From an uncultured Lachnospiraceae bacterium (lineage in GTDB: Bacteria; Bacillota; Clostridia; Lachnospirales; Lachnospiraceae), in contig CALWLN010000070.1 in NCBI GenBank assembly GCA_944381535.1, positions 20,266-84,265 of the forward strand: DNA of 64,000 nucleotides. Reading direction: 5' to 3'. The translations under genes and the position numbers were made by a program. Below are positions 1-64,000 of this stretch, piece after piece. The notes below the pieces were generated by a model. The model had not been told where the DNA came from. It worked only from the letters and a program-made list of their open reading frames with translations, and ran no database searches. Each line of letters starts with the position of its first letter. Position 1 is the stretch's first letter.

Positions 1-780
1 CATGGCAAACCGCATGGTCTCCGTAGGCATCAGTTCGCTGGACATCCCCAGGCCCGTATAGTTTTTCAGGGCATCTGCTTCCCGCAGAAGCTTCTGTAGC
101 AAATACTGCAGGGAATACAGATCCGGGTTCCGTATATACAGCATGGAGGTCATCCAGTCGTTCCACTTCTCCACCAAAAACAGGAAGGCCACAGATGCGA
201 TGCTTGCCTTACTCAACGGAATGATGATCTTAAAACAGATAAACAGCTCCTTGGCGCCGTCAATCTTGGCCGCCTCCACCAGCTCGTCCGGTATGGCCCG
301 GTAGCTGGTACGGATGATCATCACGTAATAGGCGCTCACCAGTCCCGGAAGGATATAAACCAGTATGGTGTTATCGATGTGCAGCACGTTCCGTATCAAC
401 AGGTAGGAAGGAACCATACCGCCGGAAAACAACATGGTAAAGTAAACAAAGAAGTTCAACTGCTTTCTCCAGATAAAATTCGGTCTCGACAGCGGGTATG
501 CCAAGAGAGACATCACCACGGTGGACAGAAGCGTAGCTGCCAGCGTGAACGTGATGGTCACTCCGTAGGCCCGTATCATCTTCATGGGCGTACGGAACAC
601 CGTTTTGTAGGCCTCCAGGCTGAATTTTGACGGTAACAGGCTGTACCCGTTCTGGACCAGCGCCGTCTCATCCGTAAAGGAACTGGCCACAAGACATACA
701 AAGGGTAGAATGTATGCCACCATCAGCAGCAGGAACACGATATGCAGGACGATCTGGCCCTTGCTCTTCTTCTTTCTCAT
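1..780 (-). CDS. Carbohydrate ABC transporter permease, LplC type (3' end beyond window)
   Basis: Inner-membrane permease of a CUT1-type sugar ABC importer, paired with the permease gene just upstream. The reading frame is open from an ATG at 778-780 (protein begins MRKKKSKGQ) to the window edge, 260 codons. One membrane segment follows the basic N-terminus. The EAA loop is visible as ELVEAAKIDGAKELF followed by IIPLSK, the contact site for the ATPase. No solute-binding protein gene is visible in the window part of this operon. It may lie downstream, outside the window. Family assignment is secure; the sugar is unknown. Confidence 0.88.
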   Translation of the reverse strand, partial: MRKKKSKGQIVLHIVFLLLMVAYILPFVCLVASSFTDETALVQNGYSLLPSKFSLEAYKTVFRTPMKMIRAYGVTITFTLAATLLSTVVMSLLAYPLSRPNFIWRKQLNFFVYFTMLFSGGMVPSYLLIRNVLHIDNTILVYILPGLVSAYYVMIIRTSYRAIPDELVEAAKIDGAKELFICFKIIIPLSKASIASVAFLFLVEKWNDWMTSMLYIRNPDLYSLQYLLQKLLREADALKNYTGLGMSSELMPTETMRFAM

Positions 781-791
781 ATAGACACCTC

Positions 792-1727
792 CTAAAACAA
801 CGTATTCTCCGGGCTTACCTTCTTAATGATGGCATTGGTGCCAACCACCATGATAAGCCCCGCCACCGACTGGAACAGCCCCACCGCCGTGGAGCGGGCC
901 AGGTTGCCGTCCATCAGGGCCCGGAAGGTATAGGTATTGATAATATCGGTCGTGGGATACAAAAGCCCCTGGTCCTGCGGCACCTGATAGAACAGTCCGA
1001 AATCTCCGGTAAACAGTTGCCCGATATTGAGGATTACTTGTATAATAATTACCGGCGTCAGATGAGGGAGCATCACATGCCAGATCCGCTTTACGAGATT
1101 TGCCCCGTCCAGCTGCGCCGCTTCCAGCAGTTCTCCGTCCAGCGACATCAGAGAGGCATAATAAATCATGCTGCTGACGCCCACACTTCCCCACATCTTC
1201 GTAATGGTCAGAATAAAGGGCCATGCAGCAGGCTGGGTATACCAGTCGGGGCCGGTTCCTCCCAGGGCGCTGATCAGATGATTCAGCAGGCCGAACCTGT
1301 AGTTCAGGAAAATCTCAACCAGGAATGCCAGAATAACGGCTGACAGGAATTTCGGCATGATGATCACCGTATTGTAAACCTTTAGCGCCCTTCTGCTTCG
1401 CAGATGATAGAACAGCAGGGCCAGGCCCACGGAAGCCATGGTACCGAACACGATGAAGCCGATATTGTAACACAGTGTGTTGCGTATGGTCCGCACTGCG
1501 TCCTGGGATGTGAAGAAGAACTTGAAATTATCCCACCCGCACCATTCGCTTCCGAGAATGCCTTTCAGGGGCTTGTAGTCTTTAAACGCGATCACAATAC
1601 CAAACATCGGTATATAATTAAAAACCAACAGCAGAATGATACCCGGCACTGCCAGCAGGCCCATACTCATGCTTTCCCGATAAGTCTTTTTTGAATATTT
1701 TCGTCTTTTTGTTGCTTTTGCTCTCAA
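792..1727 (-). CDS. Sugar ABC transporter permease, LplB/YteP type
   Basis: First gene of the permease operon, 311 aa, the usual length for this family, with about six membrane helices. The EAA loop reads ELLEAAQLDGANLVKRIW followed by MLPHLTP. I place the start at TTG (1725-1727), because AGGAGG lies eight bases upstream and no better ATG exists. It is separated by 11 bp from the LplC-type partner. It is divergent from the YesN/YesM genes, an arrangement typical of oligosaccharide importers controlled by such a pair. Substrate unknown; context suggests the glycoside handled by the neighbouring GH78-like enzyme. Confidence 0.9.
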   Translation of the reverse strand: MRAKATKRRKYSKKTYRESMSMGLLAVPGIILLLVFNYIPMFGIVIAFKDYKPLKGILGSEWCGWDNFKFFFTSQDAVRTIRNTLCYNIGFIVFGTMASVGLALLFYHLRSRRALKVYNTVIIMPKFLSAVILAFLVEIFLNYRFGLLNHLISALGGTGPDWYTQPAAWPFILTITKMWGSVGVSSMIYYASLMSLDGELLEAAQLDGANLVKRIWHVMLPHLTPVIIIQVILNIGQLFTGDFGLFYQVPQDQGLLYPTTDIINTYTFRALMDGNLARSTAVGLFQSVAGLIMVVGTNAIIKKVSPENTLF

Positions 1728-1756
1728 GGACCGTACCTCCTGTAACTTTTTTATTA

Positions 1757-1786
1757 ATTATACCTGATAGACTCAAGCATTTTCAA
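1757..1786 (-). promoter_or_regulatory. Probable vegetative promoter of the permease operon
   Basis: On the minus strand TTGAAA (1781-1786) and TATAAT (1757-1762) are separated by 18 bp, ending about 30 bp before the TTG start of the LplB-type gene. It abuts the tandem operator of the divergent yesN-like gene, so a regulator bound there could influence both directions. Confidence 0.6.
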
Positions 1787-1790
1787 TCGT

Positions 1791-1857
1791 CGTTTGGTGC
1801 TTTTCCCTTCGTTTGGTATCATCTTTTTCTCCACATCCCAAAATTTTCTTGTACAAT
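1791..1857 (+). promoter_or_regulatory. Activator-dependent promoter with tandem operator, copy 1
   Basis: Two direct copies of CGTTTGGT start at 1791 and 1810 (19 bp apart). A -10 box TACAAT starts at 1852, 42 bp after the second copy. The expected -35 position (about 1829-1834, CTCCAC) is poor, as expected for an activator-dependent promoter. The same arrangement with the same distances precedes the GH78-like gene at 7072-7138. I infer that the AraC-type YesN protein encoded next to it binds here. Confidence 0.6.
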
Positions 1858-1931
1858 CAGACTTTTTATTTTATTATTTTAATAAGTAGTTTTATGGAAA
1901 TCGCAAACTTTTGACAAGGAGATTACTGATT

Positions 1932-3140
1932 ATGTATCGTATTATGATTGTAGATGATGAAAAAGCTGCCCAGGATACCATCCGCAAGTATATAGAAGCC
2001 AGGCTGCCGGAATTTGAAATCTGTGCGGTGGCCAACAACGGGCCGGAAGCTATCAAGACTTTTCTGCATACACCGGCGGACATTGTTTTCGTGGATATTC
2101 GCATGCCAATCATGGACGGTCTGACTCTGATCGGAGAGTTGAATAAGATAACCAGAAATTATATTCCTATTATTGTCAGTAGCTACGGAGAATTTGAATA
2201 CGCCAAAACCGCCATACAATTAGGTGTATCCCGCTATCTGCTAAAACCTATTGACTTTGATGAAATGACCGAATCGCTCAAGAGCGCCTGTGAGACTCTG
2301 AAGAATTACCGCAGACTCACCCCTCCCATAGCCGCCTCTGCTGATGAATATGAGACCTGGTTCATCAATCTGCTGACCGGGAAATATTCCGAAGCCAGAA
2401 CCGCCGTGGCCGACTTTTCAACGCTGGGTCTGCCCTTTACATATGATGACAGCGCCGGTATCTGTATCCAGGTTACCATAGCTCCGAATACCCTGTGGTC
2501 CTATGACGCGGATTCCCTGTACACAGCCATCAGCAACCTGATACGCCTAATCTACAGGCCTCAGTTCCTGCTTCTTCTCTGTACAAAACAAAACAGCTGC
2601 GATTTCCTTCTTGTAGACCCTACGCTGACCCATTCGTCCTGGGAGGAACTTCGCACACAGGCCTACCAGATACTGAACGTTTCTCTATCCGTGCGTCCCC
2701 TGTTTACCTTCTCCTCCATGGAGAAGTTGCGCACCGAAACTTCCTTTCGCGAAGTTATAGGACTTACGGACACAAACCTCAAAAATTCTCTTTCGTCCGA
2801 TGAGACCGCCGATTCTCTGTCCGGCATTGAGTCAGCCATCGCATATATGAAAGAACATTACGCAGAAGACCTGACCAGGGATGCCATTGCCAGTCAGTTC
2901 TATATGTCCGGCTCCCATTTCAGCCGTTGCTTTAAAATGGTGACCAACACTTCCTACTCCGACTACTTAATCGAACTGCGCATGCAAAAGGCCATGGAGC
3001 TTCTAAAAACGGACCTCAGTATCCAGGAGGTCGCCAAACGGGTAGGCTACACCAACGCCAATCGATTTACTATTAACTTCCGGCACTACACTTCCTGTAC
3101 CCCCAAGGAGTATCGCGCCAATTTACGGAAAAGAGGATAA
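1932..3140 (+). CDS. YesN-type response regulator with AraC DNA-binding domain
   Basis: Cytoplasmic response regulator of a two-component pair, 402 aa. The N-terminal receiver has acidic residues VDDE near position 8, the phospho-acceptor Asp55 in VDIRMP, and the conserved Lys in YLLKPID. A spacer follows, then a C-terminal double helix-turn-helix AraC domain (roughly 295-400, with QEVAKRVGY and CTPKEYRAN). An upstream in-frame TTG at 1911 exists, but ATG 1932 has AAGGAG ten bases before it. It lies 3 bp before the sensor kinase. The tandem operators at 1791 and 7072 suggest autoregulation and control of the glycosidase gene. Confidence 0.92.
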   Translation: MYRIMIVDDEKAAQDTIRKYIEARLPEFEICAVANNGPEAIKTFLHTPADIVFVDIRMPIMDGLTLIGELNKITRNYIPIIVSSYGEFEYAKTAIQLGVSRYLLKPIDFDEMTESLKSACETLKNYRRLTPPIAASADEYETWFINLLTGKYSEARTAVADFSTLGLPFTYDDSAGICIQVTIAPNTLWSYDADSLYTAISNLIRLIYRPQFLLLLCTKQNSCDFLLVDPTLTHSSWEELRTQAYQILNVSLSVRPLFTFSSMEKLRTETSFREVIGLTDTNLKNSLSSDETADSLSGIESAIAYMKEHYAEDLTRDAIASQFYMSGSHFSRCFKMVTNTSYSDYLIELRMQKAMELLKTDLSIQEVAKRVGYTNANRFTINFRHYTSCTPKEYRANLRKRG

Positions 3141-3143
3141 ATT

Positions 3144-4883
3144 ATGAAAATAAAGAAACTGGTCCGCAATGGTTTTGTACAAAAATGGTTTTTTACGCTT
3201 CTGGTACTGATTTCTGCTCTTTTTGTGGGCTTTATCCTATATACACGCTCCAATTCCGAGAAGGTTCTTCAGACCGAGCATACAGCTTACGGCGAATTAC
3301 AGACGGACCGGCTCACCAGCCAGCTGGACGACAACTTCTCCGGCTCCTCTCAGATTCCCATACTTTTACAGACCAACCAATGGGCGCGGCTTTTTATGCT
3401 CAGCGAGGAACCCAACCTTCTTTTTTCCGATATATATGACCAGCTGAATACACAACTGGTCGCATACAAGACCGCATTTTCAGCCCTGGATTCCATCTAT
3501 CTCTATTCCGCCGCAAGCGACAGCTTCTTCCATTACGACAGCGACTTCCCCTGCTCCTACCAGCTTCTGGGGGATGAGAACTGTCTTACCGTGGAAGAGA
3601 TCCCGGATGAGCCCCTGTACATCTACCGCCGGAAAAACGACCTCTACCCCTACCTGATTACCCTCTATTACCCTGTCTTCCTCTACAATACGAAGAATAT
3701 GATTGTCGTAAATATTGACATATCCAAATTATCCGCCCTGCAGGAAAATCAAGGAAATTCCATGCAAAGCATTTATATTATCTCTGACGATGGACAACTG
3801 CTCTATCGGAAAAACCAGGAAAATATGCCGGAAAGTATTGACAGAATAACGGAACTTACTTATTTTGATATCAATCAGGACTTTTACAGCCGCTACGTAA
3901 ATGATGCGGAACCGTATGTCTATGTCCAGCAGCACTCCGAAAAATATCCCTGGTATTATGTAACCGTCACAGAAACTCAAAACTATTTTGGCAAATCCGT
4001 CAATCTTTATGACTCGCTGCTGACTGCTATTCCATGGCTGATTCTACTGGCATTGCTGATCATTATATGGCTGGTGCTTCTGGCTACCCACCCAATCCGC
4101 ACCATCTCGGAATTTCTGGAAAATCCCCTTTCCCAGATGCCGGAGAACATTCCCGATTCGGAGACTCAGAGCATCATCCGGAAATTTCTGAACTATATGC
4201 AGGCCAATCAGACCCTTTCTGAGGAATTACAAAAACAGGTGCAGCAACAAAACGAGGCTACTTTCTGGGCACTACAGTCCCAGATCAATCCTCATTTTCT
4301 TCTCAATACCTTGAATCTTATCCGGAATGCGGAGCTTGATACCCTGGGCTATGACCACAGCGCACCCAAGCTGACTCTTGCTTTGAGCCGGCTACTTCAG
4401 TATGCCCTTGATTCCACCAATCTGGTACCATTGAAAACGGAATTTCATTATACTAATTTATTCCTGCATATTCTGAATCTGCGCTACGAAAACAAGCTGC
4501 ACATTGATATTCAAAAGGATGATGCTGTTGATGAGGTTTTAGTTCCAAAGCTGATTCTTCAACCCTTAATTGAAAACGCAGTTTTCCACGGCTGTTCTCC
4601 CCAGCTTCATATCAGTAACCAGATTGTTGTAACCGCGAAAGCAAAGGAGGACCTTTGCCAAATCACCGTTCAGGACAACGGCGTAGGCATGCCGCCAGAA
4701 CAATTGGAAGCTCTGCGCAGTGCAGTGGCTAATCTTAACGACATTCCCAGTGACTCCATCGGTCTTAAGAATGTAGCGCTGCGTATGCACCTGACATATG
4801 GAGAGCATTTTACCTTTCACATTGACAGTCATCTGAACGAAGGAACCCTTATCACACTCACCTTTCCTTTTCCGGGACAATAA
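3144..4883 (+). CDS. YesM-type sensor histidine kinase
   Basis: Membrane sensor kinase of 579 aa, cognate to the preceding YesN regulator. One membrane helix near residues 14-34, an extracytoplasmic sensor region of about 255 residues, and a second helix near 292-314. A His_kinase module follows with the phospho-acceptor His384 in QINPHFLLNT. The ATP-binding domain has N-box LIENAVFHG and G-box DNGVGMP. It ends 25 bp from the convergent kinase-epimerase gene with no obvious terminator between. The ligand is presumably the sugar imported by the neighbouring permeases, which is inference. Confidence 0.92.
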   Translation: MKIKKLVRNGFVQKWFFTLLVLISALFVGFILYTRSNSEKVLQTEHTAYGELQTDRLTSQLDDNFSGSSQIPILLQTNQWARLFMLSEEPNLLFSDIYDQLNTQLVAYKTAFSALDSIYLYSAASDSFFHYDSDFPCSYQLLGDENCLTVEEIPDEPLYIYRRKNDLYPYLITLYYPVFLYNTKNMIVVNIDISKLSALQENQGNSMQSIYIISDDGQLLYRKNQENMPESIDRITELTYFDINQDFYSRYVNDAEPYVYVQQHSEKYPWYYVTVTETQNYFGKSVNLYDSLLTAIPWLILLALLIIIWLVLLATHPIRTISEFLENPLSQMPENIPDSETQSIIRKFLNYMQANQTLSEELQKQVQQQNEATFWALQSQINPHFLLNTLNLIRNAELDTLGYDHSAPKLTLALSRLLQYALDSTNLVPLKTEFHYTNLFLHILNLRYENKLHIDIQKDDAVDEVLVPKLILQPLIENAVFHGCSPQLHISNQIVVTAKAKEDLCQITVQDNGVGMPPEQLEALRSAVANLNDIPSDSIGLKNVALRMHLTYGEHFTFHIDSHLNEGTLITLTFPFPGQ

Positions 4884-4908
4884 ATGCAGTCCGGTGCCGC
4901 GCATACTG

Positions 4909-6468
4909 TCAATGAAGCAACGCAAGTAATTTTTCCGTTCCCCGGGAAACAGAATACTCCTTTTGAAATACGCTGGAAGACCCCACCACAAACATATCCG
5001 CCCCTGCTTCATACATCCTTGGAACGTTTTCAAAAGAACAGTTCCCGTCCACCTCAATGGCGATATCATTCTGCCCGGCTCCATCCAGCATTTTCCTAAG
5101 ACGCCTGATTTTATCAATACTGGCCGGTATCATTTTCTGTCCCGCAAATCCCGGATTTACGGTCATCACAAGTACCATGGATACATCCTCCAGCACCTCC
5201 CCCAAAGCTTCCACAGGGGTAGCCGGGTTGATTGCCACCGCCGCTTTGGCTCCACGCTCCTTCACAAGAGCAAGCACACGCTGTAAATGAGGGGTACTTT
5301 CGTAGTGTATCGATACAATATCCTTTTCCTGAAGCTTCAGTTGTTCGATAACCGTATCCGGATTCTCTGCCATGATATGAAAATCAAAGGGCAGGTCCGT
5401 GATTTCCCGCAGCCTGTTTAGCATCTCCGGCGGAAGCATCAGATTCGGTACAAAATGATTGTCCATAATATCACAATGCACATACTGGATGCCTGCCTTT
5501 TCGATTTCCTCCAGTGCCTTTTTTAGATCACACAGATCCGCACACATAATGGAGGCCGAGAGCTGTGGCTTCCTTTTCTCTTCCTTCGGAACCAGCGCCG
5601 CCCCGTAGAGGGGTGAAAATTCCCCTAACCTGGCCCTGGCAATCTTAGGTATCTGCCCTATAGAATAACAATGGGTCCTGATGTAATCAATCAGAGGATT
5701 CAGATACAACTTCTCCTGGCCGCTGAGTCCGCCGCTGAACAACAGGCACTCCGGTGAAATGAAATTCACTACGGATACCAGAACGCTGCCAAGGATTTCC
5801 ACCGCTCTTTGGATCTCCGTCTGGGCTTTTTCATTTCCGGCCTGTGCAGCTTCAAACAGATCTTCGGCTGTTTTCCCTTTCCCCAGCAATTCACGGGCTG
5901 TAATCGCAAGGCCGCCTCCGGCCGCATATTTTTCCAGACAGCCCCGCTTTCCACAGCCGCAGCTGCGCCCGTTTTCCTTCACGGGTGTATGTCCGATTTC
6001 CCCAGCGCACCCCAAATCTCCCGCATAAATCTGCCCGTTCAGAACGATTCCGGTACCGATTCCCGTTCCGAGCGTAAAACAAATGACACTTTTCATCTCC
6101 TGACCGGCTCCGCACAGATATTCTCCCCAGGCCGCAGCACGGGAATCCTGTATCAGTGACACGGGGATCTCAAGCAATCCTTCCATTCGTTCTGCCATAT
6201 TTTGAGGCAGGATGGCAATATTCGGCGCATGCAGCAGGGACCTTCCGTCCCTGCTGACCGTCCCCGGAACACCGATACCACAGGAAACGATGTCTTGATA
6301 ACAGATATCGTTCTCCCGGCACAGCAGTTCTATTTCACGCCTTAAATCTTCCGGCAGATTCCTCATATCCCTTACATAGACTTTTTTATGGCAGACCATG
6401 TTCTTTTCCGCGTCCAGAATACCGATATGAATCTTCGTTCCACCGATATCAATTCCTAATCTGAACAT
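4909..6468 (-). CDS. Fused ROK sugar kinase / ribulose-phosphate-3-epimerase family protein
   Basis: A 519-aa two-domain enzyme. Residues 1-295 are a ROK kinase: DIGGTK at 7-12, probable catalytic Asp108 in QDSRAAAWGE, and the zinc site H160 with C170, C172 and C177 in SCGCGKRGC. Residues 302-519 are a ribulose-phosphate-3-epimerase-type barrel with metal ligands H331, D333, H364 and D474. The barrel resembles allulose-6-phosphate 3-epimerase AlsE more than Rpe: IMCADL where Rpe has ILSAD, and PGFAGQ where Rpe has PGFGGQ. The frame is continuous across the junction. Its ATG lies inside the end of the RpiB gene with GAGGAGG before it, so the two are translationally coupled. Kinase, RpiB and epimerase together would turn D-allose into fructose 6-phosphate; the substrate is inferred. 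Confidence 0.88.
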   Translation of the reverse strand: MFRLGIDIGGTKIHIGILDAEKNMVCHKKVYVRDMRNLPEDLRREIELLCRENDICYQDIVSCGIGVPGTVSRDGRSLLHAPNIAILPQNMAERMEGLLEIPVSLIQDSRAAAWGEYLCGAGQEMKSVICFTLGTGIGTGIVLNGQIYAGDLGCAGEIGHTPVKENGRSCGCGKRGCLEKYAAGGGLAITARELLGKGKTAEDLFEAAQAGNEKAQTEIQRAVEILGSVLVSVVNFISPECLLFSGGLSGQEKLYLNPLIDYIRTHCYSIGQIPKIARARLGEFSPLYGAALVPKEEKRKPQLSASIMCADLCDLKKALEEIEKAGIQYVHCDIMDNHFVPNLMLPPEMLNRLREITDLPFDFHIMAENPDTVIEQLKLQEKDIVSIHYESTPHLQRVLALVKERGAKAAVAINPATPVEALGEVLEDVSMVLVMTVNPGFAGQKMIPASIDKIRRLRKMLDGAGQNDIAIEVDGNCSFENVPRMYEAGADMFVVGSSSVFQKEYSVSRGTEKLLALLH

Positions 6469-6914
6469 GAAAATCTACCCTCCTCGATATCCGAAATCAT
6501 GTCAATCCGCCTTTGGTGTCTCCCACCTTCATATTCTGCTATCAGAAACGCGTCCACAATCATTTCCGCAGTCGCCTCCCCGATGACACGGGCCCCAAAG
6601 GCGACGATATTGGCATTATTATGCTCCCGCGCCAGCTTCGCAGAGTATGGCTCAGAACAGACAACGGCCCGGATTCCCTTCACTTTATTTGCTGCTATGG
6701 AAATGCCGACGCCCGTCCCACAGATTAAGACCCCCAGCTCGCAGGCTCCGCCCGCAACAGCGTCCGCCACCTTTTTTCCGTAAATGGGATAGTCAGTACG
6801 GACGGAGGAGTCCGTCCCAAGGTCGATGACCTCATGCCCCTTTTCTTCCAGATACGCCTTGATATGATATTTCATCTGTAACGCCACATGGTCGTTTCCG
6901 ATTGCGATTCTCAT
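6456..6914 (-). CDS. rpiB: RpiB-type sugar-phosphate isomerase
   Basis: Cytoplasmic aldose-ketose phosphate isomerase, 152 aa. It keeps the RpiB active-site Cys65 in ICGTGVGIS and His98 in REHNN. The family interconverts ribose 5-P and ribulose 5-P and also allose 6-P and allulose 6-P. It overlaps the ROK-epimerase fusion by 13 bp. Next to an allulose-phosphate-type epimerase and a sugar kinase, an allose-6-phosphate isomerase role is likelier than a housekeeping ribose role. A galactose-6-phosphate isomerase role (LacA/LacB) is unlikely, since only one subunit is present. Confidence 0.9.
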   Translation of the reverse strand: MRIAIGNDHVALQMKYHIKAYLEEKGHEVIDLGTDSSVRTDYPIYGKKVADAVAGGACELGVLICGTGVGISIAANKVKGIRAVVCSEPYSAKLAREHNNANIVAFGARVIGEATAEMIVDAFLIAEYEGGRHQRRIDMISDIEEGRFSCSD

Positions 6915-7071
6915 ATAACACCTCTGATCGTACTCTTCGTATAGCCCTTGTATGAACCTTCCTCTCCCTGTTGTTCCTGTTCTCTACTCTACAATATACG
7001 GTTCTCCATCCTCCCAGGTTTCGTTCTTACACAGAGCAGCCATCAATGGTATACTCTTCCACTATAATCTT

Positions 7072-7138
7072 CGTTTCGTGCTTTCTCCTTCGTTTGGTAT
7101 CATTTTTATTTTTACAATTCATAATTTTCTTGTATCAT
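7072..7138 (+). promoter_or_regulatory. Activator-dependent promoter with tandem operator, copy 2
   Basis: CGTTTCGT at 7072 and CGTTTGGT at 7091 are 19 bp apart, and TATCAT at 7133 follows 42 bp after the second repeat. These distances match copy 1 at 1791-1857 exactly, and much of the intervening sequence is alike. No good -35 box is seen. The 6915-7206 gap between rpiB and the glycosidase otherwise holds no gene. Confidence 0.6.
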
Positions 7139-7206
7139 CGGACTTTTTCTTTTATTATTGAAATTAGGATGTTTATCAAACTTAAACAAGGAGGTAAAAA
7201 TCAAAG

Positions 7207-9459
7207 ATGAAACAACAAGAAATTTTTAAAAACGCCCTGTGGCTCGGCGCAGCCGCAGACCGGGAAGGCGACAAGCAAGCGCCTCTCTTCCCGGTTCTAC
7301 GCGGCCATTTTTCTGTGAAACAAGTACAGAAAGCAACGCTTTATGTACTGGGACTTGGCTTTTTTCACTGCTATATCAACGGAAGGCGCGTTGGAGACGA
7401 TTTGTTCCTGCCTCTCTCCACCGATTATGAGGCACGCAAAAATTTTCCGCCCCAGGAAACGCTGACCGGGCACCGCATTTATGTCCCCGCCTATGACATT
7501 ACCTCCCTGCTCACGGAGGGCGAAAATGTCATCGCCATCCATTTCGGCGGCGGCTGGTATACCTTTCCTGACGCAAAGTTCGGAGAACCCAAAGCCATAT
7601 GGCGGATTTTCGGGGAATCCACGGAGGGAGCCTTTGAATTTGTATCCTCCGAGATGGACCGGATCGGGGACAGCTTTGTAAAAGAATACTATTTTCCCTG
7701 CCAGGAAACCCATGATTATACCGCCCTCACCGATGTTCTTTTCCAGACGTCGTTGACCGGCCCATCCGGCGGCATACCCCTGGAAACCTCTGATCTGATA
7801 TTCCGGAAAAATTTCAACGACGGCAACTGGCCCCACGCCGTCCCCGCCCCTCCCCTTCATACGGATTACCTGTTCAGCGACTGTCCCGCCGACCGGGTGT
7901 GCGAAACCCTGACACCGGTTCTGCTGCACCGGACAGAAGCCTCCGCCACTTATGACGCCACAAGAAATATCAGCGGCTATCCGGTTCTTGCCCTTTCGGC
8001 CAGAAAAGGAGAACCGGTGGAGGTTCTTTTCTCCGAGGAGCTTACTCCCGACGGCAGTCTCGACGAACGTCACAGCTATCAGCAGCGCTTTCTGATAGTG
8101 TCCGACGGAACCGGACGTCTGGTCCGTCCACTGTTCACCTGGTTTGGGTTCCGGTATTTTACCGTCACCGGCGCTGCCGTACCGGTAGGGGTGGAGGTGG
8201 TCCACAGCCAGGTAACGCAGACCTCTCATTTTAAGTCTGACAATGGGCTGTTAAACTGGATTCACGACGCCTATGTGAATACCCAGCTAACCAATATGCA
8301 TGCCGGAATTCCCTCGGACTGTCCTCATATCGAGCGCCGGGGCTACACCGGCGATGGTCAGTTGACCTGTCATGCCGCCATGAACATCCTGGACGCCAGG
8401 CGCTTTTATCAAAAATGGATCCAGGATATTCTGGACTGCCAGGACATAAACTCCGGCCATATTCAATATACAGCCCCCTACACCCGCTGCGGGGGAGGTC
8501 CCGGGGGCTGGGGCTGCGCCATCGTGGAGGTGCCCTATCAGTATTATATGCACTATGGAGATGTGGAAATCCTGAAAGCCGCCTACCCGGGCATGTGCCG
8601 GTATTTCGATTATCTGGAGGACCATTCCTACGGCAAGCTGGTGACAAGGGACAAGGAGGGCGAATGGTGTCTCGGAGATTGGTGTACTCCCACCTCCATA
8701 GCCCTTCCGGCCCCCTTTGTAAACAATTATTTCTACATCAAGTCCCTGTCACGGACCATTGAGATAGCAAAGATAATCGACAGGGAAGCGGATATTCCTC
8801 TCTTTACCCGTCGCATACAGGAGCGCAGGGAGGCCCTTATAGCCTGCTATTACAACAGTTGGGACGGCAACTTTATCGGGAATCTCCAGGGAGCCAACGC
8901 CTTTGCCGTGGACCTTGGGCTGGGAGATGAACGGACCTACCAGAACCTTGTGGCGTACTATCGGAAGCTGGGGCATTTTGATACCGGTATCTTTGGCACA
9001 GATGTGTTGACAAGGGTCTTATTTGAGCACGGCGACGGTCAGACCGCGGTGAACCTGCTGCTGTCGAAGGATATCATTTCCTATGACGGCATGAGGCGCT
9101 CAGGTGCCACCACCATCTGGGAATACTGGCCCTGTTCCCTGAGAGACCGCTCCAGAAATCACCCCATGTTCGGAGCGATTGCCGCCTACCTGTACGATTA
9201 TCTTCTGGGCATACGAAACAAGGAGGGCAGCGTCGCCTACCGGGATATTGTGATTGCACCCGTACTGGTGGAGGGAATCAACCGCTTGGAAGGGGACCGT
9301 CTGCTGCCCGGGGGAACCGTTTCCACAGCCTACGAGAAGGAGGGGAGCCTTGTATCCTTCCACATTACCATTCCTGAGGGCCAGAAGGCAGAGTTTGTCT
9401 GCCAGGATAGGGTTTACCCCCTTGTGGCCGGGGAGAATCAGTTCCGTATCTGCCTGTAA
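7207..9459 (+). CDS. GH78-like (alpha-L-rhamnosidase family) six-hairpin glycosidase
   Basis: A 750-aa protein with no signal peptide, so probably cytoplasmic. The N-terminal third is beta-rich and resembles the rhamnosidase accessory domains (LYVLGLGFFHCYINGRRVGD). The central (alpha/alpha)6 region carries the GH78-like acidic motif DCPHIERRGYTGDGQL near residue 370. A C-terminal beta domain follows from about residue 660. The ATG has AAGGAGG upstream. Its promoter shares the operator seen before the yesN-like gene, placing it in the same regulon as the permeases. Expected role: cleaving an imported glycoside. GH78 usually releases rhamnose; with allose-type enzymes next door the true glycoside is open. 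Confidence 0.82.
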   Translation: MKQQEIFKNALWLGAAADREGDKQAPLFPVLRGHFSVKQVQKATLYVLGLGFFHCYINGRRVGDDLFLPLSTDYEARKNFPPQETLTGHRIYVPAYDITSLLTEGENVIAIHFGGGWYTFPDAKFGEPKAIWRIFGESTEGAFEFVSSEMDRIGDSFVKEYYFPCQETHDYTALTDVLFQTSLTGPSGGIPLETSDLIFRKNFNDGNWPHAVPAPPLHTDYLFSDCPADRVCETLTPVLLHRTEASATYDATRNISGYPVLALSARKGEPVEVLFSEELTPDGSLDERHSYQQRFLIVSDGTGRLVRPLFTWFGFRYFTVTGAAVPVGVEVVHSQVTQTSHFKSDNGLLNWIHDAYVNTQLTNMHAGIPSDCPHIERRGYTGDGQLTCHAAMNILDARRFYQKWIQDILDCQDINSGHIQYTAPYTRCGGGPGGWGCAIVEVPYQYYMHYGDVEILKAAYPGMCRYFDYLEDHSYGKLVTRDKEGEWCLGDWCTPTSIALPAPFVNNYFYIKSLSRTIEIAKIIDREADIPLFTRRIQERREALIACYYNSWDGNFIGNLQGANAFAVDLGLGDERTYQNLVAYYRKLGHFDTGIFGTDVLTRVLFEHGDGQTAVNLLLSKDIISYDGMRRSGATTIWEYWPCSLRDRSRNHPMFGAIAAYLYDYLLGIRNKEGSVAYRDIVIAPVLVEGINRLEGDRLLPGGTVSTAYEKEGSLVSFHITIPEGQKAEFVCQDRVYPLVAGENQFRICL

Positions 9460-9513
9460 ATTCCGTCTTACCATACCGCTTAAAGGCTGCTGCCCCAAAA
9501 GCGCAAAAACATA

Positions 9514-9568
9514 CTGCCTCCCAGGTGACAGGCTTTCCTTCCATTTTGTCTGTCCACCCGGGAGGCAG
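9514..9568. terminator. Hairpin between convergent genes
   Basis: CTGCCTCCC (9514-9522) pairs with GGGAGGCAG (9560-9568), and the inner flanks also partly pair. No T-run follows on either strand, so termination is only probable. It sits between the GH78-like gene and the convergent XRE regulator. Confidence 0.4.
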
Positions 9569-9618
9569 CATAATCCCTGCCGGCAAATTCCCTTTACAGT
9601 CTTACCTTATGATAAAGC

Positions 9619-9993
9619 TCACAGCAGATAATCCTCGATGTCCCCTCTTCGATACAACTCCAGAACGCTTTCGGCTTCCCCGCTCTCCTCCATAATTCCT
9701 TTCTTCGTGACTTTCACTTTTTTCACACCGGCTGCGTTCTTCTTCACACCGGTTCCAGGCTCCTTTTCCCCGCCGGCCCCCTTCTTCTTCCGTGGCTCCA
9801 TCTGAAGGAACTCCAGAAGATCCATATCCAGAGCCTCCAGAAGTCTTGCCATAATATCCATATCCGCCTTGTTACTGTCCCGCTTAATCATTGCGTATAA
9901 GGTCTGGGCCGAAACCCCGGCCTCCCGGGAAAGCTGGTTTACATTCATCTGCCTCTCATCCAGGATCTGTTTTAATCTGCTCCCAATATTCAT
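9619..9993 (-). CDS. Small XRE-family regulator with basic tail
   Basis: A 124-aa protein. Residues 1-65 form a Cro/C1-type helix-turn-helix (LKQILDERQMNVNQLSREAG, then SAQTLYAMIKR). The second half is a Lys/Gly-rich linker and an acidic end (ELYRRGDIEDYLL). I use the ATG at 9993, with AGGAGA upstream, rather than the longer ORF from 10023. It follows dapL by 83 bp on the same strand and may be co-transcribed. The regulated target is unknown. Confidence 0.75.
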   Translation of the reverse strand: MNIGSRLKQILDERQMNVNQLSREAGVSAQTLYAMIKRDSNKADMDIMARLLEALDMDLLEFLQMEPRKKKGAGGEKEPGTGVKKNAAGVKKVKVTKKGIMEESGEAESVLELYRRGDIEDYLL

Positions 9994-10076
9994 TCTTCTT
10001 CTCCTGTGTATCCCGCACCGCACGCCCTCTTCTCTTTAAGCCCTTGCGCGCCTGGCGTTTTTACTCTGTTATTTAT

Positions 10077-11291
10077 TTAAAGCGCCTTAATCCGCTCCAG
10101 GGCCGCCACCGTGTTCTCATAGCTTCCGAAAGCCGTCAGACGGAAATACCCCTCTCCGCTGGGCCCGAAGCCAGCGCCGGGAGTTCCCACCACATTGGCG
10201 GTTTCCAATAAATAGTCGAAGAATTCCCAGCTTCCCATCCTCTCCGGGGTTTTCAGCCAGATGTAGGGGGCATTGACGCCGCCAAATACCGTATAACCGG
10301 CCTCCTTCAAACCTTCCAGAATGACCCTGGCGTTGTTCATATAGTAAGCTACCTGCTGCTTTAGCTGAGCTTTCCCCTCCGGTGAGTACACTGCCTCCCC
10401 GGCACGCTGGATGATGTATGGCGCGCCGTTGAATTTGGTTCCGTGGCGTCTGGCCCACATGCCGTGCAGAGACACTCCTTCATAGGACAGATCCTTGGGC
10501 ACCACGGTATAGCCCAGGCGGACGCCGGTAAAGCCGGCATTTTTGGAAAAGCTCTTAATCTCAATGGCGCAGGTTCTTGCCCCCTCACATTCATAGATGG
10601 AATGGGCCACATTCTCCTCGGAAATGTATGCCTCATAGGCGCCGTCGTAGATGATCAGAGCGCCGTTTTTATTGGCGTAATTGACCCACTCCTGGAGCTG
10701 GGCTTTGGTGATGGTAGTTCCAGTGGGATTGTTGGGCAGGCACAGATAGATCACGTCCGGCGTCTCCTTTGGAAATTCCGGCACGAAATGATTCTCCATG
10801 GCGCAAGGCATATAAATCACATCGCTCCACATACCGGTATTTTCATCGTAGGTCCCGGTTCTTCCGGCCATCACGTTGGAATCCACATACACCGGATATA
10901 CCGGGTCGCAAACGGCGATTTTCGCGTCGGCGGAAAAAAGCTCCTGGATGTTGCCGGAATCGGATTTTGCTCCGTCGGAGACAAAAATCTCGTCGGCGCT
11001 GATATCACAGCCCCGGGCCTTATAGTCATTATCCGCAATGGCGTTTCTCAAAAATTCATAGCCCAAATCCGGCGCATAGCCGTGGAAGGTCTCCGTCGCC
11101 CCCATCTCGTCCACCGCCTTGTGCATGGCTGCAATGATGGCCGGTGCCAACGGCTGGGTCACGTCTCCGATTCCAAGACGGATGATCTTTTTATCTGGGT
11201 TTGCCTCCGAATAGGCCGCCACCTTTTTAGCGATGGTGCTGAACAGATAGCTCCCCGGCAGTTTCTGAAAATTGTCATTTACTTTTAACAT
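10077..11291 (-). CDS. dapL: LL-diaminopimelate aminotransferase
   Basis: PLP-dependent aminotransferase of 404 aa. It converts tetrahydrodipicolinate to LL-2,6-diaminopimelate, a one-step route to lysine and peptidoglycan precursor. Visible: [10 protein letters not shown] near the N-terminus, the substrate and PLP segment [19 protein letters not shown], and the Schiff-base Lys250 in [13 protein letters not shown]. Length and motifs match the DapL family rather than generic AspC. It lies 48 bp after hisA on the same strand, so the two may form one transcription unit. Confidence 0.95.
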
Positions 11292-11339
11292 ATGCTTCCT
11301 CCTGCTTTAGTCTTTTGTTTCTTCCATATATAGTAAACC

Positions 11340-12116
11340 TTATTGCCGCAAATATTGCAATACTTTTTTGAACTCCATCTTCCCCCCAAAAATATCCAAG
11401 GCGCTGCCGATGGTGACGTTCAGTTTATTTTTCCCAAGGCGTTTTAATTCTTCCAGGTCCCGGAAGCTTCCCACGCCTCCGGCGTAGGTGATGGGTATCC
11501 TGCCCCAGTCTCCCAGTAAAGCCGTAAGCTCGCCCTCGATTCCCAGGGCCTGCCCTTCCACATCCACAGCATGTACCAGAAATTCATCCGCATATCCCAT
11601 CAGCTTCTCCAATAATGCCTCATTCACCACTTCCCCGGTAAATCTCTGCCACCGGTCCGTCACCACATAATAACAGCCCTCCCGCTTTCTGCAGCTTACA
11701 TCCAGCACCAGATGGTCCCGGCCCACCGTCTCCGCCATTTTCCTGAGATTGGCAAAATCTACCCTGCCCTCCCGGAACACATAGGAGGTGACAATGACAT
11801 GGCTGGCTCCCGCCTCCAGAAAGACTTTCGCGTTCTCCGGATTTATCCCGCCGCCCACCTGCATCCCTCCGGGATAGGTTTTGAGGGCCAGGAGCGCCTG
11901 CTCCCTGGTGGCCGGATAATAGGGAGAACTCACCGGATTCAACAGGATGACATGACCGCCCTTAAGGCCTTCCCTCTGATACAGCCTTGCGTAGAAGGAG
12001 GCGTCCCTTTCGGATACAAAATTCTCCGCCGCCGAATCCCCCGTGTCCCGTAAGCTGCCTCCCACAATCTGCTTTACCTTTCCGTTGTGAATGTCAATAC
12101 AGGGTCTGAATTCCAT
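11340..12116 (-). CDS. hisA: HisA, eukaryotic (HIS6) type ProFAR isomerase
   Basis: Histidine biosynthesis isomerase converting ProFAR to PRFAR, 259 aa, with a TIM-barrel fold. The sequence follows the fungal/plant HIS6-like branch: FRPCIDIHNGKVKQIVGGSL at the start, QVGGGIN, and ITYAGGVGS near the C-terminal phosphate site. The start is ATG at 12116 with GGGAGGG upstream; the longer ORF from 12185 would swallow the promoter. No other histidine gene is adjacent, so it is an isolated his gene beside dapL. Confidence 0.88.
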   Translation of the reverse strand: MEFRPCIDIHNGKVKQIVGGSLRDTGDSAAENFVSERDASFYARLYQREGLKGGHVILLNPVSSPYYPATREQALLALKTYPGGMQVGGGINPENAKVFLEAGASHVIVTSYVFREGRVDFANLRKMAETVGRDHLVLDVSCRKREGCYYVVTDRWQRFTGEVVNEALLEKLMGYADEFLVHAVDVEGQALGIEGELTALLGDWGRIPITYAGGVGSFRDLEELKRLGKNKLNVTIGSALDIFGGKMEFKKVLQYLRQ

Positions 12117-12156
12117 GGTTTGTCTTTCCCTCCCGGACAAATGATTTTCTTCTACT

Positions 12157-12185
12157 ATGATATAGGAAACCCGCTCAAAATACAA
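12157..12185 (-). promoter_or_regulatory. Probable hisA promoter
   Basis: Minus-strand TTGTAT (12180-12185) and TATCAT (12157-12162) with a 17-bp spacer, about 40 bp before the hisA ATG. It is divergent from and close to the guaB promoter. Confidence 0.5.
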
Positions 12186-12217
12186 GCGTTAAAATGGCGC
12201 AAAATTCGATTTTTTCA

Positions 12218-13746
<1,529 letters not shown>

Positions 13747-13763
13747 GGTACTTCCCATTCATA

Positions 13764-13799
13764 CCGAAACAGCGTCCCCTCCCGAGGTCGCTGTTTCGG
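13764..13799. terminator. Hairpin downstream of guaB
   Basis: A perfect 11-bp stem CCGAAACAGCG (13764-13774) / CGCTGTTTCGG (13789-13799) with a 14-nt loop begins about 17 bp after the guaB stop. No T-run follows directly, so it may act as a weak terminator or a 3'-end stabiliser. Confidence 0.5.
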
Positions 13800-13824
13800 C
13801 CATAAGGAAAACCTTCCCGGAGGG

Positions 13825-13862
13825 CTATAGTAAACAGCAAATTTATTTGTCGTTTACTATAG
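13825..13862. repeat. Dispersed palindromic repeat A, copy 1
   Basis: CTATAGTAAAC begins the unit and its reverse complement GTTTACTATAG ends it, with an AT-rich centre. Near-identical copies lie at 25353-25388 and 46846-46883. Here the right edge supplies the last codon and TAG stop of the Uma2 gene on the minus strand. Confidence 0.8.
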
Positions 13863-14609
13863 TTTTTCGATTTTTATTTTCAATTGTCCATCAAATATTT
13901 TCACAGGTACTTCGTCCCACATTCCATAAATCGTCGGCAGGAACCCATCTCCCTTAAAGTAACAGATTACACGCTCTCCCTCCGTGTCCACGATCCAGTA
14001 TTCCCGGACACCGGCGGCAGTATATTTTCGAAATTTTATATCTCCATCACGAAGCCGGGTAGAAGGTGACAAAATCTCCACCACAAAATCCGGAGCGCCG
14101 TAAATACGTTTCTCTGTAATCTTTCCCCTGTCACAGACGATGAGAAAATCCGGCTGTACCATGGTATATTCATCGCAATTAAGTTGTACGTCCACAGGAG
14201 ACGGAAACGGCACACAATCGCCTCCCTTTTGCTTTATGTACATCATGCTCTGGAACACCAGATTACTGATAATCATCTGATGGGTCGTAGTCGGCGCTTC
14301 CATATAAAAGACCTTTCCGTCAATCAATTCCACCCTCGCATCCTTCGGAAACGAATAATAATCCTCCAGCGTGTATACCTTGTCATCTCTGCCATACTTA
14401 TAAGCGGAAGTCTCCCGGACAAAAAGTTCTTTTTCTTCCTCCTCCCCAAAAGCAGCCTCCAGAGCGTCCATGGTATCGTAACGGGGCGACTTTGTTTCTC
14501 CCCGCAAAATCTTATTGATGGTGCCGACCGGCACCCCGCTTCGCATGGCCAGTTCCTCGGTAGTCCAGCCCTGTTCTTCCTTTTTCTTTTTCAGAAAATC
14601 CGCATACAT
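13857..14609 (-). CDS. XRE helix-turn-helix fused to Uma2-type (DUF820) nuclease domain
   Basis: A 250-aa protein of two parts. Residues 1-65 are a DNA-binding XRE domain (TTEELAMRSGVPVGTINKIL). Residues 75-250 are a Uma2 domain of the PD-(D/E)XK fold, with VELIDGKVFYM, the PD motif in VQPDFLIVCD, and PDFVVEILSPSTR then the KFRKY and EYWIVD region. The nuclease residues appear intact, but the role of the family is unclear; many copies may be remnants of mobile elements. Two inverted repeats in its promoter suggest autoregulation. The stop codon is inside palindromic repeat A. Confidence 0.85.
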   Translation of the reverse strand: MYADFLKKKKEEQGWTTEELAMRSGVPVGTINKILRGETKSPRYDTMDALEAAFGEEEEKELFVRETSAYKYGRDDKVYTLEDYYSFPKDARVELIDGKVFYMEAPTTTHQMIISNLVFQSMMYIKQKGGDCVPFPSPVDVQLNCDEYTMVQPDFLIVCDRGKITEKRIYGAPDFVVEILSPSTRLRDGDIKFRKYTAAGVREYWIVDTEGERVICYFKGDGFLPTIYGMWDEVPVKIFDGQLKIKIEKL

Positions 14610-14653
14610 GACAAAACCTCCCTCCGATAAGAGTATAGATATTTACCCTTTTT

Positions 14654-14705
14654 ATTATAACCGTTATTCGGTTATTTTTCAATCTATCTTTACCCGTTTT
14701 CGGTT
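14654..14705 (-). promoter_or_regulatory. Promoter with two operator-like palindromes for the XRE-Uma2 gene
   Basis: Minus-strand TTGAAA (14677-14682), 17-bp spacer, TATAAT (14654-14659). The spacer is filled by the palindrome AACCGAATAACGGTT (14659-14673). A related imperfect site AACCGAAAACGGGT lies at 14692-14705, about three helical turns upstream. Binding of the encoded XRE domain here would repress its own gene; this is inference. Confidence 0.6.
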
Positions 14706-14794
14706 AGTTATTTTTAAATCAATTATTATAAAAAAGAAAACTCTGTCAATCCACGGATTTCTCTTTTTCGCTACCTAATTTGATGTTTCCTATA

Positions 14795-14830
14795 AAAAGG
14801 GGCGATATCACCAGATAGCGTCCCCTTTTA
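14795..14830. terminator. Bidirectional terminator-like hairpin
   Basis: An AAAAGGGGCG-type arm at 14795 pairs with GCGTCCCCTTTT ending near 14830, with A/T tails on both sides. It sits beyond the 3' end of the lipoprotein gene on the minus strand. Confidence 0.6.
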
Positions 14831-14892
14831 CAATTCTTTATTCTATTCATTCAATTCCATGCCGCTAGTCCATTACAGCATGCCAGCGTACG

Positions 14893-15369
14893 TTATCGCG
14901 TTCCCGTTCCTGTGCCGGTTCCGTTGGTGGTTCCGTTGCCATTATTGTTGGTGCCTGTCCCATTGGTGCCTGTCCCGTTGCCGGTTCCATTATCAGTCCC
15001 ATTGGTTCCGGTTCCATTGGTGCCGTTGTCATTCACAGCATTGTCCACGCCGTTTTCCACGTCATTGCCGATATTCTCCACGCCATCCACAATGTCCTCA
15101 CCCACGTCGTTGATCAAGCCGTCATTCGTTCCGTTGTCGCCGCCGGTGGTATCATCCACATTTACGCCGTCCGTACCATTGTTGGTGTTGGTTCCATTGT
15201 TATTGGTTCCGTTTGTATTGTTGTTCTTGTCATTGTTTGTGGTATCATTTGTCTCATTCTTATTGGTTCCGTTTGTTCCGTTTTTGTCGTTGTTAGTCCC
15301 GCAGGCGGTCAGTCCGCTCAGTGCCAGAACCAAAGCACATGCCAAGATTACTTTTTTTAACTTTCTCAT
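14893..15369 (-). CDS. Asn/Gly/Thr-rich low-complexity lipoprotein
   Basis: A 158-aa predicted lipoprotein. The basic MRKLKK start and hydrophobic stretch lead to a lipobox LTAC. The mature part is almost wholly N, G, T and D in irregular GTN/NGT repeats, broken by one more ordered amphipathic stretch (LINDVGEDIVDGVENIGNDV). The start at 15369 has AAAGGAG upstream. No family recognised. It lies downstream of spoVAE on the same strand, 117 bp after it, so a link to spores is possible but unproven. The opposite-strand Pro/Val-rich frame is a shadow of the repeats. Confidence 0.75.
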   Translation of the reverse strand: MRKLKKVILACALVLALSGLTACGTNNDKNGTNGTNKNETNDTTNNDKNNNTNGTNNNGTNTNNGTDGVNVDDTTGGDNGTNDGLINDVGEDIVDGVENIGNDVENGVDNAVNDNGTNGTGTNGTDNGTGNGTGTNGTGTNNNGNGTTNGTGTGTGTR

Positions 15370-15486
15370 AATAAAATCTCCTTTTATTAAAAAATTTGTC
15401 ATTACTAATATCTGCCGAAAAAAGGGGCTTTATACCTGCTATTTCTATTTTTTTATTTATTCGGAAGAATATACTACAGGAGCAGA

Positions 15487-15843
15487 CTATTTTTTCATTT
15501 TCGGCTGAAACACCAGGCTGGCCAGATAACCGAAAATCAAAGCCGCGCTGATTCCCACCGCGCTGGCCGTAAAGCCTCCCATGAAAATGCCCAGAAAGCC
15601 GTCGCTGTCCACCGCCTTCTGCACGCCCTTCCACAGCACATTACCAAAGCCCAAAAGAGGTACCGAGGCGCCGGCCCCCGCAAAATTCTGGAAGGGCTCA
15701 TAGATCTGTACCGCACCCAGTATTGCGCCCCCACAGACCAGAAGCACCATGATCCGTCCCGGCATTAGTTTTGTCTTTTCCATCAGAATCTGCACCAGCG
15801 CGCAGATCAGCCCCCCTACCCAAAAGGCATTCACATAATCCAT
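15487..15843 (-). CDS. spoVAE: Stage V sporulation protein AE
   Basis: A 118-aa membrane protein with about three hydrophobic segments and the SpoVAE signatures PFQNFAGAGASVPLLGFG and FMGGFTASAVGISAAL. It is part of the SpoVA channel that moves dipicolinic acid into the forespore and out at germination. It follows spoVAD by 15 bp. It is separated by about 24 kb from spoVAA-AB-AC, which normally lie directly upstream in the same operon. Confidence 0.92.
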   Translation of the reverse strand: MDYVNAFWVGGLICALVQILMEKTKLMPGRIMVLLVCGGAILGAVQIYEPFQNFAGAGASVPLLGFGNVLWKGVQKAVDSDGFLGIFMGGFTASAVGISAALIFGYLASLVFQPKMKK

Positions 15844-15858
15844 CCAATTACTCCTTTC

Positions 15859-16926
15859 TTACCCATGCTCTATCACCACGCCGTGGGCAATTCCCGGCAC
15901 CGTCTGTCCCTCGTTAAAGCTTACCGTGGACAACAGCGCCCCCGTAGGCACGAAGAGAATTCTCCGATAGGCTCCTTTTTCCACCTGGGGCAGAATATGA
16001 GCGCTTAAGGTCACCGCCGAGCAGCCGCAGCCGCTGCCTCCGGCGTGGGTATCCTGGGCCTGTCTGTCATAAATCTCAATACCGCAGTCCATATGCTCCG
16101 ATGTGATATCGAAACCCTTTTCCTTCAGCAGTTTTATCAAAATCTCCTGTCCCACATACCCCAGGTCCCCGGTCACGATCTTATCGTAATCCTGGGGACC
16201 ACGCCCGAAATCCAGAAAGTTCCGGTAAATGGTATCACAGGCTGCCGGAGCCATGGCGGCGCCCATATTCATGGAATCCTTCACGCCGTAATCCATCACT
16301 CTTCCTGTGGTGATGCCTGTAATCCGTGCCCCGCTTTTCTTTCCCGCTGCCGGACACGCCTCACTGTCCTTGTTCCCTGCCTCAGAGGCACCGGGGCGCT
16401 TGTGTCCCACCACAAAGGCTCCGCCTCCCGTCACCGTCCAACAGGCCGACAGAGGCCTCTGATTGGCGTACTCTAAGGGAAACCGGAACTGCTTCTCGGC
16501 ACTGGCAAAATGGCTGGAGGTCACCGCCAGCACCTGGTCCCCATATCCCGCCGCCACCGTCATAGCCGCCAGAGACAGGGATTCCCCGGCCGTGGAACAG
16601 GCTCCGTACAGGCCAAACAGAGGGATATTCAACTCCATCAGCCCAAACGTGGTGGCAATGGACTGTCCCAGCAGATCCCCGCCAAAAATATAGCGGATAT
16701 CTCCCTTCACCAGTCCCGCCTTCCCCATTGCCAGGGTGGCCGCCTCCTTCTGAAGGGTACTCTCCGCCTCCTCCCAGGTCTGCTCTCCAAACTGATCGTC
16801 CTTTCCCACCACATCAAATTTCTTTCCCAGGGGCCCTTCTCCCTCTTTCGTTCCCACAATACTGGCCGAACTTAAGATATAGGGCGCTTCCTCAAACTGT
16901 ATACTCTGGGTTCCCAACTGCGCCAT
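15859..16926 (-). CDS. spoVAD: Stage V sporulation protein AD
   Basis: A 355-aa thiolase-fold protein that binds dipicolinic acid at the spore inner membrane. It shows FGGDLLGQSIATTFG, the thiolase-like nucleophile region LYGACSTAGESL, and HAGGSGCGCSA toward the end. The length is slightly above the usual 335-340 aa because of a Lys/Gly/Ala-rich insertion near residues 175-200 (HKRPGASEAGNKDSEACP). It is the first gene of this unit, although spoVAC is the normal upstream neighbour. A clear sigma-G promoter could not be identified in the 94-bp gap. Confidence 0.93.
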   Translation of the reverse strand: MAQLGTQSIQFEEAPYILSSASIVGTKEGEGPLGKKFDVVGKDDQFGEQTWEEAESTLQKEAATLAMGKAGLVKGDIRYIFGGDLLGQSIATTFGLMELNIPLFGLYGACSTAGESLSLAAMTVAAGYGDQVLAVTSSHFASAEKQFRFPLEYANQRPLSACWTVTGGGAFVVGHKRPGASEAGNKDSEACPAAGKKSGARITGITTGRVMDYGVKDSMNMGAAMAPAACDTIYRNFLDFGRGPQDYDKIVTGDLGYVGQEILIKLLKEKGFDITSEHMDCGIEIYDRQAQDTHAGGSGCGCSAVTLSAHILPQVEKGAYRRILFVPTGALLSTVSFNEGQTVPGIAHGVVIEHG

Positions 16927-17020
16927 AAGCTACTTCCTTTCCAAAGATTTCTCTTAGCCTATAGTTTCTGCCGAAACCCGGAATTTTATTCCCGAACTCC
17001 GCCCCGTTTTCAGAGGACTT

Positions 17021-18097
17021 TCATTTCATGGAAAGTTGGGAGAATTTTCCTATGGAATAAGAAAAAATACCGGATAAATAGTCCCCTTCCCTCAGTGAAA
17101 CCGGTACCTCCGTCAGTTTTTCCATAGTCCGCAAATCAAATTTTCCAATGCTGTCCCGGTCCATAACATAAAGGGCATCATCCTGTACCGCAATCTGCCC
17201 GGGCCACATCCCCAGGTCATGGAAGGTAATCTCTCCCGTTGACCTGTCATAGACCGACAACGCCGTGCCCTCCCCTGTCACCAGATTTCCGTGTGTCACA
17301 TATAACTTGTCCTCCTCCGGCAAAATATGTCCCACGGGCTCCCGGAACTCAATAAAACCAACTTCACCCGTTGACATCTCATAGGTCCCCACCTTATGAT
17401 TCTGACCGCCTTCCATGGTTTCCAGCGGCGCAAAGTACAACGTATCTTCCGCTCCCGCCGCAGAATAGACGACGCTTCCCAATTCAGAGATATCCACGCT
17501 GTCTATTTCTTTCAGAGTACCCGGCTCCATACGGCGCAATGTGCTTTTTCTCTCGGAATCCGTGCCTTGTTCCGCAAAAGCATACACTTTATCCTGCCAG
17601 ACATACACAGTGGAAATATAGCAGTCATCATAGCTGACCGTTCTGACCGTCTCATTTTTCCGGTCAATCCTGCTCACAAAAGACTGGCCGTTTAAATTAC
17701 TGGCTGCGTATATGGCGGAAGAATCCACGCTTACGCCATAGATGGCAATCTGGTCTAAGGCATATTCTTTTTGCTCAAAAGTTTCCAAATCCTGTTTCAG
17801 AATCCTTCTTAAATCTTTTCTGTTTGCCTGTCCCTGGGGTACAATATACAGCGATCCGTCATATACCACAGGGGCATAAAAAATCTCTCCCATCGTGGCA
17901 TAAGGATAATGCATGGACCCTGTCTGCTCTAAATTTTCATCAAAATACAGAATGTCGCTGCTGTTCCTGGAACCACTGGTACGGACCAAACCGACGGTAA
18001 AATCCTCCGGCACGCGCTGCTCTATGCCGCAGCCCAGGCCGCAGCCGCAGAGGGTCAACAGGCACAGCACACCCACAAAAAAATATCTCCCTCTCAT
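17021..18097 (-). CDS. Lipoprotein with beta-propeller-like repeats, unknown function
   Basis: A 358-aa protein starting MRGRYFF, with a signal peptide and Cys-rich lipobox region LTLCGCGLGC. The rest is beta-rich with repeated units such as DDALYVMDRDSIGKFD, EDKLYVTHG and WQDKVYAFA, suggesting a propeller exposed on the cell surface. I choose ATG 18097, preceded by GGAG, over a TTG at 18145 that would overlap the upstream XRE gene. It is co-directional with that regulator and probably in one operon. Function not recognised. Confidence 0.65.
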   Translation of the reverse strand: MRGRYFFVGVLCLLTLCGCGLGCGIEQRVPEDFTVGLVRTSGSRNSSDILYFDENLEQTGSMHYPYATMGEIFYAPVVYDGSLYIVPQGQANRKDLRRILKQDLETFEQKEYALDQIAIYGVSVDSSAIYAASNLNGQSFVSRIDRKNETVRTVSYDDCYISTVYVWQDKVYAFAEQGTDSERKSTLRRMEPGTLKEIDSVDISELGSVVYSAAGAEDTLYFAPLETMEGGQNHKVGTYEMSTGEVGFIEFREPVGHILPEEDKLYVTHGNLVTGEGTALSVYDRSTGEITFHDLGMWPGQIAVQDDALYVMDRDSIGKFDLRTMEKLTEVPVSLREGDYLSGIFSYSIGKFSQLSMK

Positions 18098-18141
18098 TTT
18101 CTTCTCCACCCTTCCGTTACGCTTTTCCTTCCGATGAACTT

Positions 18142-18792
18142 TCAATGGAAGCCCTGTTGCTTTTGTTTCTTCTTTGAGGCGGCATGCCGCAGAAGGCTGC
18201 CGACAGCCATTCCCAGGCCGGCGCTTAGAATTCCCGGCAGCATACCCACAAGATCGGGGGCATTGAATTTATCAAAGGCGATCATATTGCTCAGAGAAAA
18301 TGTCACATAGGGCGCCAGCATATTCATAAACCCGAAGAAAAGAAGCATGAGCCATTTTCCATGGGCCCAGCCCTCGTCTCTGCCGATGAAAATGGAGACA
18401 ACCATCGTGGAGATTGGTAAAACCAGGTAAAAGTTGACAATGGAATACCCCATGGCGTCTGATCTTCCCCCAAGCCAGAATACGATGATCGACAGCGACC
18501 AGATCAGCAGATACGACACCACCACGATCAGCTTCGAAAACCGCTGTCTGCTCTTTACCACATCCGTACTTTTTTCCAAATGGTCTAACATTTTTTCATC
18601 CCCCTTGAGCAGTTCATCCAGGCTGACAGCGTATAAATCGCTGAGCGCTATCACACTGATGATGTCAGGATAAGACCGGTCATTTTCCCAATTTGATATG
18701 GTCTGCCGGCTCACCCCGATCTGTTCTGCTACTTTTTCCTGTGTCAGGGCCGCCTCGGCGCGGGCGTCCTTTAATTTTTTCCCTATATTCAT
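18142..18792 (-). CDS. XRE-family regulator with C-terminal membrane domain
   Basis: A 216-aa protein. Residues 1-65 are a typical helix-turn-helix (AALTQEKVAEQIGVSRQTIS, then NWENDRSYPD). After a short linker, four hydrophobic segments occupy about 88-205. The start at 18792 has AAGGAG upstream. Such proteins are presumed membrane-tethered regulators. It lies upstream of the propeller lipoprotein with the genes nearly touching, so it may control or sense through that protein. This is inference from position only. Confidence 0.75.
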   Translation of the reverse strand: MNIGKKLKDARAEAALTQEKVAEQIGVSRQTISNWENDRSYPDIISVIALSDLYAVSLDELLKGDEKMLDHLEKSTDVVKSRQRFSKLIVVVSYLLIWSLSIIVFWLGGRSDAMGYSIVNFYLVLPISTMVVSIFIGRDEGWAHGKWLMLLFFGFMNMLAPYVTFSLSNMIAFDKFNAPDLVGMLPGILSAGLGMAVGSLLRHAASKKKQKQQGFH

Positions 18793-18923
18793 CTTTTCGC
18801 TTCTCCTTGATTTAGTATGGACAAAAAAACGGCAGCTGTCTATCAAACCGCTTTTACAATGCGGATTTTCACTGTCAAAATGCTTTTACATGGCCATTTT
18901 CCCGGAAAATCAAAGCGAATTAC

Positions 18924-18959
18924 AAAAGGCAGAATCCTTCTCTAAGAATTCTGCCTTTT
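18924..18959. terminator. Bidirectional rho-independent terminator
   Basis: AAAAGGCAGAAT (18924-18935) pairs with AATTCTGCCTTTT (to 18959). T-runs follow on both strands. On the minus strand it lies 43 bp beyond the polysaccharide deacetylase stop. Confidence 0.75.
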
Positions 18960-19001
18960 CACAGACAGGAAATTCAGGTAATTCCCTGCTCCGTAAACTT
19001 T

Positions 19002-20471
19002 CTATAAATTCGGCACCGGGGGCCGCTCCGGGTCAATGATTGCCGCAGCGTCAAACAGATCGGACAGGTTATCCTGCTCCCCGATGGCATTCTTGTAAAT
19101 CCGGTATCCGTCCAGATTCCGCCGGCCCTGGCGCATATAGTCCTGACCCAGATACGTCATATACGGGGCGGAACCGTCCACATTACAGAAGATGGTATAC
19201 CCCTGCTCCCGCAGGTACTGGTATTTTTCATTACTTGCGTCATACGCGCCCCAGCCGCCCAGATCCTCGCCGTGGGCAAAGATAATGGTATCGGTGGCCC
19301 CCACAATAGGCTCCACATTTTCCCGCCATTTCTGGGTATCCGTCTGCAGACGTTCCAGGCTGACAGTTCCCACCTTGAGATGTCCCCAGGTATGGCTGGC
19401 AAACTCCCAGCCCTTGGCCTTCATGGCGTCCGCCACCTTCTTGGCTCCTGCCCGCTCCTCCTCCAGATTAAAATCCGGATTTTCCTTCAGCCACTGCTTC
19501 TTATCCGCGTTCAAATCGTCGTAGGCCGCAGGATCCGCATAGCTGCTGTCCGTGCGGTAGCCAAAGATTCCGTTGTAGCCGGTCAACGCCACAATACCCT
19601 TGGCTCCCCGGTAGGAGGCGTCCGGGTGCTCCTCGATAAACTTATCCATGAGAGGTACCACATCATAATCCCCGTACACAACGGTACCGTCAGCCTGTAT
19701 ATATTCGTTATACAGATTTCCCTCCTCATCCACAAGCAGCTTGGAAGCAAAGCCATAACCGTCATAGCTGTGGTAATAACACAGATCATCCAGTGACAGC
19801 ACAAAGGCCTTCTTCCCCGGAGGAAGCATGATGGTTCCCGGCTTGTATACGGTATTTCCGTTTTCATCGGTGGTAACCTCCAGCAGATCATGGATACTCA
19901 CCAGAACATAGCCCCGGTTGTACATCTCCTGGGTAATATTGTTAAATTCAGTAATAGTAGTCATCCACTGGCTGTTGCCCGCTGTCTGGGGATCGCTGGT
20001 ATCGTCAAAAGCCCGGTGAGGATCCACCACCAGAGAATGATAAAAAATATGCGTCACCTCATTGATATCCACCGGCTGGCAGGAATCCCGGGTAGTTTCA
20101 TATTCCGTGATCTTTGCCTGAATCTCCTCATCTAGATCGTAGCCCTCCAGGGTCTTTAAGAGCTCAATTGCCGCGTCATAGTCGTAGCTTAACGCCAGCC
20201 GCTGCGCCTCATCCATCACTGTCTGCCGCTGCTGTTCCTTCTCCGCCTCGGCCAAAGCCTCTTGCTCCTGTTCCTCTTTGGTGGACTGATTTCCCTGCTC
20301 GTCTTCCCCGGCCGGGTCGGCATTGGCCGCCACAGAGTCGTCCGGCTCCTCCATGATTCCCTGCTTCTCCAGCACCAGCTTCACACCTGCGATAACCGCA
20401 ACCACAATTACCAATGCACCGATAGCAAACAGCGCATTCCGAATACTTCTTTTCTTCCGTCGTCTTCTCAT
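19002..20471 (-). CDS. Membrane-anchored polysaccharide deacetylase family protein
   Basis: A 489-aa protein. A basic start and one membrane helix (residues 12-33) are followed by a charged Glu/Gln-rich coiled linker and a NodB-like domain from about 150. Deacetylase motifs seen: LSLDDLCYYH (Asp pair) and SHTWGHLK (His-x-x-x-His). Probably extracytoplasmic and acting on peptidoglycan or another cell-wall glycan. The spacing between motifs is unusually long, with an insert carrying GYNGIFGYRTDSSY. Single gene with its own promoter and terminator. Confidence 0.82.
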   Translation of the reverse strand: MRRRRKKRSIRNALFAIGALVIVVAVIAGVKLVLEKQGIMEEPDDSVAANADPAGEDEQGNQSTKEEQEQEALAEAEKEQQRQTVMDEAQRLALSYDYDAAIELLKTLEGYDLDEEIQAKITEYETTRDSCQPVDINEVTHIFYHSLVVDPHRAFDDTSDPQTAGNSQWMTTITEFNNITQEMYNRGYVLVSIHDLLEVTTDENGNTVYKPGTIMLPPGKKAFVLSLDDLCYYHSYDGYGFASKLLVDEEGNLYNEYIQADGTVVYGDYDVVPLMDKFIEEHPDASYRGAKGIVALTGYNGIFGYRTDSSYADPAAYDDLNADKKQWLKENPDFNLEEERAGAKKVADAMKAKGWEFASHTWGHLKVGTVSLERLQTDTQKWRENVEPIVGATDTIIFAHGEDLGGWGAYDASNEKYQYLREQGYTIFCNVDGSAPYMTYLGQDYMRQGRRNLDGYRIYKNAIGEQDNLSDLFDAAAIIDPERPPVPNL

Positions 20472-20508
20472 TGTTCTATACGCTCCATCTATTTATTCCT
20501 TACCCACT

Positions 20509-20537
20509 ATCATAGCGGTTCTCGACAAAATAATCAA
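20509..20537 (-). promoter_or_regulatory. Promoter of the polysaccharide deacetylase gene
   Basis: Minus-strand TTGATT (20532-20537), 17-bp spacer, TATGAT (20509-20514), about 38 bp before the ATG. Confidence 0.6.
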
Positions 20538-20609
20538 TCTCTTCGACGCATTTTTTTCTTAATAATCGCTAATTTTTTCTTTACAATTTTGTTAAGAAGT
20601 TCCTTTGCC

Positions 20610-23279
20610 TCATTTACCCTTGGAGCAGGCATACAGAAAAGCCATTATTTCATGGGCGATCATGGGGAAGGAGGCCAGTATGATCAGCCGGAACCATTCC
20701 GCGGCGCCCAGACGCGCCGTCCCGAAAGCTTCCACCAGAAAGGGATGGCTGGTTACCGCAAACTGCAGCAAAAAGCCCACGATACAGGCCGCTGTCATCC
20801 AGAGATTTTCCCGGTGATTCATTAAAAATACGGAACGCCGGATATTGCGCATCCCCACCGCATGGAACAGCTGTGAGATTCCAAGCACCGTAAAGGCGTA
20901 GGTCTGGGCTCTTGCCAGAAGCAGCGGATTCTCCAAAACACCCAAAATGCTTGCGAGATTCACCGGGATCGCCCTGCCGGCAAGTATTTCATAGGGTACC
21001 AGCAAAAAGGCGGTAAGGCTGATGGCCGCAATGAGAATGCCGTAGAAGCAGGTGCAGGCCAGGCCCCCGCCGGCAAAAAGGCTTTCCTTCACGCCCCTGG
21101 GCGGACGGCGCATCAGACTGTCCCCGTTGTTTTTGTCCATTCCCAGGGCCAGGGCCGGAAGGGAGTCGGTAATCAGATTGATCCATAAAATATGGCTGGA
21201 CTTTAAAGGGGAGGCCAGACCTAAAAGGACCGCCGTAAACATGGTCATGATCTCCCCCAGGTTGGAGGACAACAGGAAAATCACGGACTTTCTGATATTC
21301 TCATAAACGCCCCGTCCCTCCTCCATGGCTTTCTCGATGGTGGCAAAATTGTCGTCCGTGAGAATCATGTGGGAAGCCTGCCTGGCCACATCAGTGCCGG
21401 TCATTCCCATGGCGATCCCCACGTCGGCAGCTTTTAGAGAGGGGGCGTCATTTACCCCGTCCCCGGTCATGGCCACAATGTGCCCCGCCTCCTTGAAGCC
21501 TCTGACAATCTTCACCTTGTGCTCCGGGGATACTCGGGCAAATACCCGCGTGTTTTTCAGCCGCTCCCTCCATTCTTCTTTGGACAGGAGGTTTAACTCC
21601 TCCCCGGACATACACTGGCTCCGGTGACTGGCAATGCCAAGCTGACTGGCAATGGCAAAGGCCGTGTTTACATGGTCTCCGGTTATCATCACGGTGCTGA
21701 CCCCCGCGGACTTGAATTTTTCCACCGCCTCCGCCGCCTCTGGCCGGGCCGGGTCCTCCATGCCCACCATACCGATAAAAGTCAGGCGTTCCTCCACCGG
21801 ACCGCTTCCTCCCTCCCGACTGGCCAGGGCCAGGGTCCTTAAGGCTTCTCCGGACATGGCAAGCTGCGCCTTGCGGATTGCTTCCCGGTGCAGGGCTGTG
21901 ATGGGAAGAACCGCACCGTTTCGTAAAATGCTGACGCACCGCTTGATGACCTCATCCGGCGCTCCTTTGGTATAGGTAACTGTCCCCTGTGTCCCCCGGT
22001 GATAAGTGGACATCATTTTCCGCTGAGAATCAAAGGCCAGTTCCTTCCTGCGCGGAAGCTTCATCTCCAATGACTCCCGGTATATCCCATGCTGCTTGGC
22101 CAGGTCCAGAAGGGCCAGCTCCGTGGCGTCTCCGATTCTGCTGTCCCGGGTGAGGACCCCGTCGTTGCAGAGCGTCATGCTTTCCAGCAATTCTCTGTGC
22201 TGTTCGGGGTTCAGCCGGTTGATCTCCATCAACTGCCCGTTCATAAAGAAACCGGTCACCGTCATTTTATTCTGGGTCAGAGTTCCGGTTTTGTCGGAAC
22301 ATACCACACTGACGGCTCCCAAAGTCTCCACCGAGGGAAGCCGGCGGACAATGGCGTTGATCTTCACCATGCGGGTGACACTCAACGCCAGACAGATAGT
22401 CACCACCGCAGGAAGCCCCTCAGGCACCGCCGCAACAGCCAGGGATATGGCGGTGATCAGCATTTCGAAAATATTCCGTTTCTGAACCATGGCGATACAA
22501 AAAAGCAGCACGCAAAGTCCCAGGGAGAGAAAGCTTAAGAGCTTCCCCAGTTCTCCCAGCCGCCGCTGCAGCGGGGTCATCTCTGTGGGACTTTCATTTA
22601 TCAGCGCGGCGATACGGCCAATCTCGGTATCCATACCCACGGCGGTCACCAGTCCCAGCCCCCGGCCATAGGTGACAATGGTGGACATATAGGCCATATT
22701 CCGGCGGTCTCCCAGAGGGATTTCTTTCCCCGGGCTTCCTCCCGGCAAAAATTCCGCGTCCTTTTCCTGGGCCAGGGATTCTCCCGTAAGGGCCGATTCC
22801 TCGATTTTCAGATTACTGGATTTTACCAGGCGCAGGTCCGCAGGAACCTGGGAGCCGGCCTCCAAGCAAACCAGATCCCCCGCCACCAGCTGCTCTGCCG
22901 GGATTTCTGTCTCCTTCCCGCCCCGGATGACGTAGGCTTTGGGGCTGGTCAGTTTTTTCAAGGCGTCCAGTGCCCGCTGGGCCTTGCCCTCCTGTATCAG
23001 ACCCACGATCCCGTTCATCAGCACCACCACCAGGATGATGACTGCGTCGCTGCCCTCATGCAGAAACAGGGAAACAGCCGCGGCCGCCAGCAGGACATAG
23101 ATGAGCGGATCGTTCAACTGCTCAAAAAAAGCTGCCGGAAGGCTCCTTTTCGGTGGCTCCTTCAAGCGGTTTGGTCCCTGCGCCGCCAGACGTTTCCTGG
23201 CCTTCTCCTCCGTCAGTCCCCGGGTCTCATCGCTGTCCAATGCAGCTACAGCGTCCTGTATGCTCTTATATTCAAACAT
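20610..23279 (-). CDS. Cation-transporting P-type ATPase, Ca2+/PMR1-like (P2A)
   Basis: An 889-aa integral membrane pump. Visible in order: the N-terminal cation-ATPase domain, actuator motif LTGES, PEGLPAVVT in the fourth helix, phosphorylation motif DKTGTLTQNKM, the nucleotide-binding KGAPDEV, the hinge TGDGVNDAPSLKAADVG, and C-terminal helices with LWINLITDSLPALALGMD. The PEGLP and NLITD residues fit calcium (or manganese) transport rather than Na/K or heavy metals. ATG 23279 has AAGGAG upstream. It is a single gene. Substrate by family resemblance only. Confidence 0.9.
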   Translation of the reverse strand: MFEYKSIQDAVAALDSDETRGLTEEKARKRLAAQGPNRLKEPPKRSLPAAFFEQLNDPLIYVLLAAAAVSLFLHEGSDAVIILVVVLMNGIVGLIQEGKAQRALDALKKLTSPKAYVIRGGKETEIPAEQLVAGDLVCLEAGSQVPADLRLVKSSNLKIEESALTGESLAQEKDAEFLPGGSPGKEIPLGDRRNMAYMSTIVTYGRGLGLVTAVGMDTEIGRIAALINESPTEMTPLQRRLGELGKLLSFLSLGLCVLLFCIAMVQKRNIFEMLITAISLAVAAVPEGLPAVVTICLALSVTRMVKINAIVRRLPSVETLGAVSVVCSDKTGTLTQNKMTVTGFFMNGQLMEINRLNPEQHRELLESMTLCNDGVLTRDSRIGDATELALLDLAKQHGIYRESLEMKLPRRKELAFDSQRKMMSTYHRGTQGTVTYTKGAPDEVIKRCVSILRNGAVLPITALHREAIRKAQLAMSGEALRTLALASREGGSGPVEERLTFIGMVGMEDPARPEAAEAVEKFKSAGVSTVMITGDHVNTAFAIASQLGIASHRSQCMSGEELNLLSKEEWRERLKNTRVFARVSPEHKVKIVRGFKEAGHIVAMTGDGVNDAPSLKAADVGIAMGMTGTDVARQASHMILTDDNFATIEKAMEEGRGVYENIRKSVIFLLSSNLGEIMTMFTAVLLGLASPLKSSHILWINLITDSLPALALGMDKNNGDSLMRRPPRGVKESLFAGGGLACTCFYGILIAAISLTAFLLVPYEILAGRAIPVNLASILGVLENPLLLARAQTYAFTVLGISQLFHAVGMRNIRRSVFLMNHRENLWMTAACIVGFLLQFAVTSHPFLVEAFGTARLGAAEWFRLIILASFPMIAHEIMAFLYACSKGK

Positions 23280-23357
23280 AAAAATCCCACTCCTTTATGG
23301 CAATTTGTCCTAGAACAAGCTTATGCCTCGTGAAGTGGGATTATGTTTCCGTTTTGT

Positions 23358-23780
23358 TTATATACCCAACTGCCGCCGGATGTTCTCCTGTTCGCCGGAC
23401 AGATCTCCCATCTCCCCAGCGATTTCCTCCATCTTCTGTCTTTGCGCTTCGGCCTTTTTTGTATCGCCATTTTCCAGATACATTTTATAGTAGGACGCCG
23501 CCTCATAGTACCTTGCAACGGCGTAACATTCCTCTTTCTCCCTGTCCTTCGGATCCTGCCGGTCCGTCTCGGCATAATACAGCTCCACAAGTTCCGCGTA
23601 GCGTCCCTCCTCGATGCGGTAATAATAGGTATCCACGGAATAAATGTCCTCATAGGCCTCCCGAAAGGAGGAAATGGCATAGTACAGGGAAAAGAGTACC
23701 GCCAATACCAGGATCGCAATGACGATATCCAGAATCAGCCGCCTGGGATCCTTTAATATCTCTCTGCCTCTATTCTTCAT
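23358..23780 (-). CDS. Small membrane protein of unknown function (third gene of trio)
   Basis: A 140-aa protein. A basic N-terminus and one membrane helix (about 16-38) are followed by a helical, charged, probably extracytoplasmic domain rich in Tyr and Glu (YYYRIEEGRYAELVELYYAE), in TPR-like style. The ATG at 23780 lies inside the end of the preceding gene, so translation is coupled. It lacks the zinc ribbon of its two upstream partners but shares their helix-then-alpha-domain plan. No family recognised. Confidence 0.7.
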   Translation of the reverse strand: MKNRGREILKDPRRLILDIVIAILVLAVLFSLYYAISSFREAYEDIYSVDTYYYRIEEGRYAELVELYYAETDRQDPKDREKEECYAVARYYEAASYYKMYLENGDTKKAEAQRQKMEEIAGEMGDLSGEQENIRRQLGI

Positions 23781-24519
23781 CCAACATCGCCTCCTCAATC
23801 AAAACCGCCCGTCTGGCCGAGGACAACTCCTTTAAGCTCTCCGCTTCCTCCCGGCTCAGCCCCAGATAAGTCGTCAGCATAAGCCTGACATTTTCCTCCA
23901 TCTCCGTTAAGGCCTTGTCATTGATTTCCCAATCTATGGTATCGTAGTATTCATACCTTTCAAACTCCAGGCTCCCGTAAAAATACTCCAGATACTCCGT
24001 CACCCGCTGGGCATACACTTCCGCCTCCTGGGCATATTCTCCAGGGTATGCCGCGTCCAATATGCTGATATACAGCCATCCGTAGTTCTGAGCGACCCGA
24101 ATGGCCGGAAGATATTTTTCATAAGGGTCATCATAACCGCTGATATAATGCTCCTGGCAGAAGGCCTGAAACTCCATAAAGTTCCCTTCCGCAAGGCACT
24201 CCTCCATATATGCGCAGTAGCTTTGCGCATTCCGCTCCGCCCTGCCCTGTTCCAGGCTTCTTCGAAGGGAATAGGCTTTGCTGCCCACGATCACCAAGAA
24301 AACGGCTGTGATAAAGAGAATGGCGATCGTCACCACCTGTACCGTAGTTCTGGTGTGCCTTCTGGCAGCCTCGTAGACGTCTTTTTTCGTGTGCTCATAG
24401 TCCCCCTTGTAGCGGCGCATATCCCGGATATGCTGTCTGGCCTGCTCGTTTACCATGCCGCAGTGGGGACAATATTCATCCTCCAGGGAAAGGTTTCCTC
24501 CGCAAAATTTACATTTCAT
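23770..24519 (-). CDS. Zinc-ribbon membrane protein (second gene of trio)
   Basis: A 249-aa protein. An N-terminal zinc ribbon (CKFCGG ... CPHCG, residues 3-22) is followed by a charged linker, one membrane helix at about 57-79 and a long alpha-helical C-terminal domain rich in Glu and Tyr. With the ribbon inside, the C-terminal domain would be outside. It sits 6 bp after the related first gene and overlaps the third. Zinc-ribbon plus membrane-helix proteins are common in Firmicutes, often without a known role. Confidence 0.72.
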   Translation of the reverse strand: MKCKFCGGNLSLEDEYCPHCGMVNEQARQHIRDMRRYKGDYEHTKKDVYEAARRHTRTTVQVVTIAILFITAVFLVIVGSKAYSLRRSLEQGRAERNAQSYCAYMEECLAEGNFMEFQAFCQEHYISGYDDPYEKYLPAIRVAQNYGWLYISILDAAYPGEYAQEAEVYAQRVTEYLEYFYGSLEFERYEYYDTIDWEINDKALTEMEENVRLMLTTYLGLSREEAESLKELSSARRAVLIEEAMLDEE

Positions 24520-24525
24520 CCCGCA

Positions 24526-25260
24526 TTACTCCTTTGTATCCATCCATTCTTCTATATACGCCTCACATTCCTCATAGGAGGCAAACCGCTCATATTCCTC
24601 CGGGTCCAGGTTCCACCGGCTCTCATACTCCTTGCGCGCCGTTTCCACAAAGGGAGCGAGAATTTCCTTTTCCTCCTCGTTTAATTCCTCGTTGGAGGGG
24701 ATTGCCAGGACTGCGCTCTCATCAAACAGAAAGGCTGCGTAATCCTCCCGGTCCGTCAGTTCTCCCGCCGCTTCCGCCTCTCTCCAGTCCTCCACCAGGA
24801 GTACGCCCGCGTATTCCAGGCAAAATTCCGCATGTTCCCACTCCCAGACAGGCTTGTCCTCGTCGGAGGCATCCAGATAAACCGCTACCAGCTCTTCATA
24901 TTGACCGGCTTCATACAATTCCTCCATATAGGGAAAATTCTCCTGCTTCCAGAAATAGTCCTGCCTGCTGTCCCGCTCATCCCCGCGGCTCAACCAGTAA
25001 AACAAGGCTGCCAGCGCAACAACCACAAGCCCGACTGCCACAAGAACCTTCCGCAGGAAATGGCCCTGCCGCCGGATCTCTTTCTTCACTTCCTCCTTCG
25101 GAACCTCCTCCAGTTCCTTAAGATCCTCCCGGATGTCCGAAAGCTTCTCCATATATTCCCGCTCTGCCCCCTTGTAGTTCATGGTGCCGCAGTAGGGGCA
25201 TTTGGGCAGGGTATCCTCAAACTCGGCCCCGCAGGAGCCGCAGATGACCGTCTGTTTCAC
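24526..25260 (-). CDS. Zinc-ribbon membrane protein (first gene of trio)
   Basis: A 244-aa protein starting at GTG (25258-25260) with GGAGG upstream. Zinc ribbon CGSCG ... CPYCG (residues 7-25), an acidic coiled linker (DIREDLKELEEVPKEEV), one membrane helix near 70-88, then an acidic alpha-helical domain ending EECEAYIEEWMD. The layout parallels the next gene, suggesting duplication. No function recognised. Confidence 0.72.
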   Translation of the reverse strand: MKQTVICGSCGAEFEDTLPKCPYCGTMNYKGAEREYMEKLSDIREDLKELEEVPKEEVKKEIRRQGHFLRKVLVAVGLVVVALAALFYWLSRGDERDSRQDYFWKQENFPYMEELYEAGQYEELVAVYLDASDEDKPVWEWEHAEFCLEYAGVLLVEDWREAEAAGELTDREDYAAFLFDESAVLAIPSNEELNEEEKEILAPFVETARKEYESRWNLDPEEYERFASYEECEAYIEEWMDTKE

Positions 25261-25352
25261 CAGTGATATTCCTCCTCATGAAATCCTAAATTTCTTTTAC
25301 ACACCAAAAATATCACAATTTGACCATTTTCACAAGAGCTATTACACATAGG

Positions 25353-25388
25353 CTATAGTAAACGGCAAATTCATTTGTCGTTTACTAG
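25353..25388. repeat. Dispersed palindromic repeat A, copy 2
   Basis: Same palindromic unit as at 13825-13862 and 46846-46883, with a slightly shortened right arm (TTTACTAG). It lies in the gap upstream of the zinc-ribbon trio. Confidence 0.75.
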
Positions 25389-25389
25389 A

Positions 25390-25427
25390 AAAAGAGCCCT
25401 CCGCAAACGAATTTGCAGGAGCTCTTT
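25390..25427. terminator. Terminator-like hairpin
   Basis: AAAGAGC on the left pairs with GCTCTTT on the right, with a further near-complementary inner part (CGCAAA / TTTGC). A-run on the left side gives a T-run for minus-strand transcripts, fitting termination after the Gfo/Idh/MocA genes. Confidence 0.6.
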
Positions 25428-25482
25428 CCTATACTTCTCATTTTTCAAAGGGGAACCTCTGGGTTACTTCTCCCCTTCTTTA

Positions 25483-26526
25483 CTATGATTCAAAATTTAC
25501 CACTTTCTTCTGCTCCGCGGATTCAAAGATCGCCTCCATCAGCTTCATCACCCGCATAACCTCCGGCAGCTTGATTCTGGGGGCTTCCTTCCCTTCAATC
25601 ACAGCCATCACATTCTGATAGAACTCCCGGATATCGCTCTTCACCTTGGGCAGCGCTTCCCGGTGAATGGTGTCCTCTCTCCGGGGAGCCATGGTCTTGG
25701 TCAATCCTGCCGCCGTCTTCACCGGAACCACATCCTTCTCGTCTTTACCTCTGGCGCTTACGATTTCTCCGTTCAAATCCCAGTCCTCAATCACAGCCGT
25801 GCCGTTACTGCCCAGCACATACCATCGGGGCAGATTGACAAAATTGCTGGTTCCCACTTCCACCAGTACCTGCTGCTTGTCCGCAAAGGTGAGAATCGCC
25901 GTAAACCCGTCGTCCACCACCTGGTTTGTCACGTGGTCCAGGGTGGCATAGACCTGGCTCAGCTTCACATCACCTTTCATCTGCAAGATCTGGTCAAGAA
26001 GATGAACGCCCCAGTCCAGAACCATGCCGCCGCCTTTTTCCTTTTCCTGGCGCCAGTCCCCCGGAATCCCCCGGGAACCATGTACTCTGGACTCAATGCG
26101 GAAAACCTCGCCCAATTTGCCTTCCTCCAAAATCTTGCAAACCGTGCGGTAATCCTCGTCCCATCTGCGATTCTGATGTACGGTTAAGAATTTCCCGGTC
26201 TCTTCGGAAACGGCTGTCATCTCCGCCAGTTCCTGTGAAGACAACGCCACCGGCTTTTCACAGATAACGTGCTTTCCCGCACGCATGGCTTCAATGGCGA
26301 TGGGGCGGTGAAAATCGTTGGGGGTGGCCACCAATACAAAGGTGATGTCCCCATCCGCCAGCAGGTCCTGCTGGCTTTCGTATACCTTTACGCCCTCCTC
26401 CACCGCTTTCTGGCGGGCCTCCGGCTTAATATCCCAGATACCGGCCAGCTCAAGGCCGTCGATCTGCCCGATCATTTCCTTGTGCCAATGGGCCATACCG
26501 CCATAGCCGATAATTCCCATTTTCAT
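25483..26526 (-). CDS. Gfo/Idh/MocA family oxidoreductase
   Basis: A 347-aa NAD(P)-dependent sugar/inositol-type dehydrogenase. N-terminal Rossmann motif GIIGYGGMAHWH, the family signature GKHVICEKPVALS, and DWGVHLLDQ with His in the substrate site. It is the second gene of a two-gene unit, 24 bp after a paralogue. Cytoplasmic. The substrate cannot be read from the sequence; paired enzymes of this family often perform oxidation and reduction steps on the same sugar. Confidence 0.88.
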   Translation of the reverse strand: MKMGIIGYGGMAHWHKEMIGQIDGLELAGIWDIKPEARQKAVEEGVKVYESQQDLLADGDITFVLVATPNDFHRPIAIEAMRAGKHVICEKPVALSSQELAEMTAVSEETGKFLTVHQNRRWDEDYRTVCKILEEGKLGEVFRIESRVHGSRGIPGDWRQEKEKGGGMVLDWGVHLLDQILQMKGDVKLSQVYATLDHVTNQVVDDGFTAILTFADKQQVLVEVGTSNFVNLPRWYVLGSNGTAVIEDWDLNGEIVSARGKDEKDVVPVKTAAGLTKTMAPRREDTIHREALPKVKSDIREFYQNVMAVIEGKEAPRIKLPEVMRVMKLMEAIFESAEQKKVVNFES

Positions 26527-26550
26527 TTTTGCAGTCCTCCCATTCTCCTC

Positions 26551-27633
26551 TTATTCAAAAAATACAGGCGCATTTTCCCGGGCAGATTTGTAAATTGCCT
26601 CCAGGATTTGCGTCACTACCAGGGCCTGCTCCGGCTTTACGGTCAGCTCCGTGCCTTTGGTGATGGCGTCCATGAAAACGCGCTGCTCCACATCCTGGGG
26701 CTCCAAGCCCACGCCGTCATAGAAGGCCACGCCGCCCGCCTTAAGATCCGGCTTCTCCACAATCTGCTTGTTATACTTCACCTTATTGATACGAAGGCCG
26801 TCCTTCATGTCCGCGCCGGCCAGAGTACCGCAGAGGGAGGTCTTTGCCTCGTCCACATCCAGGGTATTTAAAGCCCAGCTGCTTTCCAGATAGATGGTGG
26901 CTCCATTTTTCATTTTTACAAATCCGAAGGCGGAATCCTCCACCGTAAATTTCTCTTTGTCCCAATCGCCCCAGGCATTGCCGGTCTCCGTCTGGTCCCC
27001 CAGCTTCTTATATACGGAACCAACCGCCATTGCGGGCTCATAGTTATCCATCATCCACAGAGTCAGATCCAGCGCATGGGTACCGATATCGATCAAGGGT
27101 CCGCCGCCCTGTTCTTCCTCGTTGAGGAACACGCCCCAGGTGGGCACTGCTCTTCTGCGGATGGCATGGGCCTTGGCATAATAGATATCTCCCAGCTCTC
27201 CGGCCTGGCATGCGCGCTTCAGATAAGTGGAATCCGCACGGTAGCGATTCTGATAACCGATGGTCAGAATTTTCCCGGTCTCTTTGGCTGTCTCCACCAT
27301 TTGTTTGGCTTCCTCATAGGATTTTGCCATGGGCTTCTCGCACATCACATGCTTTCCCGCCTTCATGGCCGCAATGGAGATCACGCTGTGGGATTTGTTG
27401 GGAGTCAGCACATAAATAGCTTCAATCTCTGTCTCCGCCTCCAAAAGCGCCTTATAATCGGTATACACTCTGCTGTCCTTAGTACCGTACTCCTCCTTCG
27501 CCTTCTGTGCCCGCTCCTCGATCAAGTCGCAAAATGCTACAATTTCAGCTCTGCCCAATTTTTTAATGGCGGGAAGATGCTTACCGTTTGCGATTCCTCC
27601 GCAGCCAATCACGCCAACTTTTACTTTTTCCAT
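26551..27633 (-). CDS. Gfo/Idh/MocA family oxidoreductase
   Basis: A 360-aa paralogue of the next gene. Rossmann motif GVIGCGGIANGKHLPA, signature GKHVMCEKPMAKS, and IDIGTHALDLTLW with the conserved His. The strong ribosome site GAGGAGA lies upstream of the ATG. First gene of the unit, divergent from an AraC/cupin regulator that most likely controls it. Sugar substrate unknown. Confidence 0.88.
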   Translation of the reverse strand: MEKVKVGVIGCGGIANGKHLPAIKKLGRAEIVAFCDLIEERAQKAKEEYGTKDSRVYTDYKALLEAETEIEAIYVLTPNKSHSVISIAAMKAGKHVMCEKPMAKSYEEAKQMVETAKETGKILTIGYQNRYRADSTYLKRACQAGELGDIYYAKAHAIRRRAVPTWGVFLNEEEQGGGPLIDIGTHALDLTLWMMDNYEPAMAVGSVYKKLGDQTETGNAWGDWDKEKFTVEDSAFGFVKMKNGATIYLESSWALNTLDVDEAKTSLCGTLAGADMKDGLRINKVKYNKQIVEKPDLKAGGVAFYDGVGLEPQDVEQRVFMDAITKGTELTVKPEQALVVTQILEAIYKSARENAPVFFE

Positions 27634-27673
27634 GTCTGTTCTCCTCTCGTCTGTGTAAAATGTTCTGCTTTTG

Positions 27674-27702
27674 TTGACTTTTCTTTATCTGCATTATATA
27701 AT
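27674..27702 (+). promoter_or_regulatory. Promoter of the AraC-family regulator
   Basis: TTGACT (27674-27679), 17-bp spacer, TATAAT (27697-27702), about 78 bp before the ATG at 27781. Confidence 0.6.
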
Positions 27703-27780
27703 CATAAAAAATACGGCGCTATATTTTTTTTGCCGATTCCTCATACGATTCTGCTATTTTATTGACAAAGGAGGACACCG

Positions 27781-28614
27781 ATGAAGGATCCCAGGTTATA
27801 CGAGCACATTGTTTTAAGCGATAAGGAATTTCCCGCCCGGCTTTCGCAAAATCACATCGAGGACCGGAGGATTTTCTTTCCCTACCACTGGCACGAGCAT
27901 CTGGAGCTTCACTATGTCCTCCGGGGGGAGGGCTTTATCTTCTGCAACCGGGAGCAGTACCGCCTAAGCCCCGGCAGCCTGGTGATCGTCAACAGCAACG
28001 AACTCCACCAGGGCCAGTGCACCCAACCGGTTCTGGACACACTGGTGCTGATTTTCGATATGGATGATTTTTCCATGGAGACAGCCGGTCATCATCTGCT
28101 GTTTCAGCCGTTGATCCAGAGGGATGTGACCATCGGAAGCCTGTTTTTCTCCCTGTTTCAGGAAAATACCTGCCAGGAGCTGGGCTATAAGATTTCCATG
28201 AAGGGGAAGATCTACGATTTGATCGCCTATCTCATGCGCAATTATGTGGCGAAAAATCTGACGGAGCAGGAGAGCCGCCACCGCAGGAGAGATCTGGAGC
28301 GTTTAAATCAGGTGCTGGATTTTATGGAGACCAATTACCAGAATCCTGCCATCAATACAGAGGAGATGGCGGAGCTTATTAATTTGAGCCCCGGCCGTTT
28401 CGCCCACATTTTCAAGGACTTAACGGGCCAGAGCCCCGTTTCCTATCTGAACCAGCTGCGCTTAAAGAAAGCTCACACCCTGCTCAGGCAGGGGAATCTT
28501 ACCAGCACGGAAGTGGCTTTCTCCGTGGGATTTACGGATTACAACAACTTTGGCCGGCAGTTTCGGCGGCAGTATAAGATTGCGCCCTCCCAGGTGCCGC
28601 TGCAGGGGGAGTGA
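27781..28614 (+). CDS. AraC-family regulator with N-terminal cupin domain
   Basis: A 277-aa one-component sugar-responsive regulator. The cupin sensor is visible as FPYHWHEHLELHYVLRGEG and NSNELHQG. The C-terminal double helix-turn-helix runs from about 180 (NTEEMAELINLSPGRFAHIF, then SPVSYLNQLRLKKA and EVAFSVGFTDYNNFGRQFRR). ATG follows AAAGGAGG. Divergent from the two oxidoreductase genes, its likely targets. Confidence 0.9.
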   Translation: MKDPRLYEHIVLSDKEFPARLSQNHIEDRRIFFPYHWHEHLELHYVLRGEGFIFCNREQYRLSPGSLVIVNSNELHQGQCTQPVLDTLVLIFDMDDFSMETAGHHLLFQPLIQRDVTIGSLFFSLFQENTCQELGYKISMKGKIYDLIAYLMRNYVAKNLTEQESRHRRRDLERLNQVLDFMETNYQNPAINTEEMAELINLSPGRFAHIFKDLTGQSPVSYLNQLRLKKAHTLLRQGNLTSTEVAFSVGFTDYNNFGRQFRRQYKIAPSQVPLQGE

Positions 28615-28669
28615 GGGAGGCTACGAAGCGGTCAGATTCTCTGTAATCTGTTTAAAAGCATATTACCTC

Positions 28670-29804
28670 CTATAACCAGTTCAACACTTTTTCCTTTATT
28701 TTTGCGTACCATTCCTTCTCATCTTTTGATACCTTTGCCTGTTCCATAGAATACTCAAATATTCCTTTTACTTGTTCTGGATTTGGAACGTATCCTGCTC
28801 TATATGACTGTTCCACCATATGAATAAATACATCCAACTCCAACGGAACTATTACAGATTTTCCTCCATAAAACGCAATATTCATAGTATGCAATGCATA
28901 AAAATACGCAATACATGACTCATTTATTTTAGGTGCTATGAACAAACAAAATGCTTCTTTTCCGGTTTCCTTTTTTAATTTTGCAAGATGTCTTGATACT
29001 GGTTCTCCTTCCATTTCGTACTGCTTTTGTCCTGATTGCATCGTAACTTCAACTGCCAATCCAAAATCGCCATAGTCACATACTATATCTGCAATATTAC
29101 CTGCTGCTGTTGACATAGGTTGTCCTTTGTCGTCAAGTTTCAGATTTGCCTTAATATCTCCACCATCAAGCATATTCATAGCTCGCCAAGTATTCCATTC
29201 CAGCATAAGCGGCACATCATAAAACGCGTTTTTCTTAATATCATCAAAGACAGTCATTACATCTGCATAATCCTTATATTCTTTCAATGCTCTAATCTGT
29301 TCATTTACAATCGCTGTTTTCTTTGTAGCGATAACATTTTCAAGAATATCTTTCAATTTTTCTGTTGTTTCACCAGATAAGTCTCTGGTTATTCCAGACA
29401 CCTCTGCAACTTGTTTTAATAACCTTTCTCTATCATCTGAATACAACACAGGAAATGTCGTATCAAAAAGATACTCCTTATATCTCTACTTCCTCTGTTC
29501 TTTTCCCGCAAATCAATGTCTCACCTGGCTCTGTCAACTTAATAACTGGCTTTAAATCAACAAATCCAAGAGCCTTGGGTGCCCGATTGATTCTGTCTCT
29601 TGCGCTTAATGCCCTATCTTTGTCCGAGCCTTGTCCTTCAAAATCACTGCCTTCGGCCAATTTCTTTATAAAAGCGACCTGCGTGTCTGTATTCCATATT
29701 TTCCCTTCAAAATTATTATGTAAAACCTCTATCTCCGGAATCATCTTTAACGGAGAACGAGGTGATGTTGTGAAAAAAAGTGTCTTGCTTTTTAAATATG
29801 CCAT
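28670..29804 (-). pseudogene. AlwI-family type II restriction endonuclease, broken
   Basis: Two parts of one gene. The N-terminal piece (29478-29804, 108 aa, ATG with AGGAGG) has the family start FFTTSPRSPLKMIPEIEVL and the RDRIN and KLTEPGE segments. The C-terminal piece in another frame (28670 to about 29465) has the nuclease region GNIADIVCDYGD ... EVTMQSGQ and EPVSRHL, then CLFIAPKIN, as in AlwI and BspD6I. Relatives are roughly 600 aa. Here about 200 central residues are missing and the frame shifts near 29470, so an active enzyme is unlikely. AT-rich; next to a Dam-type methylase that would have protected the genome. Confidence 0.85.
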
Positions 29805-29885
29805 TTGATGTCCTCCTAGCAAACCATACTTTATATGGCCAGACCGGATACTGCGGAACATTTTATGTGTCTTATGAATATTGTG

Positions 29886-30737
29886 CTAATAATTCGTCAC
29901 TATAATATGTTTTGCATCTGCTTTAAAACGGTTTCTGATGTTAACTGCATAAGACTTTTCATATTCTTCAACAATATTCGCCCCATACAACTCTTCTGTT
30001 AATGGAGTTTTTCCAATAACTAAAAGGGCTTTACATGACAAATTCATAAAGTCATTTGCTAATCTTCTATGCTCTTCCTCTCCAAAACCATTTTTATATG
30101 CTTCATTTCCATAATCACTAAAAATACAATCGTATGGCGGATCCAAAAAGACAAAGTCATCTGTCTGAGCCATATTAAATATTTCTGAATAGTCACAATT
30201 ATATATATCTGTACGTCTTAATAGTTTATAATGCTCATCCGTAATTAACTTTGTATTCAAATTCTTGTATCTGCCAAACGGAACATTAAATTCACCATTG
30301 GTATTATATCTTATCATTCCTGAATATGCCGTTTTATTAATAAAAAAATAAATTACCGAATCCAAATACTCCGGCTCTGTCTTCTTATTAAACATATCTC
30401 TTATATTATAGTACAATTCTTCATTTTTATTCTCTATTCTTTCTTCTGGATGTTGTCTTTTTTGTTCTTCGTATTCCTTTTGATTGTTCTCATATATTTT
30501 CTGCAGCTCATCAAGCTGAATTCTAGCTTTGGGATAATCTTCCTTCATTTCTTGATAAAATAAATATAATTTTCTATTTACATCATTAATGATTGCTCTG
30601 TCTGGCTCCAGAAAAAAGTACAGTGCGCCACCACCAAAAAAGGGCTCGATATATCTATTATATTCGGATGGCATATTACTCACAAAATGAGATACTTCCT
30701 TAGACTTACCACCTCTATACTTAATCATTGGATTCAT
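29886..30737 (-). CDS. Dam/D12-class adenine-N6 DNA methyltransferase
   Basis: A 283-aa intact methylase. SAM-binding motif X YRGGKSK at the start, motif I EPFFGGGALYF and catalytic motif IV DPPYDC. The alpha-class order and size match Dam-type enzymes. It sits just upstream of the broken AlwI-family nuclease on the same strand. AlwI itself recognises GGATC, so a target overlapping GATC is plausible, but the specificity of this protein is not readable. Confidence 0.88.
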   Translation of the reverse strand: MNPMIKYRGGKSKEVSHFVSNMPSEYNRYIEPFFGGGALYFFLEPDRAIINDVNRKLYLFYQEMKEDYPKARIQLDELQKIYENNQKEYEEQKRQHPEERIENKNEELYYNIRDMFNKKTEPEYLDSVIYFFINKTAYSGMIRYNTNGEFNVPFGRYKNLNTKLITDEHYKLLRRTDIYNCDYSEIFNMAQTDDFVFLDPPYDCIFSDYGNEAYKNGFGEEEHRRLANDFMNLSCKALLVIGKTPLTEELYGANIVEEYEKSYAVNIRNRFKADAKHIIVTNY

Positions 30738-30824
30738 CGCAATCCTCCCTTACACTTATGCAGCTAACCCCGTTTTCCCGGCATCTCTAATGTTGATAAA
30801 TATTCCGTATCGTGCTTTCTTATA

Positions 30825-30944
30825 CTACCTACTATTATATTCATTTATCTGAACAAATGCAAGTACTTTTTGCAAACATTTGTTCTTGTCATAAATTGTA
30901 TCTGCTTCATACTGTTGAAGCATTTGCTCTATCATATTGTTCAT
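30825..30944 (-). pseudogene. AbiEii-type toxin, N-terminal remnant
   Basis: A 39-codon frame starting six bases after the AbiEi stop. It begins MNNMIEQMLQQYEA, the typical opening of AbiEii nucleotidyltransferase toxins, then ends at TAG. The rest of the toxin (normally over 250 aa) is absent, since the methylase gene's upstream region begins almost at once. GTGAGGTG in the antitoxin's end is the ribosome site. A true small gene is possible, but a truncated toxin is likelier. Confidence 0.6.
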
Positions 30945-30947
30945 AGG

Positions 30948-31523
30948 TCACCTCACTAGCTTTTGCAGCATTTTCAAATTTGTGCAGTGATATAGTTTAC
31001 TTAATTCCAGTAAATCTTCACGATTCAGTTTTCCAAATTCCGTCTCATCTACTCGTAAATCCTCAAACAATAAGCTGCGTAACTCCTTTTTATTTCTGAC
31101 GGGAGATATGCTATATAGCTTGTCACACAGTGCTTTTTCCGGTGTTGCTATCTGATATGCATAACTCCCCTCCTTTACCAATTGAATTCCCAACGGATAT
31201 GCCTCTGAAGGTATATCTCTATAGGTAAAGGTTCCAAATGGAGTAACATATTTCTTTGTTTTCTTCTTTTCAAATGTCGCTGATGTAAATACATATACCG
31301 CTTCCGGTATCAGACCGTAGCGCGAAAGCGCAAAATCAAAAGACAAATAGGATGGACCATAGATACTCCCCGCCAATAAATACCCCGGAGTTGTCTTCTC
31401 TGTCTCATAAAGTCCCTTCACCACCGGGATACATAAATTATCTTTTACCATTCTGGCCAATTTATTAGCCGGTGCACTGTAATCAGCCAATTCTTCCATC
31501 AGCATTGCATACGTTTTTATCAT
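30948..31523 (-). CDS. AbiEi-family antitoxin (orphan)
   Basis: A 191-aa protein of the type IV AbiEi antitoxin family. Winged-helix start (LMEELADYSAPANKLARMV), then the conserved GSIYGPSYLSFDFALSRYGLIPE region and TPEKALCDKLY. It normally represses and neutralises a co-transcribed AbiEii nucleotidyltransferase, but here only 39 codons of toxin remain. The gene appears intact, with no frameshift. AT-rich relative to the flanks, indicating acquisition. Confidence 0.82.
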   Translation of the reverse strand: MIKTYAMLMEELADYSAPANKLARMVKDNLCIPVVKGLYETEKTTPGYLLAGSIYGPSYLSFDFALSRYGLIPEAVYVFTSATFEKKKTKKYVTPFGTFTYRDIPSEAYPLGIQLVKEGSYAYQIATPEKALCDKLYSISPVRNKKELRSLLFEDLRVDETEFGKLNREDLLELSKLYHCTNLKMLQKLVR

Positions 31524-31581
31524 ATTTTCACCTCATATTCACATTATATTACATTTTCTGGAGAAAATCCATCATTTTTTA

Positions 31582-31616
31582 TTCTATAGGGAAGTTCGAA
31601 GAACTTCCCTATAGAA
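31582..31616. repeat. Palindromic repeat B, copy 1
   Basis: A near-perfect palindrome: left arm TTCTATAGGGAAGTTC, right arm GAACTTCCCTATAGAA. A related copy lies at 36752-36790. Both lie just beyond AT-rich islets, next to native genes. Confidence 0.7.
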
Positions 31617-31620
31617 TAAA

Positions 31621-31661
31621 AAAGTGCCAGAGCACGCCATATCCACGTTTTCTGACACTTT
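31621..31661 (-). terminator. Terminator of the ECF/VWA operon
   Basis: On the minus strand AAAGTGTCAGA pairs with TCTGGCACTTT, followed by a T-run that merges into palindrome B. It lies about 80 bp beyond the VWA gene stop. Confidence 0.7.
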
Positions 31662-31741
31662 ACTCTTCATACAATTATACCGGAAGTCTGGCCGTCACGG
31701 TCCCGCGCCGGCTCTGGGAGGGTACTGTCCGCCTCCCCCTC

Positions 31742-33361
31742 TTACTGCTCCATAGTTCCGCCGTCCGCCAGCCGCACCAGCTCCAGAAACTCCGCCACTT
31801 CCTCGTTTCCGCCATACTGCGCGCCGCTCCACAGCTCCAGAATCTGCCCGTAGGAAGCGCTGCCCTTCCACTGGCTGTCCCTCAGCAGCATTCCGAATTC
31901 CGCCACGGAAGCCTCCAGAAGCATATTGGCACTGACCACATTTTCCTTGTAAATCTCCGGGCCAAAGGGTCTTTCCAGCTCCTTGCTTGCGGAAGCCCCC
32001 GGGTCCTTATAGCGGATTTTCAGCGTTGCCCATTCCTGCATGGCTTCCCCCTGGGCCGGCTCCCTGGTCTGGTATTTCAGGTCGATGCCGCCGTCACCGT
32101 CCTCCTGTCCGGCCCACACCACCTCATACAGAACCGTCACGGTATGTCCGGCCCCTACTTCACCGGCGTCCTTGGTATCGTCCGTAAAATCCTCCGCGTT
32201 CAGAAGCCGGTTCTCATATCCCAGCAGCCGGTATTCCCCGATCCACGCCGGATTGAATTCCACCTGGAACTTCACATCCTCCGCCACCGTCACCAGGGTG
32301 CTGCCCAGTTCATCCACCAGTACCCGTTTTGCTTCCATCAGAGAATCAATGTAGGAATAAGTTCCATTTCCGTTATCCGCCAGGGTTTCCAGCTTATTGT
32401 CCTTCAGATTACCCTCCCCAAAGCCCAGAACCGACAGATAGATACCGCTTTTCCTTTTGGTCTCCACCAGATTCTTCAGCTCGCTCTCGCTGGTCACTCC
32501 GATATTCAGATCCCCGTCGGTGGCCAGGATAACGCGGTTGTTACCGCCCGGGATAAAACGCTCCTCCGCCAGGGCGTAGGCCGTCTCGATTCCGGCGCTT
32601 CCGTTGGTTCCGCCGCCGGCTTCCAGGAAGTTTATGGCTTCCAGGATTGCGCCCTTCTCATTGCCTCTGGCCCCGTCCAGTACCACCGCTTCCGTCCCCG
32701 CATAGGTCACAATGGACACCCGGTCCTTCTCCCCAAGATTTTCCGTCAGCATAGCAAAGGCCTGCTTTAGCAGAGGCAGCTTGTTCGGCTCGTCCATGGA
32801 GCCCGATACATCCAGCAAAAACACCAGATTCGATTTCGGAGATTGGGAAAAATCAATATCCTGGGTACGGATTCCGATACGCAGAAGTCCATGTTCTTCA
32901 TTCCAGGGACAATCAGCGCCGTCGATGGAGATTCCGAATACCTCCCCGTCCTCTGGGCTCTCGTAATCATAATGGAAATAATTCAGCATTTCCTCAATGC
33001 GGACGGCCCCCTCGGGGATGTCCTCCGGCCGTTCTCCCTGCTTCAGCATTCTGCGCACATTGCTGTAGGACGCCGTATCCACATCTGCCGAAAAGGTGGA
33101 CAGGGGCTGCAGCGAAACCTGTGTAAATCCGTTTTCCGTGATGGCACTGTACTCCTCCGTGTCCATGGGGAGCATTTCTTGCTCTTCCTCCGCAACTGCC
33201 ATATCATAGGATATACTATCGTTTTCGCTGCTCTGAACCAAGTCTTCCGAAGTGTTTCCTCCATGAAAGGTGTCTTTGCTTCCCATGCCGCACCCCATAA
33301 GAGTTCCTGTCAACAATGCCGCCGTCAATACAAAAGAAGTCATGTGTAGTCTCTTTTTCAT
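31742..33361 (-). CDS. Secreted VWA-domain lipoprotein (YfbK-like)
   Basis: A 539-aa lipoprotein: MKKRLHM signal with lipobox MGCG, a spacer, a VWF-binding-type region with STFSADVDTASYSNVRRML, and a von Willebrand A domain with MIDAS motif DVSGSMDEPNK and later ATDGDLNIGV. A C-terminal domain of the kind found in YfbK homologues follows. The ATG at 33361 has GGGAGG upstream; the longer ORF lacks a signal. Last gene of the ECF sigma / anti-sigma operon, so probably its effector at the cell surface. Ligand unknown. Confidence 0.85.
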   Translation of the reverse strand: MKKRLHMTSFVLTAALLTGTLMGCGMGSKDTFHGGNTSEDLVQSSENDSISYDMAVAEEEQEMLPMDTEEYSAITENGFTQVSLQPLSTFSADVDTASYSNVRRMLKQGERPEDIPEGAVRIEEMLNYFHYDYESPEDGEVFGISIDGADCPWNEEHGLLRIGIRTQDIDFSQSPKSNLVFLLDVSGSMDEPNKLPLLKQAFAMLTENLGEKDRVSIVTYAGTEAVVLDGARGNEKGAILEAINFLEAGGGTNGSAGIETAYALAEERFIPGGNNRVILATDGDLNIGVTSESELKNLVETKRKSGIYLSVLGFGEGNLKDNKLETLADNGNGTYSYIDSLMEAKRVLVDELGSTLVTVAEDVKFQVEFNPAWIGEYRLLGYENRLLNAEDFTDDTKDAGEVGAGHTVTVLYEVVWAGQEDGDGGIDLKYQTREPAQGEAMQEWATLKIRYKDPGASASKELERPFGPEIYKENVVSANMLLEASVAEFGMLLRDSQWKGSASYGQILELWSGAQYGGNEEVAEFLELVRLADGGTMEQ

Positions 33362-33418
33362 AGAAAAATTCCTCCCTTTCTGCTTTTCTATAAAGGATAC
33401 GCACAACTTCCTGTGAAT

Positions 33419-34006
33419 TTATGGCAAAATCTCCAATAATTTTAAATTTTCTTCCTCCTTTTGCAGGCGAAGCCGTAAGGTCCCCTGAAAATCCTCTTTC
33501 TGATAGGCTTTTTCATCATATTCATAGGATATGTGAAGCTGTTCTCCCGGCTGATACCCGCTGTCCTCTGCCTCCGTAACCTCTGCCAGAATCAACAGAC
33601 CGTTCTCCGCTTCCTGCACCTGCTGAATCAGAACCATCAGTGTTACCTGGCTCTGGGCTTCCTGTTCCTCCTCAATATCCTCTTCCGCCTGCGCCTGGTC
33701 GTTGGTCTGCTCCTCCGTTTCTCCCCAGCCATCATTTGACGTGGCGGAATTTACACTGTTATCCGCAGCGGAATTCTCATAGGCCATATCCCCGGATTTG
33801 GATTGGCGTATGCTCCGTACCACGGGCACCAACAGCAACACCACCGCCACAACTGCCGCAAGAGAGGCGATGGGCCGGATGGGTATCACCTTTTTTTGCT
33901 TTTTCGGCGCAAGATTTCTCTCAATACTTTTCCACATGTCCGGGACATCCGTCATTTTCAAGTTTCTATATTCATCTTCAAGTTCTTTTTCAGATAATTC
34001 CCTCAT
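33419..34006 (-). CDS. Probable anti-sigma factor, single-pass membrane protein
   Basis: A 195-aa protein. The cytoplasmic N-terminus (MRELSEKELEDEYRNLKMTD) carries the segment VPDMWKSIERNL common in anti-sigma proteins. One membrane helix lies at about 46-63, then an acidic low-complexity linker and a small outer domain. The ATGA overlap with the sigma gene upstream supports a sigma/anti-sigma pair. The assignment rests mainly on position and topology. Confidence 0.7.
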   Translation of the reverse strand: MRELSEKELEDEYRNLKMTDVPDMWKSIERNLAPKKQKKVIPIRPIASLAAVVAVVLLLVPVVRSIRQSKSGDMAYENSAADNSVNSATSNDGWGETEEQTNDQAQAEEDIEEEQEAQSQVTLMVLIQQVQEAENGLLILAEVTEAEDSGYQPGEQLHISYEYDEKAYQKEDFQGTLRLRLQKEEENLKLLEILP

Positions 34007-34545
34007 TCCTGCACCTCCTGTTCCGATTTATGATATCTTCGCAATTTCCGGATTCCCTGGCGGTACAGCCAGGTTACGGTTCCCATGGGCTTCTTTAACA
34101 GCGCCGCAATCTCCTGGAAGGTAAAACCGCCCAGCACCTTTAAGTCCAGGACCTCCTGCTCTGCCGGCTTTAACAGCTTCATGGCCTCCCGGAAGCTTAG
34201 ATTTCCCACCACTTCCACCGCCACATCCTCCGTCTCCTGTCCCAGTTCCGGCAGCTCCTCCATGGGCAGCTCACGCCTCTGCTTCCGCAGAAAGTCAATG
34301 GTCATGTTCCGGGCGATGGTCATCATCCACGCCTTATGCTTTCCCCCGAACCGGTAGGTATCGGCCCGGTCCCAGAGCCGTATAAAAAATTCCGAGGTAA
34401 GATCCTGGGCGTCCTCCTTCTGTCCTGTCATATCGTAGATCACGGAATAAATCAGCCCCACATATGCCTGGTAAATCTGCTTCAGCCCTTCCTTATCGCC
34501 CTTTCGGATTCGCCGGATACAGCCTTCAAATTCAAAATCCTCCAA
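34003..34545 (-). CDS. ECF-type RNA polymerase sigma factor
   Basis: A 180-aa sigma-70 family protein. Region 2 (LIYSVIYDMTGQKEDAQDLT, then RAWMM-like KAWMMTIARNMTIDFLR) and region 4 (ELLKPAEQEVLDLKVLG-like segment, FQEIAALLKKPMGTVTWLYR) are both present. It starts the operon with the anti-sigma and VWA lipoprotein genes. The signal sensed is unknown. Compact, native composition, unlike the AT-rich genes on both sides. Confidence 0.88.
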   Translation of the reverse strand: MEDFEFEGCIRRIRKGDKEGLKQIYQAYVGLIYSVIYDMTGQKEDAQDLTSEFFIRLWDRADTYRFGGKHKAWMMTIARNMTIDFLRKQRRELPMEELPELGQETEDVAVEVVGNLSFREAMKLLKPAEQEVLDLKVLGGFTFQEIAALLKKPMGTVTWLYRQGIRKLRRYHKSEQEVQE

Positions 34546-34731
34546 CTTCTCCCCTCCTGAATATAGATACGATATTGCTTCTCTTTTTTATGGTATGTCG
34601 CAAAAAAACTTCCTTTATTTCTCTACTACTATAGCATACTTTCTCCTGTCTCCACCAACACGAAAGCACCTTTCCATATTGGGTACTCCTCAGAACGTTC
34701 CTCACAGCCTCCTAATTACCGCATGAGACAT

Positions 34732-35332
34732 CTACTTCAAATACTGCTCCAATTCCTCAACCAGTTCATATACACGTGTTGCCGGAACCATTGCAGCCAT
34801 GCTGCTCTCTCCTGCCTCCAAAAATTCTTCATACATTTTTCTGGCACGTCGTTTTGCAGCTTCTAATGAGCCCTTGTCCATCATGATACTCTTGGAAATG
34901 AAGCAAAAACCACAATTCTATACTCTCATTAGACCAAGCGACCGCCATCTTAGGGGCTGTTCTTGCTTCTGCTTCAAACTGGGTATTATCAAAATTATCC
35001 AACGGAAAATCATCTTTATCAAACACAAGCCAAAACTTTTTAAAATGTTCCCACTGGCCGTTAGCAATCATCTTGTCCACAAACCGAATTAATCCCTGCG
35101 TATTTCTTGCGGTTCCATATACTTGTATGTGCGGCTCTTTGGTGATATGTTTATATTTTTCATTAATTTTAGCTGCAAAGCCTTTCAAATATAAAGGTTC
35201 TGTCTTTATTCCTTCACTTACAATCATTGTATATGGTGGAAGTTTATTCATAGTATCCATTCTGCTAGCTTTCACTTTCATTTTCTCTTTCAGCTTCTGT
35301 ATATCACTATGCTTTTTAGGTTTTAAGCTCAA
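34732..35332 (-). pseudogene. RloB-family protein, frameshifted
   Basis: The start is TTG at 35330-35332, overlapping the RloA stop and preceded by GGGAGG. The first part keeps RloB features: VSEGIKTEPLYLKGF, WLVFDKDDF and AWSNESIELWFLLHF. Soon after, the frame ends abnormally (IRSCKTTCQKNV), while another frame continues with a normal RloB-like tail (AAKRRARKMYEEF, PATRVYELVEELEQYLK) to a stop at 34732. About 40 residues between the two parts also seem missing. Probably inactive. Confidence 0.75.
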
Positions 35333-36585
35333 TCGACTACCTCCCAATTTTTAAGCTGTCTTAAATAAGGATCGGCGCCATAACGACCTTCCAGATACTG
35401 CTTGTTATAATTTTCATCATTACGCGGCCTGCTTCCACCTTCCTTACGAAAATCTACCAACGAATATAAAACGGACTCGTCATAACCATTAATCGCTGAA
35501 AACCAAATCTCATCTCTTCTAAATACCTCCTTACACATAGTCGTAAGGTCATGAGACGTAAACAGCAACTGCGCAGTTCCTCTATTAATTTCCTTATCAG
35601 TAAATAGCTCAATTATTTTTCGTAGAAGCAATGGATGAAGCTTTGCATCCAATTCATCAATCAAGAATAAACTGTTTTGGTCGATTCCCTTTAAAATAGC
35701 GGGAATGATACTGATAATCTTTCTGGTTCCACTAGACTCTTCTGAAAGACAAAGTCTTCTTTCTTCTCCATTACTCAGCTTATGAGTTGTGTAAACTTCA
35801 TTAACAGATCCATCCTCCTTGTATTCAATTTCTATATCGCAGATATCAATTCCCATAGACTGAATGACATTGCAAATTCTATCTTTATCTTTTTCTATCT
35901 GCTTTACCAAAATTCCCCGATCTAAATTTGGTTTATCAAAATTCATTACTCTGGTTTGCATAAAAAAGCTCATTGCTCTGTCAATCACTTCAAGATTTTT
36001 AAACATGGATATATAGGATAAAAGAGGCAGACTCTCATTCATATTTTCAATATCCAGTCCCTCCAAATCATCACACAGATACACGCCTTCCACATCTCGC
36101 TCAAATAGCACTTCTATACTGTCTTCTGTCTCAAGATAGAGATTTTCTTCCAGAATCGATTCATTATAGCAAGAGATTTCATAACGGTATTTAAACGCAT
36201 CCACCTGAAACAATATGCTATAATTTGTCGGCTTTTCTTTACTCTCTTCATCCCACTTATAAAAAGTTGATGTGATATGTTTATCAGTCAAGCCATCTTG
36301 CAACTGCGCAATCGTAGTTTCTCCTAACTGCTCATTCTTTTTCTTCATATACGCCAGCTGTATAATTGGCTCGATTACAATATTCCGCAATGAATGTAGT
36401 GCCATCAAAACACTGCTCTTACCGCCTCCATTAGGGCCATAAATTGCGCAAACCGGCAACAATTTCACACCGCCCTTAGCATGAATCAGCGACTTTTCAA
36501 ATTCATGGATTGGCTTAGCTGTAAAATCAATAGTCGCCTCATTCTTATAGGAACGAAAATTATGAAATTTAAATTCATAAATCAT
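35329..36585 (-). CDS. RloA-like AAA ATPase (AAA15/OLD-related)
   Basis: A 418-aa ATPase. Walker A YGPNGGGKSS near residue 45, the ABC-like signature SEESSGTRK, Walker B LFLIDELDAKLHP and the switch His in FTSHD. RloA and RloB are found together at restriction and defence loci; the molecular action of this pair is not settled. The ATG at 36585 has GGAGG upstream. It is intact, although its RloB partner is broken. AT-rich composition indicates recent acquisition. Confidence 0.82.
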   Translation of the reverse strand: MIYEFKFHNFRSYKNEATIDFTAKPIHEFEKSLIHAKGGVKLLPVCAIYGPNGGGKSSVLMALHSLRNIVIEPIIQLAYMKKKNEQLGETTIAQLQDGLTDKHITSTFYKWDEESKEKPTNYSILFQVDAFKYRYEISCYNESILEENLYLETEDSIEVLFERDVEGVYLCDDLEGLDIENMNESLPLLSYISMFKNLEVIDRAMSFFMQTRVMNFDKPNLDRGILVKQIEKDKDRICNVIQSMGIDICDIEIEYKEDGSVNEVYTTHKLSNGEERRLCLSEESSGTRKIISIIPAILKGIDQNSLFLIDELDAKLHPLLLRKIIELFTDKEINRGTAQLLFTSHDLTTMCKEVFRRDEIWFSAINGYDESVLYSLVDFRKEGGSRPRNDENYNKQYLEGRYGADPYLRQLKNWEVVD

Positions 36586-36751
36586 GTCTTTACCTCCGTG
36601 AGATTTTTTCTCATAGATAATATATATCATAAAAGTTAAAAATTCACAAGCATCTGCGAGAAAATTTCTCACCAATTTCACCGCAAAACAATTTATATAA
36701 AGAGTTCCGCTTGTGGAACTCGCGCACCAAGTTTCTCCTGTCCGGAAGGCT

Positions 36752-36790
36752 TTTTTCTATGGGATGTTCGAATAACTTCCCATAGAAAAA
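36752..36790. repeat. Palindromic repeat B, copy 2
   Basis: Arms TTTTTCTATGGGATGTTC and GAATAACTTCCCATAGAAAA, related to the copy at 31582-31616. Its right end runs into the terminator of the following small gene. Confidence 0.65.
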
Positions 36791-36809
36791 GAGCGGCTCG
36801 CGCCGCTCT
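36786..36809 (-). terminator. Strong rho-independent terminator
   Basis: On the minus strand AGAGCGGC - GCGA - GCCGCTCT is followed by TTTTT. It begins at the stop codon of the 78-aa gene, marking the original end of the spoVAA-AB-AC unit. Confidence 0.8.
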
Positions 36810-37044
36810 ATCCCTGCCATTTTCCGATTTTGTTTACCAGTTCCTCCATCTCCGCTTTGGAACTCACCCGGCCCGCTCTCTGAAGCCAGCTTCTCCGTTC
36901 TTCTTCTCCCATGCTGCTATAGTGCCCCATTGCCTGTTCATTCATTGCCAGGCTCAGCCCGAAGCCAATGGGCACATTCTCTGCTCCCTCGCCGATGTTT
37001 GGCTGGTTATATCCATTTTTCTGTTCCATCTTTTTCATCTCCAT
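36808..37044 (-). CDS. 78-aa small protein, formerly downstream of spoVAC
   Basis: A small soluble protein (MEMKKMEQKNGYNQPNIGEG ...) with a Gly/Asn-rich start and a helical end (EEERRSWLQRAGRVSSKAEM). Three near ATGs are possible; the third (37028) has GGAG in front. It lies 64 bp after the stranded 3' end of spoVAC and ends at a strong terminator, so before the insertion it was probably the last gene of the spoVA transcript. I do not recognise a family. If now cut off from the spoVA promoter, it may be silent. Confidence 0.6.
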   Translation of the reverse strand: MEMKKMEQKNGYNQPNIGEGAENVPIGFGLSLAMNEQAMGHYSSMGEEERRSWLQRAGRVSSKAEMEELVNKIGKWQG

Positions 37045-37107
37045 TCTCTCGTCCCGTACCTACGTTTCCCATTTCCGGCAGTCCCTGTCCGGCCCGCCAT
37101 ACAGTTT

Positions 37108-37242
37108 CTAAAACCATCCAAAGCTTTTCCCGATCCAATACCCCAGTCCCAGCAGCCAGCTTGTGAAAATCCCGTACAGGATCACCGGCCCCGCAATTGT
37201 AAAAATTTTACAGCCAATCCCGAAGACCTGGCCTTCCGCTTG
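37108..37242 (-). pseudogene. spoVAC: Stranded original 3' end of spoVAC
   Basis: Read on the minus strand from CAA at 37242, 44 codons and a TAG are open. They begin QAEGQVFGIGCKIFTIAG and continue PVILYGIF, TSWLLGLGYW. This aligns residue for residue with the end of the complete spoVAC at 40285-40422, but the DNA is GC-richer and clearly diverged. No start codon precedes it. It is the native tail displaced by the 3.2-kb insertion. Confidence 0.85.
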
Positions 37243-37375
37243 TGTCAAGTAAACACTAAAAAATTTTATTTTCTCTACTGATCAAGATTGTTCTTAAAAT
37301 ATCCTTTACCAATCCATACGCTTTTAATTTCCTCTCCTCACGGATTATTCTAAATTATAACCAAAAAAACCATTT

Positions 37376-37555
37376 CTATTCAGATGGATGGCAGATCTCT
37401 GCCAGGCTTTTTGCTTTGATATATTCTGACACTGCTACACCCATCAACTCACAGGCGGATTCCACACTGCCAACCTTTTTAGCCGCATTTTCAACATGTG
37501 TTACTATTAGCTTGGCTTTCTCTTTTTCCACGTATTCTTTAATTATCTGACACAT
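37376..37555 (-). CDS. 59-aa hypothetical protein, possible C-terminal fragment
   Basis: A short helical protein (MCQIIKEYVEKEKAKLIVTH ...) with a hydrophilic middle and VESACELMGVAVSEYIKAK. It resembles the C-terminal tails of Rpn/transposase-like nuclease proteins common in Lachnospiraceae, so it may be a leftover fragment. No domain can be named with confidence. A GGAGAG-like site precedes the ATG. The 37556-37732 stretch downstream of its upstream neighbour holds no gene. Confidence 0.4.
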   Translation of the reverse strand: MCQIIKEYVEKEKAKLIVTHVENAAKKVGSVESACELMGVAVSEYIKAKSLAEICHPSE

Positions 37556-37732
37556 AGCTCTCTCCTTCCTTCTCTCGCTTAAAATAGCTTACTCTGTCCG
37601 CCAGCTTTAAGAACAGGTCAGACCTGGTAAGGTATACCATATATAAATTAGGTATTTCTCTGAAATTTGTTCCCGATTCCGTAACATTTGCCACATTGCA
37701 GCCGGTATAAAACCGAGCACGTATGCAAAATG

Positions 37733-38252
37733 TTATGTATTTTCCAGCTTATCCGTCAGATATTTTACTTTTTGATACGCATCCTGCTTTATACGCATCT
37801 CTTCCTCGCCATCTTCAATATTTAAAAATGCTACAATATCTACCGGTCCTGCATGCTCTACAGATGCAAATTTTTCTTTCAATTTCTTACACATTTCCTG
37901 TATAAGCTCTTTTTCTCTATAAGGGAACCACACCTTGGACAGATACCGTTTTCACAAATGTAAAATACTTTTCCGCATGTCTGCGATATCCATTTTGCTG
38001 TAGCAATCTCTTAATCGTTTTATAACTTTCAGCCTTTTTGATCTGCAGTTGATTTAGTAACACATCCACATCAATCGATCCAATATGTTCTTTCCCAGGA
38101 TATAGCAGTGACGGGACCCAGCCACCTATTATCCTGATATTTTCTGAAAATTCATTGAGTAGATTCACAATATCCCCCAAGATCATATAGGCAGCTTCCT
38201 TCTGCCCCTGTGAATAATCAATCACCTGCTTTAAGTTTTCATCTTTTATCAT
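37733..38252 (-). pseudogene. AbiEii-type nucleotidyltransferase, internally deleted
   Basis: The start (ATG 38252, GGGAGA upstream) lies within the end of the AbiEi gene. The first 110 codons carry the nucleotidyltransferase core (RIIGGWVPSLLYPGKEH followed by GSIDVDVLL). The frame then breaks near 37925, and a second frame (37733-37933) supplies a C-terminal piece (REKELIQEMCKKLKEKF, IVAFLNI). Relatives have about 280 residues, so most of the middle is missing. Inactive toxin likely. Confidence 0.72.
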
Positions 38253-39327
38253 TATCGTCTCCCAAATCAAATTCTTTCAGTATGATTGCAGCCGCCGCTT
38301 CTTCCCCTCTCCCACCTCCTGTCAGAAGATCAATTACCGTTTGAACCGGAGAAGTCACAACATCCCCATTGATTTTATTCGGAAACATGCAAGGTGTTTC
38401 ATCATGAGGAATTGTAATTATCACATTACCGCCAGATGCCACCTGTTTCAAGTTTAAGTCCGCAATAAATTCTTCAAAATCCTGCTGTTCCACATATACA
38501 TGAACTTTATTATATCGCACTACCGGAGCATATCTGACTGCTGCGGAGAAAGACCCTAATACAGCACTTGCGCCATGTTTATCATTCCATTTTGCTATGG
38601 CCGACTCTATTTCCGGGATGCTATCAAGCGAATAATACTCAAATAATCGAGAATCTTTTTTCTGGTAATCCTTTGCCCAATCATACAGCATTTCTCTTAC
38701 ATTGCATACTCTGAATCCCCCTGGAAGTTCTTCTATCCATGCATGATCCAACAAGAAACTTTTTACATTTGAAACAGTTCCTATTGCTTTTCCCGTTATG
38801 TTCGACAATTCTTTCACCTGCCAGGTTTTTTGGTAATCATCCAGGATAGTACGCATTATCACAGATGCTGCTGAAGCACTTTTAGAAAAATAATTTTTCT
38901 TTGTTCTCAATTCTACATATTTATTTTGTTTACCGGTAATATAAATCATGATACGTTTTGTCAGTATATAACAATTTCCTGACAAATCCATATATCCATA
39001 TTTTTTTTCACGCATAGCCTCTGCAGAAGCCTCTGAAATATATGGTGCCATAAACATATAAAAAGAACCATCAACATGCTGCGATGCCATCAGCATAAAC
39101 TTATTAACAAAACGTCTTTCACCTCTCGGCTCTACTTCGATACAAAATTTAATTGTTTCTTCATTATCCGCAAAATAAATAACGGCATGAAAATCTCCAA
39201 AACCTCGCTGTAAACCTGTTGATATAATCTCTATATCTGATACAAATGGTACCTCTTTAAGTATCTGACAAAACTTTTCCTTCGCAAGCTGTACATATTG
39301 TTTTTCCGTGTAATTTAGTTTCATCAT
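38239..39327 (-). CDS. AbiEi-type antitoxin / winged-helix regulator (long form)
   Basis: A 362-aa protein. An N-terminal nuclease-like fold (FGDFHAVIYFADN, CIEVEPRGERR) is followed by a winged helix near 165-215 (WQVKELSNITGKAIGTVSNV, KSFLLDHAWIEE). A C-terminal segment ends with DLLTGGGRGEEAAAAI, typical of the long AbiEi-type proteins paired with a nucleotidyltransferase. ATG 39327 has AGAGGTG upstream. Overlaps its broken toxin partner by 14 bp. Carried by the element in spoVAC. Confidence 0.75.
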   Translation of the reverse strand: MMKLNYTEKQYVQLAKEKFCQILKEVPFVSDIEIISTGLQRGFGDFHAVIYFADNEETIKFCIEVEPRGERRFVNKFMLMASQHVDGSFYMFMAPYISEASAEAMREKKYGYMDLSGNCYILTKRIMIYITGKQNKYVELRTKKNYFSKSASAASVIMRTILDDYQKTWQVKELSNITGKAIGTVSNVKSFLLDHAWIEELPGGFRVCNVREMLYDWAKDYQKKDSRLFEYYSLDSIPEIESAIAKWNDKHGASAVLGSFSAAVRYAPVVRYNKVHVYVEQQDFEEFIADLNLKQVASGGNVIITIPHDETPCMFPNKINGDVVTSPVQTVIDLLTGGGRGEEAAAAIILKEFDLGDDNDKR

Positions 39328-39424
39328 TTCACCTCTTTTCACCTTATCGGTGAAACCATTATATTCGCTGAATCGCCAATTGTCAATATATTTGAGAGAT
39401 TTATATAATGTCCATTTTACGGTT

Positions 39425-40120
39425 TTATGCAATTATAATCCGTTCCATCATTCCATATTCATCCACATATACACAATCCACATATTGTATTGCCAATTTT
39501 CTTGTCAGTCCATCTGCCGTCTGCACCTCCTCAGCAAACACATGATTCTTTAACCACTTAAAAACACTGTCATCCAATTCGTTCACCGAAACCTTATGCG
39601 GTGTACATCCACCCTTTCTCTTGTTCGTCCCGCACATGTAATAACAGTATTTCCGGCCTCTGGATGAGGTCGACCTCTCGACCATCAGGCTGCCACATTC
39701 CGCGCACCTTGCAATTCCAATCAACGGACTGATTTCTATTTTTCCATCTGTAACTCTCGTATTGATCGTTAACATTTTTTGAGCGATTGCGAACTCTCGT
39801 TTCGATATCACTCTATATGTTTCACTCACATAAACTTCATTTTGTAGGATTTTCTTCACTTCTGCCATAGACCATTTCACTTCTGTTTCTTTCTTATACT
39901 TTGCCCTATACGTTACATTCTGTTGATTTACATATTCCGTTATCTGGCCCAAACTCCTTCCGCTGATACAAAGTTGAAATATCTTTCGTACTAAATCGAT
40001 ATGTTTTTTGTACGGACGCAACACTGTTGATTTCTCTACATGCTGCATAAAGCCAAGCGGCGTCACTTCCCGAATTTCATATGCTTCATCAATATCGTGT
40101 GTTCTCCACTTCTCTGACAT
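39425..40120 (-). pseudogene. Large serine recombinase, C-terminal part only
   Basis: A 231-aa frame holding the Recombinase domain (LVRKIFQLCISGRSLGQITE, then KILQNEVY) and the zinc ribbon (IARCAECGSLMVERS ... YYMCGTNKRKGGC). The N-terminal resolvase domain with the catalytic Ser is absent. Only 164 bp separate it from the spoVAC tail, too little to encode it. The coiled-coil C-terminus is also short. It is probably the remnant of the integrase that inserted the element. Confidence 0.8.
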
Positions 40121-40173
40121 TTCATCTTTCCCCCTTTTATTATCAGTGAATATCTCTAGGTATCTTTTTATAT

Positions 40174-40205
40174 AAAAAAGTGAGCATCCTTACAACGCCC
40201 ACTTT
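40174..40205 (-). terminator. Terminator downstream of the rebuilt spoVAC
   Basis: On the minus strand AAAGTGGGC pairs with GCTCACTTT, followed by TTTT and more A/T. It lies 80 bp after the spoVAC stop and is carried by the element, so it cuts transcription off from the genes formerly downstream. Confidence 0.7.
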
Positions 40206-40284
40206 AGTAGCTCTTATCTCCATAAACATCTATTTTTTTAATCTGACTGCATTTCACCCCTTTTTGAGTCCATTTTGCTCTGTT

Positions 40285-40776
40285 TTAACCAACAATTCCC
40301 ATTAATTTTAACACCCAATAAATCAGTCCTAGCACCCAACTGCTGAATATTCCGTACAAAATCACCGGTCCTGCTATTGTAAATATCTTGCAGCCTATTC
40401 CAAAAATTTGCCCCTCTTTTTGGAACTCGATAGCCGGGGCTGCCACCGAGTTGGCAAAACCGGTGATGGGCACCAGCGCCCCGGCGCCGCCCCAGTTGGC
40501 CACCGAGGGGTAAAGGTTCATGCCCGTCAGCAGAACGCTGAAAAGCACCAGCAGCATGCTGGTCCAGGAGCCTGCCGTCTCTTTGTCCAGGCCCATGTTA
40601 CCGGCTACATTCAATATAACCTGCCCCAGACAGCAGATAGCTCCCCCTACCAGAAAAGCCTTTAACATATTGGCCCACAGGGAGTGGGTGGGCGTCACCT
40701 GCTTTACATAATCGTTGTAGTCCTGCTGTTGTCTCTCTTTATCTTCCTTTGTTGTGGTTTCTCTGGTTAATCTCAT
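40285..40776 (-). CDS. spoVAC: Stage V sporulation protein AC, chimeric 3' end
   Basis: A 163-aa membrane protein of the dipicolinic acid channel, thought to be the mechanosensitive component. About four hydrophobic segments; GGAICCLGQV, SVANWGGAGALVPITGFANS and GQIFGIGCKIFTIAGPVILY are seen. ATG 40776 has AGAGGAG upstream. The DNA is native up to about codon 118 and AT-rich after that, because the last 45 codons came with the inserted element. The frame is uninterrupted, so the protein should work. Confidence 0.92.
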   Translation of the reverse strand: MRLTRETTTKEDKERQQQDYNDYVKQVTPTHSLWANMLKAFLVGGAICCLGQVILNVAGNMGLDKETAGSWTSMLLVLFSVLLTGMNLYPSVANWGGAGALVPITGFANSVAAPAIEFQKEGQIFGIGCKIFTIAGPVILYGIFSSWVLGLIYWVLKLMGIVG

Positions 40777-40787
40777 AATAATCTCCT

Positions 40788-41222
40788 CTATTGTCCCATA
40801 CGATTGATATAAAAGTAAAATGCCCCGGCCATCTTCCCCAGAGCCATGGCAATCAGCACCCATTCCTGTCCCACCTTCATTCTGGTTCTGCGGAACATGA
40901 TGGGAAAGGTGTTGATAATCTCTGCCAGGGCCACGGCCAGGCAGCCGATGTAAATCCCTGCTGACAACCCGAAGGCCCCCAAAAGTCCCTGTCCAATCCA
41001 ACCGGCAAGGGGAATTTTCATATGAAAAATGGACATCAGCGCGCCGAAAATGCCGCCCCAGAAAATAGCCGTCTCATAGGAGAGCACCCGGCTCACCGTG
41101 TGGGTTTTTCCGGCGAAACGGGGAACCACACCCAGGGTCACCACAAAGGCAAACACCCCCGCCGCCACCCCGAATCCGCTGGCCAGCCCGATAAAGCCCA
41201 GAAATATTTCCCTAATCCACAT
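40788..41222 (-). CDS. spoVAB: Stage V sporulation protein AB
   Basis: A 144-aa integral membrane protein with four hydrophobic segments (FLGFIGLASGFGVAAGVFAF; AIFWGGIFGALMSIF). It overlaps spoVAA by 11 bp and lies 11 bp before spoVAC. Part of the SpoVA channel assembly. Length and order match spoVAB. Confidence 0.9.
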   Translation of the reverse strand: MWIREIFLGFIGLASGFGVAAGVFAFVVTLGVVPRFAGKTHTVSRVLSYETAIFWGGIFGALMSIFHMKIPLAGWIGQGLLGAFGLSAGIYIGCLAVALAEIINTFPIMFRRTRMKVGQEWVLIAMALGKMAGAFYFYINRMGQ

Positions 41223-41853
41223 CTACATTTGTGCCCTTCCTGCTACAATTTTCAATAAAAGTGGTATCCACATCCTGCTCATACTTTCTCATTTGCACCT
41301 GCATGGGCGTGGGGTCGTGGGTCACCTTCTTCCGCCCAATATGATTAAAGAAAATCAAAATCCCCAGGCCCAGTCCCACGCAATAACAAACCTCCAGGGT
41401 GGTGAAGCCGCTGGATTTTCGTCCCATCACCTGGGCATAAAATTTTTGAAACACATCCGACACGCCCACATCATTGTTGAAGGTCATAATGGTAAAGGCG
41501 GAGCCGAAAAATACCAGAATACAGATAACAGCCGCCTTGAGGATTCCCAGCCATTTCGGTTCTTCCTTGGGCACATATTCCAGCACAAAATCCTTCTCCC
41601 CCAGGTTCTCAATGGCGAGAGCTGGATATTCTTTTCCGATGTCCTCGATGATTTTCAGGATGGAAAAAACTTCTATCTGCTGTTTTTTCTGCTTTTTCCC
41701 CACCGGGTGGTGGAAGGTGTGTATCTTCATGGTCTTTAATTTGTGTACAATATCCGCGTTAGTACAGGTAAGGCCGGCGATATCCTTAAGGACTACGCCT
41801 GGCTTATGCACCAGAACATTCCGGTCAATCTTGATATAAAGTGTATCGCTCAT
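41212..41853 (-). CDS. spoVAA: Stage V sporulation protein AA
   Basis: A 213-aa protein. The cytoplasmic N-terminal domain (DTLYIKIDRNVLVHKPGVVL) is followed by two membrane helices (about 107-127 and 158-178) and a short basic tail. It starts with ATG overlapping the preceding small gene by four bases. First of the classical spoVA genes. Confidence 0.9.
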   Translation of the reverse strand: MSDTLYIKIDRNVLVHKPGVVLKDIAGLTCTNADIVHKLKTMKIHTFHHPVGKKQKKQQIEVFSILKIIEDIGKEYPALAIENLGEKDFVLEYVPKEEPKWLGILKAAVICILVFFGSAFTIMTFNNDVGVSDVFQKFYAQVMGRKSSGFTTLEVCYCVGLGLGILIFFNHIGRKKVTHDPTPMQVQMRKYEQDVDTTFIENCSRKGTNVDVD

Positions 41854-42164
41854 AGATAGGCTCCCCAGAATTCCTGGCCATCCTCCTCACCCGGTCCCCG
41901 GTGCAGCGTATTGCCTGACTCCTTCAGCTCCCGGGACGCATACGCCCCCGAGGCTTTCGTTTTCACGGATTGAAATGGACAGAACGATTTCAATCTTTGC
42001 AATACGGACGCGCCTTGGGTTTCCGATTCCCCGTCTCTTCCCACCAACGTTCCCTCGGTGATATCCGACTTATCCTTCACATAATTCAAGTAATAGAAAA
42101 TGCCTCCCACAATGGCGAGAATCACCACTGACAAAAGGCAGATTCGATAAATTTTATGATTCAT
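41850..42164 (-). CDS. Small single-pass membrane protein leading the spoVA operon
   Basis: A 104-aa protein. ATG 42164 (MNHKIYR) has GGAAGTGAG upstream; a longer ORF to 42230 has no ribosome site and would cover the promoter. One membrane helix at 7-28, then a polar tail. It overlaps spoVAA by ATGA, so it is co-expressed in the forespore. No family recognised; an accessory role in spore formation is an inference from position. Confidence 0.65.
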   Translation of the reverse strand: MNHKIYRICLLSVVILAIVGGIFYYLNYVKDKSDITEGTLVGRDGESETQGASVLQRLKSFCPFQSVKTKASGAYASRELKESGNTLHRGPGEEDGQEFWGAYL

Positions 42165-42217
42165 GCTCTCACTTCCTTTCCAGATTCTTTTGGAAGTAGT
42201 ATGAGTATTTTTCAAAA

Positions 42218-42246
42218 TATTATGCAACAAGATTTTGTGACGATAC
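42218..42246 (-). promoter_or_regulatory. Probable forespore (sigma-G/sigma-F) promoter of the spoVA operon
   Basis: The minus strand has GTATC (42242-42246), 17 bp, then CATAATA (42218-42224), matching the -10 pattern CATnnTA of forespore sigma factors; the -35 is one base off GnATA/R. It lies 54 bp before the first operon ATG. Confidence 0.5.
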
Positions 42247-42285
42247 CCAGAGGCTCGTCATAGGCTGCCCGAATAACTGCGTATT

Positions 42286-43002
42286 TTATACCGCCAGCCT
42301 CCGCAGCCGAAGCAGGATTTTTTTTTCCAGACGGCTGACCTGCACCTGGCTGATGCCAAGCTTTAACGCCACCTGAGCCTGGGTTTTATCCTGAAAATAG
42401 CGCTGTTCGATCAATTCCCGCTCCATCTCCTCCAGCTGCGCCAAAAGCTGACCCAGCAGCATGTGATTCAGCAATATTTCATTCTGGTCTTTTTTCTCCG
42501 GCAACCTGTCCGCCAGACAGATGTCATTTCCGTCGGCCTGATAAATGGATTTGTAAATGGATTCCACCTCCACGCTGGCTTCCAGAGCCATCACAATTTC
42601 CTCCCGTGGAATGCCGGTGGCCCCGGTGAGCTCCGATAAGGTCACCTCCCGCCCCAGCTCCTTTTGAAGCCTCGCTTCCGCCGCCCGTATCCTGGCCGCG
42701 TTTTCCTTTAAGCTGCGGCTCACCTTTATCATGCCGTCATCCCGCAAAAAGCGTTTGATCTCTCCGGTGATCATGGGGACGGCATAGGTGGAAAACCGCA
42801 CCTCATAGGTGATATCAAATTTGTCAATGGCTTTCATAAGACCGATACTGCCAATCTGAAACAGATCCTCCATCTCGTATCCCCGGTTGTCGAACCTTCG
42901 CACAATGCTCCATACCAATCCAAGATTTCCCTGTACCAGCCTGTCCCTCGCTTCTTTATCCCCATGGTGTGACTGCTCGATTAAAGCGATGGTTTCATCC
43001 AT
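42286..43002 (-). CDS. sigF: Forespore sigma factor sigma-F
   Basis: A 238-aa sporulation sigma factor. Region 2 GNLGLVWSIVRRFDNRGYEM with EDLFQIGSIGLMKAIDKFD, region 3, and region 4 (QTQAQVALKLGISQVQVSRL-type end). Located directly after spoIIAB, the standard spoIIA operon order; it stays inactive while bound to SpoIIAB. Distinguished from sigG by operon context. Confidence 0.93.
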   Translation of the reverse strand: MDETIALIEQSHHGDKEARDRLVQGNLGLVWSIVRRFDNRGYEMEDLFQIGSIGLMKAIDKFDITYEVRFSTYAVPMITGEIKRFLRDDGMIKVSRSLKENAARIRAAEARLQKELGREVTLSELTGATGIPREEIVMALEASVEVESIYKSIYQADGNDICLADRLPEKKDQNEILLNHMLLGQLLAQLEEMERELIEQRYFQDKTQAQVALKLGISQVQVSRLEKKILLRLRRLAV

Positions 43003-43006
43003 GTCC

Positions 43007-43432
43007 TTATGCCTTTCCGATTCTCTTTCTCATGGTGACCCGGGTTCCCTCGCCCACCCGGGAGGCCACCCATACCTCGTCCATAAAGGCCTCCATAAAG
43101 GTAAAGCCCATGCCGGACCGCTCCAACTCCGGCCGGGTGGTGTATAAAGGCTCCTTAGCCTTCTCAATATCCGCAATTCCGCAGCCGGTGTCAATAACGC
43201 AGATTTCCACCTGATTCTCCGCCACCTGACAGGTGATAAAAATCTTGCCCTCCTTCTGGTCATAGCCGTGAATGATGGCATTGGTCACCGCCTCGGACAC
43301 CGCCGTCTTCACGTCCGCCAGCTCGTCCACCGTAGGATTTAAGCCCGCAATAAAAGCCCCCACGGCCACTCTGGCAAATCCCTCGTTCTCGGACTGGGAT
43401 GTAAATTCCATTTTCATTTCTTTTCGCACCAT
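43007..43432 (-). CDS. spoIIAB: Anti-sigma-F factor / serine kinase SpoIIAB
   Basis: A 141-aa GHKL-fold protein with N-box EAVTNAIIHGYD, G1 box IDTGCGIAD and G2 region SGMGFTFMEAF. It binds and inhibits sigma-F and phosphorylates SpoIIAA. The ATG at 43432 has AAGGAGG upstream, which decides against the longer ORF. Four bases separate it from sigF. Confidence 0.94.
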   Translation of the reverse strand: MVRKEMKMEFTSQSENEGFARVAVGAFIAGLNPTVDELADVKTAVSEAVTNAIIHGYDQKEGKIFITCQVAENQVEICVIDTGCGIADIEKAKEPLYTTRPELERSGMGFTFMEAFMDEVWVASRVGEGTRVTMRKRIGKA

Positions 43433-43442
43433 TGCCTCCTCC

Positions 43443-43751
43443 TTATAACTCCACGTCAATTACTTTATGTAAACCGGAAATCTGAAATATTTTCTGAATC
43501 TGCCGGTTTAAGTGAATGGCCCTTGTCCGTCCCCCCGCAAACCTCAGATTCCGGCACCGGCCCAGAATCACGCCGATGCCGGAGCTGTCCATAAAGACGG
43601 TATCCCGAAAATCGAATACCAGGCCCCGCACCGGGTAGCGGCCCATCAGCGCCTCCGTTTCCTGCTTTAACTGGCCGGAGGAATGATGATCCACCTCCCT
43701 TGGCATGCGAACGATCAACTGCCCGGTGGCCTGTTCAAATCTATGCTCCAT
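43443..43751 (-). CDS. spoIIAA: Anti-anti-sigma factor SpoIIAA
   Basis: A 102-aa STAS-domain protein with the phosphorylation site Ser57 in FMDSSGIGVILGR. When dephosphorylated it releases sigma-F from SpoIIAB. First gene of the spoIIA operon, ten bases before the spoIIAB ATG. A sigma-H promoter could not be assigned with confidence in the short upstream gap. Confidence 0.94.
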   Translation of the reverse strand: MEHRFEQATGQLIVRMPREVDHHSSGQLKQETEALMGRYPVRGLVFDFRDTVFMDSSGIGVILGRCRNLRFAGGRTRAIHLNRQIQKIFQISGLHKVIDVEL

Positions 43752-43774
43752 CTGTCATCTTCCTTTCTCCACGG

Positions 43775-43807
43775 AAAAAGACGCCCCCCTTATGGTTGAC
43801 GTCTTTT
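43775..43807 (-). terminator. Terminator between the TPR gene and spoIIAA
   Basis: On the minus strand AAAAGACG pairs with CGTCTTTTT across a 16-nt loop, right after the zinc-ribbon TPR gene and before spoIIAA. Confidence 0.65.
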
Positions 43808-43831
43808 GTGTGTTTTTTATAAATACCGGAG

Positions 43832-45247
43832 TTACTCCTGTGCGGTGTTCCCCGCTGTGTTCGTCCCTCCAAGCTCCTGCACGTATTGCTCCGCGGTTCT
43901 GGCCCGCTGGGTTCCGGGAACAATTTCCATCACCCGCTGATAATAGGTGACAGCCTGCTCGTTCTGCCCAAGCTGCCGGTAGGACTGAGCCAGGTAATAA
44001 ACCGCATAGCCATTTTCATAGGTCTCATCGGTATCTACCACCCGCTGGAGATTGTTAACAGCCTCTTGGTAATTGCCACTCTGGTAGGCTTCTTCTCCCT
44101 GCTGATATAAAATTCCGATATACTGCTGGTTCACCTGGGCGCTTAAATCCTGATAAATCTGTGCTGTCGTTCCGGTAAAGACCGACCCGTCGAGGCTCTC
44201 CAGGGTTGTGGCTGCTCCCGCCACGTCCCCGCTGACAAAAGCGCTATAGGCCGTCAATAGCTGCTCATACCTGCCAATGGTATCCTGAGTGCTGCTCTCG
44301 TTAGCCTCATACTCCGATATCTGGGTCTCCAGGTTGCTGACCTGCTCCTCCAGAGTATCGATGGTCTGGTTCCTGGCGCTGATGATATCGTTGGCCTCCC
44401 GCACCGCCTGGTTGCTCTCGCTGACCACGCTCTGACGCACACCGGGCACCACCAGAAACCAGGTAATCAGCACGCCAATCACCACGCCCACCACAATATT
44501 CAAGACAATGCTGAGGGCAGAATTATCCTTAAAAGCCACCGGGCGGATGATGGTCTCATTGCCGCTCTGGTAGGTCACCAGCTCCTCCTTCTCTTTCTCC
44601 TTCCGCTCACCCTTCCTGGTGTTCTGCTCCCCGTGCAGCTGACGGTTTACCTCTCTGAGATAACGAAGGGTAGTGGTGTTATTGGCATCAATTCTGCCCG
44701 CATTGCGCAGGGCCTTTTTCGCCAGATCATACTTACCTTCCTCCATGTATAAAAGGGCCAAAAGCTGATGTCCTTTCACCAGTCGGGGGTTCAAATTCAG
44801 CACCTTTTTCAGCTGAATCACCGCCAGATCCCTGCTGCCCTGTCTGCAGTACAGGAGAGCCTGATTATATTTCTTGATGGTCTGATTCAGGGAATCCAGC
44901 TTGTTTCCGTTGGACTGAACGGAAGAGAGATACCCTTCAGCCGGGTTCTCCTCCGGCTTTAAGCTTTTGCTGATGACCCACTCGCCGAGGGCGTCCACCG
45001 TCTCTCCCATCTCAAAGTAGACAAGTCCCAGGAGATTCCTGGCCGGTATATTCATTTTATAATATTTCAGGCTCCTTCTTAAAGCATCCGCCGCGCCGGA
45101 CAGGTCACGCACCTTGGCCCGTTCCAGTCCTTTATTATAATAATAATTGGAGCCATGTATAATTTTCTTATATATTTTTACATCCGCGCCGCAGGCCGGG
45201 CAATAGTCCTCCCGCCCCAGGGCCGCACCGCACTTATAACATTCCAT
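43832..45247 (-). CDS. Zinc-ribbon TPR membrane protein
   Basis: A 471-aa protein. Zinc ribbon CYKCG ... CPACG at 3-22, TPR repeats up to about 205 (LLGLVYFEMGETVDALGEW; LLALLYMEEGKYDLAKKALR), a basic linker, one membrane helix near 260-282, a coiled coil (TIDTLEEQVSNLETQISEYE) and further TPRs to the end (YYLAQSYRQLGQNEQAVTYY). TPRs on both sides of the membrane suggest a scaffold linking cytoplasmic and outer partners. The ATG at 45247 is chosen because it starts the ribbon. Probably co-transcribed with folC and the 47-aa gene. Function unknown. Confidence 0.78.
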   Translation of the reverse strand: MECYKCGAALGREDYCPACGADVKIYKKIIHGSNYYYNKGLERAKVRDLSGAADALRRSLKYYKMNIPARNLLGLVYFEMGETVDALGEWVISKSLKPEENPAEGYLSSVQSNGNKLDSLNQTIKKYNQALLYCRQGSRDLAVIQLKKVLNLNPRLVKGHQLLALLYMEEGKYDLAKKALRNAGRIDANNTTTLRYLREVNRQLHGEQNTRKGERKEKEKEELVTYQSGNETIIRPVAFKDNSALSIVLNIVVGVVIGVLITWFLVVPGVRQSVVSESNQAVREANDIISARNQTIDTLEEQVSNLETQISEYEANESSTQDTIGRYEQLLTAYSAFVSGDVAGAATTLESLDGSVFTGTTAQIYQDLSAQVNQQYIGILYQQGEEAYQSGNYQEAVNNLQRVVDTDETYENGYAVYYLAQSYRQLGQNEQAVTYYQRVMEIVPGTQRARTAEQYVQELGGTNTAGNTAQE

Positions 45248-45274
45248 CCATATATCCTTTCTGGTCCCGGGCAA

Positions 45275-45418
45275 TTACTGACTTTTTCTGACTTCCTTAA
45301 GCATTTCCTGCAAAATATCCGTCATGTCCGTCAGGTCATGATTATATATGGCTTCCTCTGCCTCTTCCACTTCCAGGCTGGGTTGAAATTTCTTTAATTC
45401 TTCTTCAAAATCAATCAT
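45275..45418 (-). CDS. 47-aa acidic small protein between folC and the TPR gene
   Basis: Begins MIDFEEELKKFQPSLEVEEA with AGGAGG upstream and overlaps the folC stop. Highly acidic and helical, no membrane segment. The good ribosome site and tight overlap support a real gene despite its size. No family recognised. Confidence 0.6.
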   Translation of the reverse strand: MIDFEEELKKFQPSLEVEEAEEAIYNHDLTDMTDILQEMLKEVRKSQ

Positions 45419-46715
45419 CCTTATAACCTCCTGCTATTTTCTTCAATTCCCCGACAAGATACAGAGAGCCTGCGCAAAACAGCTTCTGTCCCGGCTTCTT
45501 ATGGGCCAGAGCCGTAGAAAAGGCCTCCTGGGGTTCCTTTATAGCTGACACTTTTATGTTCGATTTTACTGCTTCCTTCACACGCTGCTTTAGCAGGGAC
45601 AGGGGCAATGCCCTGGGAGTACCGCTGATCTGGGTGAGAATGATTTCCTCCCAGCAGTCCTCCATAAGAATCAGATCCAGGACCTCCTGCTCCCGCTTTC
45701 CCTTCACCATGGAAAAGAGCAGAATGGACGGCTGAGACGCCATCTTACCGGCAGCCTGCAAAAAAGCCTGTATGCCGGACACATTATGGGCTCCGTCCAG
45801 ATACACCTCCGGGTACAATTCCTCCATCCTTCCCGGCCAGACGGTGTGCCAAAATCCGTCCCGAATGGTCTCATCCGTAATGGGAAAATGTTCCTTCAAC
45901 CGGTTGACCGCCGCCAGCGCCAGAGCGCCGTTCATAGCCTGATATTCCGCCGGAAAGGGAATCCGTACCCTAGTAACATCATACTGGCTCTCCATGGAAA
46001 AATCAAGGCATTTTCCATCGTTTAATAAAAACTTAATGTTCTCGGGAGAAATTTTTTCATAAGGAGCTCCCAGCGCCTCCGCAGCCTTTATTATCACCGT
46101 CTCCGCCCTCGGTTCACTTCCGTCGAAGATCACCGGCACACCGGGCTTTAAAATCCCCGCCTTTTCTCCCGCAATGGCCTCGATAGTGTCTCCTAAAATC
46201 TCCGTATGTTCCAGACTGATGGAGGTGATGATCGTAAGCAGAGGGTGTCTTACCACGTTGGTGGCATCCAACCGCCCTCCCAGTCCCGTCTCCAGCACTA
46301 CGCATTCCGCCTTCTGCCAGGCAAACAGCACCATGCCCAACGCAAAGATGTATTCAAAAAAGGTAGGGTGGGCAAAGCCCTCTTTCACCATGGTCTCCAC
46401 GACGCTTTGAACCTTTTGCTCCGCCTCCATGAATTGTTCTTTGGAGCAGGGCTCCCCATTTACGCGGAAGCGCTCCCGGATGCTTACAAGATGGGGGGAG
46501 GTAAACAGGCCGGTGCGGACGCCGCTTTCGGTCAGGACGCTGCTGATAAAAGCGCAGACGCTGCCCTTGCCGTTGCTGCCCGCCACATGGATCACCGGGA
46601 ACTGCTCCTGCGGGCTTCCCAGACGGCGCAGTAGCTCCCGGGTATGGTTGAGGTCGTTTTTCGTTGTAAATTTGGGTATATCAAGAATATGCGCTACCGT
46701 CTCTTCGTAAGTCAA
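45411..46715 (-). CDS. folC: Folylpolyglutamate / dihydrofolate synthase
   Basis: A 434-aa Mur-ligase-type enzyme adding glutamate to folates. The ATP loop VAGSNGKGSVCAF, TSPHLVSIRERF, the SISLEHTEILGDT region and YLDGAHNV are all present. I favour TTG at 46713-46715 (MTYEETV), which matches the family N-terminus; GTG 46727 is an alternative. Ribosome-site match is weak for either. The start lies right at a 19-bp inverted repeat whose partner is 180 bp upstream, so expression may depend on the orientation of that segment. Confidence 0.9.
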   Translation of the reverse strand: MTYEETVAHILDIPKFTTKNDLNHTRELLRRLGSPQEQFPVIHVAGSNGKGSVCAFISSVLTESGVRTGLFTSPHLVSIRERFRVNGEPCSKEQFMEAEQKVQSVVETMVKEGFAHPTFFEYIFALGMVLFAWQKAECVVLETGLGGRLDATNVVRHPLLTIITSISLEHTEILGDTIEAIAGEKAGILKPGVPVIFDGSEPRAETVIIKAAEALGAPYEKISPENIKFLLNDGKCLDFSMESQYDVTRVRIPFPAEYQAMNGALALAAVNRLKEHFPITDETIRDGFWHTVWPGRMEELYPEVYLDGAHNVSGIQAFLQAAGKMASQPSILLFSMVKGKREQEVLDLILMEDCWEEIILTQISGTPRALPLSLLKQRVKEAVKSNIKVSAIKEPQEAFSTALAHKKPGQKLFCAGSLYLVGELKKIAGGYKDD

Positions 46716-46845
46716 AAAAATCACCACTCTATTATTTTTATAGGAAACGTCATAAATGTTTTCTTTATGACGTTTCCTGCGCCGATTTTTGCTGCGTGTA
46801 AACGCAGAATTTTCCTCACAAAAATCGTGCGCATCCCCCGGAGGG

Positions 46846-46883
46846 CTATAGTAAACGGCAAATTTATTTGTCGTTTACTATAG
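46846..46883. repeat. Dispersed palindromic repeat A, copy 3
   Basis: CTATAGTAAACGGCAAATT on the left, mirrored by CGTTTACTATAG on the right; the same unit as at 13825-13862 and 25353-25388. Copy 1 also shares the preceding CGGAGGG. Confidence 0.8.
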
Positions 46884-46902
46884 TACCTTTATCCATTATA
46901 AT
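46874..46902 (+). promoter_or_regulatory. Promoter inside the inverted-repeat segment, pointing away from folC
   Basis: TTTACT (46874-46879), 17-bp spacer, TATAAT (46897-46902). It reads rightward, into the 3' side of valS where no plus-strand gene is seen. If the segment flipped, it would end directly at the folC ribosome site. Confidence 0.6.
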
Positions 46903-47049
46903 AGAGTGGTGATTTTATGCAAGAATTTTTTAGCGGAAACGGGATATTTTCACCGCAAAAGGTGTGAAAATACGACATTTGAGTATGGAAACGTATGACA
47001 TGCCTGCCACCTTATCCCCTGCTGTCTTTCCCGAAAATCGATTGTATTT

Positions 47050-49788
47050 CTATTTCAACTGTTCCAGCCGCTGGCAGACCTGAGCCATCATCTGCTGATA
47101 CTTGGCCAGCTTTTCCTTTTCCTCCTGGATTTTGCTCTCGGGAGCTCTGCTGATGAACTTCTCGTTGTTCAGCATGCCGTTAGAGCGGGCCAGTTCTTTT
47201 TCAAGACGCTCTTTTTCTTTCGTCAGGCGTTCCCGTTCTTTTTCAAAATCCACCAGGTCCTCCAGAGGAATATAGAGAACAGCCGCGCCTGTCACTGCGG
47301 AGACAGCGTCCTGCGCAATACCGGTTTTATCCTTCTGTACCTGTACCTGGCTTGCGCCCATAAGGCCTGCATAGGTACTCTCCAGAGTCCGGAAGGTCTC
47401 CGCATGCCCGGCCTCCTCACAGACAACGTAAATGTGCGCCTTTTTGCTGGGGGGAACATCCATCTCGGAGCGCAGATTACGCACAGCGCGGACCGCCTCC
47501 TTGACAATGTCTATCATTTCCTCCTCCCTGGGATAATTTCTGCTCTCCATATACACCGGCCAGTCAGAAAGCATAACTGTTTCCTCTTTCCTGCCGGATG
47601 GCATACAGGTATCCCCGGAGGGGGTTTCCTCTTTTCTGCCGAATGGCATACAGGTATCCCCGGAGGGGGCCTCTTCTTCAGACTGTAGAGTACAGAAAAT
47701 CTCCTCGGTGATAAAAGGCATGAAGGGGTGCAGCAGCTTCAAGGCCTGAATCAGCACGGTCTTTAAGGTCCAGAGGGCCGCGTTGGCGGAAGCGGGATTC
47801 TCCTCCTTCTTGTAGGTGCGTGTCTTGGCCATCTCGATGTACCAGTCACAGAATTCATCCCAGATGAAGTCATAAACCTTCTGTACCGCGATTCCCAGTT
47901 CAAACTTATCCATGTTCTCGGTTACATCTTTTGCCAACGTGTTGGCCTTAGAGAGTATCCACTTGTCGGCGGCCTCCAGGTCGGACTCTTCCGGCTCCGT
48001 CACGGTCATGCCCTCAAGGTTCATCAGAATAAAGCGGGAGGCGTTCCACACCTTGTTGGCAAAATTGCGGCTGGCCTCCACCCGCTCCCAGTAGAAGCGC
48101 ATATCGTTGCCCGGAGCATTTCCGGTAATCAGTGTAAGCCGCAGGGCGTCGGCGCCATATTTGTCAATCACCTCCAGAGGGTCAATGCCGTTTCCTAAGG
48201 ATTTGCTCATCTTACGGCCCTGGGAGTCGCGCACCAGGCCGTGGAACAGAACCGTATGGAATGGCGCCTCTCCCATCTGCTCATAGCCGGAGAAAATCAT
48301 GCGGATAACCCAGAAGAAAATAATATCATATCCGGTCACCAGCACGTCATTGGGATAAAAATAGTCCAGATCCTCGGTCTTATCCGGCCAGCCCAGTGTG
48401 GAGAAAGGCCACAGAGCGGAGGAAAACCAGGTGTCTAAGGTATCCTCGTCCTGAGTCATGGTGGTACAGCCGCATTTGGGGCATTTGCCCGGATTCTCCC
48501 TGGCTACCACCATTTCCCCGCAATCTGCGCAGTAGTAGGCGGGAATGCGGTGTCCCCACCAAAGCTGCCGGGAAATACACCAGTCCCGGATGTTGTCGGT
48601 CCAGTTGAAGTAAATCTTCTCCATGCGCTCCGGCAGCAGCTTGATCTGACCATTTTTTACGCCCTCCACAGCGGGCTTGATGAGCTCGTCCATTTTCACG
48701 AACCACTGCTGCTTAACCAAAGGTTCCACCGTGGTCTTGCACCGGTCATGGGTGCCTACGTTGTGGGCGTGTGGAACGATTTTTACCAAAAGTCCCTGTT
48801 CCTTTAAATCCTCCACGATTCTGGCTCTGGCCTCGTAGCGGTCCATGCCCTCATATTTACCGCCGTTCTGGTTGATGGTGGCGTCGTCGTTCATCACGTT
48901 GATTTCCGGCAGGTTATGGCGTTTCCCCACCTCGAAATCGTTGGGATCGTGGGCCGGGGTAATTTTCACGCAGCCAGTCCCAAATTCCTTGTCCACGTAG
49001 TGGTCGGCAATGACCGGGATTTCCCGGCCCACCAGGGGAAGAATCAAGGTCTTTCCAATCAAATCCTGATAGCGCTCGTCCTCAGGGTTTACAGCCACCG
49101 CAGTATCGCCCAGAAGGGTTTCGGGACGGGTGGTTGCGATCTCCACGAAACGGCCCTCTTCCCCTTTCACCGGATAATTGATATGCCAGAAGCATCCTTC
49201 CTGCTCTTCATGCTCCACCTCGGCATCGGAGATGGAGGTCTTACATACGGGACACCAGTTGATGATACGGGAGCCCTTGTAAATCAATCCCTTTTCATAG
49301 AGCTTGATAAATACCTCCTGTACGGCTTTGGAGCAGCCTTCGTCCATGGTGAACCGTTCCCGGTCCCAGTCGGCGGAGGAACCCAGCTTCTTCAACTGGT
49401 TGATGATGCGGCCACCGTATTCTTCCTTCCATTCCCAGGCTTTCTTCAGGAAGCCTTCCCGGCCCAGTTCCTTTTTGTCGATACCCTGTTCCTTTAATGC
49501 CTCGGTGACCTTAACCTCCGTGGCGATGGAGGCGTGGTCGGTGCCGGGCTGCCAGAGGGCATTGTAACCCTGCATGCGTTTGTAGCGGATTAAAATATCC
49601 TGCATGGTGTTGTCCAGGGCATGGCCCATATGAAGCTGCCCCGTGATGTTGGGCGGGGGCATCACAATGGTGAAAGGCTTTCGTGTGCGGTCTACCTCGG
49701 CGTGGAAATATTTGTTGTCCTCCCATTTCTTGTAGAGGCGGTCCTCCAGGCCCTTGGGGTCGTAGGTCTTGGCCAGTTCTTTTTTCAT
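47050..49788 (-). CDS. valS: Valyl-tRNA synthetase with tandem insertion
   Basis: A 912-aa class I synthetase. HIGH motif in [14 protein letters not shown], the editing domain with [17 protein letters not shown] in [14 protein letters not shown], the anticodon-binding domain and the C-terminal coiled coil. ATG 49788 has AAGGAGA. An in-frame tandem pair of 15-residue units ([14 protein letters not shown]-like) interrupts the anticodon-binding domain near residues 705-735; the DNA copies at 47579-47623 and 47624-47668 differ at two of 45 positions. A T-box leader controls the gene. Confidence 0.96.
47579..47668. repeat. 45-bp tandem duplication within valS
   Basis: Two adjacent 45-bp units, 43 of 45 bases identical, containing CCCCGGAGGGG-like sequence. 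They keep the valS frame and add 30 residues. Confidence 0.85.
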
Positions 49789-49915
49789 GATCTTAATCTC
49801 CTTTTTGGGGTGAAAGCAGCGATATAGAGGAAGCAGCAAACAGGTTTCCGCCTGTAAAACCAGGGCACCGCCAGACCTATCTTTTTAATTCATGTTCGGA
49901 GAATTTTGAATTAAA

Positions 49916-50236
49916 AAGCCCTTTGCAGCAAAAGCTGCAAAGGGCGTGTCAGCGCGGTACCACCTTTGTTGCAGAAGCGTTTTCACGGCTTCTGCCTCTC
50001 ATTGGCCCTTAACGGGGGCAAAACGTGACCTTCTACTGAAAAGTTCCTTATCTCACGCTCCTTCCCTGTGAGGGAATTCCTTCGTTGCGCAAAAACTTTC
50101 GTTCAGACGTCCGGTTCAAAAGCTACCTTCCACAATTCCTTCTTGAAACGGTCTTACAGCCAGTGGACCGCTCTCTCTGGCAAGGGTGATTGTGTACTCC
50201 TCTCTCTCACTACCTTTTTCTTATAAGCTTCTTATG
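49916..50236 (-). ncRNA. T-box riboswitch leader of valS
   Basis: The conserved T-box AAGGTGGTACCGCG is on the minus strand at 49953-49966. It is followed by the terminator GCCCTTTGCAGC - GCTGCAAAGGGC with a T-run (49911-49945). Upstream (to about 50210) is the long stem I region. It senses uncharged tRNA: T-box pairing with the tRNA end favours the antiterminator. A GUA valine triplet at 50124-50126 is a possible specifier codon; I could not fold stem I to confirm. Confidence 0.9.
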
Positions 50237-50242
50237 AAGTAT

Positions 50243-50271
50243 ATATTAGTGAATATCCGGCAGGTTGTCAA
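50243..50271 (-). promoter_or_regulatory. valS promoter
   Basis: Minus-strand TTGACA (50266-50271), 17-bp spacer, TAATAT (50243-50248). The -35 box overlaps the stop codon of the dehydrogenase gene upstream. Confidence 0.7.
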
Positions 50272-51374
50272 GAGGAAACCAATAATGTTTTCTGATTCTT
50301 TCCTGCCTCCGCATCCTGAAAAGCTTGATTTATTTCTTCTACCTTATAACAACGGGCTGTTTGTAAAATAGTTTCATGAAAGTGAGGGTTCTCTTCCAAA
50401 AATTTCAAGTATGCATGCACATCAGAAATAGAATACTGTGAGGAGCCGATAATATGCAATGCGTTAAACGTAATCAACTGAGGCTGTATTTCAACACCGC
50501 CACTATTTGAATACTGTCCCGGTATCAGATAAAGCCCCCTATTTCTTAGCAGACTCATTCCCTGCGCAACTGCAATCGGTGCACCGGATGCCTCAAACAC
50601 AAGATCCGCTCCCATATCATTATTTAATTCATGAATGTGATGACAGATATTCTCCATCCCCAGTTTATGAATACTTAAAACCTCCGTTGCTCCCAGTTTT
50701 TTCGCAAGTTCCGCCTTTTCCGGTCTGCGTTCTGTATCAGGCACAAGCACGATAACATTCGGAATACCCAAAGATGACAGATACATAATTGCAAAAAGAG
50801 CTACCGGTCCTGCCCCCTGTACTACAGCCACGTTGGCTCTTTCCACATGCTCGTTTGCGTCTTTTGCCAAACGAAATGCGTGCAAAGTAGTAGGGCCGGC
50901 ACAAGAAAAAATACTTGTCATCTTTGCATCCAGAGTGTCCGGAATCTTCACCAAATTGGAAACCGGCGAATAATTATACTCTCCATACCCACCATAGAAA
51001 TGAGGCGCAACCTCTACGTTACCACCATTTGTAACACTCATATGCACGCAATTGGCGTCATCGCCATTCTGGCATAGAAGGCATTCCCCGCAGGGACACG
51101 CAATATCTACTATCACTCTGTCGCCAATTTTAATCCCGCTTTCCACGCTGTCTTTTTCTGAAATGTTAACAACTTCACCTACGAATTCATGACCAATCGT
51201 TGCCGGAAGCGCTACCGGAATTTTCCCGCGATGAATATGGATATCTGTTCCGCACACGCCACTGGCAATTAACTTCATCTGAGCCATACCTTCTTCCGGT
51301 ATCGTCAACGGATACTCACGAATTTCAAAAGGCTCATTTATTCCGACCATTACTGCTACTTTTGCTGTTTCCAT
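50268..51374 (-). CDS. Zinc-dependent medium-chain alcohol dehydrogenase
   Basis: A 368-aa MDR-family dehydrogenase of the sorbitol/threonine dehydrogenase type. Catalytic zinc region SGVCGTDIH and GHEFVGEV, structural zinc cysteines in CPCGECLLCQNGDDANC, and the nucleotide motif VVQGAGPVALFA. It overlaps the SGNH hydrolase gene by 19 bp and is last in the glycyl radical enzyme operon. Likely reduces an aldehyde or oxidises a polyol in that pathway; the substrate is not known. Confidence 0.88.
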   Translation of the reverse strand: METAKVAVMVGINEPFEIREYPLTIPEEGMAQMKLIASGVCGTDIHIHRGKIPVALPATIGHEFVGEVVNISEKDSVESGIKIGDRVIVDIACPCGECLLCQNGDDANCVHMSVTNGGNVEVAPHFYGGYGEYNYSPVSNLVKIPDTLDAKMTSIFSCAGPTTLHAFRLAKDANEHVERANVAVVQGAGPVALFAIMYLSSLGIPNVIVLVPDTERRPEKAELAKKLGATEVLSIHKLGMENICHHIHELNNDMGADLVFEASGAPIAVAQGMSLLRNRGLYLIPGQYSNSGGVEIQPQLITFNALHIIGSSQYSISDVHAYLKFLEENPHFHETILQTARCYKVEEINQAFQDAEAGKNQKTLLVSS

Positions 51375-52372
51375 TTTGCATTTCCTCCTGAATTTTTTAT
51401 TTCTGGCAGAATAACCTGCCTGATCAATTCTGCATAAATCGCATGCCCGCGTTCATTTGGATGCCAGTTATCATCAAAGAAATAGGTCCATGCTGTTTTT
51501 TCATCAAGACCATTCAGACAAAGACTCATAATTGTATTGGCATCGCATATTTTAATATCCGCATCAACTGCCGCTTTCCTGCTCATCTCCACATAAGCAC
51601 TATATGGCACAGGATTTTCATCTAAAATCTCGTGTCCAAGTATTGGCGAAACTGTCAGAAGCAATACTTTTGCTCCAAGCGATTTATAACGTTCAAGCAA
51701 TTCCGCAAGATTCTGCCGATACTCCTCCAACGTCTCCCCTGTTAACCAATCATTAATCGTATGTGCTTCCGCAATTACGATAGCCGGCTCCACCTGTGCA
51801 ACATGATCGCTCCAAAATTCCTCATAATACCGTTTAGCCGGACAGCTTCCTACACCACTGTTCATGACTGCACACGCACCGCCATAACTTTCCACTTTAT
51901 AAAGCAACACCTTCCCTTCCACTGCCCGGATAGATACTGTATGCTTTCCTTCTTCAACCAAGAACGTAAACAAACGATACACATTTTCACTCTGAGCAGC
52001 ACCCAACTGCGGCACGTCTCTGGGTACCTGATCGATAAGTATTTCCGGTCTCATAATACAATCGCTTAATTGTACCTCTAAACGCAGCACACTGCCTTCA
52101 AAAATAATTTCAATTCCCTCATTTTCAATCACTGCACAGGGTTTAGCATACTTTACTTGATAAATATTGGCTATATCCTGTGCATACAATTCTTGCGAAT
52201 AAGAATCTGTTATGTTTTCCACTACTCTTCTTAAAACATTTACATAACCATTGCTTTTGAAACTGGCCAGGCGCAAATCTCCGGCAACTACCGGTGGATC
52301 AAATTCCTCCAAAATTCCCGGAACCCCCTGCCCCCAAGTATGTGAATCTCCCGTGCATAAAATACGAATCAT
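51356..52372 (-). CDS. SGNH/GDSL-family hydrolase, two-domain
   Basis: A 338-aa esterase-type protein without a signal peptide. Block I lies in CTGDSHTWGQG at the start, a beta-rich domain is inserted at about 60-165, Asn in EAHTIND, and the Asp/His pair in DDNWHPNERGH near the C-terminus. It may remove an acyl group from the imported substrate. The gene lies 14 bp after the activase gene and overlaps the dehydrogenase. Confidence 0.8.
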   Translation of the reverse strand: MIRILCTGDSHTWGQGVPGILEEFDPPVVAGDLRLASFKSNGYVNVLRRVVENITDSYSQELYAQDIANIYQVKYAKPCAVIENEGIEIIFEGSVLRLEVQLSDCIMRPEILIDQVPRDVPQLGAAQSENVYRLFTFLVEEGKHTVSIRAVEGKVLLYKVESYGGACAVMNSGVGSCPAKRYYEEFWSDHVAQVEPAIVIAEAHTINDWLTGETLEEYRQNLAELLERYKSLGAKVLLLTVSPILGHEILDENPVPYSAYVEMSRKAAVDADIKICDANTIMSLCLNGLDEKTAWTYFFDDNWHPNERGHAIYAELIRQVILPEIKNSGGNAKWKQQK

Positions 52373-52386
52373 CCTCCGCCTCCATT

Positions 52387-53130
52387 TTAACCACCCACTG
52401 CTACTTCAAACCCATTTTCACGAAAAATTGCCAGCAGGTCTTTCATTTGCTCCGGTCTCATCGTTGCTATATCCTTATATTGATAGTTTTTTCCCAGCGC
52501 AGTATACTTACTGCTGCCCAGCCTGTGAAAAGGCAATAAATCGACTCTTTTTATCTCAATCCCTGCCAGTACGCGCGTCATTTGCTCTGCTGAACCAACA
52601 CTATCATTAAAGCCCGGAATAATCGGTATTCTGACTACGGTAGGAACCCCCGCTGCAACTACTGCGCCCATATTATCAATCGTCCACTGCAAATCCCCGC
52701 CAACCTGTGCATAACCGGTTTCTGTTCCGGATTTCAGATCAAAATAACATTCATCAATATAGGGGAGCACTTTTTCAAATAAATAAAACTCTACATTTCC
52801 GGCGGTATCAAGAAGGACCGGGATGCCCTCTTCGCCGCATATTTGGGCGATTTCTGCACATGCATCGGCCTGCAGCAACGGTTCTCCTCCGGACAGGGTG
52901 ACCCCTCCTCCCGACTCCTGATAAAATTCCACATCTTCCATAATCTCATCCACAATGCTTTCTATCGTACAGATACGTCCATATTGTTCAGTGACATCCG
53001 GAGAAATCGTTTCCGGATTATGACACCATGGACAATGCAGATTACATCCTTTCAAAAACACAGTTGTACGTATTCCCGGGCCGTCACCTATGGAAAAATG
53101 CTGAATATTTGTAATTGTAATTTCTTTCAT
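52387..53130 (-). CDS. Glycyl-radical-enzyme activating radical SAM protein
   Basis: A 247-aa activase. The radical SAM cluster cysteines are C29, C33 and C36 in GCNLHCPWCHN, with GDGPGIRTTVFLKG before them and the SAM-binding GGVTLSGGEPLL after. It lacks the extra ferredoxin-like 4Fe-4S insertion found in many dehydratase activases, so it is of the short PFL-activase type. It sits 17 bp after the glycyl radical enzyme and surely activates it. Confidence 0.93.
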   Translation of the reverse strand: MKEITITNIQHFSIGDGPGIRTTVFLKGCNLHCPWCHNPETISPDVTEQYGRICTIESIVDEIMEDVEFYQESGGGVTLSGGEPLLQADACAEIAQICGEEGIPVLLDTAGNVEFYLFEKVLPYIDECYFDLKSGTETGYAQVGGDLQWTIDNMGAVVAAGVPTVVRIPIIPGFNDSVGSAEQMTRVLAGIEIKRVDLLPFHRLGSSKYTALGKNYQYKDIATMRPEQMKDLLAIFRENGFEVAVGG

Positions 53131-53147
53131 GTAACAACCTCAACTTA

Positions 53148-55295
53148 TTACGCCTGTTCCGTACGCTTGAGAATATCCTCCTGCACTTCCCTGTCAAGAG
53201 TAATATAGAGAGCGCTGAACCCGGACACACGCACCACCAGAGACTTATAATTTTCCGGATGTTCCATAGCATCTATCAATGTCTCTCTTGAAACAGAGTT
53301 TATCTGTATTTCCTGACCACCCCTTCCAAAATAAACCCGAATCAGCGCCGCCAGCTTTGCGCGTTTTTCATCATCTTTAAATATAGATGGGCTATATTTC
53401 TGATTCAATACAGTACCACAGGCCGCTTTCGTATAGTCTAGTTTTGTTGTCGACAACACTGTCGCTGTTGGTCCTTTCTTATCCATTCCATGCATGGGCG
53501 ATGCAGCATCACTTAACGGCTCATGACATTTTCTGCCATCAGCGGTAGCTGCCACTTCCATACCTGCAGGTATATTATTGACATTCGATGCCATTGCAAT
53601 ATAAATTCTTCCACCGTCCGGTGTACGATAGTCTTCAAATAGACGAACGTGCTCTCCCATATACCAAACAGCATATTTATCTGCCCGTTCATCATTATTA
53701 CCATATTTTGGCGCTTCCAGTAAAGCCTGCTGTAAATCCTCATAGCCTTCGAAATCAGCTATCAAAGCGTCACGCAATTCAGACAATGTAATACGTTTTT
53801 CTGTAAACACAAGTTGTTCTATGGCAGCCAGTGAGTCTGCCATTGTGGCAATCCCCATACATCCAGGAGCATGCGCCGATGGATATTTCATACCACCATC
53901 ATTAATATCCAGTCCCCTCTCTATGCAGGAAGCGGAAAGGGCAGATAAAAAAGGCTGCATATAATTTTTCCGGTTGAACCGGTCATTCTCATTACGGAAA
54001 AGCGCCATATATTCAGCAGCTCCTGCCTTCATCTGTATATGAAGCCGCTCAAGGAAATCGTCCATTGTTTCAATTCCAGAGATTTGTCCCGTATGCGGGC
54101 CGATCTGTGCGCCTGTCTGCCAGGAACACCCGTCATTTAATGCAAGTTCCAGATACATGGGGGAATTGAAGCGCCCGTCACTCCACGGTGGCTGTTGTCC
54201 CGGAAGGAAATTTTCAATGCAGCCTACCATACAATAATTTCGGCAATCCTCCAGCTCATACCCACATCGCTGCAAAGCAGCAATATTCACATCATCATTC
54301 ATCAGCGCCGGATAACCTATCCCGGTTCCAATCACCTTTAAGCATTCGTCAAGAAATTCATCTGGCATACCACTATGTAATCTTGCGGACAGATTCGGAC
54401 CTGCGATACCGCAATCTCTGACTGCTTCCAGTATAATATAGGAAAGTTCGTTGATTCCCTCCCCTCCATCCGCTTTAATGCCACCGATTGCTATATTAAC
54501 CACATCATCATTCCCAAAATATCTGGCCTCGCCAATTTTATATAACGTGCATTCCATGAGCGCTTTGACATCTTCCCGGGTTAGAATCCCATTTTCAAGG
54601 TCTCTTTTATAATATGGGTACAAATACTGATCCATACGTCCCAGGGCCATTGCATAACGCCCCTCATATACGAAAGCAATATACGTCAGCCATACGAACT
54701 GCAAAGCCTCACGAAAGGTTTCAGGCTTTTCCTTCCTTATCTTCTTACAGATATCTGCGGCAATCAAAAGTTCTTCCTGCTGTTTTGCCTCTGCACGCTC
54801 TGCCACCTCGCAGGCTGCTTCCCCATACTGTTCAATCATCTTTCCAAACGCAGACATTGCAATTTCTGCGGACTTCAGGAAAACCATTTTTTCCTGGTTA
54901 TCCATATGTACTTTCATGGAGCGACTTATTTTTTCTAATATTCCACCGATACCTTCTGACAGGAGCCAACCATAATCCGGCGCATAATGATCCACGTTAT
55001 GGAGAAATGTTCGTTGCCCATAGTTTCTTACAATTTCGGCGCTTTTTTGCAGCAAAGCTTCATTTACGTTGTACTCATCCGCCAGCAGGCCAAATCTGGA
55101 GCCCACAACCAGGTCATTTATAAATACCTTTTTCCTATGATTGACAAACAGCGATTCACAGGCATAAGCTCTGGCAATTACATTCGGCTCATCATAGTGG
55201 TCCCGATAGCCCAAATACATCAAATAATCCCGAATATCTCTCTGATTTCTGTCTTCCAAACACAATTCCTCTTTTAACGCAGCCAAATGGTTCAT
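53148..55295 (-). CDS. Glycyl radical enzyme of unassigned specificity
   Basis: A 715-aa enzyme of the PFL/dehydratase superfamily. The active-site Cys359 is in CMVGCIENFLPG and the glycyl radical Gly692 in VRVSGFSALY. Most dehydratase members are about 780-850 aa, so it is short. The region after Cys reads IEN rather than the VEP of glycerol and choline enzymes, so none of these classes can be assumed. The context (sugar importer, SGNH hydrolase, Zn alcohol dehydrogenase) suggests C-O cleavage of a sugar-derived polyol. Oxygen-sensitive, hence an anaerobic host. Confidence 0.88.
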   Translation of the reverse strand: MNHLAALKEELCLEDRNQRDIRDYLMYLGYRDHYDEPNVIARAYACESLFVNHRKKVFINDLVVGSRFGLLADEYNVNEALLQKSAEIVRNYGQRTFLHNVDHYAPDYGWLLSEGIGGILEKISRSMKVHMDNQEKMVFLKSAEIAMSAFGKMIEQYGEAACEVAERAEAKQQEELLIAADICKKIRKEKPETFREALQFVWLTYIAFVYEGRYAMALGRMDQYLYPYYKRDLENGILTREDVKALMECTLYKIGEARYFGNDDVVNIAIGGIKADGGEGINELSYIILEAVRDCGIAGPNLSARLHSGMPDEFLDECLKVIGTGIGYPALMNDDVNIAALQRCGYELEDCRNYCMVGCIENFLPGQQPPWSDGRFNSPMYLELALNDGCSWQTGAQIGPHTGQISGIETMDDFLERLHIQMKAGAAEYMALFRNENDRFNRKNYMQPFLSALSASCIERGLDINDGGMKYPSAHAPGCMGIATMADSLAAIEQLVFTEKRITLSELRDALIADFEGYEDLQQALLEAPKYGNNDERADKYAVWYMGEHVRLFEDYRTPDGGRIYIAMASNVNNIPAGMEVAATADGRKCHEPLSDAASPMHGMDKKGPTATVLSTTKLDYTKAACGTVLNQKYSPSIFKDDEKRAKLAALIRVYFGRGGQEIQINSVSRETLIDAMEHPENYKSLVVRVSGFSALYITLDREVQEDILKRTEQA

Positions 55296-55335
55296 ATGCT
55301 TACCTCCTTCACAGATAAAACAATATTAAAATTAC

Positions 55336-57543
55336 TTACTCCGTTCCCTTGATTTCATTTTTATAAACCCGAGGTGTCTTTCCTGTAACACTCTTAAACA
55401 CCTTAATGAAATAGGAAGTGTCCCTGAATCCTGAACAAAGCGCCACTTCATTTACAGTCAAATCTCTCTCCAAAAACAACTTCTGAGCAAGCTCTATTCT
55501 ACGGGCTACAATCAATTCACGGAATCCACAACCAAGCAAATTTGTACATAGCAAACTAACTGTATTTACCGACATCTTGAACCGGTCTGCGATCATTTCG
55601 CGGCTAAGATCCGGATCTGAGATGTTCTCATCAATAAACTGAATGATGCTGTTTATCTGATCCTTTTCTATAGAAAGCTTTCGATTTTCCATTTCCTGAC
55701 ATACTACAGTAGTTAAATCCGTCAAAATGCTCTGAAACTCTTCCAGTCTTTCGAATCGCATCAGCTTCATCATTTTTCCTTCTTCGATCTTCACCTCGAT
55801 GGATGTAACCAATCGAATAAACTCGTTAATGATATCGTAATAAACATATCTCTTCATAATAAAGGAAGATTGGTTTTCCTGAACACTATCAATAATCTGC
55901 TCCAACATAAACAAAGCCTGCTCGCTGTTACCTTCTTTTAAATACCTCAGATAGGTCAACATCTGCTTATTTGGATAGTGTTCCACGTGTTTGAAATCAG
56001 TAAGAACATTCTCATAATATTTAATCTTTCCATCAGTACTCTGATCCAACGCAATTAAAGAAGTCAATCTTGCGGTCTTTATACCTTCGGCAATTTCGCA
56101 ATATTCACCGATTCCAAGTTTAAAGTTCCGATTCAACGTTTCTTCCACCAATATCTTCTGCAGTTTTTCTGCCATTGCTGCTCGTATATCCAGATTTTTT
56201 TCTGTCGTAAAACAGACAAACATCATACATCGCTCATAAGTATCCATCATAGAATAAACAATTTTATCTTTTCCATCCTTATCTACCAGCTGTTCAACTA
56301 CTTCACCCTCAATATCAGAATCTGGATCTATTCCCTGTACCGCCATAACATATACAAACTTAATCGTGTCGTTCATGCTGAGCAGCTTTCTCTGTTCTTC
56401 CGGAATGTCCTCCCCCTTTAACATATCCCGCAAAACGTAAACGGAAAGCTGCTCCGTACGCTCCCGCACAAGTTCGCCAAGGGAACGCTTGTCTGCCATT
56501 GTCCGATCCAACAGTTTAGAAATACCGTCCAGCTCATTTTTGGCATCCGCCACATAATCATCCGCATATTTCTTTTTCAGCATATGAATAGGATGGTAAT
56601 TAAGGTAAACAACCAAAATCAACATAACACCACATAACAAGCATTCCAAAAGCAAAAACAGCATATTGAATATCTTTACCGTCTGCATTTGCTGTTGAAT
56701 CTCTTCTTCTGGAACAACATTCAAAAACAGTAATCCATTTTCTCCATCATAGGACTTAAACACGTACCACTCCTCTCCATATACCCCTATCTTTTCTGAG
56801 GTTCTGGAGAAATCTTTTACAAAATCCAAAAACTCTGCCTGGTAGACTACTGCAGGATTCTCTTCTCTATTAGAAAGAAGCATCTCACAACTTTCATTAT
56901 ATATATACATTCCACTATCACTATTATAAAATGAATTGTTCAATGTGTCCGGGGTTATATAAAAAAATATTGTTGTATCTCCTGTTTTTCGAATAGAAGC
57001 AGGATATATGGCAAACATACCACTCTTATCCTGAGATGCTTTTATAAAATATTTCCCGGCATTATAAAAATCCGGCATCTCCTTCAACCATTCCTGATCT
57101 TGGTTAAAATAAATTTTTGCAAAATAAAACCCTTTATACCCATTTTCTGATCCAAGTACATAATCCTCCGAACGCAGGTAAACAAAAAGATCCTCTGCTA
57201 TGGGTACGCTATTTCTGTATTTCTTTACTTCAGAAAAAGCATCCCATAAATATTTTGCATTTTCACTGAGATTATCTTCCGTAATTGTTTTATTGACACT
57301 CAAATCTATGGAACAGGTAAACATCTTTTCTAACTCACCATGAAAAAAGTCCTTAAAATTATCCGTATATGCCTGATAATTTTCGATTTCCTGCTGATAC
57401 ATCCTTTTGACATCCCGGTTAACGATAAATATGTTTCCCATCAACAGCGGGATACAGATAAGGGCAGTTATGGTCAGCAATAAACGCACCAACATCATGT
57501 TCCTCTTTCTATATTTGTTGTGTGTTATCTTATCCTCAACCAT
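55336..57543 (-). CDS. Membrane-bound AraC-family regulator with extracellular sensor
   Basis: A 735-aa one-component regulator. A basic N-terminus, membrane helix at about 16-38, an extracytoplasmic sensor of about 250 residues, a second helix near 300-322, a cytoplasmic linker region with LVRERTEQLSVYVLRDML, and a C-terminal AraC domain (FRELIVARRIELAQKLFL, NEVALCSGFRDTSYFIKVFK, KTPRVY). It is inside the operon, between the solute-binding protein and the glycyl radical enzyme, so it likely senses the substrate outside and controls this operon. Confidence 0.88.
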   Translation of the reverse strand: MVEDKITHNKYRKRNMMLVRLLLTITALICIPLLMGNIFIVNRDVKRMYQQEIENYQAYTDNFKDFFHGELEKMFTCSIDLSVNKTITEDNLSENAKYLWDAFSEVKKYRNSVPIAEDLFVYLRSEDYVLGSENGYKGFYFAKIYFNQDQEWLKEMPDFYNAGKYFIKASQDKSGMFAIYPASIRKTGDTTIFFYITPDTLNNSFYNSDSGMYIYNESCEMLLSNREENPAVVYQAEFLDFVKDFSRTSEKIGVYGEEWYVFKSYDGENGLLFLNVVPEEEIQQQMQTVKIFNMLFLLLECLLCGVMLILVVYLNYHPIHMLKKKYADDYVADAKNELDGISKLLDRTMADKRSLGELVRERTEQLSVYVLRDMLKGEDIPEEQRKLLSMNDTIKFVYVMAVQGIDPDSDIEGEVVEQLVDKDGKDKIVYSMMDTYERCMMFVCFTTEKNLDIRAAMAEKLQKILVEETLNRNFKLGIGEYCEIAEGIKTARLTSLIALDQSTDGKIKYYENVLTDFKHVEHYPNKQMLTYLRYLKEGNSEQALFMLEQIIDSVQENQSSFIMKRYVYYDIINEFIRLVTSIEVKIEEGKMMKLMRFERLEEFQSILTDLTTVVCQEMENRKLSIEKDQINSIIQFIDENISDPDLSREMIADRFKMSVNTVSLLCTNLLGCGFRELIVARRIELAQKLFLERDLTVNEVALCSGFRDTSYFIKVFKSVTGKTPRVYKNEIKGTE

Positions 57544-57592
57544 ACCTGCCCCTCTTTTACTAAAACTTAAACAATCTGTCTGGCAATTTTCA

Positions 57593-59347
57593 TCAATTAT
57601 TGTATAACTCTACGTATATTTCCAGATATTTTTCCGCACCTTTATTCTTCAGTTCCTCGATAAATCCATCATATTCTGTCTCAATGTCTGCTGCACCTGT
57701 GATAAACTTAGCCTCCATTTGAAGAACATAATCCTCTAAAATTGTTTTATGCTCGTCAACCCATTCCTGTTGTTCTTGTGTAAGATAAACCTGCGGGTAA
57801 CCATGGCTTCTGTATTCGTATGCCGTCTCAATATCCGACGCACGCTCATATCCAAGCCAACGGCTGCTTGGATCATTTTCTACATTCTCATAACGGGATT
57901 TTTCAAAAGCAAGTTCTTCTTCCACATTACTTGGCCAACCACTGAACAATTCTCCATAATAGTAATATTCACCAATGGTTGTATTAAACATTGTTTGCGC
58001 CGGATGTTCAAGACATAACCAGGCCCATGCACCCAATTCTTCATCAATCCCTGGGAACTCCACAGCCAGAAAGTTTCCTTCCTCATCCACTTTGATAACA
58101 CAACCAACTCCCGGATTTTCTGTAATCCCTTCGGTACGTATTTCCTGTGTTCCGTCTGGATATTCAACAATGATTGGTCCTGCCTGAAGATTATATGCAT
58201 GTTCCGGAGCATAAAATAAGTCAATCCATTTCGCGGCAAGTACCGGATCTTCACAATTATCGGTAAGCACAATACTACCGTATAGAACCGGGTTTGGCTG
58301 GTATACGACTTTTTCAGAACTTTCATCATACTTCAAAAGAAATTTCGAATAAGTCTCATAGTTATCGGCATCTGCAGCAGATGGAGTATCACTAAGTACT
58401 CCACAAATACTTTCGGATGTTTTAGCATGATACTGTGTCTTATCCTGAGAGAACAGGTCCTGATCCAGAAGCCCTTCATCCATTAGTTTTTTCATATATT
58501 CCAGATATTCTTTATACCGTTCCGTCATGGGCATATATACAACTTCACCATCCCATGACTGAATTCCAATATTAAAGTTAGTTTCCCCTGCTGTATCAAA
58601 TCCGAATGCATTCAGCATAGACGTACGAATACTATTACTGTCAGTTCCAAAATACCCTGAAAATGGAATCTCATTATCAGTATCTCCATCACCGTCTGCA
58701 TCCATTTCATTAAAAGCTTTTAACACATTATAAAAATCGTCCAGAGTTTCTGGAATTTCAAGTCCCAGATTTTCCAACCACCCGTGATTAATCCATGTTT
58801 CATACGATGTATCATAAAGCGCTGGATTTATAGAAGCAAATGAGTACATTCCGCCATCCGGGGCCGTTACCGCTTTCCATGAGTCTTCCATCTTATCCAT
58901 TTCCCGTTTATAATTAGGCATGTACTGAATATAATCTGTCAAATCAAGAAATGTGCCATCATTGCTGTATTTTGTCATTTCCTCACTTGTCCACCTTGTG
59001 ACTCCATTGCACCAGATAATTCCAGGATACTCGCCAGATGCCATCATTACTTGTATCTTATCCTTCCAGTCCTGCTGAAGGACCGCCGTAACATCCATAT
59101 GTACCCCTGTCATCTCCTCATAGTACTTGAAAAACCACATATCCTCAGGTTCTTTGTCCGTAACCCCTACTGCTAATCCCAAAGAAAGTTCTGCCGTTTC
59201 TTCTTCTCCAATCAACCATATGGAACTGTTTTTTACATTTCCCTCCTTATTCGCCTCACCATTCTCTGGCGAATCCTCACCGCAACCACTCAAGATAGAT
59301 AATGTCATCATCGTGCATAAAAAAATACTTACCAGCCTTTTCTTCAT
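57593..59347 (-). CDS. Sugar ABC transporter solute-binding lipoprotein
   Basis: A 584-aa lipoprotein: MKKRLVS signal, lipobox ILSGCGE, and an LplA-type binding fold (WFFKYYEEMTGVHMD, IIWCNGVTRWTSEEM). Size is typical of the large binding proteins that go with LplB/LplC permeases. ATG 59347 has AGGAGG upstream. Substrate unknown. Confidence 0.9.
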   Translation of the reverse strand: MKKRLVSIFLCTMMTLSILSGCGEDSPENGEANKEGNVKNSSIWLIGEEETAELSLGLAVGVTDKEPEDMWFFKYYEEMTGVHMDVTAVLQQDWKDKIQVMMASGEYPGIIWCNGVTRWTSEEMTKYSNDGTFLDLTDYIQYMPNYKREMDKMEDSWKAVTAPDGGMYSFASINPALYDTSYETWINHGWLENLGLEIPETLDDFYNVLKAFNEMDADGDGDTDNEIPFSGYFGTDSNSIRTSMLNAFGFDTAGETNFNIGIQSWDGEVVYMPMTERYKEYLEYMKKLMDEGLLDQDLFSQDKTQYHAKTSESICGVLSDTPSAADADNYETYSKFLLKYDESSEKVVYQPNPVLYGSIVLTDNCEDPVLAAKWIDLFYAPEHAYNLQAGPIIVEYPDGTQEIRTEGITENPGVGCVIKVDEEGNFLAVEFPGIDEELGAWAWLCLEHPAQTMFNTTIGEYYYYGELFSGWPSNVEEELAFEKSRYENVENDPSSRWLGYERASDIETAYEYRSHGYPQVYLTQEQQEWVDEHKTILEDYVLQMEAKFITGAADIETEYDGFIEELKNKGAEKYLEIYVELYNN

Positions 59348-59448
59348 TATAAAAACCTCCTTTTTTATTTTATAAAATCTCTTCTGTGATGTCAAAGAAT
59401 CAGCGCGCATTTTCTTTTTAACCCAGAAGTAATTTTTACCAATTATAA

Positions 59449-60354
59449 CTATTCCTTAACTGCCCCAATCATTGTACCCTTCACAAAATATTTCTGAACA
59501 AAGGGGTACGCAATCAGCATCGGAAGGGAGGAAATAAATATAAGCGAATACTTCATACCCTCTGCCATATATTGCCTCCGCATCATAGATTCAACCAACT
59601 GGCCATCCATTCCGCCGATATTAACAATTTTCAATTCCTGATTCTGAATCAGAATCCCCCTAAGCACATATTGTAAAGGATATAAATCTTTATCCGAGAT
59701 ATACAACATGGCATCAAACCAGGAACTCCAGCTGGCCACCGCCACGTATAACGCTATCACTGCAATAATCGGTTTTGAAAGCGGTATTACAATGTTGAAG
59801 AAAACACGAAACACACTGCACCCGTCTATTCTGGCCGCCTCATACAATTCCTCCGGAATCGTATTCTGAATTGTCGTCTTTGCAATAATCATATTATAGG
59901 TGGCGAATCCTACCGGCAAGATAAGCGCCCAACGAGTATCAAGCAAATTGAGTTGCTTCACTAATAAGTAAAGGGGTATCATACCTCCGTTAAAATACAT
60001 AATAATGATAAAGAAATTTGTTAAAATTCTTCTCCCCTTTAAATTTTTCCGTGACAATACAAACGCTGCTGGTATTGTAAGGGCAAGACTATACACCACT
60101 AAAATGCAAGTATTAACAATGCTGTTTCGATAACCTACCCAGATTTCTTTATTTGCAAACACGTTTTTATAAGGTTCCAGAGTCAAATTTTTGATCCAAA
60201 GCACTACCTGCCCTTTTGCAACTGCATATGGCTCACTCACAGACGCAATTACCGTAAAATAAAGTGGATATAATACAATAAGCGTAAAAATAATCAATAT
60301 AACCGCAACCATAATATCAAACGTCCTGTTAAACAACGTCCGTTTTCTTTTCAT
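59449..60354 (-). CDS. Carbohydrate ABC transporter permease, LplC type
   Basis: A 301-aa permease with six helices and the EAA loop ELYEAARIDGCSVFRVF followed by IVIPLSKPI. It lies 25 bp after the LplB-type partner and about 100 bp before the binding-protein gene. Paralogous to the permease at 1-780. Confidence 0.92.
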   Translation of the reverse strand: MKRKRTLFNRTFDIMVAVILIIFTLIVLYPLYFTVIASVSEPYAVAKGQVVLWIKNLTLEPYKNVFANKEIWVGYRNSIVNTCILVVYSLALTIPAAFVLSRKNLKGRRILTNFFIIIMYFNGGMIPLYLLVKQLNLLDTRWALILPVGFATYNMIIAKTTIQNTIPEELYEAARIDGCSVFRVFFNIVIPLSKPIIAVIALYVAVASWSSWFDAMLYISDKDLYPLQYVLRGILIQNQELKIVNIGGMDGQLVESMMRRQYMAEGMKYSLIFISSLPMLIAYPFVQKYFVKGTMIGAVKE

Positions 60355-60379
60355 ATAATCCTCCTGTTCTAATCACAAT

Positions 60380-61324
60380 TTACCATATGGATGTACCTGT
60401 AGTTTTCTTAGCCGCCAAATTTGCAATTGTCAGAACTATAATATTTACAACCGACGCAAATAATCCTATTGCTGTGGCGTAGCTGAACTGCCCTTTCTGA
60501 ATGCCCATTTGATAGATATAGGTTCCGAGTACATCCGCCTTTTCCATATTGAGCGGTGTCTGAAGAAGGAGTACCTTCTCATATCCCGTATTCAGCAATG
60601 AGCCTACCGTCAAAATTAGCATTGTGATTATTGTCGGTATGATACAAGGAATATCTACATACCATATTTTCTGCAAGCGATTTGTTCCGTCTACTATAGC
60701 TGCTTCAACAATTTGCTGATCCACACTGGACAATGCAGCCAGATAAATAATGGTTCCCCACCCTGTATGCTGCCATATCTCACTGATTACATAAATTGCT
60801 GTGAAGTATTTTGGCTGTGATAAGAAGTCAACGCCTTCACCGCCGAACGCTTGTATAAATAAATTTATTAACCCCGTTTCTCTCTGTGTAAAAAGAGTTA
60901 TAATACCACAAACCGCTATTGTAGAAACAAAATGGGGCGCATACAAAACCATTTGCATGGGCTTTTTCAGCTTTTTAAGACGTAATTCGTTTAACATAAT
61001 CGCAATTATGATCGGAATAATTAAATTCGCTGCCATAGCCGCCAGATTAATTTCAAGGGTATTTTTTATTAATGGCAAAAATTTATCTCCCGTCATGAAC
61101 CTTATCAGATGTTTTAACCCTACCCACTCGCTCCCAAAAAATCCGTCTCTGATGTTATAATCTCGAAAAGCAATCTGAATCCCCCCCAGAGGAATATAAT
61201 AGAATATAATCCCGAAAAGAAAGGCCGGAAACAATAATACATAATATTGCCAGTTCTGTTTCATATACTTCCCCAAAGAACCTTTCTTTTTCTGTTTCGA
61301 TGCCACTTGTAGACGTTTCCCCAT
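60380..61324 (-). CDS. Sugar ABC transporter permease, LplB type
   Basis: A 314-aa permease, first gene of the operon. EAA-like loop QIVEAAIVDGTNRLQKIW followed by IPCIIPT. GGAGG lies upstream of the ATG. No ATPase gene is in the operon; such importers commonly share a multitask ATPase encoded elsewhere. The promoter in 61325-61400 could not be assigned. Confidence 0.92.
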   Translation of the reverse strand: MGKRLQVASKQKKKGSLGKYMKQNWQYYVLLFPAFLFGIIFYYIPLGGIQIAFRDYNIRDGFFGSEWVGLKHLIRFMTGDKFLPLIKNTLEINLAAMAANLIIPIIIAIMLNELRLKKLKKPMQMVLYAPHFVSTIAVCGIITLFTQRETGLINLFIQAFGGEGVDFLSQPKYFTAIYVISEIWQHTGWGTIIYLAALSSVDQQIVEAAIVDGTNRLQKIWYVDIPCIIPTIITMLILTVGSLLNTGYEKVLLLQTPLNMEKADVLGTYIYQMGIQKGQFSYATAIGLFASVVNIIVLTIANLAAKKTTGTSIW

Positions 61325-61400
61325 TGATTTTTCCTCCTGTATTCGTTCTCGTCAAAGTCCGTTTGCTTACTGTTAGTATCGCATTGTATCTTTTTCAAAA

Positions 61401-61446
61401 CAATAAAAAAAATGCACTTGCGCTCGCAAGTGCATTTTTTTTATTG
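61401..61446. terminator. Strong bidirectional terminator
   Basis: A near-perfect palindrome with stem TGCACTTGCG / CGCAAGTGCA flanked by eight A on one side and eight T on the other. It terminates the ADP-ribosylglycohydrolase-family gene on the minus strand before the permease operon begins. Confidence 0.85.
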
Positions 61447-61453
61447 CTCATAC

Positions 61454-63007
61454 TTAAGCGTTTCGCACCAACACAATCTTCACCGGCAGATTGGAGTGTC
61501 TTCCCTCCAGAGAGATATCCAGAACCGCCTCCATTCTTGCCCCGTGAAAATTCTCAAAATTCAGTTCAAACTCCGCTTCTGCTTTGGACATATACAGGTT
61601 ATTCAGCGGCAGAATCCGGTTGCTTCCGTTCACCGCCGTCACACCTTCGGGCAGATACAGCTGCATTTTTACCCACTGCTGCTGGCAGAGAATCCCGGAA
61701 TTGGTAACCTGCACCCGGAAGGTTCTGTTCTCTCCGGTGGTAAAATTCACGCTTCCCTGATAGTCCACCATCACATAGAAGGCCGTATGCTCGTAACGGG
61801 CCACATAGGGGGACAAGGCTGTCAACTGATTCACCGGGAGCTGCTTATTCTTTCCGTTTCCGTTGATCAGCGGGATATAATCCTCCTTCTCGCAGTAAAG
61901 AGCCTCCCCCTCCTTGCAGAAAATAGTGTAGCCCCCCTCATGAAGCAGGTCGCAGTTGGCAATGCCAAGAAACATGGGTGTTACCCGCAGAATTCTGTCC
62001 GTTAGCTCTGTCACGGTCTCCGGCACCCATATACCGCCGCTGGTCTTATCAATGCAGAGCGTGGCAATCTTGTCATTGAGGGGCGCCGTCCATTTCTCCG
62101 GAATGTTGGAAGCGCCCCGCAGGATTCCCAGAAGCGCGCCCAGAGAGGCCCCGGAGCAGTCCGTATCCTCCCCGCAGGAGACGGACAGGCACAGCGCCTT
62201 CCCGAAATCATCCTCCCCGTAGAGCCACCCCATCATGGCGTACGCAATGTTCTCCGGCGCGTCAAAACCGGGAGCCCCTAACTCCAGGTCCCGCTCCTTA
62301 GGGTCTATCTCAGAAATTTTGCAGCCCTGGATTCCAAAGGTCCCCGGCACACAGTTATGCACCTCCCGGCGGGCCTCAAAGAAATCCATATGCTTTTCAT
62401 AGCACTCCCGCGCCTTCTTCACGCCTCTTGCCACGGCGGAATCCGCGGGAATATAGGAAAGGGCGATATCCAAAAGCTTATTTTTATCCTGCTCCACAAA
62501 GGCCGCGCTCTCCAGGGCCGCAAAGAATACCTCTCCCAGCATGCCTTCGTCGGCATGGTCCACAATGGCGTCCTCATAGGCGTACCTTACAGCCAGATCC
62601 GGATGTCCCGGAGCCAGGCAGGCCCACAGCTCGGAGCGGATAAAGCAGCCGCAGGAATCCTTGTAGGTATTGTCCAAAGCTCCCGCCATGGGAGGTACGA
62701 AGCCGGCCCTGAGATTGGCCTTTCCGGTGCCGTATTCCACCCAGTTGGGAATGATATAGGATAACCAGTATTCCCCCAGAATGGACGCATTTACGTTTCT
62801 TCCGTACTTCTCCACCGCCGCCAGCCACACGATCTGAAGGTCCAGATCGTCATTGGGGGGCGGTCCCATGGAGAGGTCCTGGGTGTAATAATCCAGTTCC
62901 ACCTTCATTCTTCTTCCCTCAAAGGGTGCTCCCAGAACGCCGCCGATATTCTTGCCGGCCCAGCACCCCATTACCTTGTCCTTATAGCTTTGAAAACTTA
63001 ACTCCAT
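61454..63007 (-). CDS. ADP-ribosylglycohydrolase-family protein with C-terminal beta domain
   Basis: A 517-aa protein. Residues about 8-345 form an ADP-ribosylglycohydrolase (DraG-like) fold with metal-binding acidic motifs PNDDLDLQ and GEDTDCSGASLG. The last 170 residues are beta-rich and not seen in DraG. Start at ATG 63007 with GGAGG eight bases upstream. Many such proteins next to sugar genes probably act on nucleosides or glycosides rather than on modified proteins. It is separated from the permease operon by a terminator. Function unproven. Confidence 0.82.
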   Translation of the reverse strand: MELSFQSYKDKVMGCWAGKNIGGVLGAPFEGRRMKVELDYYTQDLSMGPPPNDDLDLQIVWLAAVEKYGRNVNASILGEYWLSYIIPNWVEYGTGKANLRAGFVPPMAGALDNTYKDSCGCFIRSELWACLAPGHPDLAVRYAYEDAIVDHADEGMLGEVFFAALESAAFVEQDKNKLLDIALSYIPADSAVARGVKKARECYEKHMDFFEARREVHNCVPGTFGIQGCKISEIDPKERDLELGAPGFDAPENIAYAMMGWLYGEDDFGKALCLSVSCGEDTDCSGASLGALLGILRGASNIPEKWTAPLNDKIATLCIDKTSGGIWVPETVTELTDRILRVTPMFLGIANCDLLHEGGYTIFCKEGEALYCEKEDYIPLINGNGKNKQLPVNQLTALSPYVARYEHTAFYVMVDYQGSVNFTTGENRTFRVQVTNSGILCQQQWVKMQLYLPEGVTAVNGSNRILPLNNLYMSKAEAEFELNFENFHGARMEAVLDISLEGRHSNLPVKIVLVRNA

Positions 63008-63169
63008 ACGGTTGTCCTCCAATCCTTATGTAGAGCGGTCTCGGAAACTCAATATAGCCCGTATTTCCGCTCTTTTTTCTTACTCTGCTTTTTTGTTTTC
63101 CTCCATAGTCCAGAAAAACAATCTTATAAAATTTTCAAATAACTATTGACATTTTCCTTGAATTGTGCG

Positions 63170-63204
63170 GCGCATTTGATAACTGTTCCAGTTATCAAAT
63201 GCGC
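63170..63204. repeat. Perfect hairpin upstream of the transposase
   Basis: A 15-bp stem GCGCATTTGATAACT (63170-63184) / AGTTATCAAATGCGC (63190-63204) with a five-base loop. It lies 55 bp before the transposase ATG and may be part of the IS left end. Nothing else was found in the 63008-63258 gap. Confidence 0.6.
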
Positions 63205-63258
63205 CCTTGTAATTAAGAAGTATCACGCCACAACTTACTTACAAGGAGGTACCGCACT

Positions 63259-64000
63259 ATGATCAAACACTGGCAATCCATGCAGGACTACAAATGTTTT
63301 CTCCATAATTCCAAAGTTTCTTTCGATTCTTCCGAAAGAAACAGGCTCCATACAGAACTTTGGAAACCCTGGCAGAAACTCCGGCGTTTCGATACCGATA
63401 AGGCCATGGAGCTTCTCCTTCCCTTCTACTCCTCTACCGGCAGGCCTGCCGAAAACCAGCCCCAGATATTAAGGTCTTTTATCCTTTTCTTCCTTCTGAT
63501 TTCTGAAGGCCTTGCCAAGCCTTCTCTTACTTTTTGGGTGGACAGGCTTAAACTTGACCGCGTTCTTGCCGCGCTCATCGGCTGTACGTTGGATTCCCTT
63601 CCTCCCCTTGGCTCCTACTTTGACTTCATGGACAGGCTCTGGCCCGCTCCGGTAACGGACTTATACGCCCGGAACAAACTCCTCCCCGCTTCCTGGAACA
63701 GCAAAAAGCCAGATAAACCAAAAGGCAAAAATCAGAAAGCCCAGGAATCGAAACCCAAAATCACAGAGGCTATCGAAAAACGCCTCTTGAACGGCATGGA
63801 TATCCCTTTCAACTTTGAAGAGCGCCTTCAGCGCTTCTTCTATCATGTGGCCGTCCTTCCTTCCATGGAATGTGGCCTTATACCAATGGAACATCTTACC
63901 GTATCTGGTGACGGCACTGCCGTACATACCCACGCCTGCCCCAGAGGACGCCATAGGGACGGCGCTCCGGAAAACCTGCGCCATTTTCCTGATCCCGATG
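63259..64000 (+). CDS. Transposase, N-terminal part (3' end beyond window)
   Basis: The ATG at 63259 has AAGGAGGT upstream, and the frame is open to the window edge (247 codons). It begins MIKHWQSMQDYKCF and includes STGRPAENQPQILRSFILFF, a pattern of IS4/IS5/IS1182-like transposase N-termini, and HLTVSGDGTAVHTHACPRG, which holds the first catalytic Asp of a DDE site. The IS family cannot be fixed without the rest. Opposite-strand frames here are shadows. Confidence 0.78.
   Translation, partial: MIKHWQSMQDYKCFLHNSKVSFDSSERNRLHTELWKPWQKLRRFDTDKAMELLLPFYSSTGRPAENQPQILRSFILFFLLISEGLAKPSLTFWVDRLKLDRVLAALIGCTLDSLPPLGSYFDFMDRLWPAPVTDLYARNKLLPASWNSKKPDKPKGKNQKAQESKPKITEAIEKRLLNGMDIPFNFEERLQRFFYHVAVLPSMECGLIPMEHLTVSGDGTAVHTHACPRGRHRDGAPENLRHFPDPD

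Follow-up and report, generated by a model that had tools for sequence, protein, structure and literature searches.

The window, the whole stretch of 64,000 nucleotides analysed here, contains a complete spoVAC gene (Pfam SpoVAC_SpoVAEB, 4.2e-45) and, about 3.2 kb away on the same strand, a detached second spoVAC 3' end that opens at a Glu codon (37236) and ends with its own stop at 37108 (Table 1). The interval of about 3.2 kb between them (37237-40416), hereafter the cassette, encodes a serine recombinase relative and AbiE-like genes.

Table 1 Features of the spoVAC locus, in positions of the window.
Feature	Position	Strand	Remarks
Native ORF	36808..37044	-	directly 3' of uninterrupted spoVAC in G002
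Detached native spoVAC 3' end	37108..37236	-	42 codons + stop; 115/129 nt identical to fused tail of G002
Crossover dinucleotide GA, right junction	37235..37236	-	P·B'
Element half-site P	37237..37265	-	ends TTTACTTGACACAAGCG then GA; related half-sites in 21 other genomes
AbiEii-like gene, broken	37733..38270	-	ORFs 37917-38270 and 37733-37933
AbiEi-like gene	38239..39432	-	PF09952; probable ATG start close to 39327
Serine recombinase relative without catalytic domain	39425..40120	-	231 aa; Recombinase + Zn ribbon
Terminator-like hairpin (intrinsic type)	40177..40205	-	behind supplied tail; 12 pairs, 4 GC, then T run
spoVAC hybrid	40285..40776	-	163 aa; codons 1-120 native, 121-163 cassette-supplied
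Crossover dinucleotide GA, left junction	40415..40416	-	B·B' hybrid

The composition change within spoVAC and the standalone second tail, both reported in the first-pass annotation, were borne out, with foreign sequence replacing the native one from codon 121 onwards. Over 129 nt, GC content is 0.40 in the fused tail and 0.50 in the detached one, and the two are identical at 86 positions. As that annotation had suggested, we compared relatives with an uninterrupted spoVAC. The gene is uninterrupted in all five same-genus genomes, none of which has a second tail when searched with a query that finds the window's (a tail query for G001 and G002). In the nearest relative, G002, the native tail is fused to spoVAC and followed by the same downstream ORF as in the window. 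Identity of the window gene to G002 is 204/240 nt before the junction and 86/129 nt after it, whereas the detached tail matches the fused tail of G002 at 115/129 nt. Neither a duplicated tail in relatives without the element nor an AT-rich native tail, the two outcomes that would have spoken against an integrated element, was thus observed.

The residue before Glu is Lys in all five relatives, whereas the detached copy has Gln-Ala; these two codons thus belong to the element. Furthermore, the dinucleotide GA, bases 1-2 of the Glu121 codon at both junctions (40416-40415 and 37236-37235), is the sole step that the window junctions have in common with those of three split-spoVAC elements described below. 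Together these observations rule out TTG, which had been taken as the junction identity, as the crossover, and GA provides the short core common to both junctions, as at the attachment sites of large serine integrases. Sequence comparison therefore places the chromosomal site at spoVAC codon 121, with GA as core and a putative attB of the form B·B'. The order along the chromosome is now B·B'(foreign)-cargo-P·B'(native): the cassette has P at one end and, at the other, a half-site B' made up of the final 43 codons from a foreign spoVAC and the terminator-like hairpin.

Terminator-like sites number six in the stretch, compared with 2.1 ± 1.4 in shuffled sequences. The proposed AbiE-type pair stood in part: the AbiEi-like gene is open, but its partner is broken into separate ORFs without a Pfam match, which we take to be AbiEii-like from their position beside AbiEi. 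None of the window's AbiE ORFs had a match in PADLOC or NCBIfam. No catalytic recombinase was found among the ORFs and Pfam matches of the cassette, three adjacent genes with Resolvase and Recombinase domains beside a junction are absent from the window, and the cassette has no P' arm.

Recurrence of the spoVAC site across genomes

A spoVAC tail starting at codon 121 behind a related element half-site was found in 22 genomes (decayed in one) and in two contigs of a virus database. In the pattern scan, spoVAC tails accounted for 22 of the 37 genome matches and two of the three virus matches, the other 15 and one, respectively, not being spoVAC. Among the 22 genomes, most of the genomes apparently being draft MAGs, spoVAC is complete in 16, split at the site in three and represented by the tail only in three. 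Where spoVAC and the tail share a contig, in 11 genomes, the tail is always 3' of the gene and on its strand. The arrangement seen in the window recurs with other cargo, singly or in tandem, in ten further genomes in which one contig covers both ends; tandem arrays occur in G115, G415 and G419, and several cassettes carry defence genes (Gabija, Avs1-like, AbiE).

In a family scan for which the half-site was not a criterion, six near-full-length extra tails were counted (one in the window, two each in G115 and G179, one in G278), and all six begin at codon 121 and are preceded by the half-site, which argues against a chance recurrence. Two short tail fragments of G115 and the second tail of G185 were left out of this count. 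G185 was rejected as a further case, because its second tail repeats the first through an assembly overlap between contig ends. In the same scan, spoVAC scored low or was split in G042, G089, G153 and G209; the regions in G042, G089 and G209 were searched for the tail motif only.

The recurrence of codon and half-site in 22 genomes supports the earlier proposal that spoVAC is a fixed attachment site for an element with a substitute tail. A literature search, with supplementary tables of recombinase-att pairs outside its scope, found no report of spoVAC as an attachment site.

Recombinase genes at the site

The gene next to B' had been annotated as a serine recombinase remnant. It is instead a conserved open gene: the same short form of 224-231 aa, with recombinase and zinc domains and no catalytic domain, follows spoVAC tails as an open reading frame in three other genomes (G409, and two copies each in G415 and G419), with dN/dS values of 0.11-0.31. 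Structure prediction for two sequences of this protein gave a mean pLDDT of 52.7, too low for a fold search. With the window recombinase as query, viral contigs gave no match and a phage collection gave 56 records, with 23-30% identity among the matches listed (n = 20).

Integrase genes often adjoin junctions, and this gene, a serine recombinase relative beside the left junction that lacks its catalytic part, could be what is left of the element's own integrase, as the remnant of the first-pass annotation implies; the whole would then be a single decayed IME or prophage with the tail as part of attP. We consider this unlikely. The short form recurs intact, and only 164 bp separate the spoVAC stop from the gene start, leaving no room for a lost catalytic domain. 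In addition, the full recombinases at the site adjoin P, the end opposite to the catalysis-free gene, and belong to a second class of elements.

A search for spoVAC junctions with a full recombinase, as the annotation had recommended, identified that class: triplets of large serine recombinases stand beside P and the tail in G278, G416, G418, L025 and L027. L025 and L027 have all three genes in full; in G416 and G418 the contig ends within the third gene, and in G278 the middle gene is split into two ORFs and the third was read in part. The closest relative of the catalysis-free protein is the internal recombinase of the triplets, from which it was probably derived. Two forms share the site: triplet elements split spoVAC and bring no tail (three cases with the other junction readable or matched), whereas cassettes without a catalytic recombinase bring one. 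The P' half of the triplet elements, of ordinary type, appears to be an imperfect inverted repeat of P. In three split elements (G278, G417, G418), whose junctions lie on different contigs and are presumed to pair, the inverted symmetry covers 14, 13 and 15 of 26 positions, values reached by 57, 159 and 22 of 20,000 shuffles.

Proposed movement of the cassettes

We think it probable that the insert of about 3.2 kb in the window's spoVAC is a non-autonomous cassette with its own tail, moved in trans by triplet recombinases. The triplets are likely helpers and would act through the shared P type and core. Recombination would then take place between P·B' and B·B', a non-canonical pairing such as has been described for CcrAB, and the regenerated B·B' may remain a usable attB, which would explain why cassettes stack. 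The supplied tail would let a cassette occupy a spore gene without the host losing its spores; that sporulation is kept in this way, as had been claimed, is plausible. The catalysis-free recombinase beside B' may bind att DNA and either recruit or block the triplet enzymes, and we propose it as an att-site-binding accessory or blocker. The window's draft genome (G000) contains no relative of the outer-type triplet recombinases at E<=1e-60, so the cassette is probably stranded there.

Several observations count against this model. The P half-sites vary between groups; the 5.5 kb read around G415:C152, a decayed version of the catalysis-free gene, contain no spoVAC tail; and P·B' x B·B' is not a canonical pair for single serine integrases (PMC3783163).

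Also against the model, the G002 genome has an AbiE stretch of 91% identity a short way 3' of its uninterrupted spoVAC, and hence beyond the native tail rather than before it as in the window. The AbiE cargo thus did not come solely with the cassette, and homology-based exchange must have contributed in this region. A search for a P-like site 3' of spoVAC in G002 gave six words similar to TTRACA, and no spoVAC tail follows any of them. Such exchange, and the near identity of the three tails of G115 (125-126 of 129 nt), would also suit a scenario in which homologous recombination or gene conversion, and no site-specific event, duplicated the end of spoVAC. However, many genomes share both the start codon and a non-spoVAC half-site in front of the tail, and the window's fused and detached tails differ strongly, making a duplication very improbable.

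The trans-mobilised cassette may be one case of a pattern across the family. Small cassettes, several with defence genes, would carry the end of their target gene as half an att site and ride on triplet elements that otherwise break the gene, some with a domesticated catalysis-free recombinase controlling access to the site by helper recruitment or site immunity. With spoVAC acting in the forespore, an excision would be inherited, and selection would then favour elements that mend the gene over elements that leave it. We regard this wider picture as evenly balanced between true and false.

Relation to known systems and implications

The closest parallels are the staphylococcal and enterococcal SCC/ECC islands, whose attB is rlmH (PMC6222049). 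Like the spoVAC elements, these islands use the 3' region of a single conserved core gene as attB, vary in their cargo, in many cases contain more than one attR and involve large serine recombinases. As judged from sequence, the cassettes also resemble SCC in modular cargo, a preserved target frame and tandem stacking, the last in other genomes. They differ in targeting a spore gene, not the 3' region of rlmH, in supplying 43 codons, in lacking a catalytic recombinase where both ends lie on one contig, and in having, in some cases, the conserved catalysis-free recombinase. The recombinases at the spoVAC site come in threes and fall far below the CcrA/B/C cut-offs (41-66 bits for two outer proteins, against 700-900). 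Non-canonical att pairs have been reported for CcrAB (PMC5595907).

Streptococcal ICEs with a serine integrase triplet at one end, 2-8 bp repeats and disrupted targets (mutT, traG, hsdM) share the triplet position and the disrupted target with the split-spoVAC elements; the targets differ, and the excerpted text of PMC4701971 describes no target-repairing cassettes. Skin in sigK and SPbeta in spsM are also integrated in spore genes (PMC5025042, PMC4191935); there the gene is restored by excision, with no substitute tail. The split-spoVAC elements further resemble gin of Bacillus cereus, a non-phage element with three serine recombinase genes that splits the sporulation gene gerE, although girC is separated from girAB and works together with GirX, and it is excision of the element that makes gerE whole again, with no tail supplied (PMC5595907). 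A skin- or gin-type element removed during sporulation is the least probable reading of the window, in which spoVAC is already complete, making excision needless, and no catalytic recombinase is present. Moreover, spoVAC acts in the forespore, as known from B. subtilis, and excision there would be inherited, unlike that of skin.

Cassettes, several of them with defence systems, thus dock repeatedly in a core spore gene of what appears to be a family common in guts. Elements at this site follow one of two solutions, either splitting the gene or bringing its end with them. The locus also points to a conserved recombinase-derived protein without a catalytic domain. To our knowledge, the division of labour in three-recombinase systems is unsolved, and the spoVAC elements offer exact junctions with a GA core for such systems. 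The spoVAC site may also serve as a hotspot in which to seek unknown defence systems.

Native and foreign tails at spoVAC

On the minus strand of the window, two spoVA genes, which by position we take to be spoVAA and spoVAB, are followed by spoVAC, a mostly AT-rich insert of 3.2 kb, a detached spoVAC 3' end, and a 78-aa ORF. The tail fused to the gene body (codons 121-163) has a GC content of 40%, compared with 50% for the detached tail at the other end of the insert, and the two are identical at 86/129 nt. In the comparison suggested by the first-pass annotation, spoVAC reads straight through the site in all five same-genus genomes searched (G001-G005). In the closest, G002, the native tail is fused to spoVAC and the window's small ORF comes next. 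Identity to G002 is 115/129 nt for the detached tail but 86/129 for the fused tail (204/240 nt directly ahead of the junction), which shows that the detached tail is native and the fused tail foreign.

Where the window carries an AAA_21/RloB-like pair, G002 has different genes, so the stretch downstream of spoVAC seems to be a defence hotspot in the genus. The spoVAEB- and spoVAD-like genes of the window lie ~23 kb from spoVAC, so the hotspot separates its spoVA genes. AbiE sequence also lies downstream of the uninterrupted spoVAC of G002 (90.9% identity over 1225 nt, with 78.7-84.7% in other flanking matches), and no element half-site P followed by a spoVAC tail (hereafter P-tail) was found near it. 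AbiE thus occupied this hotspot in a different frame as well, and exchange by homology must have contributed.

Features and side observations by locus
Locus	Position (strand)	Feature
Window	15487-16926 (-)	spoVAEB- and spoVAD-like genes (recognised by eye and by a match to the paralogue)
Window	28500-31500	another AT-rich stretch
Window	29886-30737	DNA adenine methylase-like ORF (by eye)
Window	30948-31523	AbiEi-like ORF (by eye), partly similar to G002 contig C118 6269-6531
Window	34829-36681 (-)	AAA_21 ATPase and RloB-like pair; AT-rich, directly behind native tail and small ORF
Window	39386-39358 (-)	perfect sigma-70 consensus promoter TTGACA-17-TATAAT ahead of AbiEi-like gene; promoter-like sites overall no commoner than in shuffles
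L076 (G419 array)	3124-9164 (-)	within an 18.7 kb unit, ORFs like a nested Tn916-type element (by eye; tyrosine integrase-like, replication-like genes)
L016 (G179)	1592 (-)	P-tail copy
L014 (G179)	2227 (-)	P-tail copy
L065, L066, L069, L071, L072		P-end protein of 494-517 aa

Two classes of element at one site

Elements of the first class carry three adjacent large serine recombinases, two outer and one internal. This triplet directly adjoins P-tail in virus-database contigs L025 and L027 (complete), in genomes G416 and G418, where a contig end truncates the third gene, and in G278, whose middle gene is split into two ORFs and whose third gene was read in part; the Pfam scan covered part of the triplet recombinases. 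G417 has a P of the type found in G278 and G418, and no recombinases were seen there. At the other junction, read in G278, G417, and G418, spoVAC enters element sequence after codon 120 and then stops, so these elements supply no tail. In the three split elements, each with its two junctions on separate contigs, P and the opposite half-site P' flank GA as imperfect inverted repeats (14, 13, and 15 of 26, scores reached by 57, 159, and 22 of 20,000 P' shuffles). Genes for DUF6100, DUF5697, and DUF5348 proteins lie behind P' in G418, and PemK-like and chromate transporter genes behind the recombinases in L027.

The step common to both junctions is GGA in G278, GA in G417, and AGA in G418, and the window junctions share CAA, GA, GG, and CA at neighbouring places. 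GA alone is common to all four elements, which places the crossover at GA in codon 121. The TTG (CAA) favoured earlier falls outside, two codons upstream. Codons 119-121 read Gln/Lys-Lys-Glu in the five same-genus genomes and Gln-Ala-Glu in the detached copy.

Elements of the second class, the cassettes, supply a tail and have no catalytic serine recombinase between their junctions. They were found with both ends on one contig in the window and ten other genomes (in G179 the recombinase search covered the first unit only). G115 carries two cassettes in tandem, with two tail fragments beyond them, and G415 carries three in tandem; in G419 a single contig bears three tails.

The cargo domain scans covered part of the cassette ORFs. 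The cargo comprised AbiE in the window; GajA and GajB in G409; a GajA/GajB-like pair (judged by ORF starts), RmrA, PDC-S02, and a caspase-like gene in G415; an Avs1b-like protein, its partner of metallo-beta-lactamase fold (best PADLOC match LmuA), and then Avs1a, in G405; Zeta-like and SLFN_AlbA_2 proteins in G115; a glycoside hydrolase in G408; Bro-N proteins in G408 and G410; a DUF2971 protein in G406; and regulator and kinase-like genes in G179. A 311-aa protein (G407) and a 358-aa protein (G419) had no Pfam match. In five cassettes (G405, G406, G409, G411, and the second of G415) the final gene ahead of P encodes a protein of 494-517 aa with KFDSYKEDNRREVK; SLFN_AlbA_2 was found in the one copy scanned (G409). 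This protein may itself belong to the machinery of the cassettes.

A serine recombinase relative lacking the catalytic domain

Besides an AbiEi-like and a broken AbiEii-like gene, the window insert encodes a protein of 231 aa that has Recombinase and zinc-ribbon domains but lacks a resolvase domain. Its open relatives, 224-229 aa long, number one in G409, two in G415, and three in G419; decayed copies occur in G413, G415, and G419. Of the seven open genes, counting the window's, six begin 143-205 bp after the stop codon of a spoVAC. The remaining one is 241 bp from the end of its contig, where no tail can be seen, and no spoVAC tail was found in the 5.5 kb read around the decayed copy on G415 contig C152. 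The dN/dS ratio was 0.11-0.31 in 11 of 15 gene pairs with computable dS (dS >1.7, near saturation, in five of the 11), and 0.15-0.27 in the six close pairs among them. At E<=1e-25, with at most seven candidates scored per genome, the protein was found in 1/397 family genomes, the window's own. At E<=1e-15, 7/22 genomes matched it, the G115 and G405 matches being full-length recombinases; cassettes in most other genomes are without it. It is therefore a maintained gene of one cassette group, and not debris as 'recombinase remnant' had implied.

These proteins also lack the long insert of the triplet proteins, presumably the coiled coil of serine integrases, and keep four invariant cysteines. 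By score, all six that were compared have an internal recombinase as their closest match (24-28% identity). They group in a single clade (100/100), and the grouping of the clade with internal recombinases is weak (91/85, open branch, long-branch warning).

Recurrence and a proposed mechanism

Among 397 family genomes, 256 had a full-protein match, a set that includes SpoVAEB paralogue matches, and 249 matched the tail. Two or more tails came up in the window's genome (2), G115 (5), G179 (3), and G185 (2); the second tail of G185 proved to be a contig-end overlap. Re-searching 16 genomes, chosen by match count or low score, added G278, where spoVAC is split over two contigs. The six near-full-length extra tails in the family scan all begin at one and the same codon and are preceded by related sequence, (C/T)T(A/G)ACA-N6-GA. 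A scan with this pattern minus its first base, against one genome per species (84,980 species), gave 37 places, of which 22 are spoVAC tails, in 21 genomes labelled Lachnospiraceae or other Clostridia; at L029 (G402) the tail is decayed to its first codons. Two of three virus-contig matches are real spoVAC tails. The pattern demands half-site and start and so cannot itself show either, while the family scan shows both; it undercounts, as some array copies deviate (TTGACT in G419). With the window's, 22 genomes comprise 16 with a complete spoVAC elsewhere, three split at the site, and three where the tail alone was seen. The tail lies downstream of spoVAC on the same strand in all 11 genomes with both on one contig.

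In G179, the two P-tail copies are 40 kb apart, with genes between them that look chromosomal (nucleoside and flavoprotein metabolism); the spacing points either to a cassette of very large size or to a rearrangement that came later. Separately, SpoVAC-like sequence at 39-71% identity is present in eight human faecal contigs recorded as 'Bacteriophage sp.' without annotation (MT835844.1 and seven others); in six it covers at least 80% of the protein.

Serine integrase triplets are known from streptococcal ICEs (PMC4701971), gin is a three-recombinase element in a spore gene (PMC5595907), and cassettes that occupy a core gene and have large serine recombinases have been described (PMC6222049). 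A gut survey mentions SpoVAC genes as island cargo, not as target (PMC6907783). Our non-exhaustive literature search did not turn up spoVAC described as an attachment site, cassettes that preserve a gene split by sibling triplet elements, or the catalysis-free protein.

The enzymes that would move the cassettes are most likely triplets acting in trans, because elsewhere these adjoin a P and core of this type. CcrAB reportedly joins att pairs that are non-canonical (PMC5595907). No match to the G418 outer recombinase at E<=1e-60 was found in 11 of 21 P-tail genomes searched, the window's included, which is weak evidence for absence since the genomes are drafts and G417, with its split spoVAC, is among the 11. 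We propose that a circle carrying P joined to a spoVAC tail (B') inserts into the uninterrupted site (B-B'). The product would be an intact spoVAC with the circle's tail, then cargo, then P joined to the native B', matching what is seen. Insertion would regenerate B-B', so that the next cassette could enter again and stacks could form.
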